Both the position numbers and the translations under genes were made by a program. From Candidatus Nealsoniibacteriota bacterium (GTDB lineage Bacteria; Patescibacteriota; Minisyncoccia; Minisyncoccales; PWPS01), in NCBI GenBank assembly GCA_003560665.1, contig PWKK01000005.1, positions 1 to 40,848 on the forward strand: a DNA stretch of 40,848 nucleotides. The letters are read 5' to 3'. Under the pieces are notes generated by a model. That model made no database searches. It was given only the letters and a program-made list of their open reading frames with translations, and had not been told where the DNA came from. This document shows, one piece after another, positions 1 to 40,848 of this stretch (its first letter is position 1; every line of letters starts with the position of its first letter).

Positions 1-1
1 C

Positions 2-199
2 GGAGATTTCGGTGGCGATTCTTATCTTGAAGATGGGTGGATAAAAAACGTCTACACTGATCGCCAGGGTAATTTTGTTCTGTATGTTATGGTTCATAAG
101 ACCGATCCTCGTTGGAATGATGACTTGGAAGAAATATGGGGATCTTGGGGAGTGTTCAAAGAGCTTGCTGTGGGCAGATCTTTTAGTGCAGGAAGATAA
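2..199 (+). CDS. 3' end of an unrecognised gene (partial)
   Basis: Only the last 65 codons are present; the gene enters from the left edge in frame 2 and stops at TAA 197-199. The visible end is rich in Trp, Asp and Gly (for example DPRWNDDLEEIWGSWG) and closes with SFSAGR. I do not recognise the family and assign no function. The frame is supported by an open reading frame right to the window edge and by a good intrinsic terminator (242-264) about 40 bases after the stop. It is followed by the first copy of the 32-bp intergenic repeat, so it looks like the last gene of the preceding cassette-like unit. Confidence 0.55.
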   Translation, partial: GDFGGDSYLEDGWIKNVYTDRQGNFVLYVMVHKTDPRWNDDLEEIWGSWGVFKELAVGRSFSAGR

Positions 200-241
200 A
201 GTATAGTAGCTTTGAATACAAATACCGACCAATAAGAAGAA

Positions 242-264
242 GTGGGAATGATTTCCCGCTTTTT
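242..264 (+). terminator. Intrinsic terminator of the first partial gene
   Basis: A seven-pair stem (242-248 with 253-259, GTGGGAA against TTCCCGC, one G:U pair) with a 4-base loop is followed by TTTTT at 260-264. Confidence 0.75.
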
Positions 265-280
265 CTATCTCTTTACCAAG

Positions 281-312
281 TAGGTTCTAACGTCGTCCAA
301 TGCGCGGAGCAA
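281..312 (+). repeat. Intergenic repeat copy 1 (subfamily A)
   Basis: First of five gap-free 32-bp copies in the window. It starts TAGGTTCTAAC and ends GGAGCAA. Thirteen of 32 positions are identical in all five copies. It lies just after the terminator of the upstream gene. A diverged second piece (about 331-347, ACATAGACCATT...) resembles the middle of subfamily B, suggesting a mosaic. Bases 317-335 also resemble 1108-1126 downstream of copy 2 (shared TAAACTACG). Function unknown. Confidence 0.65.
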
Positions 313-322
313 AAGTAAACTA

Positions 323-356
323 CGGGGCAGACATAGACCATTCCCCGGATGTTTTT
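323..356 (+). terminator. Hairpin with T-run after repeat copy 1
   Basis: CGGGG (323-327) pairs with CCCCG (343-347) around a 15-base loop, followed by TTTTT at 352-356. It is weaker than 242-264 and could be either a second terminator or part of the repeat module. Confidence 0.35.
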
Positions 357-437
357 CTGTTTTTTTTCTAATAACAATTCCGGGAGGGCTTCGAATTTAC
401 TTTTTTTGAAATTATAGTATTATATAGTCAAAGGAGG

Positions 438-461
438 GCAGACAGAATATCTCTGCTTTTT
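438..461 (+). promoter_or_regulatory. Possible attenuator hairpin in the leader of the 497 ORF
   Basis: GCAGA (438-442) pairs with TCTGC (452-456), followed by TTTTT (457-461). It sits downstream of TATAGT/TATTATATA promoter-like sequence (413-426) and upstream of the ATG at 497, so a transcript begun there would meet a small terminator-like structure before the ORF. A purine run AAGGAGG at 431-437 looks like a Shine-Dalgarno motif but has no ATG, GTG or TTG at a suitable distance. The stem is only 5 bp, so this is tentative. Confidence 0.3.
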
Positions 462-496
462 GCACACTAAACAAAAAAAGAAGAGAAAGGGTGATA

Positions 497-961
497 ATGA
501 TGACATGTTGTTTTTGTCAGTCTTCAATCAAGTTTCTTGTAACTATTCATCTCAGATATGAAGAATTTAATTTTTCTTTCTTTAATGCCTTCAACTCAGA
601 TTTACTTTGTGTTTCTTGAGCTACAAAGAAACACATAGAAGACTTTGAAAAGCATGGAAGAAAAATAATTACCAAAGAAAATGATGAAATAAAGGTAAAG
701 TGGGATGTTTATCTTTCTGGCAAGGGAGAAGAATTATTTATAGTAAGCAATATATTGCTCTCTTTGGGCATTCTTTCTCGTGATCCAAAGGGGAACTGGT
801 CACTTCTAGAAGATGGAAGTCCACGGATGCCTCGCTATAAAGGTGAAATTTGTTACTTTACTAGAAGAGAAGATGCAGTAGAATATCATCGTGTCTTTTA
901 TGGTGAATTACAGTCATTTAAGCGCGAAATATGGAATATTAATCAAATTCATTCTCTTTAA
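497..961 (+). pseudogene. Zinc-finger-like ORF interrupted by in-frame TGA at codon 41
   Basis: From ATG 497 the frame runs 154 codons to TAA 959-961, with one TGA at 617-619. The N-terminal part has Cys4-x2-Cys7, then Cys38-Val-Ser followed by TGA exactly where the fourth Cys of a C-x2-C pair would fall. TGA differs by one base from TGT and TGC. Reading continues in the same frame for 113 codons with normal composition (about 30 residues on from the TGA: GKGEELFIVSNILLSLGIL). A purine-rich AGAAAGGG lies about 6-8 bases before the ATG. Most likely a recent nonsense mutation in a small Zn-binding protein; UGA readthrough or recoding is the alternative. Translation from ATG 755 alone would give only the last 68 residues. 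Family not recognised. A strong terminator follows (985-1016). Confidence 0.55.
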
Positions 962-984
962 TAAAATAATGGAAAATCACTCAT

Positions 985-1016
985 AAACCCTTCGGAAATA
1001 CGAAGGGTTTTATTTT
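985..1016 (+). terminator. Intrinsic terminator after the 497 ORF
   Basis: A perfect 10-bp stem (985-994, AAACCCTTCG, with 1001-1010) and a 6-base loop, followed by a T-rich tail to 1016. Its presence just after 961 supports the idea that 497-961 is, or recently was, a real transcription unit. Confidence 0.8.
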
Positions 1017-1024
1017 CTATCAAA

Positions 1025-1056
1025 TAGGTCCTAACGTTGTCCAACGCATCGAGCAA
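1025..1056 (+). repeat. Intergenic repeat copy 2 (subfamily A)
   Basis: It starts TAGGTCCTAAC and ends CGAGCAA; 26 of 32 positions match copy 1. It begins 9 bases after the terminator of the 497 ORF. Confidence 0.65.
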
Positions 1057-1252
1057 TAAACCAAGCAGTGTTCATTGCGGTGAAAACTCTATGTAGTCCC
1101 TTGCCCTAAACTACGTGGCCAGTCATTTATTGTGGTTGCAAAATCAAGCTAGCTCATAAACTTTACGTGAGTACTGTGGGATGTGAGGGCGAAACGCTTT
1201 TACGCCCTTTACGTGACCATTATATTAACCACCCCACCAAGGGGTGGTTTTT
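1057..1252 (+). ncRNA. Possible structured RNA ending in a strong terminator
   Basis: This non-coding stretch between repeat copy 2 and the radical SAM promoter contains two hairpins and then a strong terminator. Hairpin one is 1091-1097 with 1110-1116 (7 bp, one U:G, 12-base loop). Hairpin two is 1186-1191 with 1203-1208 (AGGGCG with CGCCCT). CAATAAA at 1054-1060 could also pair with TTTATTG near 1127. TACGTG occurs three times (1112, 1164, 1210). No ORF of note crosses it, and the terminator at 1227-1252 separates it from the downstream gene, which has its own promoter, so it is not simply that gene's leader. No promoter is clear. I do not recognise a known RNA family. Confidence 0.3.
1227..1252 (+). 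terminator. Strong intrinsic terminator
   Basis: A nine-pair stem AACCACCCC (1227-1235) with GGGGTGGTT (1241-1249), 5-base loop, and T-run to 1252. Confidence 0.85.
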
Positions 1253-1277
1253 CTTTAGATTTTTACCAATAATAATT

Positions 1278-1313
1278 CCGAGAGTTGTTCGGGGCTTTGA
1301 TTTGTGATACAAT
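1278..1313 (+). promoter_or_regulatory. Hairpin plus extended -10 promoter for the radical SAM gene
   Basis: CCGA (1278-1281) pairs with TCGG (1289-1292). After a T-rich stretch comes TGATACAAT (1305-1313), an extended -10 (TGn plus TACAAT). The ATG at 1346 lies 32 bases after the -10. The same arrangement, preceded by AATAATAATTCC-like sequence, recurs before other genes in this region. Confidence 0.55.
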
Positions 1314-1345
1314 GACTGAATATTAGAAGGCCTAGCTTAGGAAAT

Positions 1346-2449
1346 ATGAAAAAACTATTAAAAGAAAGTAAATTAGAGTTGTGGAGGAATTATTGTAAGA
1401 ATATGATTGAGAAACATCCTCTTTTGTGTCTGTCTTGGGAAACAACTATGCGGTGTAATCTTTCTTGTGAACATTGTGGTAGCCGATGTAGTCCTGACAT
1501 TAAAAAGGAAGATGAGCTTTCTACAAAAGAGATAAAGGCAGTTCTTAAAACAGTAGCAGAAGATTTTAACCCCAAGAAGATATTTTTAGCCGTAACTGGA
1601 GGAGAACCTCTTTTAAGAGAGGATCTTTTTGATGTTATGGGGGAGGCTAGTAAGATGGGCTTTCTTTGGGGATTGGTTACTAATGGCACTTTAATAACAG
1701 AAGACAATGTTTTAAAAATGAAAGAAACAGGAATGAGTACGGTGTCGGTAAGCATAGATGGAACAGAAAAATCACATAACAAGATGCGTAGGGGTGATGA
1801 TATTTTTAAGCGAGCCACTGATGGAGTAAAATTATTAGTTGATAGTAAATACTTTGAAGAAGTGGAGATTATAACCTGTGTCAGTAAAAATAATATCAGT
1901 GAGTTGGATGATATTTACCAGATGTGTCTTGATTTAGGGGTTCATAGTTGGAGGATATTTACCATTGCCCCTATTGGAAGAGCAAAAGAAAACAAAAAGC
2001 TTTCTTTGAGCCCTAAAGAGTATGTATATGTGCTAGATTATATTAAAGAGAAGAAAAAAGATCGCAAAAACAAGCTGCCGGTTAATTTTTGTGATGAGGG
2101 ATTTTTAGGGCCAGACTACGAAGGAGAGCCAAGAGACTTTCTTTTTTTCTGCTGGGCCGGAATAACTACGGGAAGTATCTTGTATAACGGGGATGTTGCC
2201 GGATGTGCTATTATTCCAAGAAAGCACACTACGCAAGGAAATATTCGCCGAGAAAGGTTTTCTGATATTTGGAACAACAAGTATGGAATGTTTCGCAACC
2301 GGGAATGGAAGAAAAAAGGGAAGTGTAAGGATTGTTATTACTGGGACTATTGTGAGGGAGAAAGTATGCACCTGTGGGATTTTGAAAAGGAAGAGTTAAA
2401 AATATGTAATTATAAGAAAATAAAGGAGGCTCAAAAAGAAAATAATTAG
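1346..2449 (+). CDS. Radical SAM/SPASM-domain protein
   Basis: Predicted 367-residue cytosolic Fe-S enzyme. The radical SAM motif C-x3-C-x2-C is at Cys37, Cys41, Cys44, with the SAM-binding GGEP at 85-88. The C-terminal part carries SPASM-type ligands: Cys269, Gly282-x4-Cys287, Cys327-x2-Cys330-x5-Cys336 and Cys354. The usual C-x3-C pair after Cys336 has Ser at 340, inside GESMHLW. SPASM enzymes often modify peptides or act with a partner protein; the substrate here is unknown. It is reminiscent of rSAM/lipoprotein-type families, but I cannot confirm that. The next gene starts 23 bases after the stop and is probably co-transcribed. TAGG just before the start pairs with CCTA (1331-1334), and no canonical Shine-Dalgarno is correctly placed. 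Confidence 0.88.
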   Translation: MKKLLKESKLELWRNYCKNMIEKHPLLCLSWETTMRCNLSCEHCGSRCSPDIKKEDELSTKEIKAVLKTVAEDFNPKKIFLAVTGGEPLLREDLFDVMGEASKMGFLWGLVTNGTLITEDNVLKMKETGMSTVSVSIDGTEKSHNKMRRGDDIFKRATDGVKLLVDSKYFEEVEIITCVSKNNISELDDIYQMCLDLGVHSWRIFTIAPIGRAKENKKLSLSPKEYVYVLDYIKEKKKDRKNKLPVNFCDEGFLGPDYEGEPRDFLFFCWAGITTGSILYNGDVAGCAIIPRKHTTQGNIRRERFSDIWNNKYGMFRNREWKKKGKCKDCYYWDYCEGESMHLWDFEKEELKICNYKKIKEAQKENN

Positions 2450-2472
2450 AATATAAAATAATTAAAAGCACA

Positions 2473-2829
2473 ATGAAAAAAGACAAAAAAAGGAAAAATA
2501 TCTTAGATAAGGCAAAAGTAGTTTTACTGGTACCGTTTCTTTCTTTTATTTTTACAAGAAATGTTCATGGAGGTGTTACTATTCCGATGATGTATGTTGC
2601 GCCACAATCACCGATTGAGATGGCCTCATCTGTAGCACAATTTTTTGCTAATATTCTATTAATACCATCTGCTTTGATAGCGGTGGTCTATATTATCTTC
2701 AAAAGAAGGAAAATTAAAAAAAAGTGGCCGAAGATTGTTTTGATAATTTTTGTCTCTTTAACCGCCTTGTTATTTGTTTCAAGTTTTGTAATGGACTTTC
2801 TTGGTAGTCATTTTTTTGGATATTACTAA
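2473..2829 (+). CDS. Small membrane protein downstream of the radical SAM gene
   Basis: 118 residues with three predicted membrane segments: about 15-32, 69-90 and 91-111. A basic KRKNILDK start and a basic loop (KRRKIKKKW, about 77-85) suggest the loops next to them are cytoplasmic. The external stretch GGVTIPMMYVAPQSP follows the first segment. I recognise no family. The 23-base gap to the radical SAM gene, with no terminator between them, implies a two-gene unit, so it may be that enzyme's partner or membrane anchor. It does not look like a classical ribosomally made peptide precursor: it is long, hydrophobic and has no Cys. Confidence 0.7.
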   Translation: MKKDKKRKNILDKAKVVLLVPFLSFIFTRNVHGGVTIPMMYVAPQSPIEMASSVAQFFANILLIPSALIAVVYIIFKRRKIKKKWPKIVLIIFVSLTALLFVSSFVMDFLGSHFFGYY

Positions 2830-2871
2830 GAAACAGTGAAAAAGACAAAAAGTGATTATCAATATATCAAA

Positions 2872-2903
2872 AAGGTTCTAACGTCGCTCAGTGCGTGGAG
2901 CAA
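2872..2903 (+). repeat. Intergenic repeat copy 3 (subfamily A)
   Basis: It starts AAGGTTCTAAC and ends GGAGCAA; 27 of 32 positions match copy 1. It lies 43 bases after the small membrane protein's stop and is followed by the hairpin-promoter module at 2942-2982. Confidence 0.65.
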
Positions 2904-2941
2904 AGAATAGGAGCAAACAAGGAAACATAAGAGAAATAATT

Positions 2942-2982
2942 CCTGAGAAATATTCCTCGGGTTTTCTTTTTTGTGGTATGCT
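2942..2982 (+). promoter_or_regulatory. Terminator hairpin fused to an extended -10 promoter
   Basis: CCTGAG (2942-2947) pairs with CTCGGG (2956-2961), followed by TTTTCTTTTTT and TGGTATGCT (2974-2982), an extended -10 with TATGCT. It would end the transcript of the unit upstream and start that of the MFS-like gene. Confidence 0.5.
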
Positions 2983-3084
2983 TTGAAAAGTAATTATTAA
3001 ATCTAATTTTTATATTTTGAAAAATTTAATAAAGCAATTAGGATTCTTCTTATTACAAATGGCCTAACTTTAGTTGCTGGAGCA

Positions 3085-3576
3085 ATGCTTGGTCCTATTT
3101 ATGCTCTTTTTGTTGAGGAAGTAGGAGGAAGTCTCTTGGATGCAAGTTATGCTTTTGGTGTTTTTGCTTTTGTAGCAGGTGTTGTTACTCTTATTTCTGG
3201 AAATTATGCGGATAGGATAAAAGAAAATGAATTAATATTGGTAGCGGGATATGCAATTATGGGAATTGGGTTTTTTGGATATATTTTTGTAAATTCTATT
3301 TTTTTGCTTTTAGTTGTGCAAGCTGTTATTGGATTAGGAGAAGCTATTTATGGACCTGCTTTTGATGTAATATATTCTAAACATCTTGATAAGGGAAAAG
3401 CAGGCAGAGAGTGGGGAGCTTGGGAAGCTATAAATTATTTTACAGCTTCCTTTGGAGCGGTGGCTGGAGGAATAATAGTAACTTTGTTTGGTTTTAATGT
3501 AATTTTTATAGTAATGGGATTACTTTGTTTTGCCAGCGCTGTCTATATTCTTTTTCTACCAAGAATAGTTTTATAA
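3085..3576 (+). CDS. Half-size MFS transporter (six membrane segments), 5' end probably frameshifted
   Basis: This encodes the N-terminal half of a major facilitator protein: about six membrane helices, with the family's motif between helices 2 and 3 (GNYADRIKENELI) and GREWGAWEAINYF before helix 5. It stops after helix 6, about half a usual MFS protein. The first ATG in frame (3085) falls inside helix 1. The frame is open upstream to 3007 and encodes convincing helix-1 sequence (AIRILLITNGLTLVAGA), but with no ATG, GTG or TTG. A TTG at 3017 in another frame would give M-K-N-L; adding one A in the A/T run at 3028-3033 joins it to the MFS frame. So either a one-base deletion (real or sequencing) or an unusual start. 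Substrate unknown. Confidence 0.6.
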   Translation: MLGPIYALFVEEVGGSLLDASYAFGVFAFVAGVVTLISGNYADRIKENELILVAGYAIMGIGFFGYIFVNSIFLLLVVQAVIGLGEAIYGPAFDVIYSKHLDKGKAGREWGAWEAINYFTASFGAVAGGIIVTLFGFNVIFIVMGLLCFASAVYILFLPRIVL

Positions 3577-3580
3577 CAGA

Positions 3581-3612
3581 TAGGTTTGAACACAGACCAT
3601 TTCCCGAAGCAG
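3581..3612 (+). repeat. Intergenic repeat copy 4 (subfamily B)
   Basis: It starts TAGGTTTGAAC and ends CGAAGCAG; 27 of 32 positions match copy 5 and 21 match copy 1. It begins 4 bases after the MFS-like stop codon. Confidence 0.6.
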
Positions 3613-3650
3613 TCTTGTACTCGGTTTGAGAAATCGAGAAGTGTAAAGAC

Positions 3651-3683
3651 CACCTTTCAATAGAGGTGATTTTTTAGTAGAAT
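3651..3683 (+). promoter_or_regulatory. Terminator hairpin plus -10 box upstream of the sugar dehydrogenase gene
   Basis: CACCTT (3651-3656) pairs with GAGGTG (3663-3668), followed by TTTTTT (3670-3675) and then TAGAAT (3678-3683) as a -10. There is no TG extension and no clear -35. The start codon at 3735 is 51 bases downstream. Confidence 0.45.
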
Positions 3684-3734
3684 AATGCAAAGATAGTTAA
3701 TCAATGAATTTTAAATAAAATATTATAAAATAAA

Positions 3735-4946
3735 ATGAAATCAAAAAGAATTGTAAAAAATATTTTTATTATATTGTTTGTTGCGCTTATTGGATTATCC
3801 TACTGGTGGCACATAACGCAAGAGGATGACCGGAGTAGAATAGGGATACCTATAAGCGAACGGCAAAACAGAGAAATTTATCCTGTGCTTGAGATAGTTG
3901 CAGAAAGATTGGGTCAGATTTGGGGAATAGACTTTATACCCGGTACATCACGGCTTGTGGCTACGGAGAACTCGGGACGCCTGTTTATTATTAATACGGA
4001 AACTTTGGGGGTTTTGGAAATAAATGGGGTTCCGGAAGTAAACAGCAGTGGCCAAGGAGGGTTGCTTGATATTGCCGTTTCTCCTGAATTTGATGAGGAC
4101 AAAAAGATATACTTTACTTATTCGGCGGGAGGCAATGAGGGTACGGCTACGCATCTAGGGCGAGCAGCTCTTGATATGGAGCTTTTGACACTGGAGGATG
4201 TGGAAGTGCTATATATTGCCACTCCTTTCCAGCGTGGAACAAGTCATTATGGCTCAAGAGTAGTTGTAGATGGAGATTATCTATTTTTAACAATTGGTGA
4301 CAGAGGTGACAAGAATTTTGATGATCACGTGTCACAAGATATAAGTAATTCCCTTGGAACTACCTTACGTCTAATGCGTGACGGGAGCATTCCCGATGAT
4401 AATCCTTTTGTGGGCGAAGAAGATGTATTAGATGAAATATATTCATATGGACATAGAAATGTGCAGGGTATGACAATAAATCCGGAAACAGGAGAGTTGT
4501 GGCAAAGTGAGCACGGAGAACGAGATGGTGATGAAATTAACATTATAAAAGCTGGTGGTAACTACGGTTGGCCAGAAACTCATACTGGGTGTGGATATGC
4601 TACTGGTAGACCAATTGGTGGTTTGCCCTGGGAGAGAGATGATATTGTAGATCCAATTCATTATTGGGAGTGCAATACAGGAGGATTCCCCCCTGCCGGA
4701 ATGGCATTTTATAATGCAGAAGGATTTCCGGAGTGGCGAGGAGATCTTTTTGTAGGTAGTCTTGCAAGTGAGTACTTGGCCCACTTTAAATTAACTAACG
4801 GCGGACTTGAAGAACAGGACCCATTATTAAAAGAGGAAGGTTGGCGAGTGCGTGATGTAACGGTTGGAGAACATGATGGAGCTATTTATGCTGCTGTTGA
4901 AGGTCGAAATACATCTTTAGTACGCATAGCTCCCAGAAACAGATAG
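3735..4946 (+). CDS. PQQ-type glucose/sorbosone dehydrogenase family protein, membrane-anchored
   Basis: 403 residues. Residues 1-27 form a basic N-terminus plus one hydrophobic helix, so the protein is probably exported and tethered. The rest fits the GSDH six-bladed propeller: HYGSR (171-175, His171 matching the catalytic base of aldose sugar dehydrogenases), TIGDRG (186-191), NSLGTTLRL (205-213), YGHRN (238-242), and SEHGERDGDEINII...NYGWP (258-280). These enzymes oxidise sugars at the cell surface with pyrroloquinoline quinone and calcium. No PQQ synthesis gene is in the window, so any cofactor would have to be scavenged. It is a single gene bounded by repeat copies 4 and 5. Confidence 0.88.
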   Translation: MKSKRIVKNIFIILFVALIGLSYWWHITQEDDRSRIGIPISERQNREIYPVLEIVAERLGQIWGIDFIPGTSRLVATENSGRLFIINTETLGVLEINGVPEVNSSGQGGLLDIAVSPEFDEDKKIYFTYSAGGNEGTATHLGRAALDMELLTLEDVEVLYIATPFQRGTSHYGSRVVVDGDYLFLTIGDRGDKNFDDHVSQDISNSLGTTLRLMRDGSIPDDNPFVGEEDVLDEIYSYGHRNVQGMTINPETGELWQSEHGERDGDEINIIKAGGNYGWPETHTGCGYATGRPIGGLPWERDDIVDPIHYWECNTGGFPPAGMAFYNAEGFPEWRGDLFVGSLASEYLAHFKLTNGGLEEQDPLLKEEGWRVRDVTVGEHDGAIYAAVEGRNTSLVRIAPRNR

Positions 4947-4976
4947 AAAATCAGGAAAAACTAGTTCCTAATTAAA

Positions 4977-5008
4977 TAGGTTTGAACATAGTCCATTTTC
5001 CGAAGTAA
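4977..5008 (+). repeat. Intergenic repeat copy 5 (subfamily B)
   Basis: It starts TAGGTTTGAAC and ends CGAAGTAA. It begins 30 bases after the sugar dehydrogenase stop and is followed by a hairpin-promoter module. Confidence 0.6.
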
Positions 5009-5028
5009 TCTTTGATAATAGTTTTGAA

Positions 5029-5070
5029 ACTCAAGAATTTCTTTCTTGGGTTTTTGTTTTGTGTTAAAAT
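5029..5070 (+). promoter_or_regulatory. Terminator hairpin fused to an extended -10 promoter
   Basis: ACTCAAGAA (5029-5037) pairs with TTCTTGGGT (5043-5051) with one T:G pair. A T-rich tract follows, then TGTTAAAAT (5062-5070). The next gene starts at 5100, giving a leader of about 22 bases. Confidence 0.6.
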
Positions 5071-5099
5071 TACCAACGAAATGTTATTTTTAGATAATT

Positions 5100-5318
5100 A
5101 TGAAGATTTTTGTAAAAGTAAAAGCAAATGCAAAAGAAGATAAAGTTGAGAAAGGTCATAATTACTTTAAGGTTTCAATTAAAGAAAGACCAATTAAAGG
5201 GAAAGCTAATAAGCAGGTAATAAAAACTTTAGCAAATTATTTTAATGTTTCTAAATCTAAAATAGAAATTGTTTCTGGCTTAAAATCAAAAGAGAAGATT
5301 TTAAAAATAAATAAATAA
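5100..5318 (+). CDS. DUF167 (YggU-like) family protein
   Basis: 72 residues, a normal length for the family. It begins MKIFVKVKANAKEDKVE and carries the family's central signature around 30-40 (IKERPIKGKANKQ) and a C-terminal GLKSKEKILKI. These are small alpha/beta proteins of unknown function, often near translation or cell-division genes in other bacteria. Here it is a single-gene unit with its own promoter (5062-5070) and no obvious Shine-Dalgarno motif. It is very Lys-rich, which fits the AT-rich base composition. Confidence 0.85.
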   Translation: MKIFVKVKANAKEDKVEKGHNYFKVSIKERPIKGKANKQVIKTLANYFNVSKSKIEIVSGLKSKEKILKINK

Positions 5319-5497
5319 TTATAAAAAAGAAACATAATAAAATACCACATAGTAGTGTTGTATTTGTTGCGTTTATGAATAAAACCCCTAGCCGAGAGGA
5401 ATTAAAATGAGACATTTAAAAAGCATTGATTTTCTACCTAAAATTCTTAATTTAGACCGACGAGGGGATGTCTTTCTATTTTTTTCTAATAATAATC

Positions 5498-5533
5498 CCG
5501 AGAGTTTCTCGGTTTTTTGTTTTATGATATAAT
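5498..5533 (+). promoter_or_regulatory. Terminator hairpin fused to an extended -10 promoter
   Basis: CCGAGA (5498-5503) pairs with TCTCGG (5507-5512) and is followed by TTTTTT (5513-5518). TGATATAAT, a consensus extended -10, is at 5525-5533. Together with upstream TTTTTTTCTAATAATAAT it matches the modules at 1278 and, more weakly, at 370-426. It decides the start of the next gene, because a TTG at 5533 overlaps the -10 box and cannot be the start. Confidence 0.7.
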
Positions 5534-5562
5534 TGGAAAACATTATTCTTAAGAAAAAATTT

Positions 5563-5961
5563 ATGTTTGTTAAATCTTTTTTGGTTGCACTTTTTATATT
5601 TTTAGCAGTAGATATGTTGTGGCTCGGACTGGTTGCCAAGAATTTCTACGACAGACACCTTGGTCACCTCCTAAGAGAGGGTGTTAACTGGCCCCCTGCA
5701 ATTATTTTTTATATTCTTTTTGTTATTGCTCTTGTCGTCTTTGTCATTGTTCCTTCTCTTGAAAAAAACTCATGGACACATGCACTTTTATATGGTGCTT
5801 TTTTTGGTTTTATTGCTTATGCAACTTATGACCTCACCAACCTTGCTACGCTCAAAAGTTGGCCCCTTGTTGTTACTATTGTTGATATTATGTGGGGAGC
5901 TTTCTTGGGGGGAAGTGTTTGTGTTTTAACTTATTTTGTAGTTACTAAATTTTTACCATGA
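5563..5961 (+). CDS. DUF2177 family membrane protein
   Basis: 132 residues from ATG 5563. The upstream in-frame TTG at 5533 lies in the -10 box and is rejected. Four membrane segments lie at about 4-23, 44-63, 74-93 and 100-127. Family-like signatures are D-M-L-W-L (residues 17-21), [16 protein letters not shown] (about 87-102) and [10 protein letters not shown]. The function of the family is unknown. Its stop TGA overlaps the start of the DUF1295 gene (ATGA at 5958-5961), so the two are translationally coupled. The TGA also shows that UGA is a normal stop in this genome. Confidence 0.85.
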
Positions 5962-6731
5962 ACTATTTTCTAATCCTCGCCGGAATCCTTTTCCTTTATA
6001 TGACGGCCTTCTTTTTTCTTTCTTTAATCAAGAAGAGAAATGATGTTGCCGATATTGCGTGGGGACTTGGATTTGTTATGCTTGCTTGGGTTTCTTTTTT
6101 TCTTTCTCCCGAAACGGAAATAAGGCACATTATTCTTTGTGCTTTGGTTAGTATTTGGGGAGTTAGGCTTGCCGAACATATTTATATAAGAAACAAGGGC
6201 AAAAAAGAAGACTACCGCTACTTAGAGTGGAGAAGAAAGTGGGGAAAATGGTTTTATTTAAGGTCTTATTTTCAAGTTTATATATTGCAGGGTTTTCTCT
6301 TATATACTATTATTTTACCGGTTCTTTTTGTCAACAAGGAAGCGGGAGCCAGTCTTGGAATATTAGATTTTTTAGGTGTTTTTGTTTGGAGTGTTGGGTT
6401 TTTCTTTGAGTCTGTAGGGGATGCTCAGCTTATCAATTTTCTAAAAAACCCAAAAAACAAAGGAAAACTTATGACACAGGGTCTTTGGAAGTATACAAGG
6501 CACCCAAATTATTTTGGAGAAGCCCTTTTGTGGTGGGGTGTTTGGATTATCGCTTTTTCTGCCACAAAATCTTTTTGGCTTCTTGTTAGCCCGTTAGTTA
6601 TTACTCTTTTAGTATTAAAAGTATCGGGAATCCCTATGCTTGAAAAGAAGATGGTAAAACACCCTGATTTCGATGATTACAAAAAAAGAACAAGTATTTT
6701 TATACCACTACCACCAAAAAATAACTGTTAA
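5958..6731 (+). CDS. DUF1295 family membrane protein (steroid-reductase/ICMT-like fold)
   Basis: 257 residues with several membrane segments. It has [12 protein letters not shown] (28-39) near the start, the conserved [14 protein letters not shown] (175-188) and a C-terminal end [17 protein letters not shown]. The RHPNYxGE motif is shared with isoprenylcysteine methyltransferases and steroid 5-alpha-reductase-like proteins, where it helps bind the cofactor, so a membrane-embedded lipid reductase or methyltransferase is plausible but unproven. It is coupled to DUF2177. In other bacteria DUF1295 genes often accompany lipid-modification genes, but none is visible here. Confidence 0.88.
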
Positions 6732-6781
6732 TTCTTTTCTTGTTCATTCGTTTTTTGTTTAAAAGAGGATGACTCGGTTTG

Positions 6782-6790
6782 TGATATAAT
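6782..6790 (+). promoter_or_regulatory. Extended -10 promoter for the 6820 gene pair
   Basis: TGATATAAT, a consensus extended -10, sits after GACTCGGTTTG, which looks like the right half of the hairpin module seen at 5498 with the left half missing. The start codon at 6820 is 29 bases downstream. Confidence 0.6.
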
Positions 6791-6819
6791 TCTTTTATAA
6801 GATAATTTTAATAAAAAAT

Positions 6820-7059
6820 ATGGAAGAGAAAGATAAAGAAGAGATAAAAGAGGAGATCGTTAAAAAGATAAAAAAAGAAATCAGAGAAGACGATGACTCT
6901 CCTGGAGGTCTTTTTATTCCCGCAGGTGTTTTAGGAGGAATGGGCTTTGGATTTCTTTTTGGAAATTTTGTAGCGGGATTATTTATTGGTCTTGGAGTGG
7001 GATTTGCTCTTTTTGCGCTGCACGAGATTTTTATAAAAAAAAATAAGAAAAATGACTAA
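6820..7059 (+). CDS. Small membrane protein with charged N-terminus
   Basis: 79 residues. Residues 1-27 are almost all Lys/Glu/Asp and probably helical. Two Gly-rich hydrophobic stretches follow (about 31-50 and 51-66) and the tail is basic. No family recognised. It overlaps the PspC-domain gene by 8 bases (7052-7059) and shares its promoter, so it may work with it at the membrane. Confidence 0.7.
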   Translation: MEEKDKEEIKEEIVKKIKKEIREDDDSPGGLFIPAGVLGGMGFGFLFGNFVAGLFIGLGVGFALFALHEIFIKKNKKND

Positions 7060-7501
7060 ATCAAACAAAAGAAAATTATACAGAAGTAAAGAAGACAAAA
7101 TACTTGCCGGAATATTCGGAGGTCTGGGAGAATACTTTGATATTGATTCAAATCTCTTGAGGCTTATCGGTCTTCTTGTTCTTATTTTCACAGCCTTTAT
7201 TCCCTTTTTGATTATTTACATTATCGCCATGTTTATAGTACCAAGCGAAAGAGAAAAAAATAAAAAGGGAAGTGAAAGCGAAGACAAGAAAAGTTCTTGT
7301 AGACCGGTGTATAAAAAATGGTGGTTTTGGTTAATTATGGCTATTCTCCTTTTTCCCATTATTTTAATATTTTTTGGATTTGTCCTTTTTACAGCAAGGA
7401 CAGATGTCATAACAGACAGTATAGATTTTAGGGAAGAAAAAATAATAGAACTACCGGAAGGTGACTTTGATCACATAAGAATATACCAGGAAGAAAAATA
7501 A
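7052..7501 (+). CDS. PspC-domain membrane protein
   Basis: 149 residues. The N-terminal PspC domain is clear: RKLYRSKEDKILAGIFGGLGEYFDID (about 7-32) followed by a hydrophobic segment (36-66). A charged linker (about 67-87) leads to a second membrane segment (about 91-113) and a short acidic C-terminal tail. PspC domains act in membrane-stress sensing in model bacteria; no PspA or PspF is in the window. Start taken at ATG 7052, overlapping the previous gene. Confidence 0.85.
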   Translation: MTKSNKRKLYRSKEDKILAGIFGGLGEYFDIDSNLLRLIGLLVLIFTAFIPFLIIYIIAMFIVPSEREKNKKGSESEDKKSSCRPVYKKWWFWLIMAILLFPIILIFFGFVLFTARTDVITDSIDFREEKIIELPEGDFDHIRIYQEEK

Positions 7502-7825
7502 TAAAAGCCGGAGCGCTATTTTTTTTAAAAAAAGATCCTATATTTTATACCTTGAGCGTGGGGCACAAGAAGATGTTGATGTTTTCAGTGTAGAATAACC
7601 AGAAATATCTGAGAAGCAGAGAGGATTGCCCCAAGACATTAAATGAAAAGAAAACAATTTATAAAAACCGGCAGAATATGCGTCGGTTTTTTTATACAAT
7701 TTAAAGGGACTCTAGCATCTTTTGTTGTGGTTGAATAAATAACGAGAGTTGCCAGTAAATTATCTTAGATAAAAATAAACAAATGATTTTATCAAACCAA
7801 CTCTGATATTGTTTGCTAAGTGAAG
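7502..7825 (+). other. Intergenic region between the PspC gene and fmt
   Basis: About 320 bases between two converging genes. A short frame without a start codon encodes LERGAQEDVDVFSVE near 7553-7600, but I see no reason to call it a gene. The only clear element is the terminator at 7665-7693. The rest shows nothing I can support. Confidence 0.5.
7665..7693. terminator. Intrinsic terminator, probably bidirectional
   Basis: AAACCGGC (7665-7672) pairs with GTCGGTTT (7682-7689, one G:U) with a 9-base loop. T7 follows on the plus strand and, read in reverse, TTTTTAT on the minus strand, so it can end transcription from both the PspC side and the fmt side. Confidence 0.65.
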
Positions 7826-8752
7826 CTAGGAAAGTGTTATTCCAATAGAGTGCATATTTCCTTGCAAAAATTCTTTTGAGGTCGTAGAATTTTTTCCTTC
7901 TATTTGTAGTTTCTTGATTAAAAGAAAATCTTTTCCTGTTTGTACCGCGATAGAGTTGTTTGTTCCCAAGTAAACCTTTCCCGGACTACCAAAAGGTCCG
8001 CTCGTTGTTTGCTCTTGGACTTCCGCTTCAAGAACTTTAAAAATTTTCTCTCCCATCTTACTGTAGGTTCCAGGCCAAGGGTTTAATGCCCTTACCTTCC
8101 TTTCAATATCTTTTGCCGAATCATTCCAGTTAATCTTTCCGTCTTCTTTTGTTAGTGTTTTTGTGTATGTTGCTTTTTCTTCATTTTGTTCGGTAAGAAT
8201 TATTTCTTTTTTTAAAATATCGGGAACTACATTTAGAAGAAGTTTTCCACCCTCTTCTGCAAGAAGTTTTTCCGCATCTTCATAGAACATCTTTGGCAAA
8301 AGGGATACTTCTTTTTGGGATATTATCGGACCTCCGTCGATTTTCTCGTTCATTTTAATTACGGAAACACCGCTCTTCTTCTTCCCGTCCATAATTGCCT
8401 TTTGAATCGGAGTTGCACCTCTATATTCCGGAAGAAGAGAAGGGTGGACGTTGATAAAGGTTGAGAGGTCAAGTGTTTTTTGCGGAATAATTATTCCGAA
8501 AGCTACGGTAACGACTAGTTCCGGGCGGTTTTCTTCAATAATTTTATGCAGTGCTTCCCGATTATCCACTTCTTTTATTTCAACTCCATTTTTTTTTGCC
8601 AACTCTCGTAGAAGAAGATTTTGCATTCTTGTTCTTTTCTTCTGGTCAGTTGCCGGAGAAGTAACTAAAAAGGAGGGTTTTATTCCGTTTTCTAAAAGTT
8701 TCTTGAAAACAACACTACCAAAGGGAGAGTTGCTGGTAAACGCGATATTCAT
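7826..8752 (-). CDS. fmt: Methionyl-tRNA formyltransferase
   Basis: 308 residues from ATG 8752; a GTG two codons upstream (8758) is possible but gives a less usual N-terminus. It formylates initiator Met-tRNA. The formyltransferase core holds NVHPSLLPEYRGATP with Asn101 and His103, and Asp139 in KIDGG, matching the catalytic triad of the family. The C-terminal OB-like domain follows from about 205 (KVRALNPWPGTY near 225). Length is typical. No Shine-Dalgarno is visible. The integrase-like ORF ends 26 bases upstream on the same strand, so they may be co-transcribed. Confidence 0.93.
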   Translation of the reverse strand: MNIAFTSNSPFGSVVFKKLLENGIKPSFLVTSPATDQKKRTRMQNLLLRELAKKNGVEIKEVDNREALHKIIEENRPELVVTVAFGIIIPQKTLDLSTFINVHPSLLPEYRGATPIQKAIMDGKKKSGVSVIKMNEKIDGGPIISQKEVSLLPKMFYEDAEKLLAEEGGKLLLNVVPDILKKEIILTEQNEEKATYTKTLTKEDGKINWNDSAKDIERKVRALNPWPGTYSKMGEKIFKVLEAEVQEQTTSGPFGSPGKVYLGTNNSIAVQTGKDFLLIKKLQIEGKNSTTSKEFLQGNMHSIGITLS

Positions 8753-8778
8753 AGACACTGTTATTTATTTATACTTTT

Positions 8779-9477
8779 TTACTCTTCTTCTATCCACTTA
8801 ATTTCCTTCTCTTTTCCGGCAAACTCAAGCCAATCTCCAGAGCTGTTTATTACAAACCATTTTTGTTTTGACTTAGACCAAACCATAGGATCTCCTCGGT
8901 AATATGGTTTCTTCTTCTTTTCTCTTGGTTTTAGCTTGTTTATTTCCGGCCATTTTTTAAATACTGTTTCAATTGCGTAATCAAGGTTCCGTGAATTTGC
9001 CCAAAGAGCAACTTTATCAATAGCTTTTTTAGCTTTTTCAACCGAGCCTGCAAGGTGAAGAAGGTCCTTTGCGGGACGGGTGTAACGCGAGTAAATAATT
9101 TTTCTTTTTCTTGCGTTTTTCTTTATTTCCTCAAGAGAGTACCCTTTTGTTTGAAAATAATGATTAACTATCTTCTGGACATCGCTCTCAGCATCACTTT
9201 TTGTTGAGTATATTAGCAGATTGTTGATTGTTTGCAAATAACTGTCAGCCGTTGTCTCTTTTAGTCCTTTTTTAAGGAGATTTTTCCGGAATTTCGCGAA
9301 ATGTTTTTTTTGAAGTTGTGCGGGGAGAATGTTTTCCATTTCTTCTTGGCGGAGCCACTCTGCGAAAACTTTTAGGTTTTGTTCTTTTTTTTCAAGTGTT
9401 GCAGGAGAAAGACCCTTTTTCTTGGCGTTTTTCAGAAAATCGGGAAAGCATTCAATCAAACTTTTTTTTCTTTGCAT
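8779..9477 (-). CDS. Integrase core-binding (SAM-like) domain fused to an unrecognised C-terminal region
   Basis: 232 residues. Residues 5-92 read like the N-terminal DNA-binding domain of tyrosine recombinases (SPATLEKKEQNLKVFAEWL, then YLQTINNLLIYSTKS), but no catalytic domain with the R-K-H-R-H-Y residues follows. Instead, 100-185 contain QKIVNHYFQTKGYSLEEIKKN, RYTRPAKDLLHLA and ANSRNLDYAIETVFKKWPEINKL. The last part is GDPMVWSKSKQKWFVINSSGDWLEFAG. I have the impression this middle domain recurs in CPR proteins, but I cannot name it. A DNA-binding role is inferred from the first domain only. It lies between fmt and a small hypothetical gene on the same strand. Confidence 0.75.
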   Translation of the reverse strand: MQRKKSLIECFPDFLKNAKKKGLSPATLEKKEQNLKVFAEWLRQEEMENILPAQLQKKHFAKFRKNLLKKGLKETTADSYLQTINNLLIYSTKSDAESDVQKIVNHYFQTKGYSLEEIKKNARKRKIIYSRYTRPAKDLLHLAGSVEKAKKAIDKVALWANSRNLDYAIETVFKKWPEINKLKPREKKKKPYYRGDPMVWSKSKQKWFVINSSGDWLEFAGKEKEIKWIEEE

Positions 9478-9480
9478 AGA

Positions 9481-9771
9481 TTAGTTTTTAAAAAAATCTT
9501 TTAATCTTTCCACCTCTTTTTCTACCAAACTTCCGCTATATTGAGCACCGTGGTCGGGTGCGTTTTCGTATTTTGGTGCTTTATGGTCGAGATGAATGTC
9601 CATTTTTTTATCTTCTTGAGTATAATATACGTGGAATCGCGGATAACGATCTCCAAGTAGGGACCTTGAGAATGATTTTTTACCCTCACGTTGAAATCTG
9701 TCGGGATGGTATCCGGCACTTCTCATCGTGTTATAGATGTTACCGTTGAAGTTTCCGATATTGATTTTCAT
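9481..9771 (-). CDS. Small conserved-looking hypothetical protein, probably leaderless
   Basis: 96 residues from ATG 9771, starting MKINIGNFNGNIYNTMRSAGY. An upstream start (9804) would lie before the promoter and is rejected: TGTTAAAAT is at 9787-9779, with only 7 bases (AGCTGCA) between the -10 and the ATG, so the transcript probably begins at or near the ATG. It is rich in His, Tyr and Arg, with FHVYY and DIHLDHKAP in the middle, and is probably soluble. Family not recognised with certainty. It ends 3 bases before the integrase-like gene and is likely co-transcribed with it and fmt. Confidence 0.75.
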   Translation of the reverse strand: MKINIGNFNGNIYNTMRSAGYHPDRFQREGKKSFSRSLLGDRYPRFHVYYTQEDKKMDIHLDHKAPKYENAPDHGAQYSGSLVEKEVERLKDFFKN

Positions 9772-9778
9772 TGCAGCT

Positions 9779-9787
9779 ATTTTAACA
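9779..9787 (-). promoter_or_regulatory. Extended -10 promoter directly before ATG 9771
   Basis: TGTTAAAAT on the minus strand, with a 7-base gap to the ATG. A start of transcription 6-8 bases after the -10 would fall on the start codon. Confidence 0.6.
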
Positions 9788-9856
9788 CAATTTTTGACTG
9801 ACAACCAACGAGACTGTAACGTCCTCCCTGCACTTCTTTTATTTAAGAATGTTTTT

Positions 9857-9865
9857 TGGTAAAAT
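9857..9865 (+). promoter_or_regulatory. Extended -10 promoter for thpR
   Basis: TGGTAAAAT preceded by a T-run (GTTTTTT), the same style as the promoters in the accessory block. The start codon at 9903 is 37 bases downstream. Confidence 0.55.
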
Positions 9866-9902
9866 GAAGCTGTAGAGTGGGTTTTATGATTTTATTTAGA
9901 AA

Positions 9903-10466
9903 ATGCTTAAGAGAATTTTTATTGCCGTTAATCTTCCCGAAGAAACAAAAAAAGAGCTTTCTTTTTATCAAGAAGAGATGAAAGAATATTTGAGGGGAGT
10001 GAGGTGGGTTGAAAAAGAAAATATGCACATCACAATGGCCTTTATCGGCTCTGTAAGGGAAGAGAAAATGTTTTCGTTGATAAATGAATTAGAGATGATT
10101 CAAGAAGATCCATTCAAAGTAAAACTTAAAGAGATGTGCTATATTCCCAGCAACAGAAGAAATGCGAAAATGATTTGGGCCAGGGGAAAGAGCAAGGAGA
10201 TTTCTTCTCTTAATAAAAGATTAGAAAAAAGAATATCATCTGCTGGTATAAATTATAATTCTGAGGAGAGAGAGTTTGTCCCGCATGTTACTTTGGGACG
10301 TATACGCTCCTGGGAGTGGAAGCGTATACCTCTTGCTGAAATCCCTCTGTTAGAAGAGGGGATTGAGATAAATTTTCCGGTAAATTCGTTTGAGCTTATG
10401 GAAAGCAAATTAAAGAAGGGAGGAGCAGTGTATGAAGAGATAAAAAAGTTTAAGTTAAGAAATTAA
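9903..10466 (+). CDS. thpR: RNA 2',3'-cyclic phosphodiesterase (2H family)
   Basis: 187 residues. The two H-x-T-x motifs of the 2H phosphoesterase family are His42-Ile-Thr44 and His128-Val-Thr130, at the expected spacing. The N-terminus (KRIFIAVNLPEE) is typical of ThpR/LigT. The enzyme opens 2',3'-cyclic phosphates at RNA ends; the in vivo substrate is uncertain in most bacteria. It ends 7 bases before murC and appears to be the first gene of a long plus-strand operon. Confidence 0.9.
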   Translation: MLKRIFIAVNLPEETKKELSFYQEEMKEYLRGVRWVEKENMHITMAFIGSVREEKMFSLINELEMIQEDPFKVKLKEMCYIPSNRRNAKMIWARGKSKEISSLNKRLEKRISSAGINYNSEEREFVPHVTLGRIRSWEWKRIPLAEIPLLEEGIEINFPVNSFELMESKLKKGGAVYEEIKKFKLRN

Positions 10467-10473
10467 ATAAGAA

Positions 10474-11775
10474 ATGACAAAAGAAAAAGGCCACGTTCAC
10501 TTTGTCGGAATCGGAGGAATTGGGGTTTCTTCTCTCGCCCGTTATTTTCTCGCCGAAGGACACACTGTTTCCGGATCAGATGTTGTTTCTTGCACTGATC
10601 TTGAAAAAGAGGGAGTAAAGGTTTTCAAGGGACACTTTGCAAGCAATGTTCCTTCTAATACAAGTCTTTTGGTTTACAGTGCCGCCGTTACCCAGGAGAA
10701 CGAAGAGTTAGTGAGGGCAAAAAAGGATGGTATAACGGTAAAGAGTTATCCTGAAGTATTAGGGGGAATCACAAAAAAATATTACACGATAACGGTTTCC
10801 GGAACTCACGGAAAGAGCACTACGACAGCGATGCTTGCGCTGATAATGATTAAGACGGGGCTAGATCCCACCGTAATTATTGGAACAAAGATGAAAGAGC
10901 TAGAAGGTGCCAACTTTCGAAAAGGAGCATCGAAATATCTTTTGATTGAAGCTGATGAATTTGGTGCGGCTTTTTTGAATTACCATCCGCAAATAGCGAT
11001 TATTACCAATATTGAAGAAGATCATTTAGATTTCTATCGTGATATCAAGCACATTCTTTCTACATTTGAAAAGTTTGTAAGAGAGAATCTTAAGGGAGGT
11101 CTTTTAGTGATCAACAGAGATGATAATAATGCAGGCAGTTTAAAAAGAAAGGCAAGAGGGAGAGTGGAAGAGTACACTCAAACTCAAAAAGAGGCGAAAG
11201 ATATTGTGCTTTCTGTGCCGGGAAAACACAACATATCTAATGCGTTGGCTGCTCTTACCGTTGCAAAAAATTTGGGAATTGAAAAAGAAAAAATCATTGA
11301 GGTACTTTCCACGTTCAAGGGCACTTGGCGTCGTTTGGATGAAAAAGATACGGTCTTAAAAAACGGAAGAAAAGTAAGGGTTGTAAACGACTATGCCCAT
11401 CATCCAACGGAAGTAAAAGTAACTTTGGAGGCGGTAAGAGAGAAGTATCCAAAGGAGAAAGTGTTTGCTGTCTTCCAACCTCATCAGTACGAAAGAACAT
11501 ACAGGCTTTTCGCCGATTTTGTAAAAGTACTTTCATCGGTCGATGTTGAAAAACTAATGATTACAGATATCTATACCGTTAAGGGAAGAGAGTCCAAGGA
11601 AACTATGGAGAAAGTAAGCTCTGATCTTCTTTGTAAAACCGTAAAAAAAGCAATTTGTACTGGGAGTGTACGGGATACGGGAGAGTATCTTTTGAAAAAC
11701 TTGCAAGGAAATGAAATTCTAGTTATAATGGGAGCAGGAGATGTTTATAATCTGGAGGGTCACATAAAGGTCTAA
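10474..11775 (+). CDS. murC: UDP-N-acetylmuramate--L-alanine ligase
   Basis: 433 residues, cytosolic Mur ligase. It has an N-terminal Rossmann part (HFVGIGGIGVSSLA, 8-22), the P-loop GTHGKST (110-116), EADEFGAAFL, a metal-binding/central segment TNIEEDHLDFY, and a C-terminal domain starting with TWRRLDE and NDYAHHPTEV. The HFVGIGG start and DYAHHP mark MurC rather than MurD, MurE or MurF. It adds L-Ala to UDP-MurNAc. Slightly shorter than the E. coli protein. No Shine-Dalgarno motif precedes the ATG. Confidence 0.93.
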   Translation: MTKEKGHVHFVGIGGIGVSSLARYFLAEGHTVSGSDVVSCTDLEKEGVKVFKGHFASNVPSNTSLLVYSAAVTQENEELVRAKKDGITVKSYPEVLGGITKKYYTITVSGTHGKSTTTAMLALIMIKTGLDPTVIIGTKMKELEGANFRKGASKYLLIEADEFGAAFLNYHPQIAIITNIEEDHLDFYRDIKHILSTFEKFVRENLKGGLLVINRDDNNAGSLKRKARGRVEEYTQTQKEAKDIVLSVPGKHNISNALAALTVAKNLGIEKEKIIEVLSTFKGTWRRLDEKDTVLKNGRKVRVVNDYAHHPTEVKVTLEAVREKYPKEKVFAVFQPHQYERTYRLFADFVKVLSSVDVEKLMITDIYTVKGRESKETMEKVSSDLLCKTVKKAICTGSVRDTGEYLLKNLQGNEILVIMGAGDVYNLEGHIKV

Positions 11776-11805
11776 AAAAATTAAAAAATTAATCTTATAT
11801 TCACT

Positions 11806-12090
11806 ATGCCCGATAACTGGGGAATGATAATTTTTATTTTGCTTTTAGCAGGAGGTGTGTGGTACATGATGCAAAAGCAACGCGCAAGTAAGGAAGAAGA
11901 GGAAAAAACAGAAGAGGAGAAAGTGGAAGAGGCGGAGGTTGAAGAAGATGAGTCTCAAGAAGAGCCGGAAGCTCCCGAAACAGAAGACGATACTCAAGAA
12001 GAACAAGAGGTTGATGAAGAAAAAGTAGAAGAAAAAGGGGAAGAGGAAGAAGAAGTAGAAGCAGAAGAAGAGGAAGAAAAAGATTTTTAA
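11806..12090 (+). CDS. Acidic single-pass membrane protein
   Basis: 94 residues: one N-terminal membrane helix (about 5-22), a short basic turn (KQRASK), then about 65 residues that are mostly Glu with some Asp, Val and Lys. With a short N-terminus ahead of the helix and basic residues after it, the acidic tail is probably cytosolic. The low-complexity tail gives no family clue. A strong terminator follows (12111-12136), so it ends the thpR-murC unit. Confidence 0.65.
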   Translation: MPDNWGMIIFILLLAGGVWYMMQKQRASKEEEEKTEEEKVEEAEVEEDESQEEPEAPETEDDTQEEQEVDEEKVEEKGEEEEEVEAEEEEEKDF

Positions 12091-12110
12091 GTAGATTACT
12101 AACAAAAACA

Positions 12111-12136
12111 AAAAGGGGCAGTTGTTGCCCCTTTTT
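12111..12136 (+). terminator. Strong intrinsic terminator before tig
   Basis: AAAAGGGGCA (12111-12120) pairs with TGCCCCTTTT (12126-12135) around a 5-base loop, with the T-run to 12136. It is nearly symmetrical, so it could act in both directions. Confidence 0.85.
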
Positions 12137-12163
12137 GAGTTTTAATGCAACTCGTGTTAGAAT
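12135..12163 (+). promoter_or_regulatory. Promoter of the tig operon
   Basis: TTGAGT (12135-12140), 17-base spacer, TAGAAT (12158-12163), with a TG extension at 12155-12156. The -35 overlaps the T-run of the preceding terminator. The tig ATG is 37 bases downstream. Confidence 0.65.
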
Positions 12164-12200
12164 AAAAGATGTCGTAGTGTAAATTAAATTTAATTTTCTT

Positions 12201-13496
12201 ATGGATGTAAAAATCGAAAAGAAATCAGAAACAAAAAGAGAGATTGAAGTAACCATATCTCCCGAAGAAATGGAGGATTATGTTGATAAAGCCGCCAAAA
12301 GACTTTCTGGAGAAATGAACATTAAGGGTTTTAGGCCGGGAAACGCTCCTCGTTCCGTTATCGAAAACACCAAGGGAAAAGAAGTTCTTTTTGAAGAAGC
12401 TGCAAAAGAGGCTATTCAGGAAACTTACCCAAAAGTTATTGAAGAAAATAATCTTTTTGCTTTATCTGCCCCACAGGTTAACCTCGTGAAATGCGTTCCC
12501 GGAAATGAGGTGATCTACAAAGCGTTGGTTTATATAATGCCGGAGATAAAACTTCCGGATTATAAAAAGATTTCCGGAGAAACAGCAAAAAAAGAAAAGA
12601 AGGGCGTAAAAGTAGAAGAAGGAGAGGTAGATCAATCAATAGAGAAGATTAGAGAAACAAAGGCAAAGCTTCAAAAAGTGGAGAGGGAGGCGAAAAACGG
12701 CGACGCAGTAACTTTAAATTTTAAAGGAGTTTTTGATGGAAAAGAAGACAAGAAAGTTGAAGAAAAAAACTTCCAGCTTGTTCTCGGAAGAGGGGATATG
12801 GGTGCCTTGGAGGGGTTTGAAGAAAAAATAATTGGAATGAAAGAGGGAGAGAAGAAAAGTTTTTCAATTGACATTAAGCAAGGCGGTGAGCAAAAAATTG
12901 ATTTTGAGGTAGATGTTGTTACCGTGATGGAAAGGGAGCTTCCGGAAATTAATGATGATTTTGCAAGTACTTTTCCGAATATTGAAAATCTTAAACAGCT
13001 AAAAGAAAAGATAGAGGATGGAATAAGAACGGAAAAAGAAAAAAAAGAAAAGGAGAAAGTTAGGGTGAAAGTTTTAGAAAAGATTAAAGAAAAAACGAAT
13101 TTTGAGGTACCTGAAGTGCTAACGGAAAAAGAAATCGACAATATGATGAAAACGGTGGAGAATCAACTGGCTCAAAACGGATCTTCTTTTGATAATTACC
13201 TAAAGGAAATCGGAAAAACAGAAGAGGACTTGCGCAAGGATTGGCGTAAAAAAGCGGAAGAAAATGTTTCTTACGCACTAATTTTGCATGCAATAAGCAA
13301 GGAAGAGGATGTTGATGTTACGCCGGAAGAGATCGAGAAAGAAGTTGACCGACACTTTAGCGTAATGGGAAAGAGTAAGGATGCTGAGAAAAAAGAAGAT
13401 TTGGAAAGAATGAGAAATTATGTTCATGATGTGATAAAAAACCAAAAGGTATTTCGTGTTCTCTCTATTGACGATTCATCCCCAAATGAAGTATAA
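12201..13496 (+). CDS. tig: Trigger factor (ribosome-associated chaperone and prolyl isomerase)
   Basis: 431 residues, the usual length. The N-terminal ribosome-binding signature GFRPGNAP is at 43-50. A FKBP-type isomerase domain spans about 150-245 (GDAVTLNFKGVFDGK, LGRGDMGALEGFEEKIIGMKEGEKK). A helical C-terminal chaperone region follows. It binds nascent chains at the ribosome exit tunnel. It has its own promoter and is followed within 40 bases by the response regulator gene, so it probably leads the rest of this plus-strand block. No Shine-Dalgarno motif. Confidence 0.95.
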   Translation: MDVKIEKKSETKREIEVTISPEEMEDYVDKAAKRLSGEMNIKGFRPGNAPRSVIENTKGKEVLFEEAAKEAIQETYPKVIEENNLFALSAPQVNLVKCVPGNEVIYKALVYIMPEIKLPDYKKISGETAKKEKKGVKVEEGEVDQSIEKIRETKAKLQKVEREAKNGDAVTLNFKGVFDGKEDKKVEEKNFQLVLGRGDMGALEGFEEKIIGMKEGEKKSFSIDIKQGGEQKIDFEVDVVTVMERELPEINDDFASTFPNIENLKQLKEKIEDGIRTEKEKKEKEKVRVKVLEKIKEKTNFEVPEVLTEKEIDNMMKTVENQLAQNGSSFDNYLKEIGKTEEDLRKDWRKKAEENVSYALILHAISKEEDVDVTPEEIEKEVDRHFSVMGKSKDAEKKEDLERMRNYVHDVIKNQKVFRVLSIDDSSPNEV

Positions 13497-13533
13497 AGAG
13501 AGTAATTAATAAGGCTAATTTATTATTAAAAAT

Positions 13534-13905
13534 ATGGGAAAGAAAATTCTCATTATAGAAGACGAAAAGATGCTCGCTGAAATGTACTATGACAGATTTG
13601 CCCATGAAGGATATGATGTCTATTCCGCTTTTGATGCTGAAGAAGGGATGGAGGTGGCAAAAAAGGTAAAACCTGACTTAATTCTTCTTGACATTCTTCT
13701 TCCACGAGAGAATGGAACGGATTTTCTGGAAAGACTACGAAAAGAAAAAGATATCGGTGAAACAAAGGTGATTGCCTACTCTAATTACGATGAAGAAAAT
13801 TCAAAAGAGAAAGCGAAAAGTCTCGGTGCAAAAGATTATCTGATTAAAACAAACCACACTCCGAGGGAGGTTTTAGCAATAGTCAGAAAACATATTGAAG
13901 AATAG
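13534..13905 (+). CDS. Single-domain response regulator (orphan)
   Basis: 123 residues, one receiver domain and no output domain. Acidic residues Glu9/Asp10, the phosphoacceptor Asp53 in ILLDILLP, Ser83 and Lys105 are all in place, so it should be phosphorylatable. No histidine kinase is in the window. It sits between tig and the D,D-carboxypeptidase gene, 2 bases from the latter, inside the peptidoglycan block. This suggests a link to envelope growth, but that is inference. A single receiver domain usually works by protein-protein contact. Confidence 0.9.
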   Translation: MGKKILIIEDEKMLAEMYYDRFAHEGYDVYSAFDAEEGMEVAKKVKPDLILLDILLPRENGTDFLERLRKEKDIGETKVIAYSNYDEENSKEKAKSLGAKDYLIKTNHTPREVLAIVRKHIEE

Positions 13906-13907
13906 GG

Positions 13908-14861
13908 ATGGAACCAAAAAATAAAAGATTATTACTACTTTTAATTGTCCCTCTTGTCTTTTGGGGTGTTTTTTTGTTTTTTTCAGAGAAAAGTGATTCC
14001 GATGTAGTAATAGAGGGTGAAGAGACTGAAAGGCTGCCTTATCCTGAACATATTGGGGGACCGGACGACCATCCAAATCTTGATGTTGCAGCCGCTTTCT
14101 CTCTTTATTACAACGACGAGGAAGAGAAAGTTCTTTATGAAGAAAATGCCGATGAAGTATTTCCTATTGCCAGCATCAGCAAGTTGATGACTGCACTTGT
14201 TGTTTTTGAGAATTACAACCTAGAAAAACAACTTGGGGTAACCGAAGAAGAGGTTTTTTCGCGGACAGAGTTTCGCGATTTTCGAGCATGGCGAGAAACA
14301 GAAATAGAAGAGGTTGTTCACTCGATGCTTGTCGAATCAAATAATAGTGCCGCGTTTGCACTTGCTCTAATCAGCGATCGTTTCTTAGATGGTGAAGGTG
14401 ATTCTATTGAGGTTTTTATCGAAGCGATGAATGACAAAGCAAAAGAGATCGGGTTGAAAAAAACTCATTTCATAAATTCAAGTGGTCTTGATGGTAGAGA
14501 AGAGTACAATCGGTCAACGGCAAAAGAGATAGGTTTGTTTTCCAGATATATTCTTAAAAACAAAAAAGAAATTTTTGAAATTTCAAAGATGCCCTCGTAC
14601 CGCCTCTACTCTCCGGATGGTTTGGCGCACTACGAAGTCTTAAATACAAATATTTTTCTTCACTCAAATGATTTCCCGTGGGAAGAAAAGATAATAGGAG
14701 GGAAGACCGGATGGACTCGTGCAGCATTTGGCTGTCTCTTACTTGTCTTGGAACCTCCCGAAGGTGAAGGTTATATTGTAAATGTGGTTCTTGGAGCAGA
14801 AGACAGGTTCAAGGAAATGGAAAAACTGGTTGAATATGTTTACAGTGTTTATAATTTTTAA
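13908..14861 (+). CDS. D-alanyl-D-alanine carboxypeptidase (S11 family)
   Basis: 317 residues with an N-terminal membrane anchor or signal (about 7-25). The penicillin-binding motifs are complete: Ser89-Ile-Ser-Lys92, Ser144-Asn-Asn146 and Lys266-Thr-Gly268 (GGKTGWT). It trims the terminal D-Ala from peptidoglycan stem peptides outside the membrane. The length fits a catalytic domain without the long C-terminal domain of E. coli PBP5. The ATG follows the response regulator stop after 2 bases, so the two are likely co-translated. It is named by family only, because the dacA/dacB-type assignment is not decidable here. Confidence 0.92.
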   Translation: MEPKNKRLLLLLIVPLVFWGVFLFFSEKSDSDVVIEGEETERLPYPEHIGGPDDHPNLDVAAAFSLYYNDEEEKVLYEENADEVFPIASISKLMTALVVFENYNLEKQLGVTEEEVFSRTEFRDFRAWRETEIEEVVHSMLVESNNSAAFALALISDRFLDGEGDSIEVFIEAMNDKAKEIGLKKTHFINSSGLDGREEYNRSTAKEIGLFSRYILKNKKEIFEISKMPSYRLYSPDGLAHYEVLNTNIFLHSNDFPWEEKIIGGKTGWTRAAFGCLLLVLEPPEGEGYIVNVVLGAEDRFKEMEKLVEYVYSVYNF

Positions 14862-14873
14862 TGCCTCCCAAAT

Positions 14874-15941
14874 ATGTCAGAGATAGCAAGTAATATCATC
14901 AAAGTTTTTGCAACCGGATTTTTCTCGTTTCTCCTTGCTTTCTCAATGACGCCCGCACTTACAAGTTTTTTATACAAACACAAACTTTGGAAAAAAAGGG
15001 CAAAAGAAAAATCGATAGACGGGAAAAGAACAGAGTTCTTCTCCAAACTACATGCTGAGGAAAAAGTTAAAACACCTCGTCTCGGAGGACTTCTTATTTG
15101 GATTTCTGTTTCTCTGCTTACTTTTCTGCTTTATATTTTATCAGTTTTTATTGACACCGATTGGGTTGAAAAGATGAATTTTCTGAGTCGTGATCAGACG
15201 TGGCTTCCTCTGTTTACCTTAATAACCGCTTCTTTGGTTGGTCTGACTGATGATTTACTGCAGGTGCTAGATAACATGAAAGCAAAGTATATTGAAAACG
15301 GGTTAAGCTTACGCTATCGAATACTACTGGTAGCTTTAATTGGTTTAATTGGTGCATGGTGGTTTTATTTTCGGTTAGAGCAAAGCTTTATTTATGTTCC
15401 GATGATCGGCGATGTTTTTATTGGTGTGTTTTTTATTCCTTTTTTTATTATCGTAATGATTGCCGGTTATAGTGGGGGAGTGATTGACGGAATAGATGGT
15501 CTTTCCGGAGGCACCTTTGCTTCGATTTTTACCGCTTATACCGTAATCGCACTTTTTCAAGGACAAATTAATTTAGCGGCTTTTTGTTTGGCGATAGTGG
15601 GGAGTATTTTAGCCTTCTTGTGGTTTAACATTCCTCCTGCGAGGTTCTATATGGGAGAAACCGGAGTTATCGGACTCACCGCGACAATGACCGTGGTGGC
15701 CTTCCTGACAAATGCGGTTGCCGTTTTGCCAATAATTGCAGTTCTTCTCGTCGCCACCTCTGCTTCGGTCATCATTCAGCTTTCTTCAAAAAAACTTTTC
15801 GGAAGGAAAGTTTTTCTTGCCGCCCCTCTTCATCTTCACTTTGAAGCCGAAGGGTGGCCTCACTACAAGGTCACAATGCGTTTCTGGATTATCGGCTTGG
15901 TGGCTGCAATTTTGGGAGTGGTACTACATCTTCTGGGTTAA
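14874..15941 (+). CDS. mraY: Divergent phospho-N-acetylmuramoyl-pentapeptide transferase
   Basis: 355 residues with about ten membrane segments. It transfers phospho-MurNAc-pentapeptide to undecaprenyl phosphate, giving lipid I. Family markers are GLTDDLLQ (123-130, the DD pair), IDGIDGLSGG (204-213) and MGETG (260-264). PLHLHFEAEGW (318-328) replaces the usual PIHHHFE. The Asn residues normally before DGxDGL (NxxN) are replaced by GYSGGVIDG. So it is clearly MraY-like and in MraY context (murD, ftsW, murG follow) but atypical in the active-site loops. ATG 14874 lies 12 bases after the upstream stop. Confidence 0.85.
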   Translation: MSEIASNIIKVFATGFFSFLLAFSMTPALTSFLYKHKLWKKRAKEKSIDGKRTEFFSKLHAEEKVKTPRLGGLLIWISVSLLTFLLYILSVFIDTDWVEKMNFLSRDQTWLPLFTLITASLVGLTDDLLQVLDNMKAKYIENGLSLRYRILLVALIGLIGAWWFYFRLEQSFIYVPMIGDVFIGVFFIPFFIIVMIAGYSGGVIDGIDGLSGGTFASIFTAYTVIALFQGQINLAAFCLAIVGSILAFLWFNIPPARFYMGETGVIGLTATMTVVAFLTNAVAVLPIIAVLLVATSASVIIQLSSKKLFGRKVFLAAPLHLHFEAEGWPHYKVTMRFWIIGLVAAILGVVLHLLG

Positions 15942-15964
15942 TTTTCGAATAAGGTAAACTATTT

Positions 15965-17203
15965 ATGCTAATTTCAGAATTACACAAGAAAAAGATTTTG
16001 ATACTGGGCCTCGGAGAAGAGGGGATTGACAACCTTCTTTTTTGTAAAAAAAACGTTTCCTACAGCAAGCTGGGAGTTGCGGACTTTCTTCCATACGAGA
16101 AGATTGACGTAAAAAAGAGAAAACACCTTACTGATGACATTGATTTTTTTCTTGGTGAAAATTATCTTTCGGCAACAAAGGAGTATGACATTGTTATAAA
16201 GTCACCGGGAGTTCCTTTTTCTGTTATTAAGAAAAAAGAAGGGGTAACCTCTCAGAGCGATATTTTTCTTTCAAACTGCAAAGGACGAGTTATTGGTGTT
16301 ACTGGGACAAAAGGGAAAAGCACCACCTCTACGATACTAAACGAAACTTTGTGCTCAGCAGGATTTAATTCTTACCTTATCGGAAATATTGGGAAACCGG
16401 CACTCTCTTACCTTGGAACGGAAAAGAAAGACGATTTTTTTGTTTATGAATTGTCAAGCTTTCAACTGCAGACTGTAAGCAAAAGCCCATCAATTGCAAT
16501 TCTGCTCAATGTTTTTGTTGATCACCTAGACAAGCATCAAAACTTTGCAGAGTATGTAGACGCAAAGAAAAAAATAACGTTGTTTCAAAAAAGCAATGAT
16601 TTCTTTATTTACAACGATAAAGATTATTGTGCACAAAAAATTGCCCAGGAAACTGCGGCAAAAAAAATTCCTTTTTCCCCAGCAAATTCACTGAACCCGG
16701 TTTTAAAAGTAATGGAAGTTTTTGGGATAGAAAAGCACTTTCTTGAAGACGTTGTATGTAATTTTAAGGGCCTCCCGCACCGAACAGAATATATCGGTAG
16801 CTATCGAGGAATAATTTTTTACAACGATTCTGCGGCCACAATTCCTGAAGCAACGATAAAGGCGATTAAGGGTTTGAAAAATGTTCAAACAATAGTTTTA
16901 GGGGGGTCAGACAAGGGAGTTGATGTTTCCGGGCTTCTTGCTACAGTAAAAAGTAGTGGCATCCAAAATGTTGTTCTTTTTAAGGGAAGTGCAAAAAACA
17001 TAGAAGAGGATTTAAAAAAATCCGGAAAAGTTGTTTTTCCGGCGGGAAGCATGAAAGAGGCTGTTAAACATTGCTTTCAAAATACAGATCGAGAAAAAGT
17101 TTGCTTGCTTTCACCGGGATTTGCGAGTTTTAATATGTTTAAAAACTACAAGGAAAGAGGGGAGTTGTTTAAAAAGTATGTACGTTGTTATGAAAACCTA
17201 TAA
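15965..17203 (+). CDS. murD: UDP-N-acetylmuramoylalanine--D-glutamate ligase
   Basis: 412 residues. P-loop GTKGKST (114-120), YELSSFQL, NDSAATIPEA and the C-terminal SPGFASFNMFKNYKERGELF are the MurD forms of these motifs. It adds D-Glu to UDP-MurNAc-L-Ala. The start at 15965 has a weak AAGG 10 bases upstream. The stop TAA directly abuts the ftsW start. Confidence 0.93.
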   Translation: MLISELHKKKILILGLGEEGIDNLLFCKKNVSYSKLGVADFLPYEKIDVKKRKHLTDDIDFFLGENYLSATKEYDIVIKSPGVPFSVIKKKEGVTSQSDIFLSNCKGRVIGVTGTKGKSTTSTILNETLCSAGFNSYLIGNIGKPALSYLGTEKKDDFFVYELSSFQLQTVSKSPSIAILLNVFVDHLDKHQNFAEYVDAKKKITLFQKSNDFFIYNDKDYCAQKIAQETAAKKIPFSPANSLNPVLKVMEVFGIEKHFLEDVVCNFKGLPHRTEYIGSYRGIIFYNDSAATIPEATIKAIKGLKNVQTIVLGGSDKGVDVSGLLATVKSSGIQNVVLFKGSAKNIEEDLKKSGKVVFPAGSMKEAVKHCFQNTDREKVCLLSPGFASFNMFKNYKERGELFKKYVRCYENL

Positions 17204-18292
17204 ATGAAAAACAAAACACCCGATTACATATTACTTTTAATTACGGGAATGATTATTTTTTTCGGTCTTTTTGCTTTAGCTAGTGCGGCCTCTGTAAGAT
17301 CAAGTGTCTTTTTCTCGCAGCAACTAATTTTCGGTTTTATACCCGGTATCGTCGTTGCTTTCGTTTTGTTTAAAACTCCTCTTTCCTTAATCCAAAAGTG
17401 GGCTCCATATATTCTTCTTCTCAATATATTTTTCCTTTTTCTTGTTTTTATTCCTTTTTTTTCAGAAACAGTGAGAGGAGCATCAAGGTGGGTTTCACTG
17501 GGACCTCTTTCTTTTCAACCGACCGAGTTTTTAAAGCTTACTTTTATTGTTTATCTTTCAAGTTGGCTTACTAAAAAAAATCAAGGAAGAAGAAAAAAGG
17601 ACACCCCGCTTTTTAGTGACACTCTGTTGCCCTTTCTGATTGTTTCTGTGCTTATCGGAACACTGCTTATTCTTCAACCTGATTTGAGCACTCTTGCAGT
17701 TATTCTTTTTACCGCTCTCGTTATTTACTTTACGGCGAAAACTCCTTTCTGGCACAGCATTGTTATTGTTGCTTCAGGATTAACAGCACTGTTTTTTATG
17801 ATTAAATTCACACCATACAGGATGAGTAGAGTCATCGGTGTACTTAATCCCGATTTTGATCCACTGGCTTCAACATATCAGTTAAGACAACTTCTTATCA
17901 CCGTAGGATCGGGGGGGCTTTTTGGTATCGGCATCGGAATGAGTCAACAGAAATTTGGCTTCGTGCCGCTCCCCGCAACAGATTCAATTTTCGCTATCTT
18001 AGCGGAAGAAACAGGTTTTGTCGGAAGTATTCTCTTGTTGTTACTGTTCTTTGCTTTTTTCTACCGGGGCTTTCTCGTTGCAAAGGACAATAAAAACGGA
18101 TTTGCTCGTCTTGTCGCTTTAGGGATATGTGTCTGGATTTTCATTCAAACTTCTATTAATATAGGGGTAATGGTGGGAGTTGTTCCCGTTACGGGAATAC
18201 CTCTTCCATTTATAAGTTATGGGAAGTCACATCTTATCGCTGAACTGGCGGCGGTGGGAATATTGCTTAACGCATCGCAATATAAAAGGTAA
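17204..18292 (+). CDS. ftsW: FtsW/RodA-family lipid II polymerase (SEDS)
   Basis: 362 residues with about ten membrane segments. SEDS signatures include GASRWVSLGPLSFQPTEFLKL (about 86-106), GSGGLFGIGIGMSQQKFGFVPLPATDSIFAI and VPVTGIPLPFISYG. The last motif usually reads ISYGGSS or ISYGGTS; here it is ISYGKSH. Context (murD before, murG after) favours FtsW over RodA, though PBP2 and mreCD elsewhere in the window would need a RodA partner too. The ATG follows the murD stop with no gap. Confidence 0.85.
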   Translation: MKNKTPDYILLLITGMIIFFGLFALASAASVRSSVFFSQQLIFGFIPGIVVAFVLFKTPLSLIQKWAPYILLLNIFFLFLVFIPFFSETVRGASRWVSLGPLSFQPTEFLKLTFIVYLSSWLTKKNQGRRKKDTPLFSDTLLPFLIVSVLIGTLLILQPDLSTLAVILFTALVIYFTAKTPFWHSIVIVASGLTALFFMIKFTPYRMSRVIGVLNPDFDPLASTYQLRQLLITVGSGGLFGIGIGMSQQKFGFVPLPATDSIFAILAEETGFVGSILLLLLFFAFFYRGFLVAKDNKNGFARLVALGICVWIFIQTSINIGVMVGVVPVTGIPLPFISYGKSHLIAELAAVGILLNASQYKR

Positions 18293-18311
18293 ATTTCTAA
18301 ATTAGTGTTAT

Positions 18312-19460
18312 ATGGGAAAAGTACAAAAATACAAGGTCGCATTTACGGGAGGAGGAACGGGAGGACATATTTTTCCACTTGTTTCGATTATCCGAGAGTT
18401 AAAGGAGATTGTTCCGGAAGAATCCTTGGAAATCTATTATATCGGCCCAAAAGATAAACACTCAAAAGAACAAATGGAAAAAGAAGCGGGGAAGGTGAGA
18501 TACATTTATACCGGAAAGCTAAGGAGATATTCCGGAATTAAAACAAAAATTCAAAATTTTGTTGATATTTTTTTCAGAGTTCCCTTAGGGTTTGTTCAAT
18601 CTTTTTTTTATCTCTACATCTTCTCACCGGATCTAGTTTTCGGTAAAGGGGGCCACGGATCACTTCCGGTGATACTGACTGCCAAGATTTTTCAAATACC
18701 AATTATTTTGCACGAGTCTGATATAGTAGCCGGGGCAACAAATCAGTTCCTTCAGAAATTTTCATCCGAAACCTTTGTTTCCTTTCCGCAAACAGAAAAA
18801 ATTAACGTAAAAAAACTGTTTGTTGTCGGAAATCCGATAAGGAGAGAGGTTTTGAATGGAAACAGAGAAAAAGCAAAAGAGATATTTAATTTAAAAGGAG
18901 AAAAGCCGGTAATCTTGATTCTTGGTGGTTCGCAGGGGAGTGAACGAATAAACGATTTGTTTCTTTCTTCTTCTACCGGATTTCTAGAGTATTTTTCGGT
19001 ACTCCACCAGTGCGGAGAGGCTAACTATAAGCAAGTTTTTGCGGAATCAAATGCGACAATCAAAGAGGAACTTCGAAAGGATTATCAAGTTGTACCCTTT
19101 CTCAATGGAGAGCAACTGGCACACGCTTATGCTTTAGCCGACATTGTGGTGAGCAGAGCAGGATCGAGTAGTATTTTTGAAATTGCTGCAACGGGGAACG
19201 CGGGAGTTTTTCTACCTCTTCCCGAAGCAGCTCAGGATCACCAAGCTAAAAATGCCTATGCTTACTCCGCGACCGGAGCGGCCGTTGTTTTTGAAGAAGA
19301 AAACCTAAGCCCACACTTCTTTTTGGAAAAGATAAAAGAGCTTTTCTCTCCCATAGAACAGGTTAAAATTATGGAGAAAAATGCAAAAATATTTGCGCGA
19401 CCACGAGCGGGATATGTGATTGCAGCCTACATCAAAGAGTATTTAACTCGTAACGAATAG
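18312..19460 (+). CDS. murG: Lipid II synthase (undecaprenyl-PP-MurNAc-pentapeptide GlcNAc transferase)
   Basis: 382 residues, GT28 glycosyltransferase on the inner face of the membrane. GGTGGHIFPLVSI (14-26) is the lipid I/diphosphate loop. SRAGSSSIFEIAATG and PLPEAAQDHQAKNA are the UDP-GlcNAc-binding C-terminal motifs. A hydrophobic patch near FVQSFFYLYIF fits membrane contact. It lies 19 bases after ftsW and 3 bases before gltX. Confidence 0.93.
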   Translation: MGKVQKYKVAFTGGGTGGHIFPLVSIIRELKEIVPEESLEIYYIGPKDKHSKEQMEKEAGKVRYIYTGKLRRYSGIKTKIQNFVDIFFRVPLGFVQSFFYLYIFSPDLVFGKGGHGSLPVILTAKIFQIPIILHESDIVAGATNQFLQKFSSETFVSFPQTEKINVKKLFVVGNPIRREVLNGNREKAKEIFNLKGEKPVILILGGSQGSERINDLFLSSSTGFLEYFSVLHQCGEANYKQVFAESNATIKEELRKDYQVVPFLNGEQLAHAYALADIVVSRAGSSSIFEIAATGNAGVFLPLPEAAQDHQAKNAYAYSATGAAVVFEEENLSPHFFLEKIKELFSPIEQVKIMEKNAKIFARPRAGYVIAAYIKEYLTRNE

Positions 19461-19463
19461 TTA

Positions 19464-20993
19464 ATGAAAAATAAATTTAAAAAAGTAAGAGTACGTTTTG
19501 CTCCTTCTCCTACAGGCCTTTTTCATGTGGGTTCTGCAAGAACAGCACTTTTTAATTTTTTATTTGCCCGAAAAAACCGAGGAGAGTTTATTTTAAGAAT
19601 AGAAGACACTGATAGGGAAAGATCAAAAAGAGAGTATGAAGAGGATATTATGCGAAGTTTAGATTGGATGGGTGTTTCTTGGGATGAGGGGCCTTATCGG
19701 CAATCCGAAAGAAAAGAGGTTTATAGAAAACATCTTCTTCGCTTGATAGAAGAGGGAAAAGCTTATTACTGCTTTTGCACCAAGAAACAACTGGAAGGGG
19801 CAAAAGAAAAGCAAAGGAAGAGAAAGGAGCCTCCGCGGTATGAAGGAAAGTGTTTCTCGCTATCAAACACAAAGAGAGAAAGATTAATTAAAGAAGGAAA
19901 AGAGTTTGTTGTGCGTCTTAGAATACCAGAAGATGAAAATTTGGAATTTAACGACAGGATAAAGGGAAAGATAAAGTTTAATGCAAAAGATATCGGAGGA
20001 GATTTTGTTATCGCTAAGGGCGATCTTTCCACCCTTTATAATTTTGTTTGTGCAATAGATGACCATGAGATGAAAATAACCCATGTAATTCGTGGTGAAG
20101 ATCACCTTTCTAATACTCCGAAACAGATTCTAATTCAAAGAGCGCTCAAATTTAATGCTCCGGAATTTGCTCACATGGCTCTTACACTTGGTACCGATAA
20201 GAGTAAGTTAAGTAAGCGTCACGGAGCGGTTTCCTTGGGAGAATACATGGAAAAGGGGTATCTCCCAGAGGCTTTTGTTAATTTTATTGCTCTTTTAGGG
20301 TGGCACCCGGGAGGAGAAAATGAGATCTACTCACTGGATGAAATTATTGAAAAATTTTCACTCGATGACTGTCAAAAATCAGGGGCGATATTTGACATTA
20401 GAAAGTTAGAATACATCAACGGATACTACATAAGGAAGATGAAAACGGAAAAACTAGCAAACCTTTGTATTCCGTATCTCGTCAGTGCGGGGTTGCTTTC
20501 CACCGAGTTTGAAGAAGAGCAGTATCCTCCGGCATACGGTGGCGTCCAACCAAAGCTTTCTTACCACATCCCGGCATCACAAGAAAAAGTAACTTTTGAC
20601 AAAATAGTGGAGATAATCTCTCTCTATCAGGAAAGGATGAAATTACTCTCGGAGACAAAAGATCTTGTCGATTACTTTTTCCTCGAAGAAGTTGATTATG
20701 AAAAAAATCTTCTTTTTTGGAAAGGTGCAGGAGAAGAAGAAACAAAAAAGAATCTTGAAAAATGCATCAGTGTTATATCCTCGTTTAAAAAATGGGACAA
20801 GTCTTTAATCGAAAAAACACTACTAAAAAAGGCGGGAGAGGGTGGAGACCGAGGAAAAATGTTGTGGCCACTGAGAGTAGCTTTAAGCGGTAAAAAGGCT
20901 TCTGCGGGACCTTTTGACATTATCTGGGTGTTAGGACGAGAAAAGACATTAAAGCGTCTTAAAACGGCAATAAATAAGCTAAAAATGGACTAA
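19464..20993 (+). CDS. gltX: Glutamyl-tRNA synthetase
   Basis: 509 residues, class I synthetase. The HIGH-type motif is HVGS at 21-24 in FAPSPTGLFHVGSARTALFN. The KMSKS-type motif is KLSKR at 248-252. The C-terminal end ALSGKKASAGPFDIIWVLGREKTLKRL is typical. It may charge both tRNA-Glu and tRNA-Gln if the genome uses the amidotransferase route; that is not decidable here. It begins 3 bases after murG. Confidence 0.95.
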   Translation: MKNKFKKVRVRFAPSPTGLFHVGSARTALFNFLFARKNRGEFILRIEDTDRERSKREYEEDIMRSLDWMGVSWDEGPYRQSERKEVYRKHLLRLIEEGKAYYCFCTKKQLEGAKEKQRKRKEPPRYEGKCFSLSNTKRERLIKEGKEFVVRLRIPEDENLEFNDRIKGKIKFNAKDIGGDFVIAKGDLSTLYNFVCAIDDHEMKITHVIRGEDHLSNTPKQILIQRALKFNAPEFAHMALTLGTDKSKLSKRHGAVSLGEYMEKGYLPEAFVNFIALLGWHPGGENEIYSLDEIIEKFSLDDCQKSGAIFDIRKLEYINGYYIRKMKTEKLANLCIPYLVSAGLLSTEFEEEQYPPAYGGVQPKLSYHIPASQEKVTFDKIVEIISLYQERMKLLSETKDLVDYFFLEEVDYEKNLLFWKGAGEEETKKNLEKCISVISSFKKWDKSLIEKTLLKKAGEGGDRGKMLWPLRVALSGKKASAGPFDIIWVLGREKTLKRLKTAINKLKMD

Positions 20994-21015
20994 TGTCCTT
21001 GAAAATAGGGGATTT

Positions 21016-21312
21016 ATGATAAAAAACACACTTAGCTTCATACTTCTGTTATTTTTAATATATTTGTCAATAGTTTTTATAAAATCCGGGCATACGGGTG
21101 AATCGTTTTCAATACACATCAGAGAAGAGGTGGTTCAACTTACCAGTGCACCTCGAGAGAGGATAATTAATTTTTTAGAAAAGAGAAGAGAAAATATTGA
21201 AAAAGAAGTTGAAAGAGAAAGAGAACAGATAAAAGAAGAAGCAAAAGATACAGGAGGGCGTATATGGCAAGAGATAATAGACTTTGTATTAAGAAGAAAA
21301 AGCGAAGAGTAG
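21016..21312 (+). CDS. Small membrane protein with coiled-coil tail
   Basis: 98 residues: one membrane helix (about 6-22), then a charged helical region from about 50 to 90 (RENIEKEVEREREQIKEEAKD) likely to form a coiled coil. No family recognised. A purine stretch AGGGG lies 4 bases before the ATG. It follows gltX by 22 bases and precedes the xerC promoter, so it probably ends the long operon. Confidence 0.65.
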   Translation: MIKNTLSFILLLFLIYLSIVFIKSGHTGESFSIHIREEVVQLTSAPRERIINFLEKRRENIEKEVEREREQIKEEAKDTGGRIWQEIIDFVLRRKSEE

Positions 21313-21329
21313 TGTTTTTTAGACGGGCA

Positions 21330-21358
21330 TTGACAAAAGGAGATAGAATGATTATACT
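21330..21358 (+). promoter_or_regulatory. Consensus-type promoter of the Xer recombinase gene
   Basis: TTGACA (21330-21335), 17-base spacer, TATACT (21353-21358). This is one of the few promoters here with a full -35. A palindrome overlaps its -10 and start region. Confidence 0.7.
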
Positions 21359-21383
21359 TCGCATAAGATAACTTTACCGAAGT
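21356..21383. promoter_or_regulatory. dif-like palindrome or operator at the xer promoter
   Basis: Two 11-bp arms, ACTTCGCATAA (21356-21366) and TTTACCGAAGT (21373-21383), flank a 6-bp centre (21367-21372). Eight of 11 positions are symmetrical, with perfect ACTTCG/CGAAGT ends. The 11-6-11 layout and 28-bp length match Xer recombination sites (dif), but the right arm is not close to the usual XerD arm. It overlaps the -10 of the xer promoter, so an operator or autoregulatory Xer-binding site is equally possible. Confidence 0.4.
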
Positions 21384-21408
21384 TTGAGCCTAATATTACC
21401 AAATAACA

Positions 21409-22365
21409 ATGAAAAAGGACAACACTCCTATTATAAGCCATATTGCTCGTTTTCTAGAGTATCTTGATATTGAGAAAGGAGTTTCCAATAAAACTCAGGA
21501 AACATACACTCGCTTTCTGCAAAACTTTATTCGTTGGATTGAGAAAAACAATTTAGAAAAACTAAAACCTCACGAGCTAACGGATGAACATGTTTGGAAG
21601 TATCGAGTTTATCTTTCCAAGCGCGTAACGCAGAAAAAAGAACCTATCAAAAAAAGTACTCGTAACTATTATCTTATCGCCCTACGTGCACTTCTTAATT
21701 ATTTTGCTGATCGTGACATAGCGTCGCTTCCGGCCGAGAAAGTGAAACTGACCAAAGAAGACAAAGAACGAACGGTAAAGTTTTTAGATCTCAAGCAGAT
21801 TGAGCGCCTCTTGCTATCTCCTGACACATCAACAATGGTTGGTTTGCGGGATCGTGCTATCTTGGAAACTCTTTTCTCTACCGGACTCAGAGTTGCCGAG
21901 TTGGTTGAACTAGACCGCGAGCAGATAAAAATTACCAACGATAACGAAATACTGGAGGTTTCTATTGTTGGCAAAGGTGGTCATCCACGCACAGTCTACT
22001 TCTCGGAACGTACGCTAAAAGCCCTTTATAAGTACATTAAATCACGCAAAGATAAAGAGAAGGCCTTGTTTATAAGGTACAAGGGTCCGAAAGATGCTTC
22101 GAGAAGAATTACTCCCCGCTCGGTGGAAAGCATCGTTAAGAAGTATGCAAAAAAAACCGGCATTCCGGTTATGACAACACCTCACACACTGCGACACTCG
22201 TACGCTACCGATCTGTTGGCCCAAGGCGTAGATTTAAGGATGATTCAAGAGTTTTTGGGACACCGAAACATTGCTACCACACAGATTTACACTCATATTA
22301 CAAGTCAGAAACTAAGAGATATCCATAAAAAATTTCACAGCGGAAAAGGTATGAAAGAAAAATAA
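21409..22365 (+). CDS. Tyrosine recombinase of the XerC/XerD type
   Basis: 318 residues. An N-terminal SAM-like core-binding domain (about 10-105) precedes a complete catalytic domain: Arg161 (STGLRVAEL), Lys189 (GKGGHPR), His259 and Arg262 (HTLRHSYATDLL), His285 (LGHRN) and nucleophile Tyr294 (IYTHI). The Xer-like length and the absence of nearby mobile-element genes point to chromosome dimer resolution rather than a phage integrase. XerC versus XerD is not decidable from this alone. It has its own promoter with a dif-like palindrome. Confidence 0.9.
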   Translation: MKKDNTPIISHIARFLEYLDIEKGVSNKTQETYTRFLQNFIRWIEKNNLEKLKPHELTDEHVWKYRVYLSKRVTQKKEPIKKSTRNYYLIALRALLNYFADRDIASLPAEKVKLTKEDKERTVKFLDLKQIERLLLSPDTSTMVGLRDRAILETLFSTGLRVAELVELDREQIKITNDNEILEVSIVGKGGHPRTVYFSERTLKALYKYIKSRKDKEKALFIRYKGPKDASRRITPRSVESIVKKYAKKTGIPVMTTPHTLRHSYATDLLAQGVDLRMIQEFLGHRNIATTQIYTHITSQKLRDIHKKFHSGKGMKEK

Positions 22366-22403
22366 AAGAGTCCCCTTTTCCCACCTTCTCTTAAACTAAA
22401 AAC

Positions 22404-22432
22404 TTGACAAAAACAGTAATTGTTTGTTTAAT
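22404..22432 (+). promoter_or_regulatory. Plus-strand promoter antisense to the 22428-22613 gene
   Basis: TTGACA (22404-22409), 17-base spacer, TTTAAT (22427-22432). The next plus-strand gene is rpmA at 22654, so a transcript from here would run antisense across the whole 61-residue minus-strand gene and form a ~215-base leader for rpmA. Confidence 0.5.
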
Positions 22433-22613
22433 ATTCTTCTACAATCTCTTCATCGGGGTATATCGGTTGCTTAAATTCAAGAGGCTCTTTTTCTTCCATT
22501 TTTGCGACAATAAATCCTAAAGAAAAGGAAAACATCGAGACGAGCACCACAGCGATAAAAAGCAAAATATCTTCTCGATGAGCTTTGACAAATTGGATAA
22601 TTTTTGTTATCAT
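22428..22613 (-). CDS. Small single-pass membrane protein
   Basis: 61 residues: a short basic N-terminus (FVKAHREDI), one long membrane helix (about 17-38) and an acidic C-terminal tail (PDEEIVEEY). The pattern DILLFIAVVLVS followed by LGFIVAK looks like a conserved small membrane protein, but I cannot name it. It is divergent from rpmA, with 40 bases between the starts. A TATATT box lies 13 bases before its ATG. Confidence 0.65.
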   Translation of the reverse strand: MITKIIQFVKAHREDILLFIAVVLVSMFSFSLGFIVAKMEEKEPLEFKQPIYPDEEIVEEY

Positions 22614-22653
22614 AACTTTGTTTTTTAATATACCTTTATAACAAAAAAATAGT

Positions 22654-22926
22654 ATGGCAACAACAAAATCAGCAGGTACAGTAAAAACAGGGAGAGATTC
22701 AAAACCAAAGTATTTAGGCGTAAAAGTGTACGGCGGTCAAAAAGTAAAGATTGGCGATATAATTATTCGTCAAAGAGGTTCTCGTTTTCTTGCCGGAAAA
22801 AATGTAAAAAAAGGAAGGGACGACTCACTTTATGCCGGCAGGGATGGTGTCGTTAGTTACTCTACAAGACGGAAAAAGGGTTTTGATGGAAAACAACGTC
22901 AAGCGAAAGTAGTTACTATTATTTAA
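22654..22926 (+). CDS. rpmA: Large-subunit ribosomal protein bL27
   Basis: 90 residues, full length. The conserved core GRDSKPKYLGVKVYGGQKVKIGDIIIRQRGSRFLAGKNV runs from about residue 14. The N-terminus (MATTKSAGT) starts directly with the mature-type extension that reaches the peptidyl-transferase centre, without the cleaved leader found in some Firmicutes. Its stop overlaps the 3' end of the convergent pyrG gene by 8 bases. No rplU (bL21), its usual partner, lies next to it. Confidence 0.95.
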   Translation: MATTKSAGTVKTGRDSKPKYLGVKVYGGQKVKIGDIIIRQRGSRFLAGKNVKKGRDDSLYAGRDGVVSYSTRRKKGFDGKQRQAKVVTII

Positions 22927-24547
22927 CTGCTTTCCTAATAAACTCGATAAAAAGAGGATGACCCGTAAGAACCTTTGACTTGAATTCCGGATGAAACTGC
23001 ACTCCTACAAAAAAGGGGTGTTTTTTTATCTCTACAATCTCTACCAGATCGAGTTGGGGATTTGTTCCTGCAATAACAAGTCCGTTTTCTTCTAAAAGCT
23101 TCCGGAAATCATTGTTTACTTCAAAGCGGTGTCTGTGTCTCTCACTTATTAATGATTTTTTGTAAGCTTTGCGGCTAACTGTATTATTTTTTAATTGACA
23201 ACTGTATGCTCCAAGTCGCATTGTTCCTCCGTAGTTTTGCTTTTTTAACACCTCTTTCTGAGACTTCATAATACTTATTACGGGATACTTTGTCTTTTCG
23301 TTGATTTCAAGAGAAGAGGCACCGTTAAGGCCACAAACATTTCGTGCATACTCAATAACTGCAAGCTGCATTCCAAAACACAATCCCAAAAAAGGAACCT
23401 TCTTTTCTCGACAGTACTTGATTGCTTTAATCTTTCCTTCCGCTCCCCTTGCGCCAAACCCTCCAGGAATCACAACACCATCGTAAAGAGAAAGTTCCTT
23501 GACCAACTTATTGTCTTTTTCGTATTTTTCAGAAGAAAGCCAGGATATCTCTTCTTTACATCCCATTTTCCAGCAAGCGTGCTTTATTGCTTCAATAACA
23601 GAGATATAAGAATCTGTCAGAACAAAGTCTCCTGTTTCAAAATACTTTCCGACAAGTGCAATTTTTATCTTTTTTTTCGCCTTTTTTGATCGCTGAACAA
23701 ATTTTTCCCAATCGTAAAGCCCTTTTTGGTTTCTCTTTTCTCGAACATTGAGTTTCTTTAAAATACGCTCTCCTATTTTTTCCTTGTTTAGAAGAAGAGG
23801 AACATCATAAATAGAATCTGTATCTGGTGCCGAAATAACGTCTTTGGTATCGATATTACAAAAGGTTGATATTTTCTTTTTTCTTACCTCGTCTATCGGA
23901 GAAGAAGATCTTCCCACGATTATATCCGGCCGGATACCTGCCTCGTTTAACAGTCTGCTGGCACTCTGTGTGGGCTTTGTCTTCATCTCTCCGATGGTTT
24001 TTGGTACCGGCAGATAGCTAACCAGGACGACCAACACATCATTAGGGTTTTTAAGATGCATCATTCTTGCGGCCTCTAGGAAAAGAAGATTCTGATACTC
24101 CCCTATTGTTCCTCCTATCTCGATTAAAACAAAATCGGAGTTCGTCGTTTCTCCTGCTTTTTTAATGCGAGAAATCACTTCGTTGGGAATATGAGGAACA
24201 ACTTCCACACACTTGCCTCCATATTTGAGATTCCTTTCCTTGTTAATTACTGTTTGATAAACTTTTCCTGTGGTCATATAGTTCTTTTCTGTAATACTTT
24301 CCTCAGAAAATCTTTCATAGTTCCCAATATCTTGATCACATTCGGCGCCATCATCGGTTACAAAAACTTCCCCGTGTTCTACGGGGTTCATTGTACCGGC
24401 ATCTACATTAACATAAGGATCAATCTTCATTGCTGTTGCACGATGCCCTTTTGCTTTTAAAATTCGCAAAATGGAAGCAGTGGTAATACCTTTTCCAATT
24501 CCGGACATCACACCCCCCGTAACGAAAATATATTTTCTACTCATCAC
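22919..24547 (-). CDS. pyrG: CTP synthase
   Basis: 542 residues. The N-terminal amidoligase domain begins YIFVTGGVMSGIGKGI (6-21). The C-terminal glutaminase domain has Cys390 in GLCFGMQ and His519/Glu521 in FHPEFKS. It makes CTP from UTP, ATP and glutamine. The start is MM at 24547; the second Met is equally plausible. It follows rplI by 9 bases and is likely co-transcribed with it. Its 3' end overlaps convergent rpmA. Confidence 0.95.
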   Translation of the reverse strand: MMSRKYIFVTGGVMSGIGKGITTASILRILKAKGHRATAMKIDPYVNVDAGTMNPVEHGEVFVTDDGAECDQDIGNYERFSEESITEKNYMTTGKVYQTVINKERNLKYGGKCVEVVPHIPNEVISRIKKAGETTNSDFVLIEIGGTIGEYQNLLFLEAARMMHLKNPNDVLVVLVSYLPVPKTIGEMKTKPTQSASRLLNEAGIRPDIIVGRSSSPIDEVRKKKISTFCNIDTKDVISAPDTDSIYDVPLLLNKEKIGERILKKLNVREKRNQKGLYDWEKFVQRSKKAKKKIKIALVGKYFETGDFVLTDSYISVIEAIKHACWKMGCKEEISWLSSEKYEKDNKLVKELSLYDGVVIPGGFGARGAEGKIKAIKYCREKKVPFLGLCFGMQLAVIEYARNVCGLNGASSLEINEKTKYPVISIMKSQKEVLKKQNYGGTMRLGAYSCQLKNNTVSRKAYKKSLISERHRHRFEVNNDFRKLLEENGLVIAGTNPQLDLVEIVEIKKHPFFVGVQFHPEFKSKVLTGHPLFIEFIRKAVK

Positions 24548-24556
24548 GATGCTAAT

Positions 24557-25003
24557 TTATTTTTCCTTGCTTATTTTTAGTTTTATCTCTGCCGAATCGG
24601 CGTGCTTAAAGTTTATCTTTACCCGGTAATCTCCAAGTTCTTTAATCGGGCTATCGATGCCTACTTGTTCTTTCTCTATATCAAAACCCTTTTCTTTAAT
24701 TTTCTCGGAAATTTTCTGTGCACCGATAGATTCAAACAACTCATCTTTTTTCCCTGCTTTCACTTTTATTTCCAAAGAAACGTTTTTTATTTTTTCTGCC
24801 GTTTCCTTTTCTTCTTTTCTTTGTTTTTCCATTTCAATTTCCTCTATCTTTTTCTTTTTTTCTATCATCTTCTCTTCTGCATGGCCGGCAATTTTAGCCA
24901 AGTTTTGTCGTAACAAAAAGTTTCTTCCGTATCCGTCAGAAACTCTTTTTATCTCATCTTTTTTTCCTAAATTCTTTACATCCTTGAGAAGTATTACACG
25001 CAT
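24557..25003 (-). CDS. rplI: Large-subunit ribosomal protein bL9
   Basis: 148 residues. The N-terminal rRNA-binding domain is canonical ([39 protein letters not shown]). A long helix rich in Lys/Glu (about 43-78) and a C-terminal domain follow. Some CPR lineages are reported to lack bL9, so its presence helps narrow the lineage. On the minus strand TG plus TAAAAT (25019-25012) lies only 8 bases before the ATG, so the message may be almost leaderless. Confidence 0.93.
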
Positions 25004-25026
25004 ATTTTAATATTTTACAATCTTTA

Positions 25027-26196
25027 TTACTGCTTGATAATTTCTATTGCTTTTTCAAGCTGAGGATCTTTTTCTTTCTCAATATCTTTATCGGTAATTT
25101 CGATCTCAAAATCTGGAACAATCCCTTCTTTGTCAATCACTGTTCCTTCCGGAGTAAGGAAATGTTTTTCAGTGATTTTCACTACAGACCCATCGCTAAG
25201 GTTGTGCATTCTTTGAATTGACCCCTTGCCAAACGAATTAATACCGACAATCGGAGCATTACGCTGATCTCTCAATGCTCCGGCAACAATTTCAGAGGCA
25301 GACGCCGTTCCCTCATTAATCAGAATTACGACGGGATAATCTAAAAAGACGGGGCCTGCTCCGATTGTTTTAATCATTTTAAGATCATCTTTTTCTGTTC
25401 CTTTCTCAATTACAACAACTTCTCCTGATTCAATAAACATGCTGGAAATACTGATTGCTGCACTAAAAACTCCTCCCGGATTGTTACGGAGATCAAGAAT
25501 AATTTTTTCCGTTGGGCCATTTAAAATTTCTCGTGCAACTTTAATAAAATCTGCATGAATATTATCGTGAAAATGAAAAAGTTGTATGTGAGCAATATTC
25601 CTTTCTATGACTTCCCATTCGATTGAAGGAATCTTGATTGTGTCACGAACAATGCTAATTTCTTTTGTTTCATTGTTGCGCAAAACCTCAAGCGTCACCG
25701 ACTCTCCTTTTGGCCCTCTAATTTTAACAACGGCCTCTTCGAGGGATATGTTTTCGGTAGACTCTTCGTCAATAGCGACAATAACGTCTCTGGCACGCAT
25801 GCCGGCACGATAAGCGGGAGTGTTTTTAAGGGGAGAAATAACCTGTAATTTTTCGTTACGAATACCGATTTCAATACCAACTCCTTCAAACTCTCCTGAG
25901 ACATCTTCCAAGAATATTTTACTCTTCTCCGGTTCAAAAAAACTTGTATGAGGGTCGTCCAGCGCCTTCAACATTCCTTCTATAATTCCGTAGACTAATT
26001 TTTCTTCGTCAACCTCATCAAACCCCGGAAAATTTTCTTCAAGCAAATGATACACTTCTCCGAGAAGTGAAAAATCAATTTTTTCGGAAGGATTAACAAT
26101 AACAACTTCTCCTTTTCCAAAATGAAAACCGGCGGCAAAGATGGATGCCCCAAGAACAAGTCCTAAAAATAAATTTGCTATTTTTCCAAGTTTCAT
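25027..26196 (-). CDS. C-terminal processing peptidase (S41 family)
   Basis: 389 residues from ATG 26196; an upstream frame start at 26232 lies beyond the promoter and is rejected. It has an N-terminal membrane helix (about 5-25), a PDZ domain (about 95-180, FEGVGIEIG) and a protease domain. The catalytic Ser is Ser299 (in GTASASE) and Lys324 is in FGKGSIQ, matching the Ser-Lys dyad. It degrades or trims exported proteins. The TGATATATT extended -10 ends 7 bases before the ATG, so it is probably leaderless. Confidence 0.92.
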   Translation of the reverse strand: MKLGKIANLFLGLVLGASIFAAGFHFGKGEVVIVNPSEKIDFSLLGEVYHLLEENFPGFDEVDEEKLVYGIIEGMLKALDDPHTSFFEPEKSKIFLEDVSGEFEGVGIEIGIRNEKLQVISPLKNTPAYRAGMRARDVIVAIDEESTENISLEEAVVKIRGPKGESVTLEVLRNNETKEISIVRDTIKIPSIEWEVIERNIAHIQLFHFHDNIHADFIKVAREILNGPTEKIILDLRNNPGGVFSAAISISSMFIESGEVVVIEKGTEKDDLKMIKTIGAGPVFLDYPVVILINEGTASASEIVAGALRDQRNAPIVGINSFGKGSIQRMHNLSDGSVVKITEKHFLTPEGTVIDKEGIVPDFEIEITDKDIEKEKDPQLEKAIEIIKQ

Positions 26197-26203
26197 CGAA
26201 AGT

Positions 26204-26212
26204 AATATATCA
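26204..26212 (-). promoter_or_regulatory. Extended -10 promoter directly before the S41 peptidase ATG
   Basis: TGATATATT on the minus strand with a 7-base spacer (ACTTTCG) to the ATG at 26196. Transcription would begin at or within a base or two of the start codon. Confidence 0.6.
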
Positions 26213-26248
26213 TAATAAAAATTAAAAATCAAAAAACAAAATCTCGAT

Positions 26249-27136
26249 TTAGATCTCCCGGATCCTTCTTACTATTTTTAATGCTTTTTTAGCACTCTTT
26301 TCTTTGTCTTTTATTTCAAGCATTAAATCAAAATCAATCATCTTGGTTTTGGCGATAAAATTCTTGAAATCTTCTATATTGACGGTTGTGGCGTGTTTTC
26401 CTTTTCTTCCGAAAAATTCTTGTGAGCTATAATCAACCATCGGCAAACCGTCCTTTGCTTCCCATGTTTTGCAGGCCATTTTAAGGGCTTTTTCTGTGCT
26501 CTCGCCGTTGTTTAGACAAAGATGATGAAATACATCAAATAAAACAGGGACACCCACTATGGCGGATATTTTGATGCAATCTTGAAGTGAATACAATCTT
26601 TCATCATTTTCAACAACAAGTCTTTCTCGAATAAGTAGAGGGAGCTTTTGATAGTTTTCAATGAATCTTTCTACTGAACCCTCTTTGTTGCCATAAACAC
26701 CGCCTACATGAATCTGAACTTTCGCCTTTTTGTCTAATCCCATTGCTTCCAACAGCTCACAATGCCACTTTAAATCAGAGATGCTTCTCGTAACCACATC
26801 TTTCCTGGGAGAATTAATTAGAGTAAACTGATCGGGGTGCATTGAGATTCTCATCCCGCTTTCTTTGATATATCCACCGATTATTGCAAGTTTTTTTCGG
26901 AAGTGTCTCTTCCAATTAAAGTTGCAGATTGTGTGACCCGCAAAGGGAACTAAATCAGAGCTAATTCGAAAAAACAACAGTTTATTTTTTCTGTTATAAC
27001 GAAGTATGTTTTCCAGACAACAAAGATTATTTTCAACCTTTTCAACAAGTTTCTCCCTTGAAAAGTTTACAATTCTAAATGTTGAGTTCGGAGTACATCC
27101 TATTTCCGTATTTATACAAGGATAACATATTTTCAT
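26249..27136 (-). CDS. uvsE: UV damage endonuclease UvsE/UVDE
   Basis: 295 residues, TIM-barrel nuclease. Family signatures are FFRISSDLVPFAGH (55-68), RISMHPDQF (96-104), His143 in QIHVGG, Glu176 in VVEND, and FDVFHH (200-205), which supply the metal ligands. It nicks DNA 5' of UV photoproducts in an excision pathway independent of UvrABC. Length is typical. It lies between tRNA-Lys and the S41 peptidase gene, on the same strand. Confidence 0.92.
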   Translation of the reverse strand: MKICYPCINTEIGCTPNSTFRIVNFSREKLVEKVENNLCCLENILRYNRKNKLLFFRISSDLVPFAGHTICNFNWKRHFRKKLAIIGGYIKESGMRISMHPDQFTLINSPRKDVVTRSISDLKWHCELLEAMGLDKKAKVQIHVGGVYGNKEGSVERFIENYQKLPLLIRERLVVENDERLYSLQDCIKISAIVGVPVLFDVFHHLCLNNGESTEKALKMACKTWEAKDGLPMVDYSSQEFFGRKGKHATTVNIEDFKNFIAKTKMIDFDLMLEIKDKEKSAKKALKIVRRIREI

Positions 27137-27172
27137 TTGAAAAAGTAAATTACAACAAGAGTCGAATTAGTG

Positions 27173-27246
27173 TGCCCCCGGTAGGATTCGAACCTACGAC
27201 ACTCGGCTTAAAAGGCCGCTGCTCTGCCGGGCTGAGCTACGAGGGC
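27173..27246 (-). tRNA. tRNA-Lys (anticodon UUU)
   Basis: 74 bases fold as a standard cloverleaf: 7-bp acceptor stem (GCCCTCG with CGGGGGC, one U:G), 4-bp D stem, anticodon loop CTTTTAA (UUU), 5-bp T stem with TTCGAAT. The closing pair of the anticodon stem (27-43) is a G-A mismatch. The 3' CCA is not encoded (the genome reads CAC after the discriminator A), so CCA must be added enzymatically. It lies 63 bases after dnaJ on the same strand. Confidence 0.95.
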
Positions 27247-27309
27247 ATAATACTTGTGCATTATACTTATTTTTTGTTGAAAATCAAATAGATTTAACTT
27301 GAAAAAATC

Positions 27310-28362
27310 TTAAATCCCCTCTTTTTTTAGCTCTTCTAGTAGTTGTTTTTGTTTTTTATTTAGTTTTTGTGGAACCGTAACATCAATCGTCACATAGAGA
27401 TCTCCTTGTCCGTATCCGGAGACAAGCGGAAGGCCTTTTCCGGAAACACGGAATCGTTTTCCTGGCTGAGTTCCTGCGGGAATTTTTAAACCGAGTTTTT
27501 TCCCTGACAATAAGTTTATATCAATTTTATCTCCAAGAGCGGCTTCAATGAAACCTATTTTAGTTGAATAGTATAAATCTTCTCCTTTGCGCTCAAAAGC
27601 GGTTTTATTCTCAACAAAAACATCAACGAGAAGATCGCCGGAAGGAGCTCCTTTTTTTCCCGCATTTCCCTGCCCCTGTAGTCGTAATGTTTGTCCTGAG
27701 TCGATTCCCGCGGGAATCGTAAATTTTATCTCTTCGTTCTTCTTTACTCTTCCCTCTCCGTTACAGTTAGAGCATTTTTTGTTCGATGTTTCTCCTTCCC
27801 CCTCGCAATCGGGACAGATTGAAATTTGTGAAAAAGGACCGATTGCACTCCTAACTTTGCCTTGACCTTTACATGTTTGACACTTTTCTTTTTTTGAATC
27901 AGGGGCACTTCCCTTTCCAGCACAGGAAGAGCAACTAACCAGTTTTGATAAATTAATCGTCTTTTCTTCATCCTGAATTACTCTCTGTAGTGTTGTGTTA
28001 ATTCGAATGCTAATATCCTCTCCTTTTCTTCTGCTTCTTTTCCGATTAAAACCAAAACCAAAACCGCGGAGAATATCTTCCATGTCAAAATCAGCTTCCG
28101 AAAATCCCCCAAAACCTCCCCCACTCCAACCGGAACCAGTACCGGAAGCCCCTGCTCCCGGTCCGGATCTTCCAAAACGATCATAGTGCTCTCTTTTTTT
28201 ATCGTCTGAGAGGGTGTGGTATGCTTCACTTATCTTTTTGAATGTTTTTTCATCTCCTCCTTTATCAGGGTGGTGTTTGTGAGCCAGCTTTCTGTAAGCT
28301 TTTTTTATTTCTTCTTTTGAGGCGTTTCGGTTTACACCAAGAATTTTGTAATAATCTTCCAT
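27310..28362 (-). CDS. dnaJ: Chaperone DnaJ (Hsp40)
   Basis: 350 residues. J domain with HPD at 31-33, a Gly/Phe-rich linker (about 63-108), and the zinc domain with four C-x2-C-x-G-x-G repeats (Cys144/147, 161/164, 183/186, 197/200), then the C-terminal substrate-binding domains. It stimulates DnaK ATPase and delivers substrates. Last of the hrcA-grpE-dnaK-dnaJ operon, 20 bases after dnaK. Confidence 0.96.
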
Positions 28363-28382
28363 AAAAAACTGATTTTACACTA

Positions 28383-30284
28383 TTACTTCTCTTCATACTC
28401 TCCTTCTTGGGTGTCTTTCTCATCGCCACCTTCTTGCTTTCCTTCTTCTGTTTTTTGCTGAGCCTCATTTTCCTTTTGCGACTGTTCGTGAATCTCTTTT
28501 CCTACTTCTTGTACAATAGAGTTTAGTGCTTCTAACTTTTCTTTTATTTTTTCGACCTCCTCTTCTTTTTGTACATCGCGAGCCTCCTTGAGAGCTTTTT
28601 CCAGTTTTTCTTTCTTTTCCTCAGAAATTTTATCGCCGGAATCTTTTAACATTTTTTCTGAACTGTAGATAACTTGATCGGACTGATTTCTGAGATCAAT
28701 CAACTCTGATTTTTTCTTGTCATCCTCCGCGTACTGTTCCGCCTCTTTTTTCATTCTTTCCACCTCTTCATCGGATATTCCGCAAGTACCTTCAATACGG
28801 ATAGACTGTGATTTTCCGGTACTTTTATCTTTTGCGGAAACATTTAATATCCCGTTGCTGTCAATGTCAAATGCTACCTCAATTTGAGGAACACCCCTTG
28901 GTGCCGGAGGAATCCCGTCCAAAATGAATTGACCCAATGATTTGTTGTCCTGTGCCATTGATCTCTCTCCCTGTAGAACATGAATTTGCACAGAGTTTTG
29001 ATTGTCCGTTGCAGTCGAAAAAACTTCTGTTTTTTGTGTAGGGACAGTTGTGTTTTTTTCAATAAGCACAGTGTTTTTGCCTCCGAGGGTTTCGATTCCG
29101 AGAGAAAGAGGAATAACATCCAAAAGAAGGACATCTTTTACATCACCACCCAAGATACCACCTTGAGTTGCTGCTCCAACCGCAACAACCTCATCGGGAT
29201 TAATTTCTTTGTTTGCTTCTTTTTTAAACAGCTCTTTTACTTTTTCCTGAATTTTCGGCATTCTTGTTTGTCCACCAACGAGAACAACTTCTTCGATATC
29301 TTCAATCTTAATCTTTGAATCGGCAACTACTTTTTTGGCAAGTTCCACTGACCTATCAACGAGATCTTCAACCAATGACTCGAACTTTGCTCTGCTCAAA
29401 CTGTAGTTAAGGTGTTTTGCACCTGATTCATCGGATGTTATAAAAGGGATGTTGATGTCGGTCTGCATCGTTGTTGAGAGCTCTTTTTTTGCCTTTTCCG
29501 ATTCTTCTTTTAGTCTTTGCAAAGCTAGAGAGTCCTTAGAAAGATCAATTCCGTAGTCATTTTTAAAGCTTTCAATAAGCCAGTTTACAATTCGATTATC
29601 AAAATCTTCTCCTCCCAGATAACTATCCCCTCCCGTTCCCTTAACTTCAATTGTGTCGTCGCCGACATCCAAAATGGATATATCAAAGGTTCCTCCCCCA
29701 AAGTCAAACACTACAATTTGATGATCGTTTTTTTTGCTTAAGCCGTATGCAAGTGCGGCTGCTGTTGGCTCGTTAATTACGCGACGAACATTGAATCCAG
29801 CAATTTCTCCAGCTACTTTTGTTTCTTTTCTCTGAGCATCATCAAAGTAAGCGGGACAAGTAATTATCGCATCAGTTATTTTTTCACCTGTTTTTTCTTC
29901 CGCATCCTTCTTTAATTTTTGCAAAATCATCGCCGATATTTCTGCCGGTTTGTGCCATTTTTCACCAAGTTTAATCTCAACTCCGTCTCCTCCTTCCTCT
30001 TTTCTTATCTCATAAGGGAGGTTTTTCTTTTCGTTTTGAACCTCCTTATCATCAAATCTTCGCCCGATAAGGCGCTTAACAGCAAAGACGGTGTTTTCCG
30101 GATTGGTTACTTGTTGACGTCTAGCGATAGTTCCAACTAAGCGCTCACCCTTCTTGCTAATCGCCACTACAGAAGGGGTTGTTCTTCCTCCTTCTTTGTT
30201 TTCAATTATTTTTGCCTCTCCGCTTTCCACAATTGCCATGGCGGAGAAAGTTGTTCCTAAATCGATACCTAATATTTTTGACAT
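28383..30284 (-). CDS. dnaK: Chaperone DnaK (Hsp70)
   Basis: 633 residues. The ATPase domain begins [11 protein letters not shown] (4-14), with the phosphate-2 motif [13 protein letters not shown] and adenosine-motif [10 protein letters not shown]. The substrate-binding domain includes [23 protein letters not shown]. The C-terminal lid ends in a Glu/Gln/Lys-rich tail. It is a central folding chaperone. Operon position two before dnaJ is standard; the 21-base gap to grpE has no promoter-like sequence I would call. Confidence 0.97.
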
Positions 30285-30305
30285 ATTTGTTTATTTTATT
30301 GTTTT

Positions 30306-30782
30306 TTAATTTACTACTTTTACTTTTGCTGGCCGCAATACTTGGTTTTTGTATAAATAGCCCCTCTGTAACTCTTCGGAGACGATACCGCTTTCTTGGG
30401 ATTCTGAATCTACTGTTTCGATTGCTTCGTGATAAAAAGGGTCAAACTCTTTACCTTCCGCATCAATCTTTTCAACTCCCTCCTCCTTAAGAAATCTCTC
30501 TATCTGTTCCTTTATCTTTAAAAATCCTTCGATTAGGTGATCTTCTTCTCTTTTTTCTGCCTCTTTTGCCGCTCTCTGGAAGTTATCCAGGACCGGAAGA
30601 ATTTTAGTTAACATCCTTTCCTTTTCGCGGTCAATCATTCTTTCCGTTCTTCTGAGTTCTTCTTTTTTATAATTTACAAGATCGGCCTTTGCTCTTTTCC
30701 ATCCGTCAAGATAATCATTTTTTTCTTTTTCACAATCCTCTATTATTTTTTTAATTTTTTCTCGTTTTTTTTCTCCTTTCAT
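30306..30782 (-). CDS. grpE: Nucleotide exchange factor GrpE
   Basis: 158 residues. A long N-terminal helix (charged, about 1-70) leads to the beta domain with VLDNFQRAAKE and the C-terminal FDPFYHEAIETVDS and LQRGYLYKNQVLRPAKVKV. It releases ADP from DnaK. Its ATG directly follows the hrcA stop with no gap, implying coupled translation. It starts at MKGEKK, since there is no room for an upstream start. Confidence 0.94.
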   Translation of the reverse strand: MKGEKKREKIKKIIEDCEKEKNDYLDGWKRAKADLVNYKKEELRRTERMIDREKERMLTKILPVLDNFQRAAKEAEKREEDHLIEGFLKIKEQIERFLKEEGVEKIDAEGKEFDPFYHEAIETVDSESQESGIVSEELQRGYLYKNQVLRPAKVKVVN

Positions 30783-31502
30783 TTAATCTTCTAATAATTT
30801 TATAACAGACTCTGCCAACTGAATATTACGATCATAGGCCATTCTTTTTGGGCCCATAAAAGCAAATATTCCTCTTCGTTTTAAAACCTTGCAGGAAGAC
30901 ACCATAACACTAAAATCCTTTCTCTTGGAAAAAGGAGCCTCGCTGCCAATGTAGATACGAACGCAGTCAGGTTCTTTGTCGGAAAGAAAAGAATCAATGT
31001 GCTTCTCAAAATCACCGACCATCCCCATAAAATCTCTAACCTTTTCAGCATCGTCAAATTCCGGGTCACGAAAAACCTCTCCCCACCCCTCTTTCAGTAA
31101 AACATTTTCACGCGGAAAATAGGAAAGAGTGAGATTAGACGATGTGTGAGCTAGTAGTCTTGTAAACTCGTGTAAAAAACGAACTCTGCCATCAACCTTT
31201 TCCTTCATCTCTGTAACTTCTTTGATGATTCTTTTTTCCAACTTTCTGATTTCCTTTTCGGTCAAAATATCAACAAAAAACCGGTATCCCTTATCGGTTG
31301 GGACGCGTCCGGAAGATGTATAAGGCTGATAAAGGTAGCCTCTTTCTATCAGGTTGTAAAGCTCCGCTCTGATCGTTGCGGGCGAAACGTTCAATTCATA
31401 TTCTTCCTCGATATACCGCGAGCTGATCGGTGCCGCATTTTCGATATATTCACGAATAACAATCTCCAGAATATTTTTTTGTCTTTCTGTTAATTCTTCC
31501 AT
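30783..31502 (-). CDS. hrcA: Heat-inducible transcription repressor HrcA (short form)
   Basis: 239 residues, about 100 shorter than the usual HrcA. The N-terminal winged helix is clear (LTERQKNILEIVIREYIENAAPISSRYI, then SPATIRAELYNLIERGYLYQPYTSSGRVPTDKGYRFFVD). The GAF-like C-terminal part is reduced, with VRIYIGSEAPFSKRKDFSVMVSSC and FMGPKRMAYDRNIQ remaining. It should repress this operon through the CIRCE element just upstream (31533-31559). No Shine-Dalgarno. Confidence 0.93.
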   Translation of the reverse strand: MEELTERQKNILEIVIREYIENAAPISSRYIEEEYELNVSPATIRAELYNLIERGYLYQPYTSSGRVPTDKGYRFFVDILTEKEIRKLEKRIIKEVTEMKEKVDGRVRFLHEFTRLLAHTSSNLTLSYFPRENVLLKEGWGEVFRDPEFDDAEKVRDFMGMVGDFEKHIDSFLSDKEPDCVRIYIGSEAPFSKRKDFSVMVSSCKVLKRRGIFAFMGPKRMAYDRNIQLAESVIKLLED

Positions 31503-31521
31503 GTTTTTCTACGCTATCAGA

Positions 31522-31559
31522 ATAATAAAAAATTAGCAAGCTTTTGTCAAGAGTGCTAA
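31522..31559 (-). promoter_or_regulatory. CIRCE operator overlapping the hrcA operon promoter
   Basis: On the plus strand TTAGCAAGC (31533-31541), a 9-base spacer and GAGTGCTAA (31551-31559) match the CIRCE inverted repeat with two mismatches in the left arm. On the minus strand TTGACA (31550-31545), 17-base spacer and TATTAT (31527-31522) form the promoter, so HrcA bound at CIRCE would cover the -35. The hrcA ATG is about 20 bases beyond the -10. Confidence 0.88.
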
Positions 31560-31591
31560 CTACGAACATCCTTGAATTATTTTTTTAGTAA

Positions 31592-32380
31592 TTACTTATA
31601 GAAAATTCTATCTCCAAAACGAAGATCGATATAGTCTAAGTTTTTTCGTCTTTCCCTATCAATCTCTTTCACCACAAGAGGAAAATTTGCCAGTTCTTTG
31701 TCTATGTTGTCTAGAGAAAAATGTATCTTCCAGCCCTCATCAACATGCATCACGATTGTTTTGGCAGTAGGTATTCGTGAGTAATTTACAACCACACCTG
31801 AGCGTAAAAGTTCTCTTTCTGCCAGGGAAAGTGTTTGCAGAAAAGAGTTATCAACAATCACTTCTCCCAAAGTCACTTCCTTTTCTTTAATAAACAATGG
31901 CAGTTTTCTCGGAATTGCATCTGCTTTTTGAAAAACAATTCCTTCTTTATTTAGGTAATAACAGCTCTTTTTGTCTGCTGCCCCACACCAGACTGCAAAT
32001 GGATCCCTTTCTTTTATTTCAATTTCTATTGTTGCTGGAAAAACTTTATTAATCTTCACGTCTTCGATTACCGATGTTTTTCTTAAAAGCTCTCTTCTTG
32101 TTTTCTCGCTTGAGATAAGAAGGATGCTTCTAGAACTAAATAAAGGAAAATCCTTGTTTATTCTTTGTTCTACAAAATCAAAAAGTGCTTCTTCTTTTAA
32201 ATTCTTTGCATTTTTAATTACAATAGATTCTGTCTGAAAGAGAGGATAAAAAGTAAAAAAATAAAAAGCACCACACAAAAACAGAACAAATAGAAAAAAA
32301 CCTCCCACGATGTTATTTTCCAGAAGTGGCTTTTTCTTTTTGATTCTGTGTTTTTTGCGCAGAGCCCTCTTTTTTTTCAT
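31592..32380 (-). CDS. ftsQ: FtsQ/DivIB-like cell division protein
   Basis: 262 residues from ATG 32380. A TTG at 32404 in the same frame lies inside murF and is less likely. It has a very basic N-terminus (MKKKRALRKKHRIKKKK), one membrane helix (about 25-45), then a POTRA domain (about 48-118) ending in FPATIEIEIKERDPFAVW, which is the FtsQ-type signature. It links early and late division proteins outside the membrane. It is the last gene of the mreC-led envelope operon, starting 5 bases after murF. Confidence 0.85.
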   Translation of the reverse strand: MKKKRALRKKHRIKKKKPLLENNIVGGFFLFVLFLCGAFYFFTFYPLFQTESIVIKNAKNLKEEALFDFVEQRINKDFPLFSSRSILLISSEKTRRELLRKTSVIEDVKINKVFPATIEIEIKERDPFAVWCGAADKKSCYYLNKEGIVFQKADAIPRKLPLFIKEKEVTLGEVIVDNSFLQTLSLAERELLRSGVVVNYSRIPTAKTIVMHVDEGWKIHFSLDNIDKELANFPLVVKEIDRERRKNLDYIDLRFGDRIFYK

Positions 32381-32385
32381 TGCAC

Positions 32386-33648
32386 TTATTTTTTGTTTTT
32401 CCAAGGGGATTCTTGTCTGATAAGAAGCTCTTCCGCTCGTTCCGGATCACGCATAATAGCAAAAACAATCCTTTCCATCCTTATCCCCTGTGAACCCTTG
32501 ACAAGAATTATATCTTTTTCGAGAATTATTTTTTCAAGTTCGTCTATTACTTGTTCAGATTTTGAAAAAACAAAGATATTTTCTTCTTTCATTCCCGCGT
32601 GTATTGCCGCTCTTTTTATCTCTTCTTTCCACTCCCCTACTGAAAAAATATAATCACAAAATTCTGCAGCAAATCTGCCGATCTTGCGGTGTTCTTCATT
32701 TGAGAATCTTCCAAGTTCCAGCATATCCCCAAGGACGGCTATTTTTCTTTTTCCGGGTAGATCTTTTAAGGCCCTTAAAGCGGACATCATAGAAGAAGGG
32801 GCCGCGTTATAACTCCCATCCAAAATAATAGTTTCCTTTTTTCCTTTTATTATCTGTTGCCTTCCATTTGCTGGGCGAATTTTTGATAACCGTTTACTTA
32901 GTCTTTTCGGTTCTATGCCGAGAGAAATTCCGACAGCAAAAACAGATGCGGCAACGTATGCAAAAGAATCACCGATACATTTTGAAAGAAACAGTGGATA
33001 ATCTTTTCCTTGATACGAAAGTGTTAGCGAAGAACCATCAGTTGAAGTTGATTTAAAATCTTTAATGACAACATCAGCATCTTTTTTAGTTCCGAAAGTT
33101 ATTTTTTCCGCTTTTGTTTGCATTTGAGAAACATAAGGGTCGTCGGCGTTCAAGATTGCTTTTCCTGATTGAGAGAGTGCCATAACCAGTTTTTCTTTTT
33201 CCTTGGCAACTTCGTCTGCGTTTCTGTAGAATTCGATGTGCACGGGAACCTTGCCTACGGCCGTGACAACAGCAATATCGGGCTTAATGAATCCGGAAAG
33301 ATACTCGATATCTCCCGGTTTATCGGCAGCAAGTTCGGCAACAACAATTTCAGGGTAGTCTTTATCTCTTTTAAGAAGAAGAAGTAACCCCTTTAGAAAA
33401 ATCAAGGCCCACTCTTTTATGCCCCTTCCCGCTCTTTTTTCTCCCAAGAAAACCAGCGGAGCACCTATCTCGGTATTTAAATTTCCACTGCTTTTTCTTG
33501 TTCTCCGCCAATCACAAAAAGCTTCGTAAACTCCATCTTTAGTTGAGGTTTTTCCAACACTTCCCGTTATAGCGATTATTGTCGGTGAGTATTTTCTAAC
33601 AAGAAGAATCGTAATAATTTTAAGTAGAAATTGAAAAATTTTTTTCAT
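32386..33648 (-). CDS. murF: MurF-like Mur ligase lacking the N-terminal UDP-binding domain
   Basis: 420 residues. The P-loop is GSVGKTST at 29-36, preceded only by a hydrophobic helix (2-20), whereas classical MurF has about 100 residues before it. Central and C-terminal motifs (SSGNLNTEIGAPL, NADDPYV, ANGRQQII, DGSYNAAPSSM, VLGDMLELG, LVKGSQGIRME) follow MurF, not MurC, MurD or MurE. It would add D-Ala-D-Ala to the UDP-MurNAc-tripeptide. The start overlaps the femX-like stop by 4 bases (ATGA). AAGGAGG, one of the few Shine-Dalgarno-like motifs here, lies 10 bases upstream. Confidence 0.85.
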   Translation of the reverse strand: MKKIFQFLLKIITILLVRKYSPTIIAITGSVGKTSTKDGVYEAFCDWRRTRKSSGNLNTEIGAPLVFLGEKRAGRGIKEWALIFLKGLLLLLKRDKDYPEIVVAELAADKPGDIEYLSGFIKPDIAVVTAVGKVPVHIEFYRNADEVAKEKEKLVMALSQSGKAILNADDPYVSQMQTKAEKITFGTKKDADVVIKDFKSTSTDGSSLTLSYQGKDYPLFLSKCIGDSFAYVAASVFAVGISLGIEPKRLSKRLSKIRPANGRQQIIKGKKETIILDGSYNAAPSSMMSALRALKDLPGKRKIAVLGDMLELGRFSNEEHRKIGRFAAEFCDYIFSVGEWKEEIKRAAIHAGMKEENIFVFSKSEQVIDELEKIILEKDIILVKGSQGIRMERIVFAIMRDPERAEELLIRQESPWKNKK

Positions 33649-34580
33649 CTTTGCAATGCCTCCTTGGCCTTTTTAGTAATTTTGTAAGCAAGATATTTTG
33701 TTTTCCTTATCGGAAAGTCTCTTCCTTCCGGATAAATCAGTTCCTTACCACCAAAACTTTTCTTATAGCTGCTAACCCCGGGAAACCTCTTTTCATCAAC
33801 TCCCCAAAAATCATAGTCCTTACATCCTTTTTCCTTGGCAATCTTGATTGACTCAAAACGAAGAAACGCGGGTGCGTTTAATTTTCGTTTTTTGTAATCA
33901 GAGGCGGAGTGTAAGAAGTTTACCGTAGATCCAAAATACAAAAGAATAATTCCAGAGACCACTTCTCCTTTATGTACCGCTAATACCAGATCACAATTAT
34001 TTGTCTTTAAAAGATCTCGGAAATAATCCTTCCGGTAAGAGTTAAAGCCCTGTCTTGCTTTTGTTTTCTCTAAAAGATTAAAAAAAGCGTTAATATCTTT
34101 TCCTCTTTTAATAGTGACACCTTTTTTTTGTGCATATCGAACATTGTAACGTGTACCACCTTTAAATTGTTTAAGTATCTCCGAGGAGCTTTTTTCAATA
34201 TTTGAAATCAATGTTTTTTGTGGTTGTATTCGTGAAAATGGCTTTCTCCCGATACCTATTTCTTGAAGGGGTTCCGTTCTAACAAACATCTTTTTTTCTC
34301 TTTTTGCAATTCCTACGACTTCAGAGCAAAGATCTTCTCTTACTTTCCTTTTTTGAGAAACCGGTCCGTGCGGAATATAAAAGTAGCTTCCAAAAAGAGA
34401 ACTTTCTTCGAAAAACTGACAAACCCCCTCTATTTTCCCATCTTTTCTTGCTTCAATTTTCTTGACTTTTTGGTAATTTTTCTTGAAATCACCCCATCTG
34501 GTAGACTGCAAGAAGGTACCACCGGCTTCCAGCAAAAAATTATCCCACTCTTTTTTTGATTTGATGGGACCAATTTCCAT
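33645..34580 (-). CDS. FemX/FemAB-family aminoacyltransferase (peptidoglycan branching)
   Basis: 311 residues. FemAB family features are an N-terminal GNAT-like half with FLQSTRWGDFKK (about 23-34) and GSYFYIPHGPV, then TRYNVRYAQKKGV, then a second half with LVLAVHKGEVVSGIILLYFG, HSASDYKKRKLNAPAFLRFESIKIAKEKGCKDYDFWG. These enzymes add amino acids from aminoacyl-tRNA to lipid II to make crosslink branches. It lies directly before murF with a 4-base overlap, supporting that role. The stop is TGA. Confidence 0.88.
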   Translation of the reverse strand: MEIGPIKSKKEWDNFLLEAGGTFLQSTRWGDFKKNYQKVKKIEARKDGKIEGVCQFFEESSLFGSYFYIPHGPVSQKRKVREDLCSEVVGIAKREKKMFVRTEPLQEIGIGRKPFSRIQPQKTLISNIEKSSSEILKQFKGGTRYNVRYAQKKGVTIKRGKDINAFFNLLEKTKARQGFNSYRKDYFRDLLKTNNCDLVLAVHKGEVVSGIILLYFGSTVNFLHSASDYKKRKLNAPAFLRFESIKIAKEKGCKDYDFWGVDEKRFPGVSSYKKSFGGKELIYPEGRDFPIRKTKYLAYKITKKAKEALQR

Positions 34581-34616
34581 AAGGAATTAATAATATGTTT
34601 TACTTGCAATATTCTT

Positions 34617-35174
34617 TTAAAGCCCTAAATCGTTGCTGATTTTTTTCATAGCGGAAAGTCCAATTCCTATAAAATCTTCTAGCTCTATTCCGATCTCATT
34701 ACACGCCGCAATCACTTCTCTGTCTGCTCCTTTTGCAAATGCTTTTTCCTTGTATCTTTTTAAAACCGACTCGGGTGTAAGGTCGGATAGTTTCTTTGAC
34801 GGCAAAACAAGAGTACTTGCCACAATAAGACCGGTTAAAGGATCGGTGCAGTAGATTGCTTTTTCAAGCAGACTTTCTCTTTTTTGTCCCGTTTCTTTGT
34901 TGTGTGCAAGGGCAGCATTGACAACCTCCGTCCTTGCTCCGTTTTCTTTCAGTATTTTCGCTCCCTTTTTCCCATGATTTTGTGGATCATTTCTGTAGTC
35001 TACAACTTCCATATCAATATCATGAGCAAGCCCCGCTAAACCCCAGACATCTTCATCTTCCCCAAATTTTTTTGCTAAATCTCTCATAACCGCTTCAACT
35101 GCAAGCATATGTTTGACACTGTTCTTGTTTTTTACATATTTTTTGACTAGAGCTAGTCCTTCTTTTCTATTCAT
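34617..35174 (-). CDS. HD-domain phosphohydrolase
   Basis: 185 residues. HD-superfamily metal ligands appear as His22 (HMLAVE), His51-Asp52 (GLAHDID), His67 (NHG), His91 (ALAHN) and Asp111 (CTDPLTG). This layout is common in small predicted nucleotide or metal-dependent phosphohydrolases of unknown substrate. It lies between lysS and the femX-like gene in the envelope operon, 2 bases after the lysS stop. Confidence 0.85.
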   Translation of the reverse strand: MNRKEGLALVKKYVKNKNSVKHMLAVEAVMRDLAKKFGEDEDVWGLAGLAHDIDMEVVDYRNDPQNHGKKGAKILKENGARTEVVNAALAHNKETGQKRESLLEKAIYCTDPLTGLIVASTLVLPSKKLSDLTPESVLKRYKEKAFAKGADREVIAACNEIGIELEDFIGIGLSAMKKISNDLGL

Positions 35175-35176
35175 AT

Positions 35177-36688
35177 TTATTTTTTTCTAAATTTTTTTAA
35201 TAGCGATTCTGTTCTTTGAGATAATTCATTCCTCGGTCTCATTAAAGGGAATATTTGACATTCTCTGGCGGGCTTGTTCATCAGGAAGCTAAAAAGACGC
35301 TCTGAAAGTCCGAACCCGCAAGTTGGAGGCATTCCGTATTCAAGAGCTTCAACAAAATCGTAATCGAACATTTGTGCTTCTTCATCTCCTTGGTCTCTTA
35401 GTTTTTGTTGCTGAGCAAACCTTTCTGCTTGTTCTATTGGATCGTTGAGCTCACTGTAACCGTTGCCCATTTCGGAACCTCCAAAGATCACTTGAAATCT
35501 TTCCGTAACATCCGGATTTTTTTCGTTTCTTTTTGCTAGCGGAGAAACATCTGTTGGAACGTTTATTAGAAATCCTGGACCTCCTATTTTTTTGCGACAA
35601 TATTTCCACAGAATGTCAACCGCTCTTCCTTTACTGAGCCCTTTTTTTTCATAATCAATACCTAGTTTATCAAGAGCTTTTGTTACCCCCTCCAGATTAA
35701 CTTCAAAAATATCAACCTTTGTTTCGCCTAGTATTGTGTCTCGAAAGTCATATCTTTCCCACTTTTTCGAGAAATCAACATCAAATTCTCTAATTTTAAA
35801 CTTTAAGGTACCAAAAGTTTTCTTAATTACATATTTATACATTTCTTCCACAAACTTCATCCCCTTTTTATAATCAGCGTATGCCCAATAAAACTCCATC
35901 TGTGTATAATCTTGTAAGTGCTCAGGAGATATTCCTTCATTTCTAAACTGTCTCCCAATCTCAAATGTTTTTTCAAATCCCGATACCATTAACTTTTTTT
36001 GCCACAACTCTCCCATTGAGATACGAAGGTAAACATCGATATCAAGTGCGTCGTGGTGTGTCTTGAACGGCTTGGCATCAGCCCCTCCGGCGGTTGTCTC
36101 AAGAACAGGTGTTTCCACTTCTAAGAATCCTCTTTCTGTTAAAAACTCTCTCAGTGAGCTCCAGAAAACAGTTCTTTTTCGAAACATTTCCTTAATTTCT
36201 GGATTAAGCAAAATATCCAAATATCTTTTTCTTAACCGCTCTTCTTCATTTTTCAAGCCGTGCCATTTTTCAGGCAAAGGAAGAATACTTTTACTTAACA
36301 TCTTTAGATCGTCGGCATCCAATGTTTTTTCTTTTTTCTTTGTTAGAAAGAGAGTTCCCCTTACCTGTATAAAATCACCAACGTCAAAATAATCAGAAAA
36401 GAATTTAAACATTTTTTCCCCTAAGGCATCCTGTCTTAAAAGTACTTGTATTGAAGATGTTCCGTCTTCAAGGTCAATAAAGCAAGCCTTTCCGTGCCCT
36501 CTTTGGGCCCTAATTCTTCCAACCAGAAACACTTGCTCTCCGGCCTTTTTTAATGAATTGAATTTATCGAGTGCCTCCTTATTTGTATAGCTTCTTTTTG
36601 TTTTTCCGGGGTAAGGAGAGTGTCCTATTTTCTTTAGGTTTTCGCTTTTCCTTATTCTGTTTTCACGTATTTCTTCCTTTCTACTCAT
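35177..36688 (-). CDS. lysS: Lysyl-tRNA synthetase, class II
   Basis: 503 residues. An N-terminal OB-fold anticodon-binding domain (about 52-135, VFLVGRIRAQRGHGKACFIDLED) precedes the class II core: motif 2 FEIGRQFRNEGISPEHLQDYTQMEFY and motif 3 PPTCGFGLSERLFSFLM. It charges tRNA-Lys; a tRNA-Lys(UUU) gene is also in the window. It starts 7 bases after greA. Confidence 0.94.
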   Translation of the reverse strand: MSRKEEIRENRIRKSENLKKIGHSPYPGKTKRSYTNKEALDKFNSLKKAGEQVFLVGRIRAQRGHGKACFIDLEDGTSSIQVLLRQDALGEKMFKFFSDYFDVGDFIQVRGTLFLTKKKEKTLDADDLKMLSKSILPLPEKWHGLKNEEERLRKRYLDILLNPEIKEMFRKRTVFWSSLREFLTERGFLEVETPVLETTAGGADAKPFKTHHDALDIDVYLRISMGELWQKKLMVSGFEKTFEIGRQFRNEGISPEHLQDYTQMEFYWAYADYKKGMKFVEEMYKYVIKKTFGTLKFKIREFDVDFSKKWERYDFRDTILGETKVDIFEVNLEGVTKALDKLGIDYEKKGLSKGRAVDILWKYCRKKIGGPGFLINVPTDVSPLAKRNEKNPDVTERFQVIFGGSEMGNGYSELNDPIEQAERFAQQQKLRDQGDEEAQMFDYDFVEALEYGMPPTCGFGLSERLFSFLMNKPARECQIFPLMRPRNELSQRTESLLKKFRKK

Positions 36689-36695
36689 TGTTTTT

Positions 36696-37151
36696 TTAAA
36701 TAATTTTTAAAATTTTGTATGTCTTTTCTCCTGAGGGGGTTTTCACGACACAAGTATCGCCACTTTTTTTGTTTAAAAAAGCTTTTCCCATCGGAGAGTC
36801 GCATGATATTTTACTGTTAACCGGATCTGCTTCGGCTCCTCCGACAATTTCAAGTTCTTTTTTCTTTCCATCTATTTTAACCTCTAGCCGAGATCCGACA
36901 TGAACACGATCTTCACCCTCCTTCTCTTCAATTATTTTCGCACCTTTTATTGTTTCTCTTAATTTTGAAATACGGGTTTCCAGAATATTTTGTTCATTTT
37001 TTGCATCATCATAGGCAGAGTTTTCGCTTAAGTCACCAAACGAAGCCGCAAACTTTAATTTGTCGGCAACTTCTTTTCTTTTCTCTTTTTCAAGATAAAT
37101 CAACTCTTTCTTTAACTTCTCCAGTCCTTTTTTTGTAAAACAGTTTTCCAT
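36696..37151 (-). CDS. greA: Transcription elongation factor GreA
   Basis: 151 residues. An N-terminal coiled coil (about 1-70, ENSAYDDAKNEQNILETRISKL) carries the acidic tip that enters the polymerase channel, and a C-terminal FKBP-like domain includes SPMGKAFLNKKSGDTCVVKTPSGEKTYKIL. It rescues backtracked RNA polymerase. It lies 7 bases after the PBP2 gene. Confidence 0.93.
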   Translation of the reverse strand: MENCFTKKGLEKLKKELIYLEKEKRKEVADKLKFAASFGDLSENSAYDDAKNEQNILETRISKLRETIKGAKIIEEKEGEDRVHVGSRLEVKIDGKKKELEIVGGAEADPVNSKISCDSPMGKAFLNKKSGDTCVVKTPSGEKTYKILKII

Positions 37152-37158
37152 TTTTTAA

Positions 37159-39105
37159 TTATTCGTTAGAATTTTTAATCTGTTCTTTATCTTCTGAAAA
37201 ATACTCCATCATTATATCACGTGCAAGGTGAGTTGCTACGGGCGTCACACCTTTCACTCCCTCTATGATAACGGTAATTACGATTTCCGGATTGTCATAA
37301 GGGGCAAAAGCGGCAACCCAGTTGTTGTTAATCCCCGGTCTTGATGTTTGGGCCGTTCCGGTTTTTGCACCTGAATCCACCGGGAGAACTTGTAGAGACC
37401 TTGCCGTACCAATTAACGTTGTTTGCTTCATCCCTTGTTTTACGATTTCCAGATTATCTGCCGATACAAAATTTTCTCTAACCACCTCCGCCTCTCTGCT
37501 CTCTAATAAATTTCTTTCATCGTCAACAATTTCTTTTACAATGCGGGGAGCAAGAAGTTTTCCCCCGTTTACAATTGACGCAAAAGATCCGGCAACCTGC
37601 AGAGGGGTGGTTGAAAGATAACCCTGGCCGATAGAAAGGTTGTATGTATCCCCTATTCGCCAGATATCACTTAACTGTTCTCTCTTCCAGTCCGGAGTTG
37701 GAATAAATCCATTGCTTTCCACTGGCAAGTCAATGCCCGTTTTCACACCCCAACCAAAAAGGGAAAGATATTTTTTTATTCTTTCGACTCCTAATCCTTC
37801 TTGATCTTCATATCCTCCTCCGACGGCATAAAAATACACATTACTGGAGACGGCAATCGCTTCACGCATATCTCTCCACCCGTGAGCCTGAAAGTCACGA
37901 AAAATTGTTGGTTCGGCAGGATTCCAGGGATTGGGAATAGTAATATATCCGGGACTGTGAATCCTTTTTTCAGGAGTTATTATCCCCTCTTCTAATGCTG
38001 CGGCAGCAAGAATAGGCTTTATAATTGATCCCGGGCTGTAAGCTGAAGAAATCGTTCTGTTCAAGAAGACACCCTCTTTGTTTTGAAAAATATTTGCAAA
38101 TGTTTTTTGGTCAGTACTTTTTCGAAAAAGATTATTGTCAAATGAAGGAACACTTACCATCGCAAGAACTTCTCCTGTTTGCGGATCAAGAATAACTACA
38201 GCGGCTTTTTTTGCACCAATCTCTTCTAACTTTTCTCTTGCTTTCTCTTGGACAATCCTTTGTAGTTCAGAGTCGATGGTTAAAACAATATTTTCCCCGT
38301 TTTCCGTAGATTTAGTTACTTCTTTATTTTTAATATTGCCGGCTGCGTCACGTTCAATTTTCACTTCATCTCCCACACGCGTTAAATAATTTTCATAATA
38401 TCTTTCCACCCCTGCTTTTCCGACATAATCATGAATTGTATATTTTCCCGGATTTTTTCTTAATGTGTTTTGATCAATCTTGCCAATATATCCTAAAATG
38501 TGGGAAGAAATCTCTCCATCTTTATACTCTCTCCCAATGCTGCTGGCTATCGAGAACCCATCTATCCTCTCTATTCGGGATTGTAGTTGTACCAACTCTT
38601 CGTGTGACAAGTCTCTTTTAATGGTTATTAACCTTGCATCAGTACTGGTTAGCTCGTCTTTTAATTCATTGAAATCTCTTTCTATTATTGATGCCACTGT
38701 GCGGATGCTCTCTTTCTCTGTGGATTGATTGCTCTCTTTTCGGAAGTAAAGGTCGTACTGCGGCATATTGTAGACAAGTTGATTATAGTTACGGTCATAA
38801 ACAACGCCTCTTGTGGTTTGTGTTGAAGATATTGAAAGAATATTACGTTGCGCAAGAACCGAAAAGTAGTCTCCTTCGGTAAACTGCATTTGAAAACTTC
38901 TTGCAATAAGAATAAAGAAAAGAAGAAAAACGAAAAACGAAAAAACTCGTAGTGTTGTAACCGGTAAGCACACCTCAAGACGTTTTTTAGACATGCCAAA
39001 TTCTTCTTCTTTCTTTTGAGCTAAATTATCTAGAAAAGTTTCATGAGGCTCTATCTCACTTGCACTCCTTTTCTTTTTTCTACGAAAAGACGGAAATACC
39101 GACAT
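37159..39105 (-). CDS. mrdA: Penicillin-binding protein 2 (elongation transpeptidase)
   Basis: 648 residues. A short cytosolic tail and one membrane helix (about 53-70) precede a dimerisation domain and the transpeptidase domain. Motifs are Ser360-Ile-Ile-Lys363 (SAYSPGSIIKP), Ser420-Ser-Asn422 and Lys581-Thr-Gly583 (SGAKTGTAQTS). The GVVYDRNYNQLVYN stretch after the helix and the mreC-mreD context identify the PBP2 type rather than FtsI. The start at 39105 overlaps the mreD end by 26 bases, so it may be translationally coupled. Confidence 0.92.
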   Translation of the reverse strand: MSVFPSFRRKKKRSASEIEPHETFLDNLAQKKEEEFGMSKKRLEVCLPVTTLRVFSFFVFLLFFILIARSFQMQFTEGDYFSVLAQRNILSISSTQTTRGVVYDRNYNQLVYNMPQYDLYFRKESNQSTEKESIRTVASIIERDFNELKDELTSTDARLITIKRDLSHEELVQLQSRIERIDGFSIASSIGREYKDGEISSHILGYIGKIDQNTLRKNPGKYTIHDYVGKAGVERYYENYLTRVGDEVKIERDAAGNIKNKEVTKSTENGENIVLTIDSELQRIVQEKAREKLEEIGAKKAAVVILDPQTGEVLAMVSVPSFDNNLFRKSTDQKTFANIFQNKEGVFLNRTISSAYSPGSIIKPILAAAALEEGIITPEKRIHSPGYITIPNPWNPAEPTIFRDFQAHGWRDMREAIAVSSNVYFYAVGGGYEDQEGLGVERIKKYLSLFGWGVKTGIDLPVESNGFIPTPDWKREQLSDIWRIGDTYNLSIGQGYLSTTPLQVAGSFASIVNGGKLLAPRIVKEIVDDERNLLESREAEVVRENFVSADNLEIVKQGMKQTTLIGTARSLQVLPVDSGAKTGTAQTSRPGINNNWVAAFAPYDNPEIVITVIIEGVKGVTPVATHLARDIMMEYFSEDKEQIKNSNE

Positions 39106-39391
39106 ATTTTTTCTGCATTAACTTAATTAAATACGCGAAAATAAAAAATAACAACATATAGAAACCTACTGGCATTCCGGAAGAAAAGATGTCAACAAAA
39201 AACCCTGCAAGGACAGCTGTAAAAAGTCCATCCAAATTCCTGTGATTTTCAATTATATTGTAAATGAAAACGAAAGCAACCAAGACAAGATAAGGTGGGA
39301 ACAAGAAATGTGGGTAGAAAAAGAAGCTACTTAGCAAAAGGGAAAGAAAAAAAACAAAAACGGTAAGAAAAAAAACTTTTGATGGGTTCAT
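39080..39391 (-). CDS. mreD: MreD-like membrane protein (short)
   Basis: 103 residues, shorter than the usual ~160. About four membrane segments. The conserved part is LDGLFTAVLAGFFVDIFSSGMPVGFYMLLFF (about 53-83), like the MreD core GLxxGLLxDxxSxxxxG. It is a partner of MreC in the rod-shape complex. Position between mreC (4-base ATGA overlap) and the PBP2 gene supports the call, which is otherwise based on weak sequence conservation. Confidence 0.78.
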   Translation of the reverse strand: MNPSKVFFLTVFVFFLSLLLSSFFFYPHFLFPPYLVLVAFVFIYNIIENHRNLDGLFTAVLAGFFVDIFSSGMPVGFYMLLFFIFAYLIKLMQKKYVGISVFS

Positions 39392-40173
39392 TTTTTTATG
39401 ACAAATAGATAATCAAGATATCGATAATCAATCCCTTGCCAAATAACAGCTTGATTAAATGCTTCGATATCATTTTCTATTACTTCCAGAACTCTTCCGA
39501 TAAAAACTCCGTCCATTGCTTCTTCATTATGGGCCATACCTACAACCATATCACCTCGCGTAATCTCCTTATCTTTTGGCAGAAAATTCAATAAAAGAGT
39601 TCTTTCTCCTCTTCCCTCCAAAACACCTATTGGTTGGTCTTCATTTTGAACTTTTGCCTCAAACGAACTTTCTGTGCTTGTAATCAACCTTATTTTCGAA
39701 AAATTATTATTTGTTTCTTCAACCAGCCCAATCAATAATCCTTCGGGACTTACAACCAAATCTCCTTCTGTAATTTTTTCCTCGTTTCGAACAATAATAT
39801 TTTGCTCCACGAAATCTCTTCCTGCTACCTTAACAAGGACAAGCTCTCTTTCTCGATAAAGATCTAAATCCAGTGCCTTGCGAAGTGTTTCGTTTTCTTT
39901 TTCAACTTCCTTCAACATTGAAAGCTTTGAAAGAAGGTTTCTGTTTTCTCTTCTTAATTTTTCTATCTCTTCTCTTACTTCTCTTGCATTTTGAAAAACT
40001 TCCAAATTGGCAAAGAAGCCTGTGCCGGCAGTTAGTGTTGCTTTATAAATAGGAAAAATCGCTGAAAAGAAAGAGTTTTTAATTTCAGAAGAAATCGGTG
40101 TTAGAAAGTTTAACACAAGAAAAAGAGTGAGAAGGAGAAGTGTTACTATGAAAAAGTTTTTTTTCTTGCGCAT
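39388..40173 (-). CDS. mreC: Rod shape-determining protein MreC
   Basis: 261 residues. One N-terminal membrane helix (about 8-27), a coiled coil (about 60-98, REEIEKLRRENRNLLSKL) and two beta-rich domains with VAGRDFVEQNIIVR, VSPEGLLIGLV, GVLEGRGERTLLLNFLPKD and GDMVVGM. It organises the elongation machinery outside the membrane. First gene of the envelope operon. The promoter's extended -10 ends 6 bases before the ATG, so the message is probably leaderless. The stop TGA overlaps the mreD start. Confidence 0.92.
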   Translation of the reverse strand: MRKKKNFFIVTLLLLTLFLVLNFLTPISSEIKNSFFSAIFPIYKATLTAGTGFFANLEVFQNAREVREEIEKLRRENRNLLSKLSMLKEVEKENETLRKALDLDLYRERELVLVKVAGRDFVEQNIIVRNEEKITEGDLVVSPEGLLIGLVEETNNNFSKIRLITSTESSFEAKVQNEDQPIGVLEGRGERTLLLNFLPKDKEITRGDMVVGMAHNEEAMDGVFIGRVLEVIENDIEAFNQAVIWQGIDYRYLDYLFVIKK

Positions 40174-40179
40174 TACTTT

Positions 40180-40209
40180 CTTATATCAAAAGTTATCGAT
40201 TTTGTCCAA
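40180..40209 (-). promoter_or_regulatory. Promoter of the mreC operon
   Basis: On the minus strand TTGGAC (40209-40204), 18-base spacer, TG at 40188-40187 and TATAAG (40185-40180), then 6 bases to the ATG. It lies between the rRNA terminator and mreC. Confidence 0.6.
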
Positions 40210-40210
40210 C

Positions 40211-40233
40211 AAACGCCCGACATAAACCGGGCG
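40211..40233 (-). terminator. Terminator after the 5S rRNA gene
   Basis: On the minus strand CGCCCG (40233-40228) pairs with CGGGCG (40219-40214) with an 8-base loop, followed by TTTGTT. GC-rich stem, imperfect T-run. Confidence 0.55.
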
Positions 40234-40280
40234 AATTTCCGCACTAATTTTTTTAATAAATAATTTAATCTCTTCGAGAC

Positions 40281-40398
40281 GCAAAGGTGGGGACTACCTA
40301 CTCTCGCCCTTACGGACTACCATCGGCCTTGCCGTATTTCACTTCCGTGTTCGGAATGGGAACGGGTGGGACAACGGCAGCATAGTCCCCACCTTTGC
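40281..40398 (-). rRNA. rrf: 5S ribosomal RNA
   Basis: On the minus strand the sequence has TGTCCCACCCG, CCATTCCGAACACGGAAG, GCCGATGGTAGT and GCGAGAGTAGG, the conserved 5S blocks. Its ends pair as a long helix (GGTGGGGACTA with TAGTCCCCACC). Ends are approximate within a few bases. Confidence 0.93.
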
Positions 40399-40399
40399 G

Positions 40400-40431
40400 C
40401 TCCACTTTTTAGGATAAAAAAAGAAGTGGAG
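40400..40431 (-). promoter_or_regulatory. Processing stem between 23S and 5S rRNA
   Basis: CTCCACTT (40400-40407) pairs with AAGTGGAG (40424-40431), extendable to about 11 bp, directly next to the 5' end of 5S. It is likely a precursor-processing structure rather than a terminator. Confidence 0.5.
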
Positions 40432-40489
40432 TTCTGTAATCAAATTAATGCAGTACAAAGGAAAATAATATAAATAGTAATTATTAACT

Positions 40490-40848
<359 letters not shown>

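Follow-up and report, generated by a model that had tools for sequence, protein, structure and literature searches.

Integron gene cassettes, including those in arrays without an integrase (CALIN), are units of one gene with a site at its 3'-end, and the sites share one orientation, resemble each other within a genome and accompany diverse cargo. Tycheposons are larger, tRNA-linked transposons that carry tyrosine recombinases, integrate at tRNAs, bring accessory cargo and leave residual tRNA fragments. In pdif (Xer/dif) modules, small units without a recombinase of their own are possibly moved by the host Xer system, and their sites are 28-bp near-palindromes arranged in inverted pairs. Genomic islands that integrate at tRNA genes by means of tyrosine integrases target the tRNA 3'-end, leave a displaced copy of this end as a scar and are known to accrete in tandem (Islander, PMC4383910).

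We compared our locus with these systems, each of which it resembles in the traits just named, apart from the size and recombinases of tycheposons and the inverted near-palindromes of pdif modules. It differs from integrons in that its site is non-palindromic, 29-33 bp long and without an R'/R'' pair of the attC kind, its units contain promoter and terminator, no IntI was found, and a tRNA gene replaces attI. Compared with tRNA-integrating islands, its units are small (0.5-2 kb), hold one gene and no integrase, and form long one-strand arrays, and the scar has an extra conserved arm. No tyrosine recombinase gene is found in the units, in contrast to tycheposons, and the direct one-strand repeats differ from pdif sites in both arrangement and sequence.

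The window, a 40.8-kb stretch that represents an entire contig, begins at its left end within the array. Five copies of a 32-bp repeat are located at positions 281, 1025, 2872, 3581 and 4977, all on the plus strand, where none would be expected by chance, and no further match occurs elsewhere in the 40.8 kb. A preliminary description had reported these five gap-free copies, their absence from the conserved part of the window and 13 invariant positions out of 32, all of which we could reproduce. Its estimate of 26-27/32 identity within two subfamilies holds for subfamily B (27/32) but is too narrow for A (23-27/32); between A and B, 17-22 of the 32 positions agree. As had also been stated, the copies lie shortly 3' of stop codons, at distances of about 82, 64, 43, 5 and 31 nt for copies 1-5. 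The features are, from left to right:

2-199, plus strand: end of a cassette gene truncated by the contig start; open frame to a TAA at 197-199, no Pfam match
282-310, plus strand: site 1, A type, AGGTTCTAACGTCGTCCAATGCGCGGAGC; PWM score 44.0
about 319-351: hairpin-like piece CTACGGGGCAGACATAGACCATTCCCCGGATG after site 1
497-961, plus strand: decayed cassette gene with an in-frame TGA at 617-619
1026-1054, plus strand: site 2, A type; PWM score 34.1, terminator-like hairpin immediately 5' of the site
1346-2449, plus strand: radical SAM/SPASM protein, cassette gene; Pfam PF04055 (3.2e-20) and PF13186 (9.5e-11)
2473-2829, plus strand: small membrane protein, partner of the radical SAM gene; no confident Pfam match
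2873-2901, plus strand: site 3, A type; PWM score 33.0
3031-3576, plus strand: half of an MFS transporter with a decayed 5' end, judged from reading frames; PF07690 (4.8e-22), profile positions 1-173 of 347
3582-3610, plus strand: site 4, B type, AGGTTTGAACACAGACCATTTCCCGAAGC; PWM score 23.1
3735-4946, plus strand: glucose/sorbosone dehydrogenase, cassette gene; PF07995 (6.6e-109)
4978-5006, plus strand: site 5, B type; PWM score 27.8
5100-5318, plus strand: DUF167 gene, accessory; PF02594 (4.5e-21)
5452-5530, plus strand: inferred degenerate sixth junction, consisting of TTAGACCGACGAGGGGATGT, the CTTTCTATTTTTTTCTAATAATAATCCCGAGAG terminator and a promoter
5533-7501, plus strand: DUF2177, DUF1295 and PspC genes, accessory DNA before fmt
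7826-8758, minus strand: fmt-like formyltransferase, first core gene and right insertion border; PF00551/PF02911
21409-22365, plus strand: Xer-like tyrosine recombinase outside the array, candidate trans enzyme; PF00589 (1.3e-39)

The in-frame TGA in the first cargo gene (497-961) and the halved MFS transporter indicate that part of the cargo is decaying. The downstream part of this first gene is 47% identical to a relative in an array of genome G001. Likeness between site 3 and a site in G014 extends into the terminator, and close relatives of site 4 are found in G001, G008, G042 and G070. The sixth junction scores below the PWM threshold and is thus counted as inferred; its tail is identical to the one following site 1, and it contains a third copy of repeat D2. 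Of the accessory genes that follow, DUF1295 occurs in only 5/16 genomes of the family, and the DUF2177, DUF1295 and PspC genes are missing between galU and fmt in relatives.

A search with the site profile in related genomes, as the preliminary description had proposed, revealed a site family with the consensus AAAC-AGGTTCTAAC-RTC-GTCC-N7-GGAGC. Of 247 genomes in this order, 67 contain its core pattern, compared with 7 for a reversed-pattern control, and a PWM search over 456 kb returned 126 matches and none in the reversed sequence. These genomes are MAGs, with contigs that break at the arrays, which weakens the evidence. In 38 of 39 multi-site loci all sites are on one strand, with a median spacing of 883 nt, and sites are homogeneous within a genome. 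Random placement, which would have spoken against the earlier interpretation, is not what we found: 77 of 117 sites follow a stop codon on their own strand by no more than 100 nt, compared with 81 of 1080 random positions (7.5%). The arrays thus contain tandem single-gene units with uniformly oriented sites at gene ends, and the usual order 3' of a site is terminator, promoter and next gene. Among 2.9 million viral contigs only one site was detected; array DNA had no match in phage records, nor had a recombinase fragment, the only query used there, in plasmid records. A literature search that did not cover subscription papers and preprints returned no description of such arrays.

Sequence comparison between genomes supports the notion that gene units were added at the repeat joints, although no active movement has been demonstrated. 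Homologous cassette genes recur in other genera next to different neighbors, and several homology blocks stop at a site. The NDT cassette of G001 and G042 is identical through GCAGGTTCGAAC and divergent beyond; G102 and G111 diverge immediately 3' of GTCC; and a 99.5%-identical block common to two species (G070/G071) breaks off at a distance of 1 bp from a site. Left homology edges cluster 0-80 nt after sites (11 versus 3.2 expected, a value reached in none of 2000 shifts). We dropped a corresponding clustering of right edges, as it was not significant (5 versus 2.7 expected), and in one duplicated cassette identity continues through the terminator; both observations count against the addition of units at the joints. 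Conservation of the gene order in distant relatives would also have refuted the addition of units, but in eight relatives galU lies directly adjacent to fmt, without an array. In the genome of the window (G000), galU is found near the end of another contig, and the inserted DNA reaches fmt at position 7829. The earlier reading of the repeats, which we find to be real, is thus supported and essentially right.

Arrays often begin immediately downstream of a tRNA gene with the same orientation (14 loci versus 1 on the opposite strand, p=0.0005; 2 tRNAs are found downstream), and 7 of these 14 upstream tRNAs are Asn or Gln (p=2e-5). The criterion for a tRNA element, a position directly 3' of a same-strand tRNA, is met in a minority of loci, as a tRNA is seen in only 14 of the 49 whose upstream sequence is long enough. 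In these 14 loci tRNA ends occupy the place of attI; no integrase was found beside which an attI could be sought. The 3' part of the site matches the end of the genome's own tRNA-Asn/Gln (p=0.002), part of which relatedness may account for. A distal copy of the tRNA 3'-end matches for Asn and Gln anchors. No such match exists for His, Tyr, Gly and Asp anchors, and we rejected anchor-specific matching for all anchor types. The homology of G081 and G083 stops at the last bases of a tRNA-Tyr. At the head of the window's array no intact tRNA is present, only a tRNA-3'-like remnant after galU. The tRNA resemblance and the tRNA anchors are not mentioned in the preliminary description.

A gene-cassette array in which the repeats represent attachment-site scars is, in our view, the likely explanation: a trans-acting recombinase would have inserted integrase-less units serially, at the 3' ends of tRNAs or at pre-existing sites. 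A unit would consist of terminator, promoter, one or two genes and site. Within the site, the conserved 5' arm (AAACAGGTTCTAAC-RTC-GTCC) would belong to the unit, and the 3' part (N7-GGAGC) would be a copy of the tRNA 3' end, comprising the acceptor strand, the discriminator base and a C. The units would bring no recombinase, and serial insertion in a single orientation, preferably at tRNA-Asn and tRNA-Gln 3' ends or at sites already present, may then generate tandem arrays. Circular intermediates, the order of insertion and strand exchange within the site are inferences of this model, as is the identity of the enzyme: the host Xer-like recombinase, a different tyrosine recombinase and a large serine recombinase are all possible. 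The enzyme remains unidentified, and movement has no experimental demonstration.

The units encode other genes than an integrase, most arrays have no recombinase inside or adjacent, and none is consistently associated. Extra PF00589 genes are mildly enriched in site-bearing genomes (22/67 versus 26/180, p=0.0015), but not significantly in multi-site genomes, and the fetched stretches of contigs with second tyrosine recombinases contain no sites; a dedicated tyrosine integrase was therefore rejected. The window gene at 8782-9477 has only the SAM-like N-terminal domain of an integrase and is core in the family, and is thus not the enzyme. That the host's single Xer performs the insertion, with sites acting as dif-like modules in the manner of pdif, can be entertained only tentatively: Xer is the sole tyrosine recombinase detected in G000, G001, G042, G070, G103 and G111, and units moved by it would require no enzyme of their own, but the site contains no 11-6-11 near-palindrome (the dif of these genomes is unmapped), and most Xer-bearing genomes lack the site. 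It appears unlikely that the arrays derive from large serine recombinase elements targeting tRNA-like sites, with cassettes as deletion derivatives or co-mobilised passengers. A minus-strand half-gene of such a recombinase does follow galU directly where the window's island begins, its frame ending within tRNA-3'-like sequence, and our combined results place a divergent recombinase 10-20 kb upstream of a site in G034, G048 and G082. At the genome level, however, there is no association (27/67 versus 113/247, p=0.32), on which ground we set this candidate aside, and none adjoins other arrays in the fetched DNA. Serine integrases normally do not rebuild attB, which makes tandem growth hard to explain.

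Sites are located between stop codon and terminator and are thus transcribed, as would be expected of a 3'-UTR RNA element that acts in processing, in stability or in regulation linked to the terminator and is shared by chance among accessory genes of ordinary islands. We regard this as improbable, because the site has no Rfam match and the conserved RNA structure that the preliminary description suggested looking for is absent (RNAalifold energy 0 across 125 sites, mean single-sequence z +0.23). Restriction to 67/247 genomes, clustering on one strand beside shuffled accessory genes and homology edges at some sites also disfavor an RNA element. The comparison with integrons drawn earlier stands for the layout alone: single-gene units, one orientation and homogeneous sites per genome. 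A TTCTAAC motif also resembles the attC R'' box (RYYYAAC). A true integron, with attC cassettes moved by IntI and an array now lacking it, is nonetheless very hard to reconcile with our data. The 125 sites form no imperfect palindrome or conserved fold, and a logo of 92 sites has no GTTRRRY R' box at the 3' end, so that identity with attC was rejected; moreover, the cassettes have their own promoters. No IntI was found near an array, and only one PF00589 protein, which is Xer-like, is present in G000 and likewise in G111, a genome in a single contig, although incomplete MAGs limit this search.

Patescibacteria have very small genomes, and little is understood of the routes by which they acquire accessory genes. 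With a site family marking the cassettes, a simple sequence handle becomes available for a mobile gene pool over hundreds of genomes. We see the chances as evenly balanced that a gene-capture system apart from integrons operates across this Patescibacteria order, with single-gene expression cassettes bearing tRNA-3'-end-like sites gathered at tRNA-Asn/Gln by a trans-acting recombinase. If so, cassette-style gene stockpiling arose outside integrons, with a tRNA end replacing attI. The arrays appear to break assemblies at tRNA-Asn/Gln, and the gene pool is thus probably under-counted in MAGs. In G000, a contig end follows within 120 nt of the 3' end of exactly three tRNAs, and these three make up its entire Asn/Gln set.

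A preliminary description of this contig had placed five 32-bp repeats at 281, 1025, 2872, 3581 and 4977, with 13 of 32 positions invariant. We recovered exactly these copies and the same invariant count: a degenerate pattern matches these five and no others in the window, where 0 are expected. The window corresponds to contig C2 of G000, a genome of 679 kb, and its start falls inside the array. The strict pattern is confined to this array in G000; a position weight matrix finds two more sites, on contig C21. Six contigs of this genome were masked, at least four of which look like high-GC contaminants. All genomes compared are MAGs, and their contigs break at arrays.

The site pattern is also present in other genera of the family and of the order. 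Of the 247 genomes of the order, 67 contain its core, AGGTTCKAACNNNGWCC, without mismatch (7 for the reversed pattern, serving as control), and when the B-type pattern was scanned widely, every named match was a Candidatus Nealsonbacteria MAG. The consensus derived from 92 sites reads AAAC-AGGTTCTAAC-RTC-GTCC-N7-GGAGC. A matrix built from them yields 126 matches in 456 kb and 0 in reversed sequence, a density that is not a genome-wide rate, because the loci were chosen for holding the core. Site types are similar inside one genome, as with AAGCCCCGCAGC in most sites of G162.

The arrays have a regular anatomy. Sites share one strand in 38 of the 39 loci having at least two, their median spacing is 883 nt, and 77 of 117 have a same-strand stop codon no more than 100 nt upstream, as compared with 81 of 1080 random positions. 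A site is usually followed 3' by a terminator hairpin (often AATCGCCAAGAAGGCGGTTTTTT), a promoter-like GGTAGAAT and the next gene. A promoter and leader hairpin (GGAGGGCAGA..TCTGCTTTTTTGC) are near-identical before cassette genes in three genomes and may represent a shared attenuator-like control:

Copies of the promoter and leader hairpin
Window, about 392-480
Stretch L073, 3' of tRNA-Gln (position approximate)
Stretch L072, 18529-18620

In two genomes, a long insert with inverted ends CACGTAAA/TTTACGTG separates site and terminator (window 1055-1250; L072 15290-15430); it has the look of a small mobile insert within the junction.

The cargo is diverse: 106 cassette proteins match 93 Pfam families, nearly all of them once, including NYN nucleases, HAD and NUDIX hydrolases, methionine sulfoxide reductases and a subtilase, among others. 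Candidate defence families are matched by a few cassette proteins. The window array carries a radical SAM pair, half an MFS transporter and a sugar dehydrogenase; two of its cargo genes are decayed, and it is therefore not entirely fresh.

Sequence comparison suggests that cassette units move, with no movement observed directly. Kindred cassette genes are found in arrays of different genera, each beside different neighbours: NYN genes in G001, G016 and G029, a DUF5667 gene in G029 and G070, and a deoxyribosyltransferase-like gene in G001 and G042. Identity in the latter spans terminator and gene up to GCAGGTTCGAAC and stops there. In a unit common to G102 and G111, it ends directly after GTCC, and a 2.3-kb block shared at 99.5% by G070 and G071 (one genus, different species) ends 1 bp from a site in G070. 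The left edges of 35 homology blocks cluster 0-80 nt after a site (11 versus 3.2 expected, 0 of 2000 shifts); clustering of their right edges at sites is not significant.

The arrays are linked to tRNA genes. Across 49 loci with enough upstream sequence, a tRNA lies within 2.5 kb before the first site on the same strand in 14 cases and on the opposite strand in 1 (p=0.0005), with 2 tRNAs downstream. Seven of these 14 are Asn or Gln, as against a share of 3/41 (p=2e-5). In G081 and G083, two species of one genus, homology reaches the last bases of tRNA-Tyr and stops there. The majority of loci show no tRNA in the reachable sequence, in part owing to contigs that stop short. G000 was found to have just three tRNA genes for Asn or Gln, and of all its tRNA genes exactly these three have a contig end no more than 120 nt beyond their 3' end, a coincidence with a chance of 1 in 10,660, which hints that further arrays are missing from the assembly after these tRNAs:

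G000 contigs ending within 120 nt of a tRNA 3' end
C4, tRNA-Gln(ctg)
C24, tRNA-Asn
C29, tRNA-Gln(ttg)

The 3' part of the site resembles a tRNA acceptor strand plus discriminator; TCCAAGCCCCGCAGC ends both the G163 tRNA-Gln and most G162 sites. In a comparison of eight genomes, the sites fit the tRNA of their own genome more closely than swapped tRNAs (p=0.002), and the match to the anchor tRNA end fails for His, Tyr, Gly and Asp anchors. Arrays from two families (G102C13 11332-15617 and G216C24 2429-4787) occupy an identical position in a conserved tRNA cluster, after tRNA-His and thus between Arg-His and Arg-Ala-Ser; His and Arg are adjacent in G000.

Eight relatives show an empty site: galU is directly followed by fmt on the other strand. 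In G000 the two genes are on separate contigs, galU close to one end of C1 and fmt at 7.8 kb in the window, beyond the array. Past the stop codon of galU the inserted DNA begins, and a piece resembling a tRNA 3' end, TTTTAGTTCGAGTCTTGTTCCCGGAGCCA, comes shortly afterwards, followed by half a recombinase gene running off the contig:

G000 contig C1 266516-267097 (stretch L088 6516-7097), minus strand, C-terminal half of a large serine recombinase, adjoining galU

We assign it thus because relatives of 500-560 aa, 60% identical, carry a PF07508 domain just upstream. Its reading frame ends within the tRNA-3'-like sequence (..WLREQDSN). Isolated short remnants of this C-terminus, 83-93% identical, occur in G014, G066, G139 and G144. 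Window 8782-9477 (minus strand) encodes a protein whose sole recognised domain is an integrase SAM-like N-terminal one; it is conserved throughout the family together with fmt, LigT and a Mur ligase, and its function is not assigned.

The best-fitting model is one in which short units without an enzyme gene inserted time after time, either at tRNA 3' ends or at sites already present. The unit would contribute the arm AAACAGGTTCTAACRTCG, and the tRNA-like remainder of the site would be the shared stretch in which exchange takes place. Such a model explains the tandem growth, the single orientation, the homogeneity of sites within genomes and the leading tRNA. Where exactly the exchange takes place is unresolved, since sites are alike in the very stretch where it would fall. 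Site-specific insertion at tRNAs is already known, and we found no description of such arrays in the open literature. They work like integron cassette arrays but fail the integron tests, IntI and attC; the site, in contrast to attC, lacks a conserved fold. The general likeness is to tRNA-targeting islands, from which they differ in that the units carry no integrase. One tyrosine recombinase was detected in G000 (window 21409-22365), which has not been shown to be the enzyme. Site-bearing genomes show a weak enrichment of extra tyrosine recombinases but none of large serine recombinases, despite the one at the head of the window's island. If the trans-acting enzyme proves dedicated, the system would merit classification in its own right.

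One full site is also found at the very end of an IMG/VR viral contig (L304 14708-14728, minus strand), where AT-rich DNA meets GC-rich phage-like DNA directly after GGAGCC; this junction may be either an insertion or a chimera.
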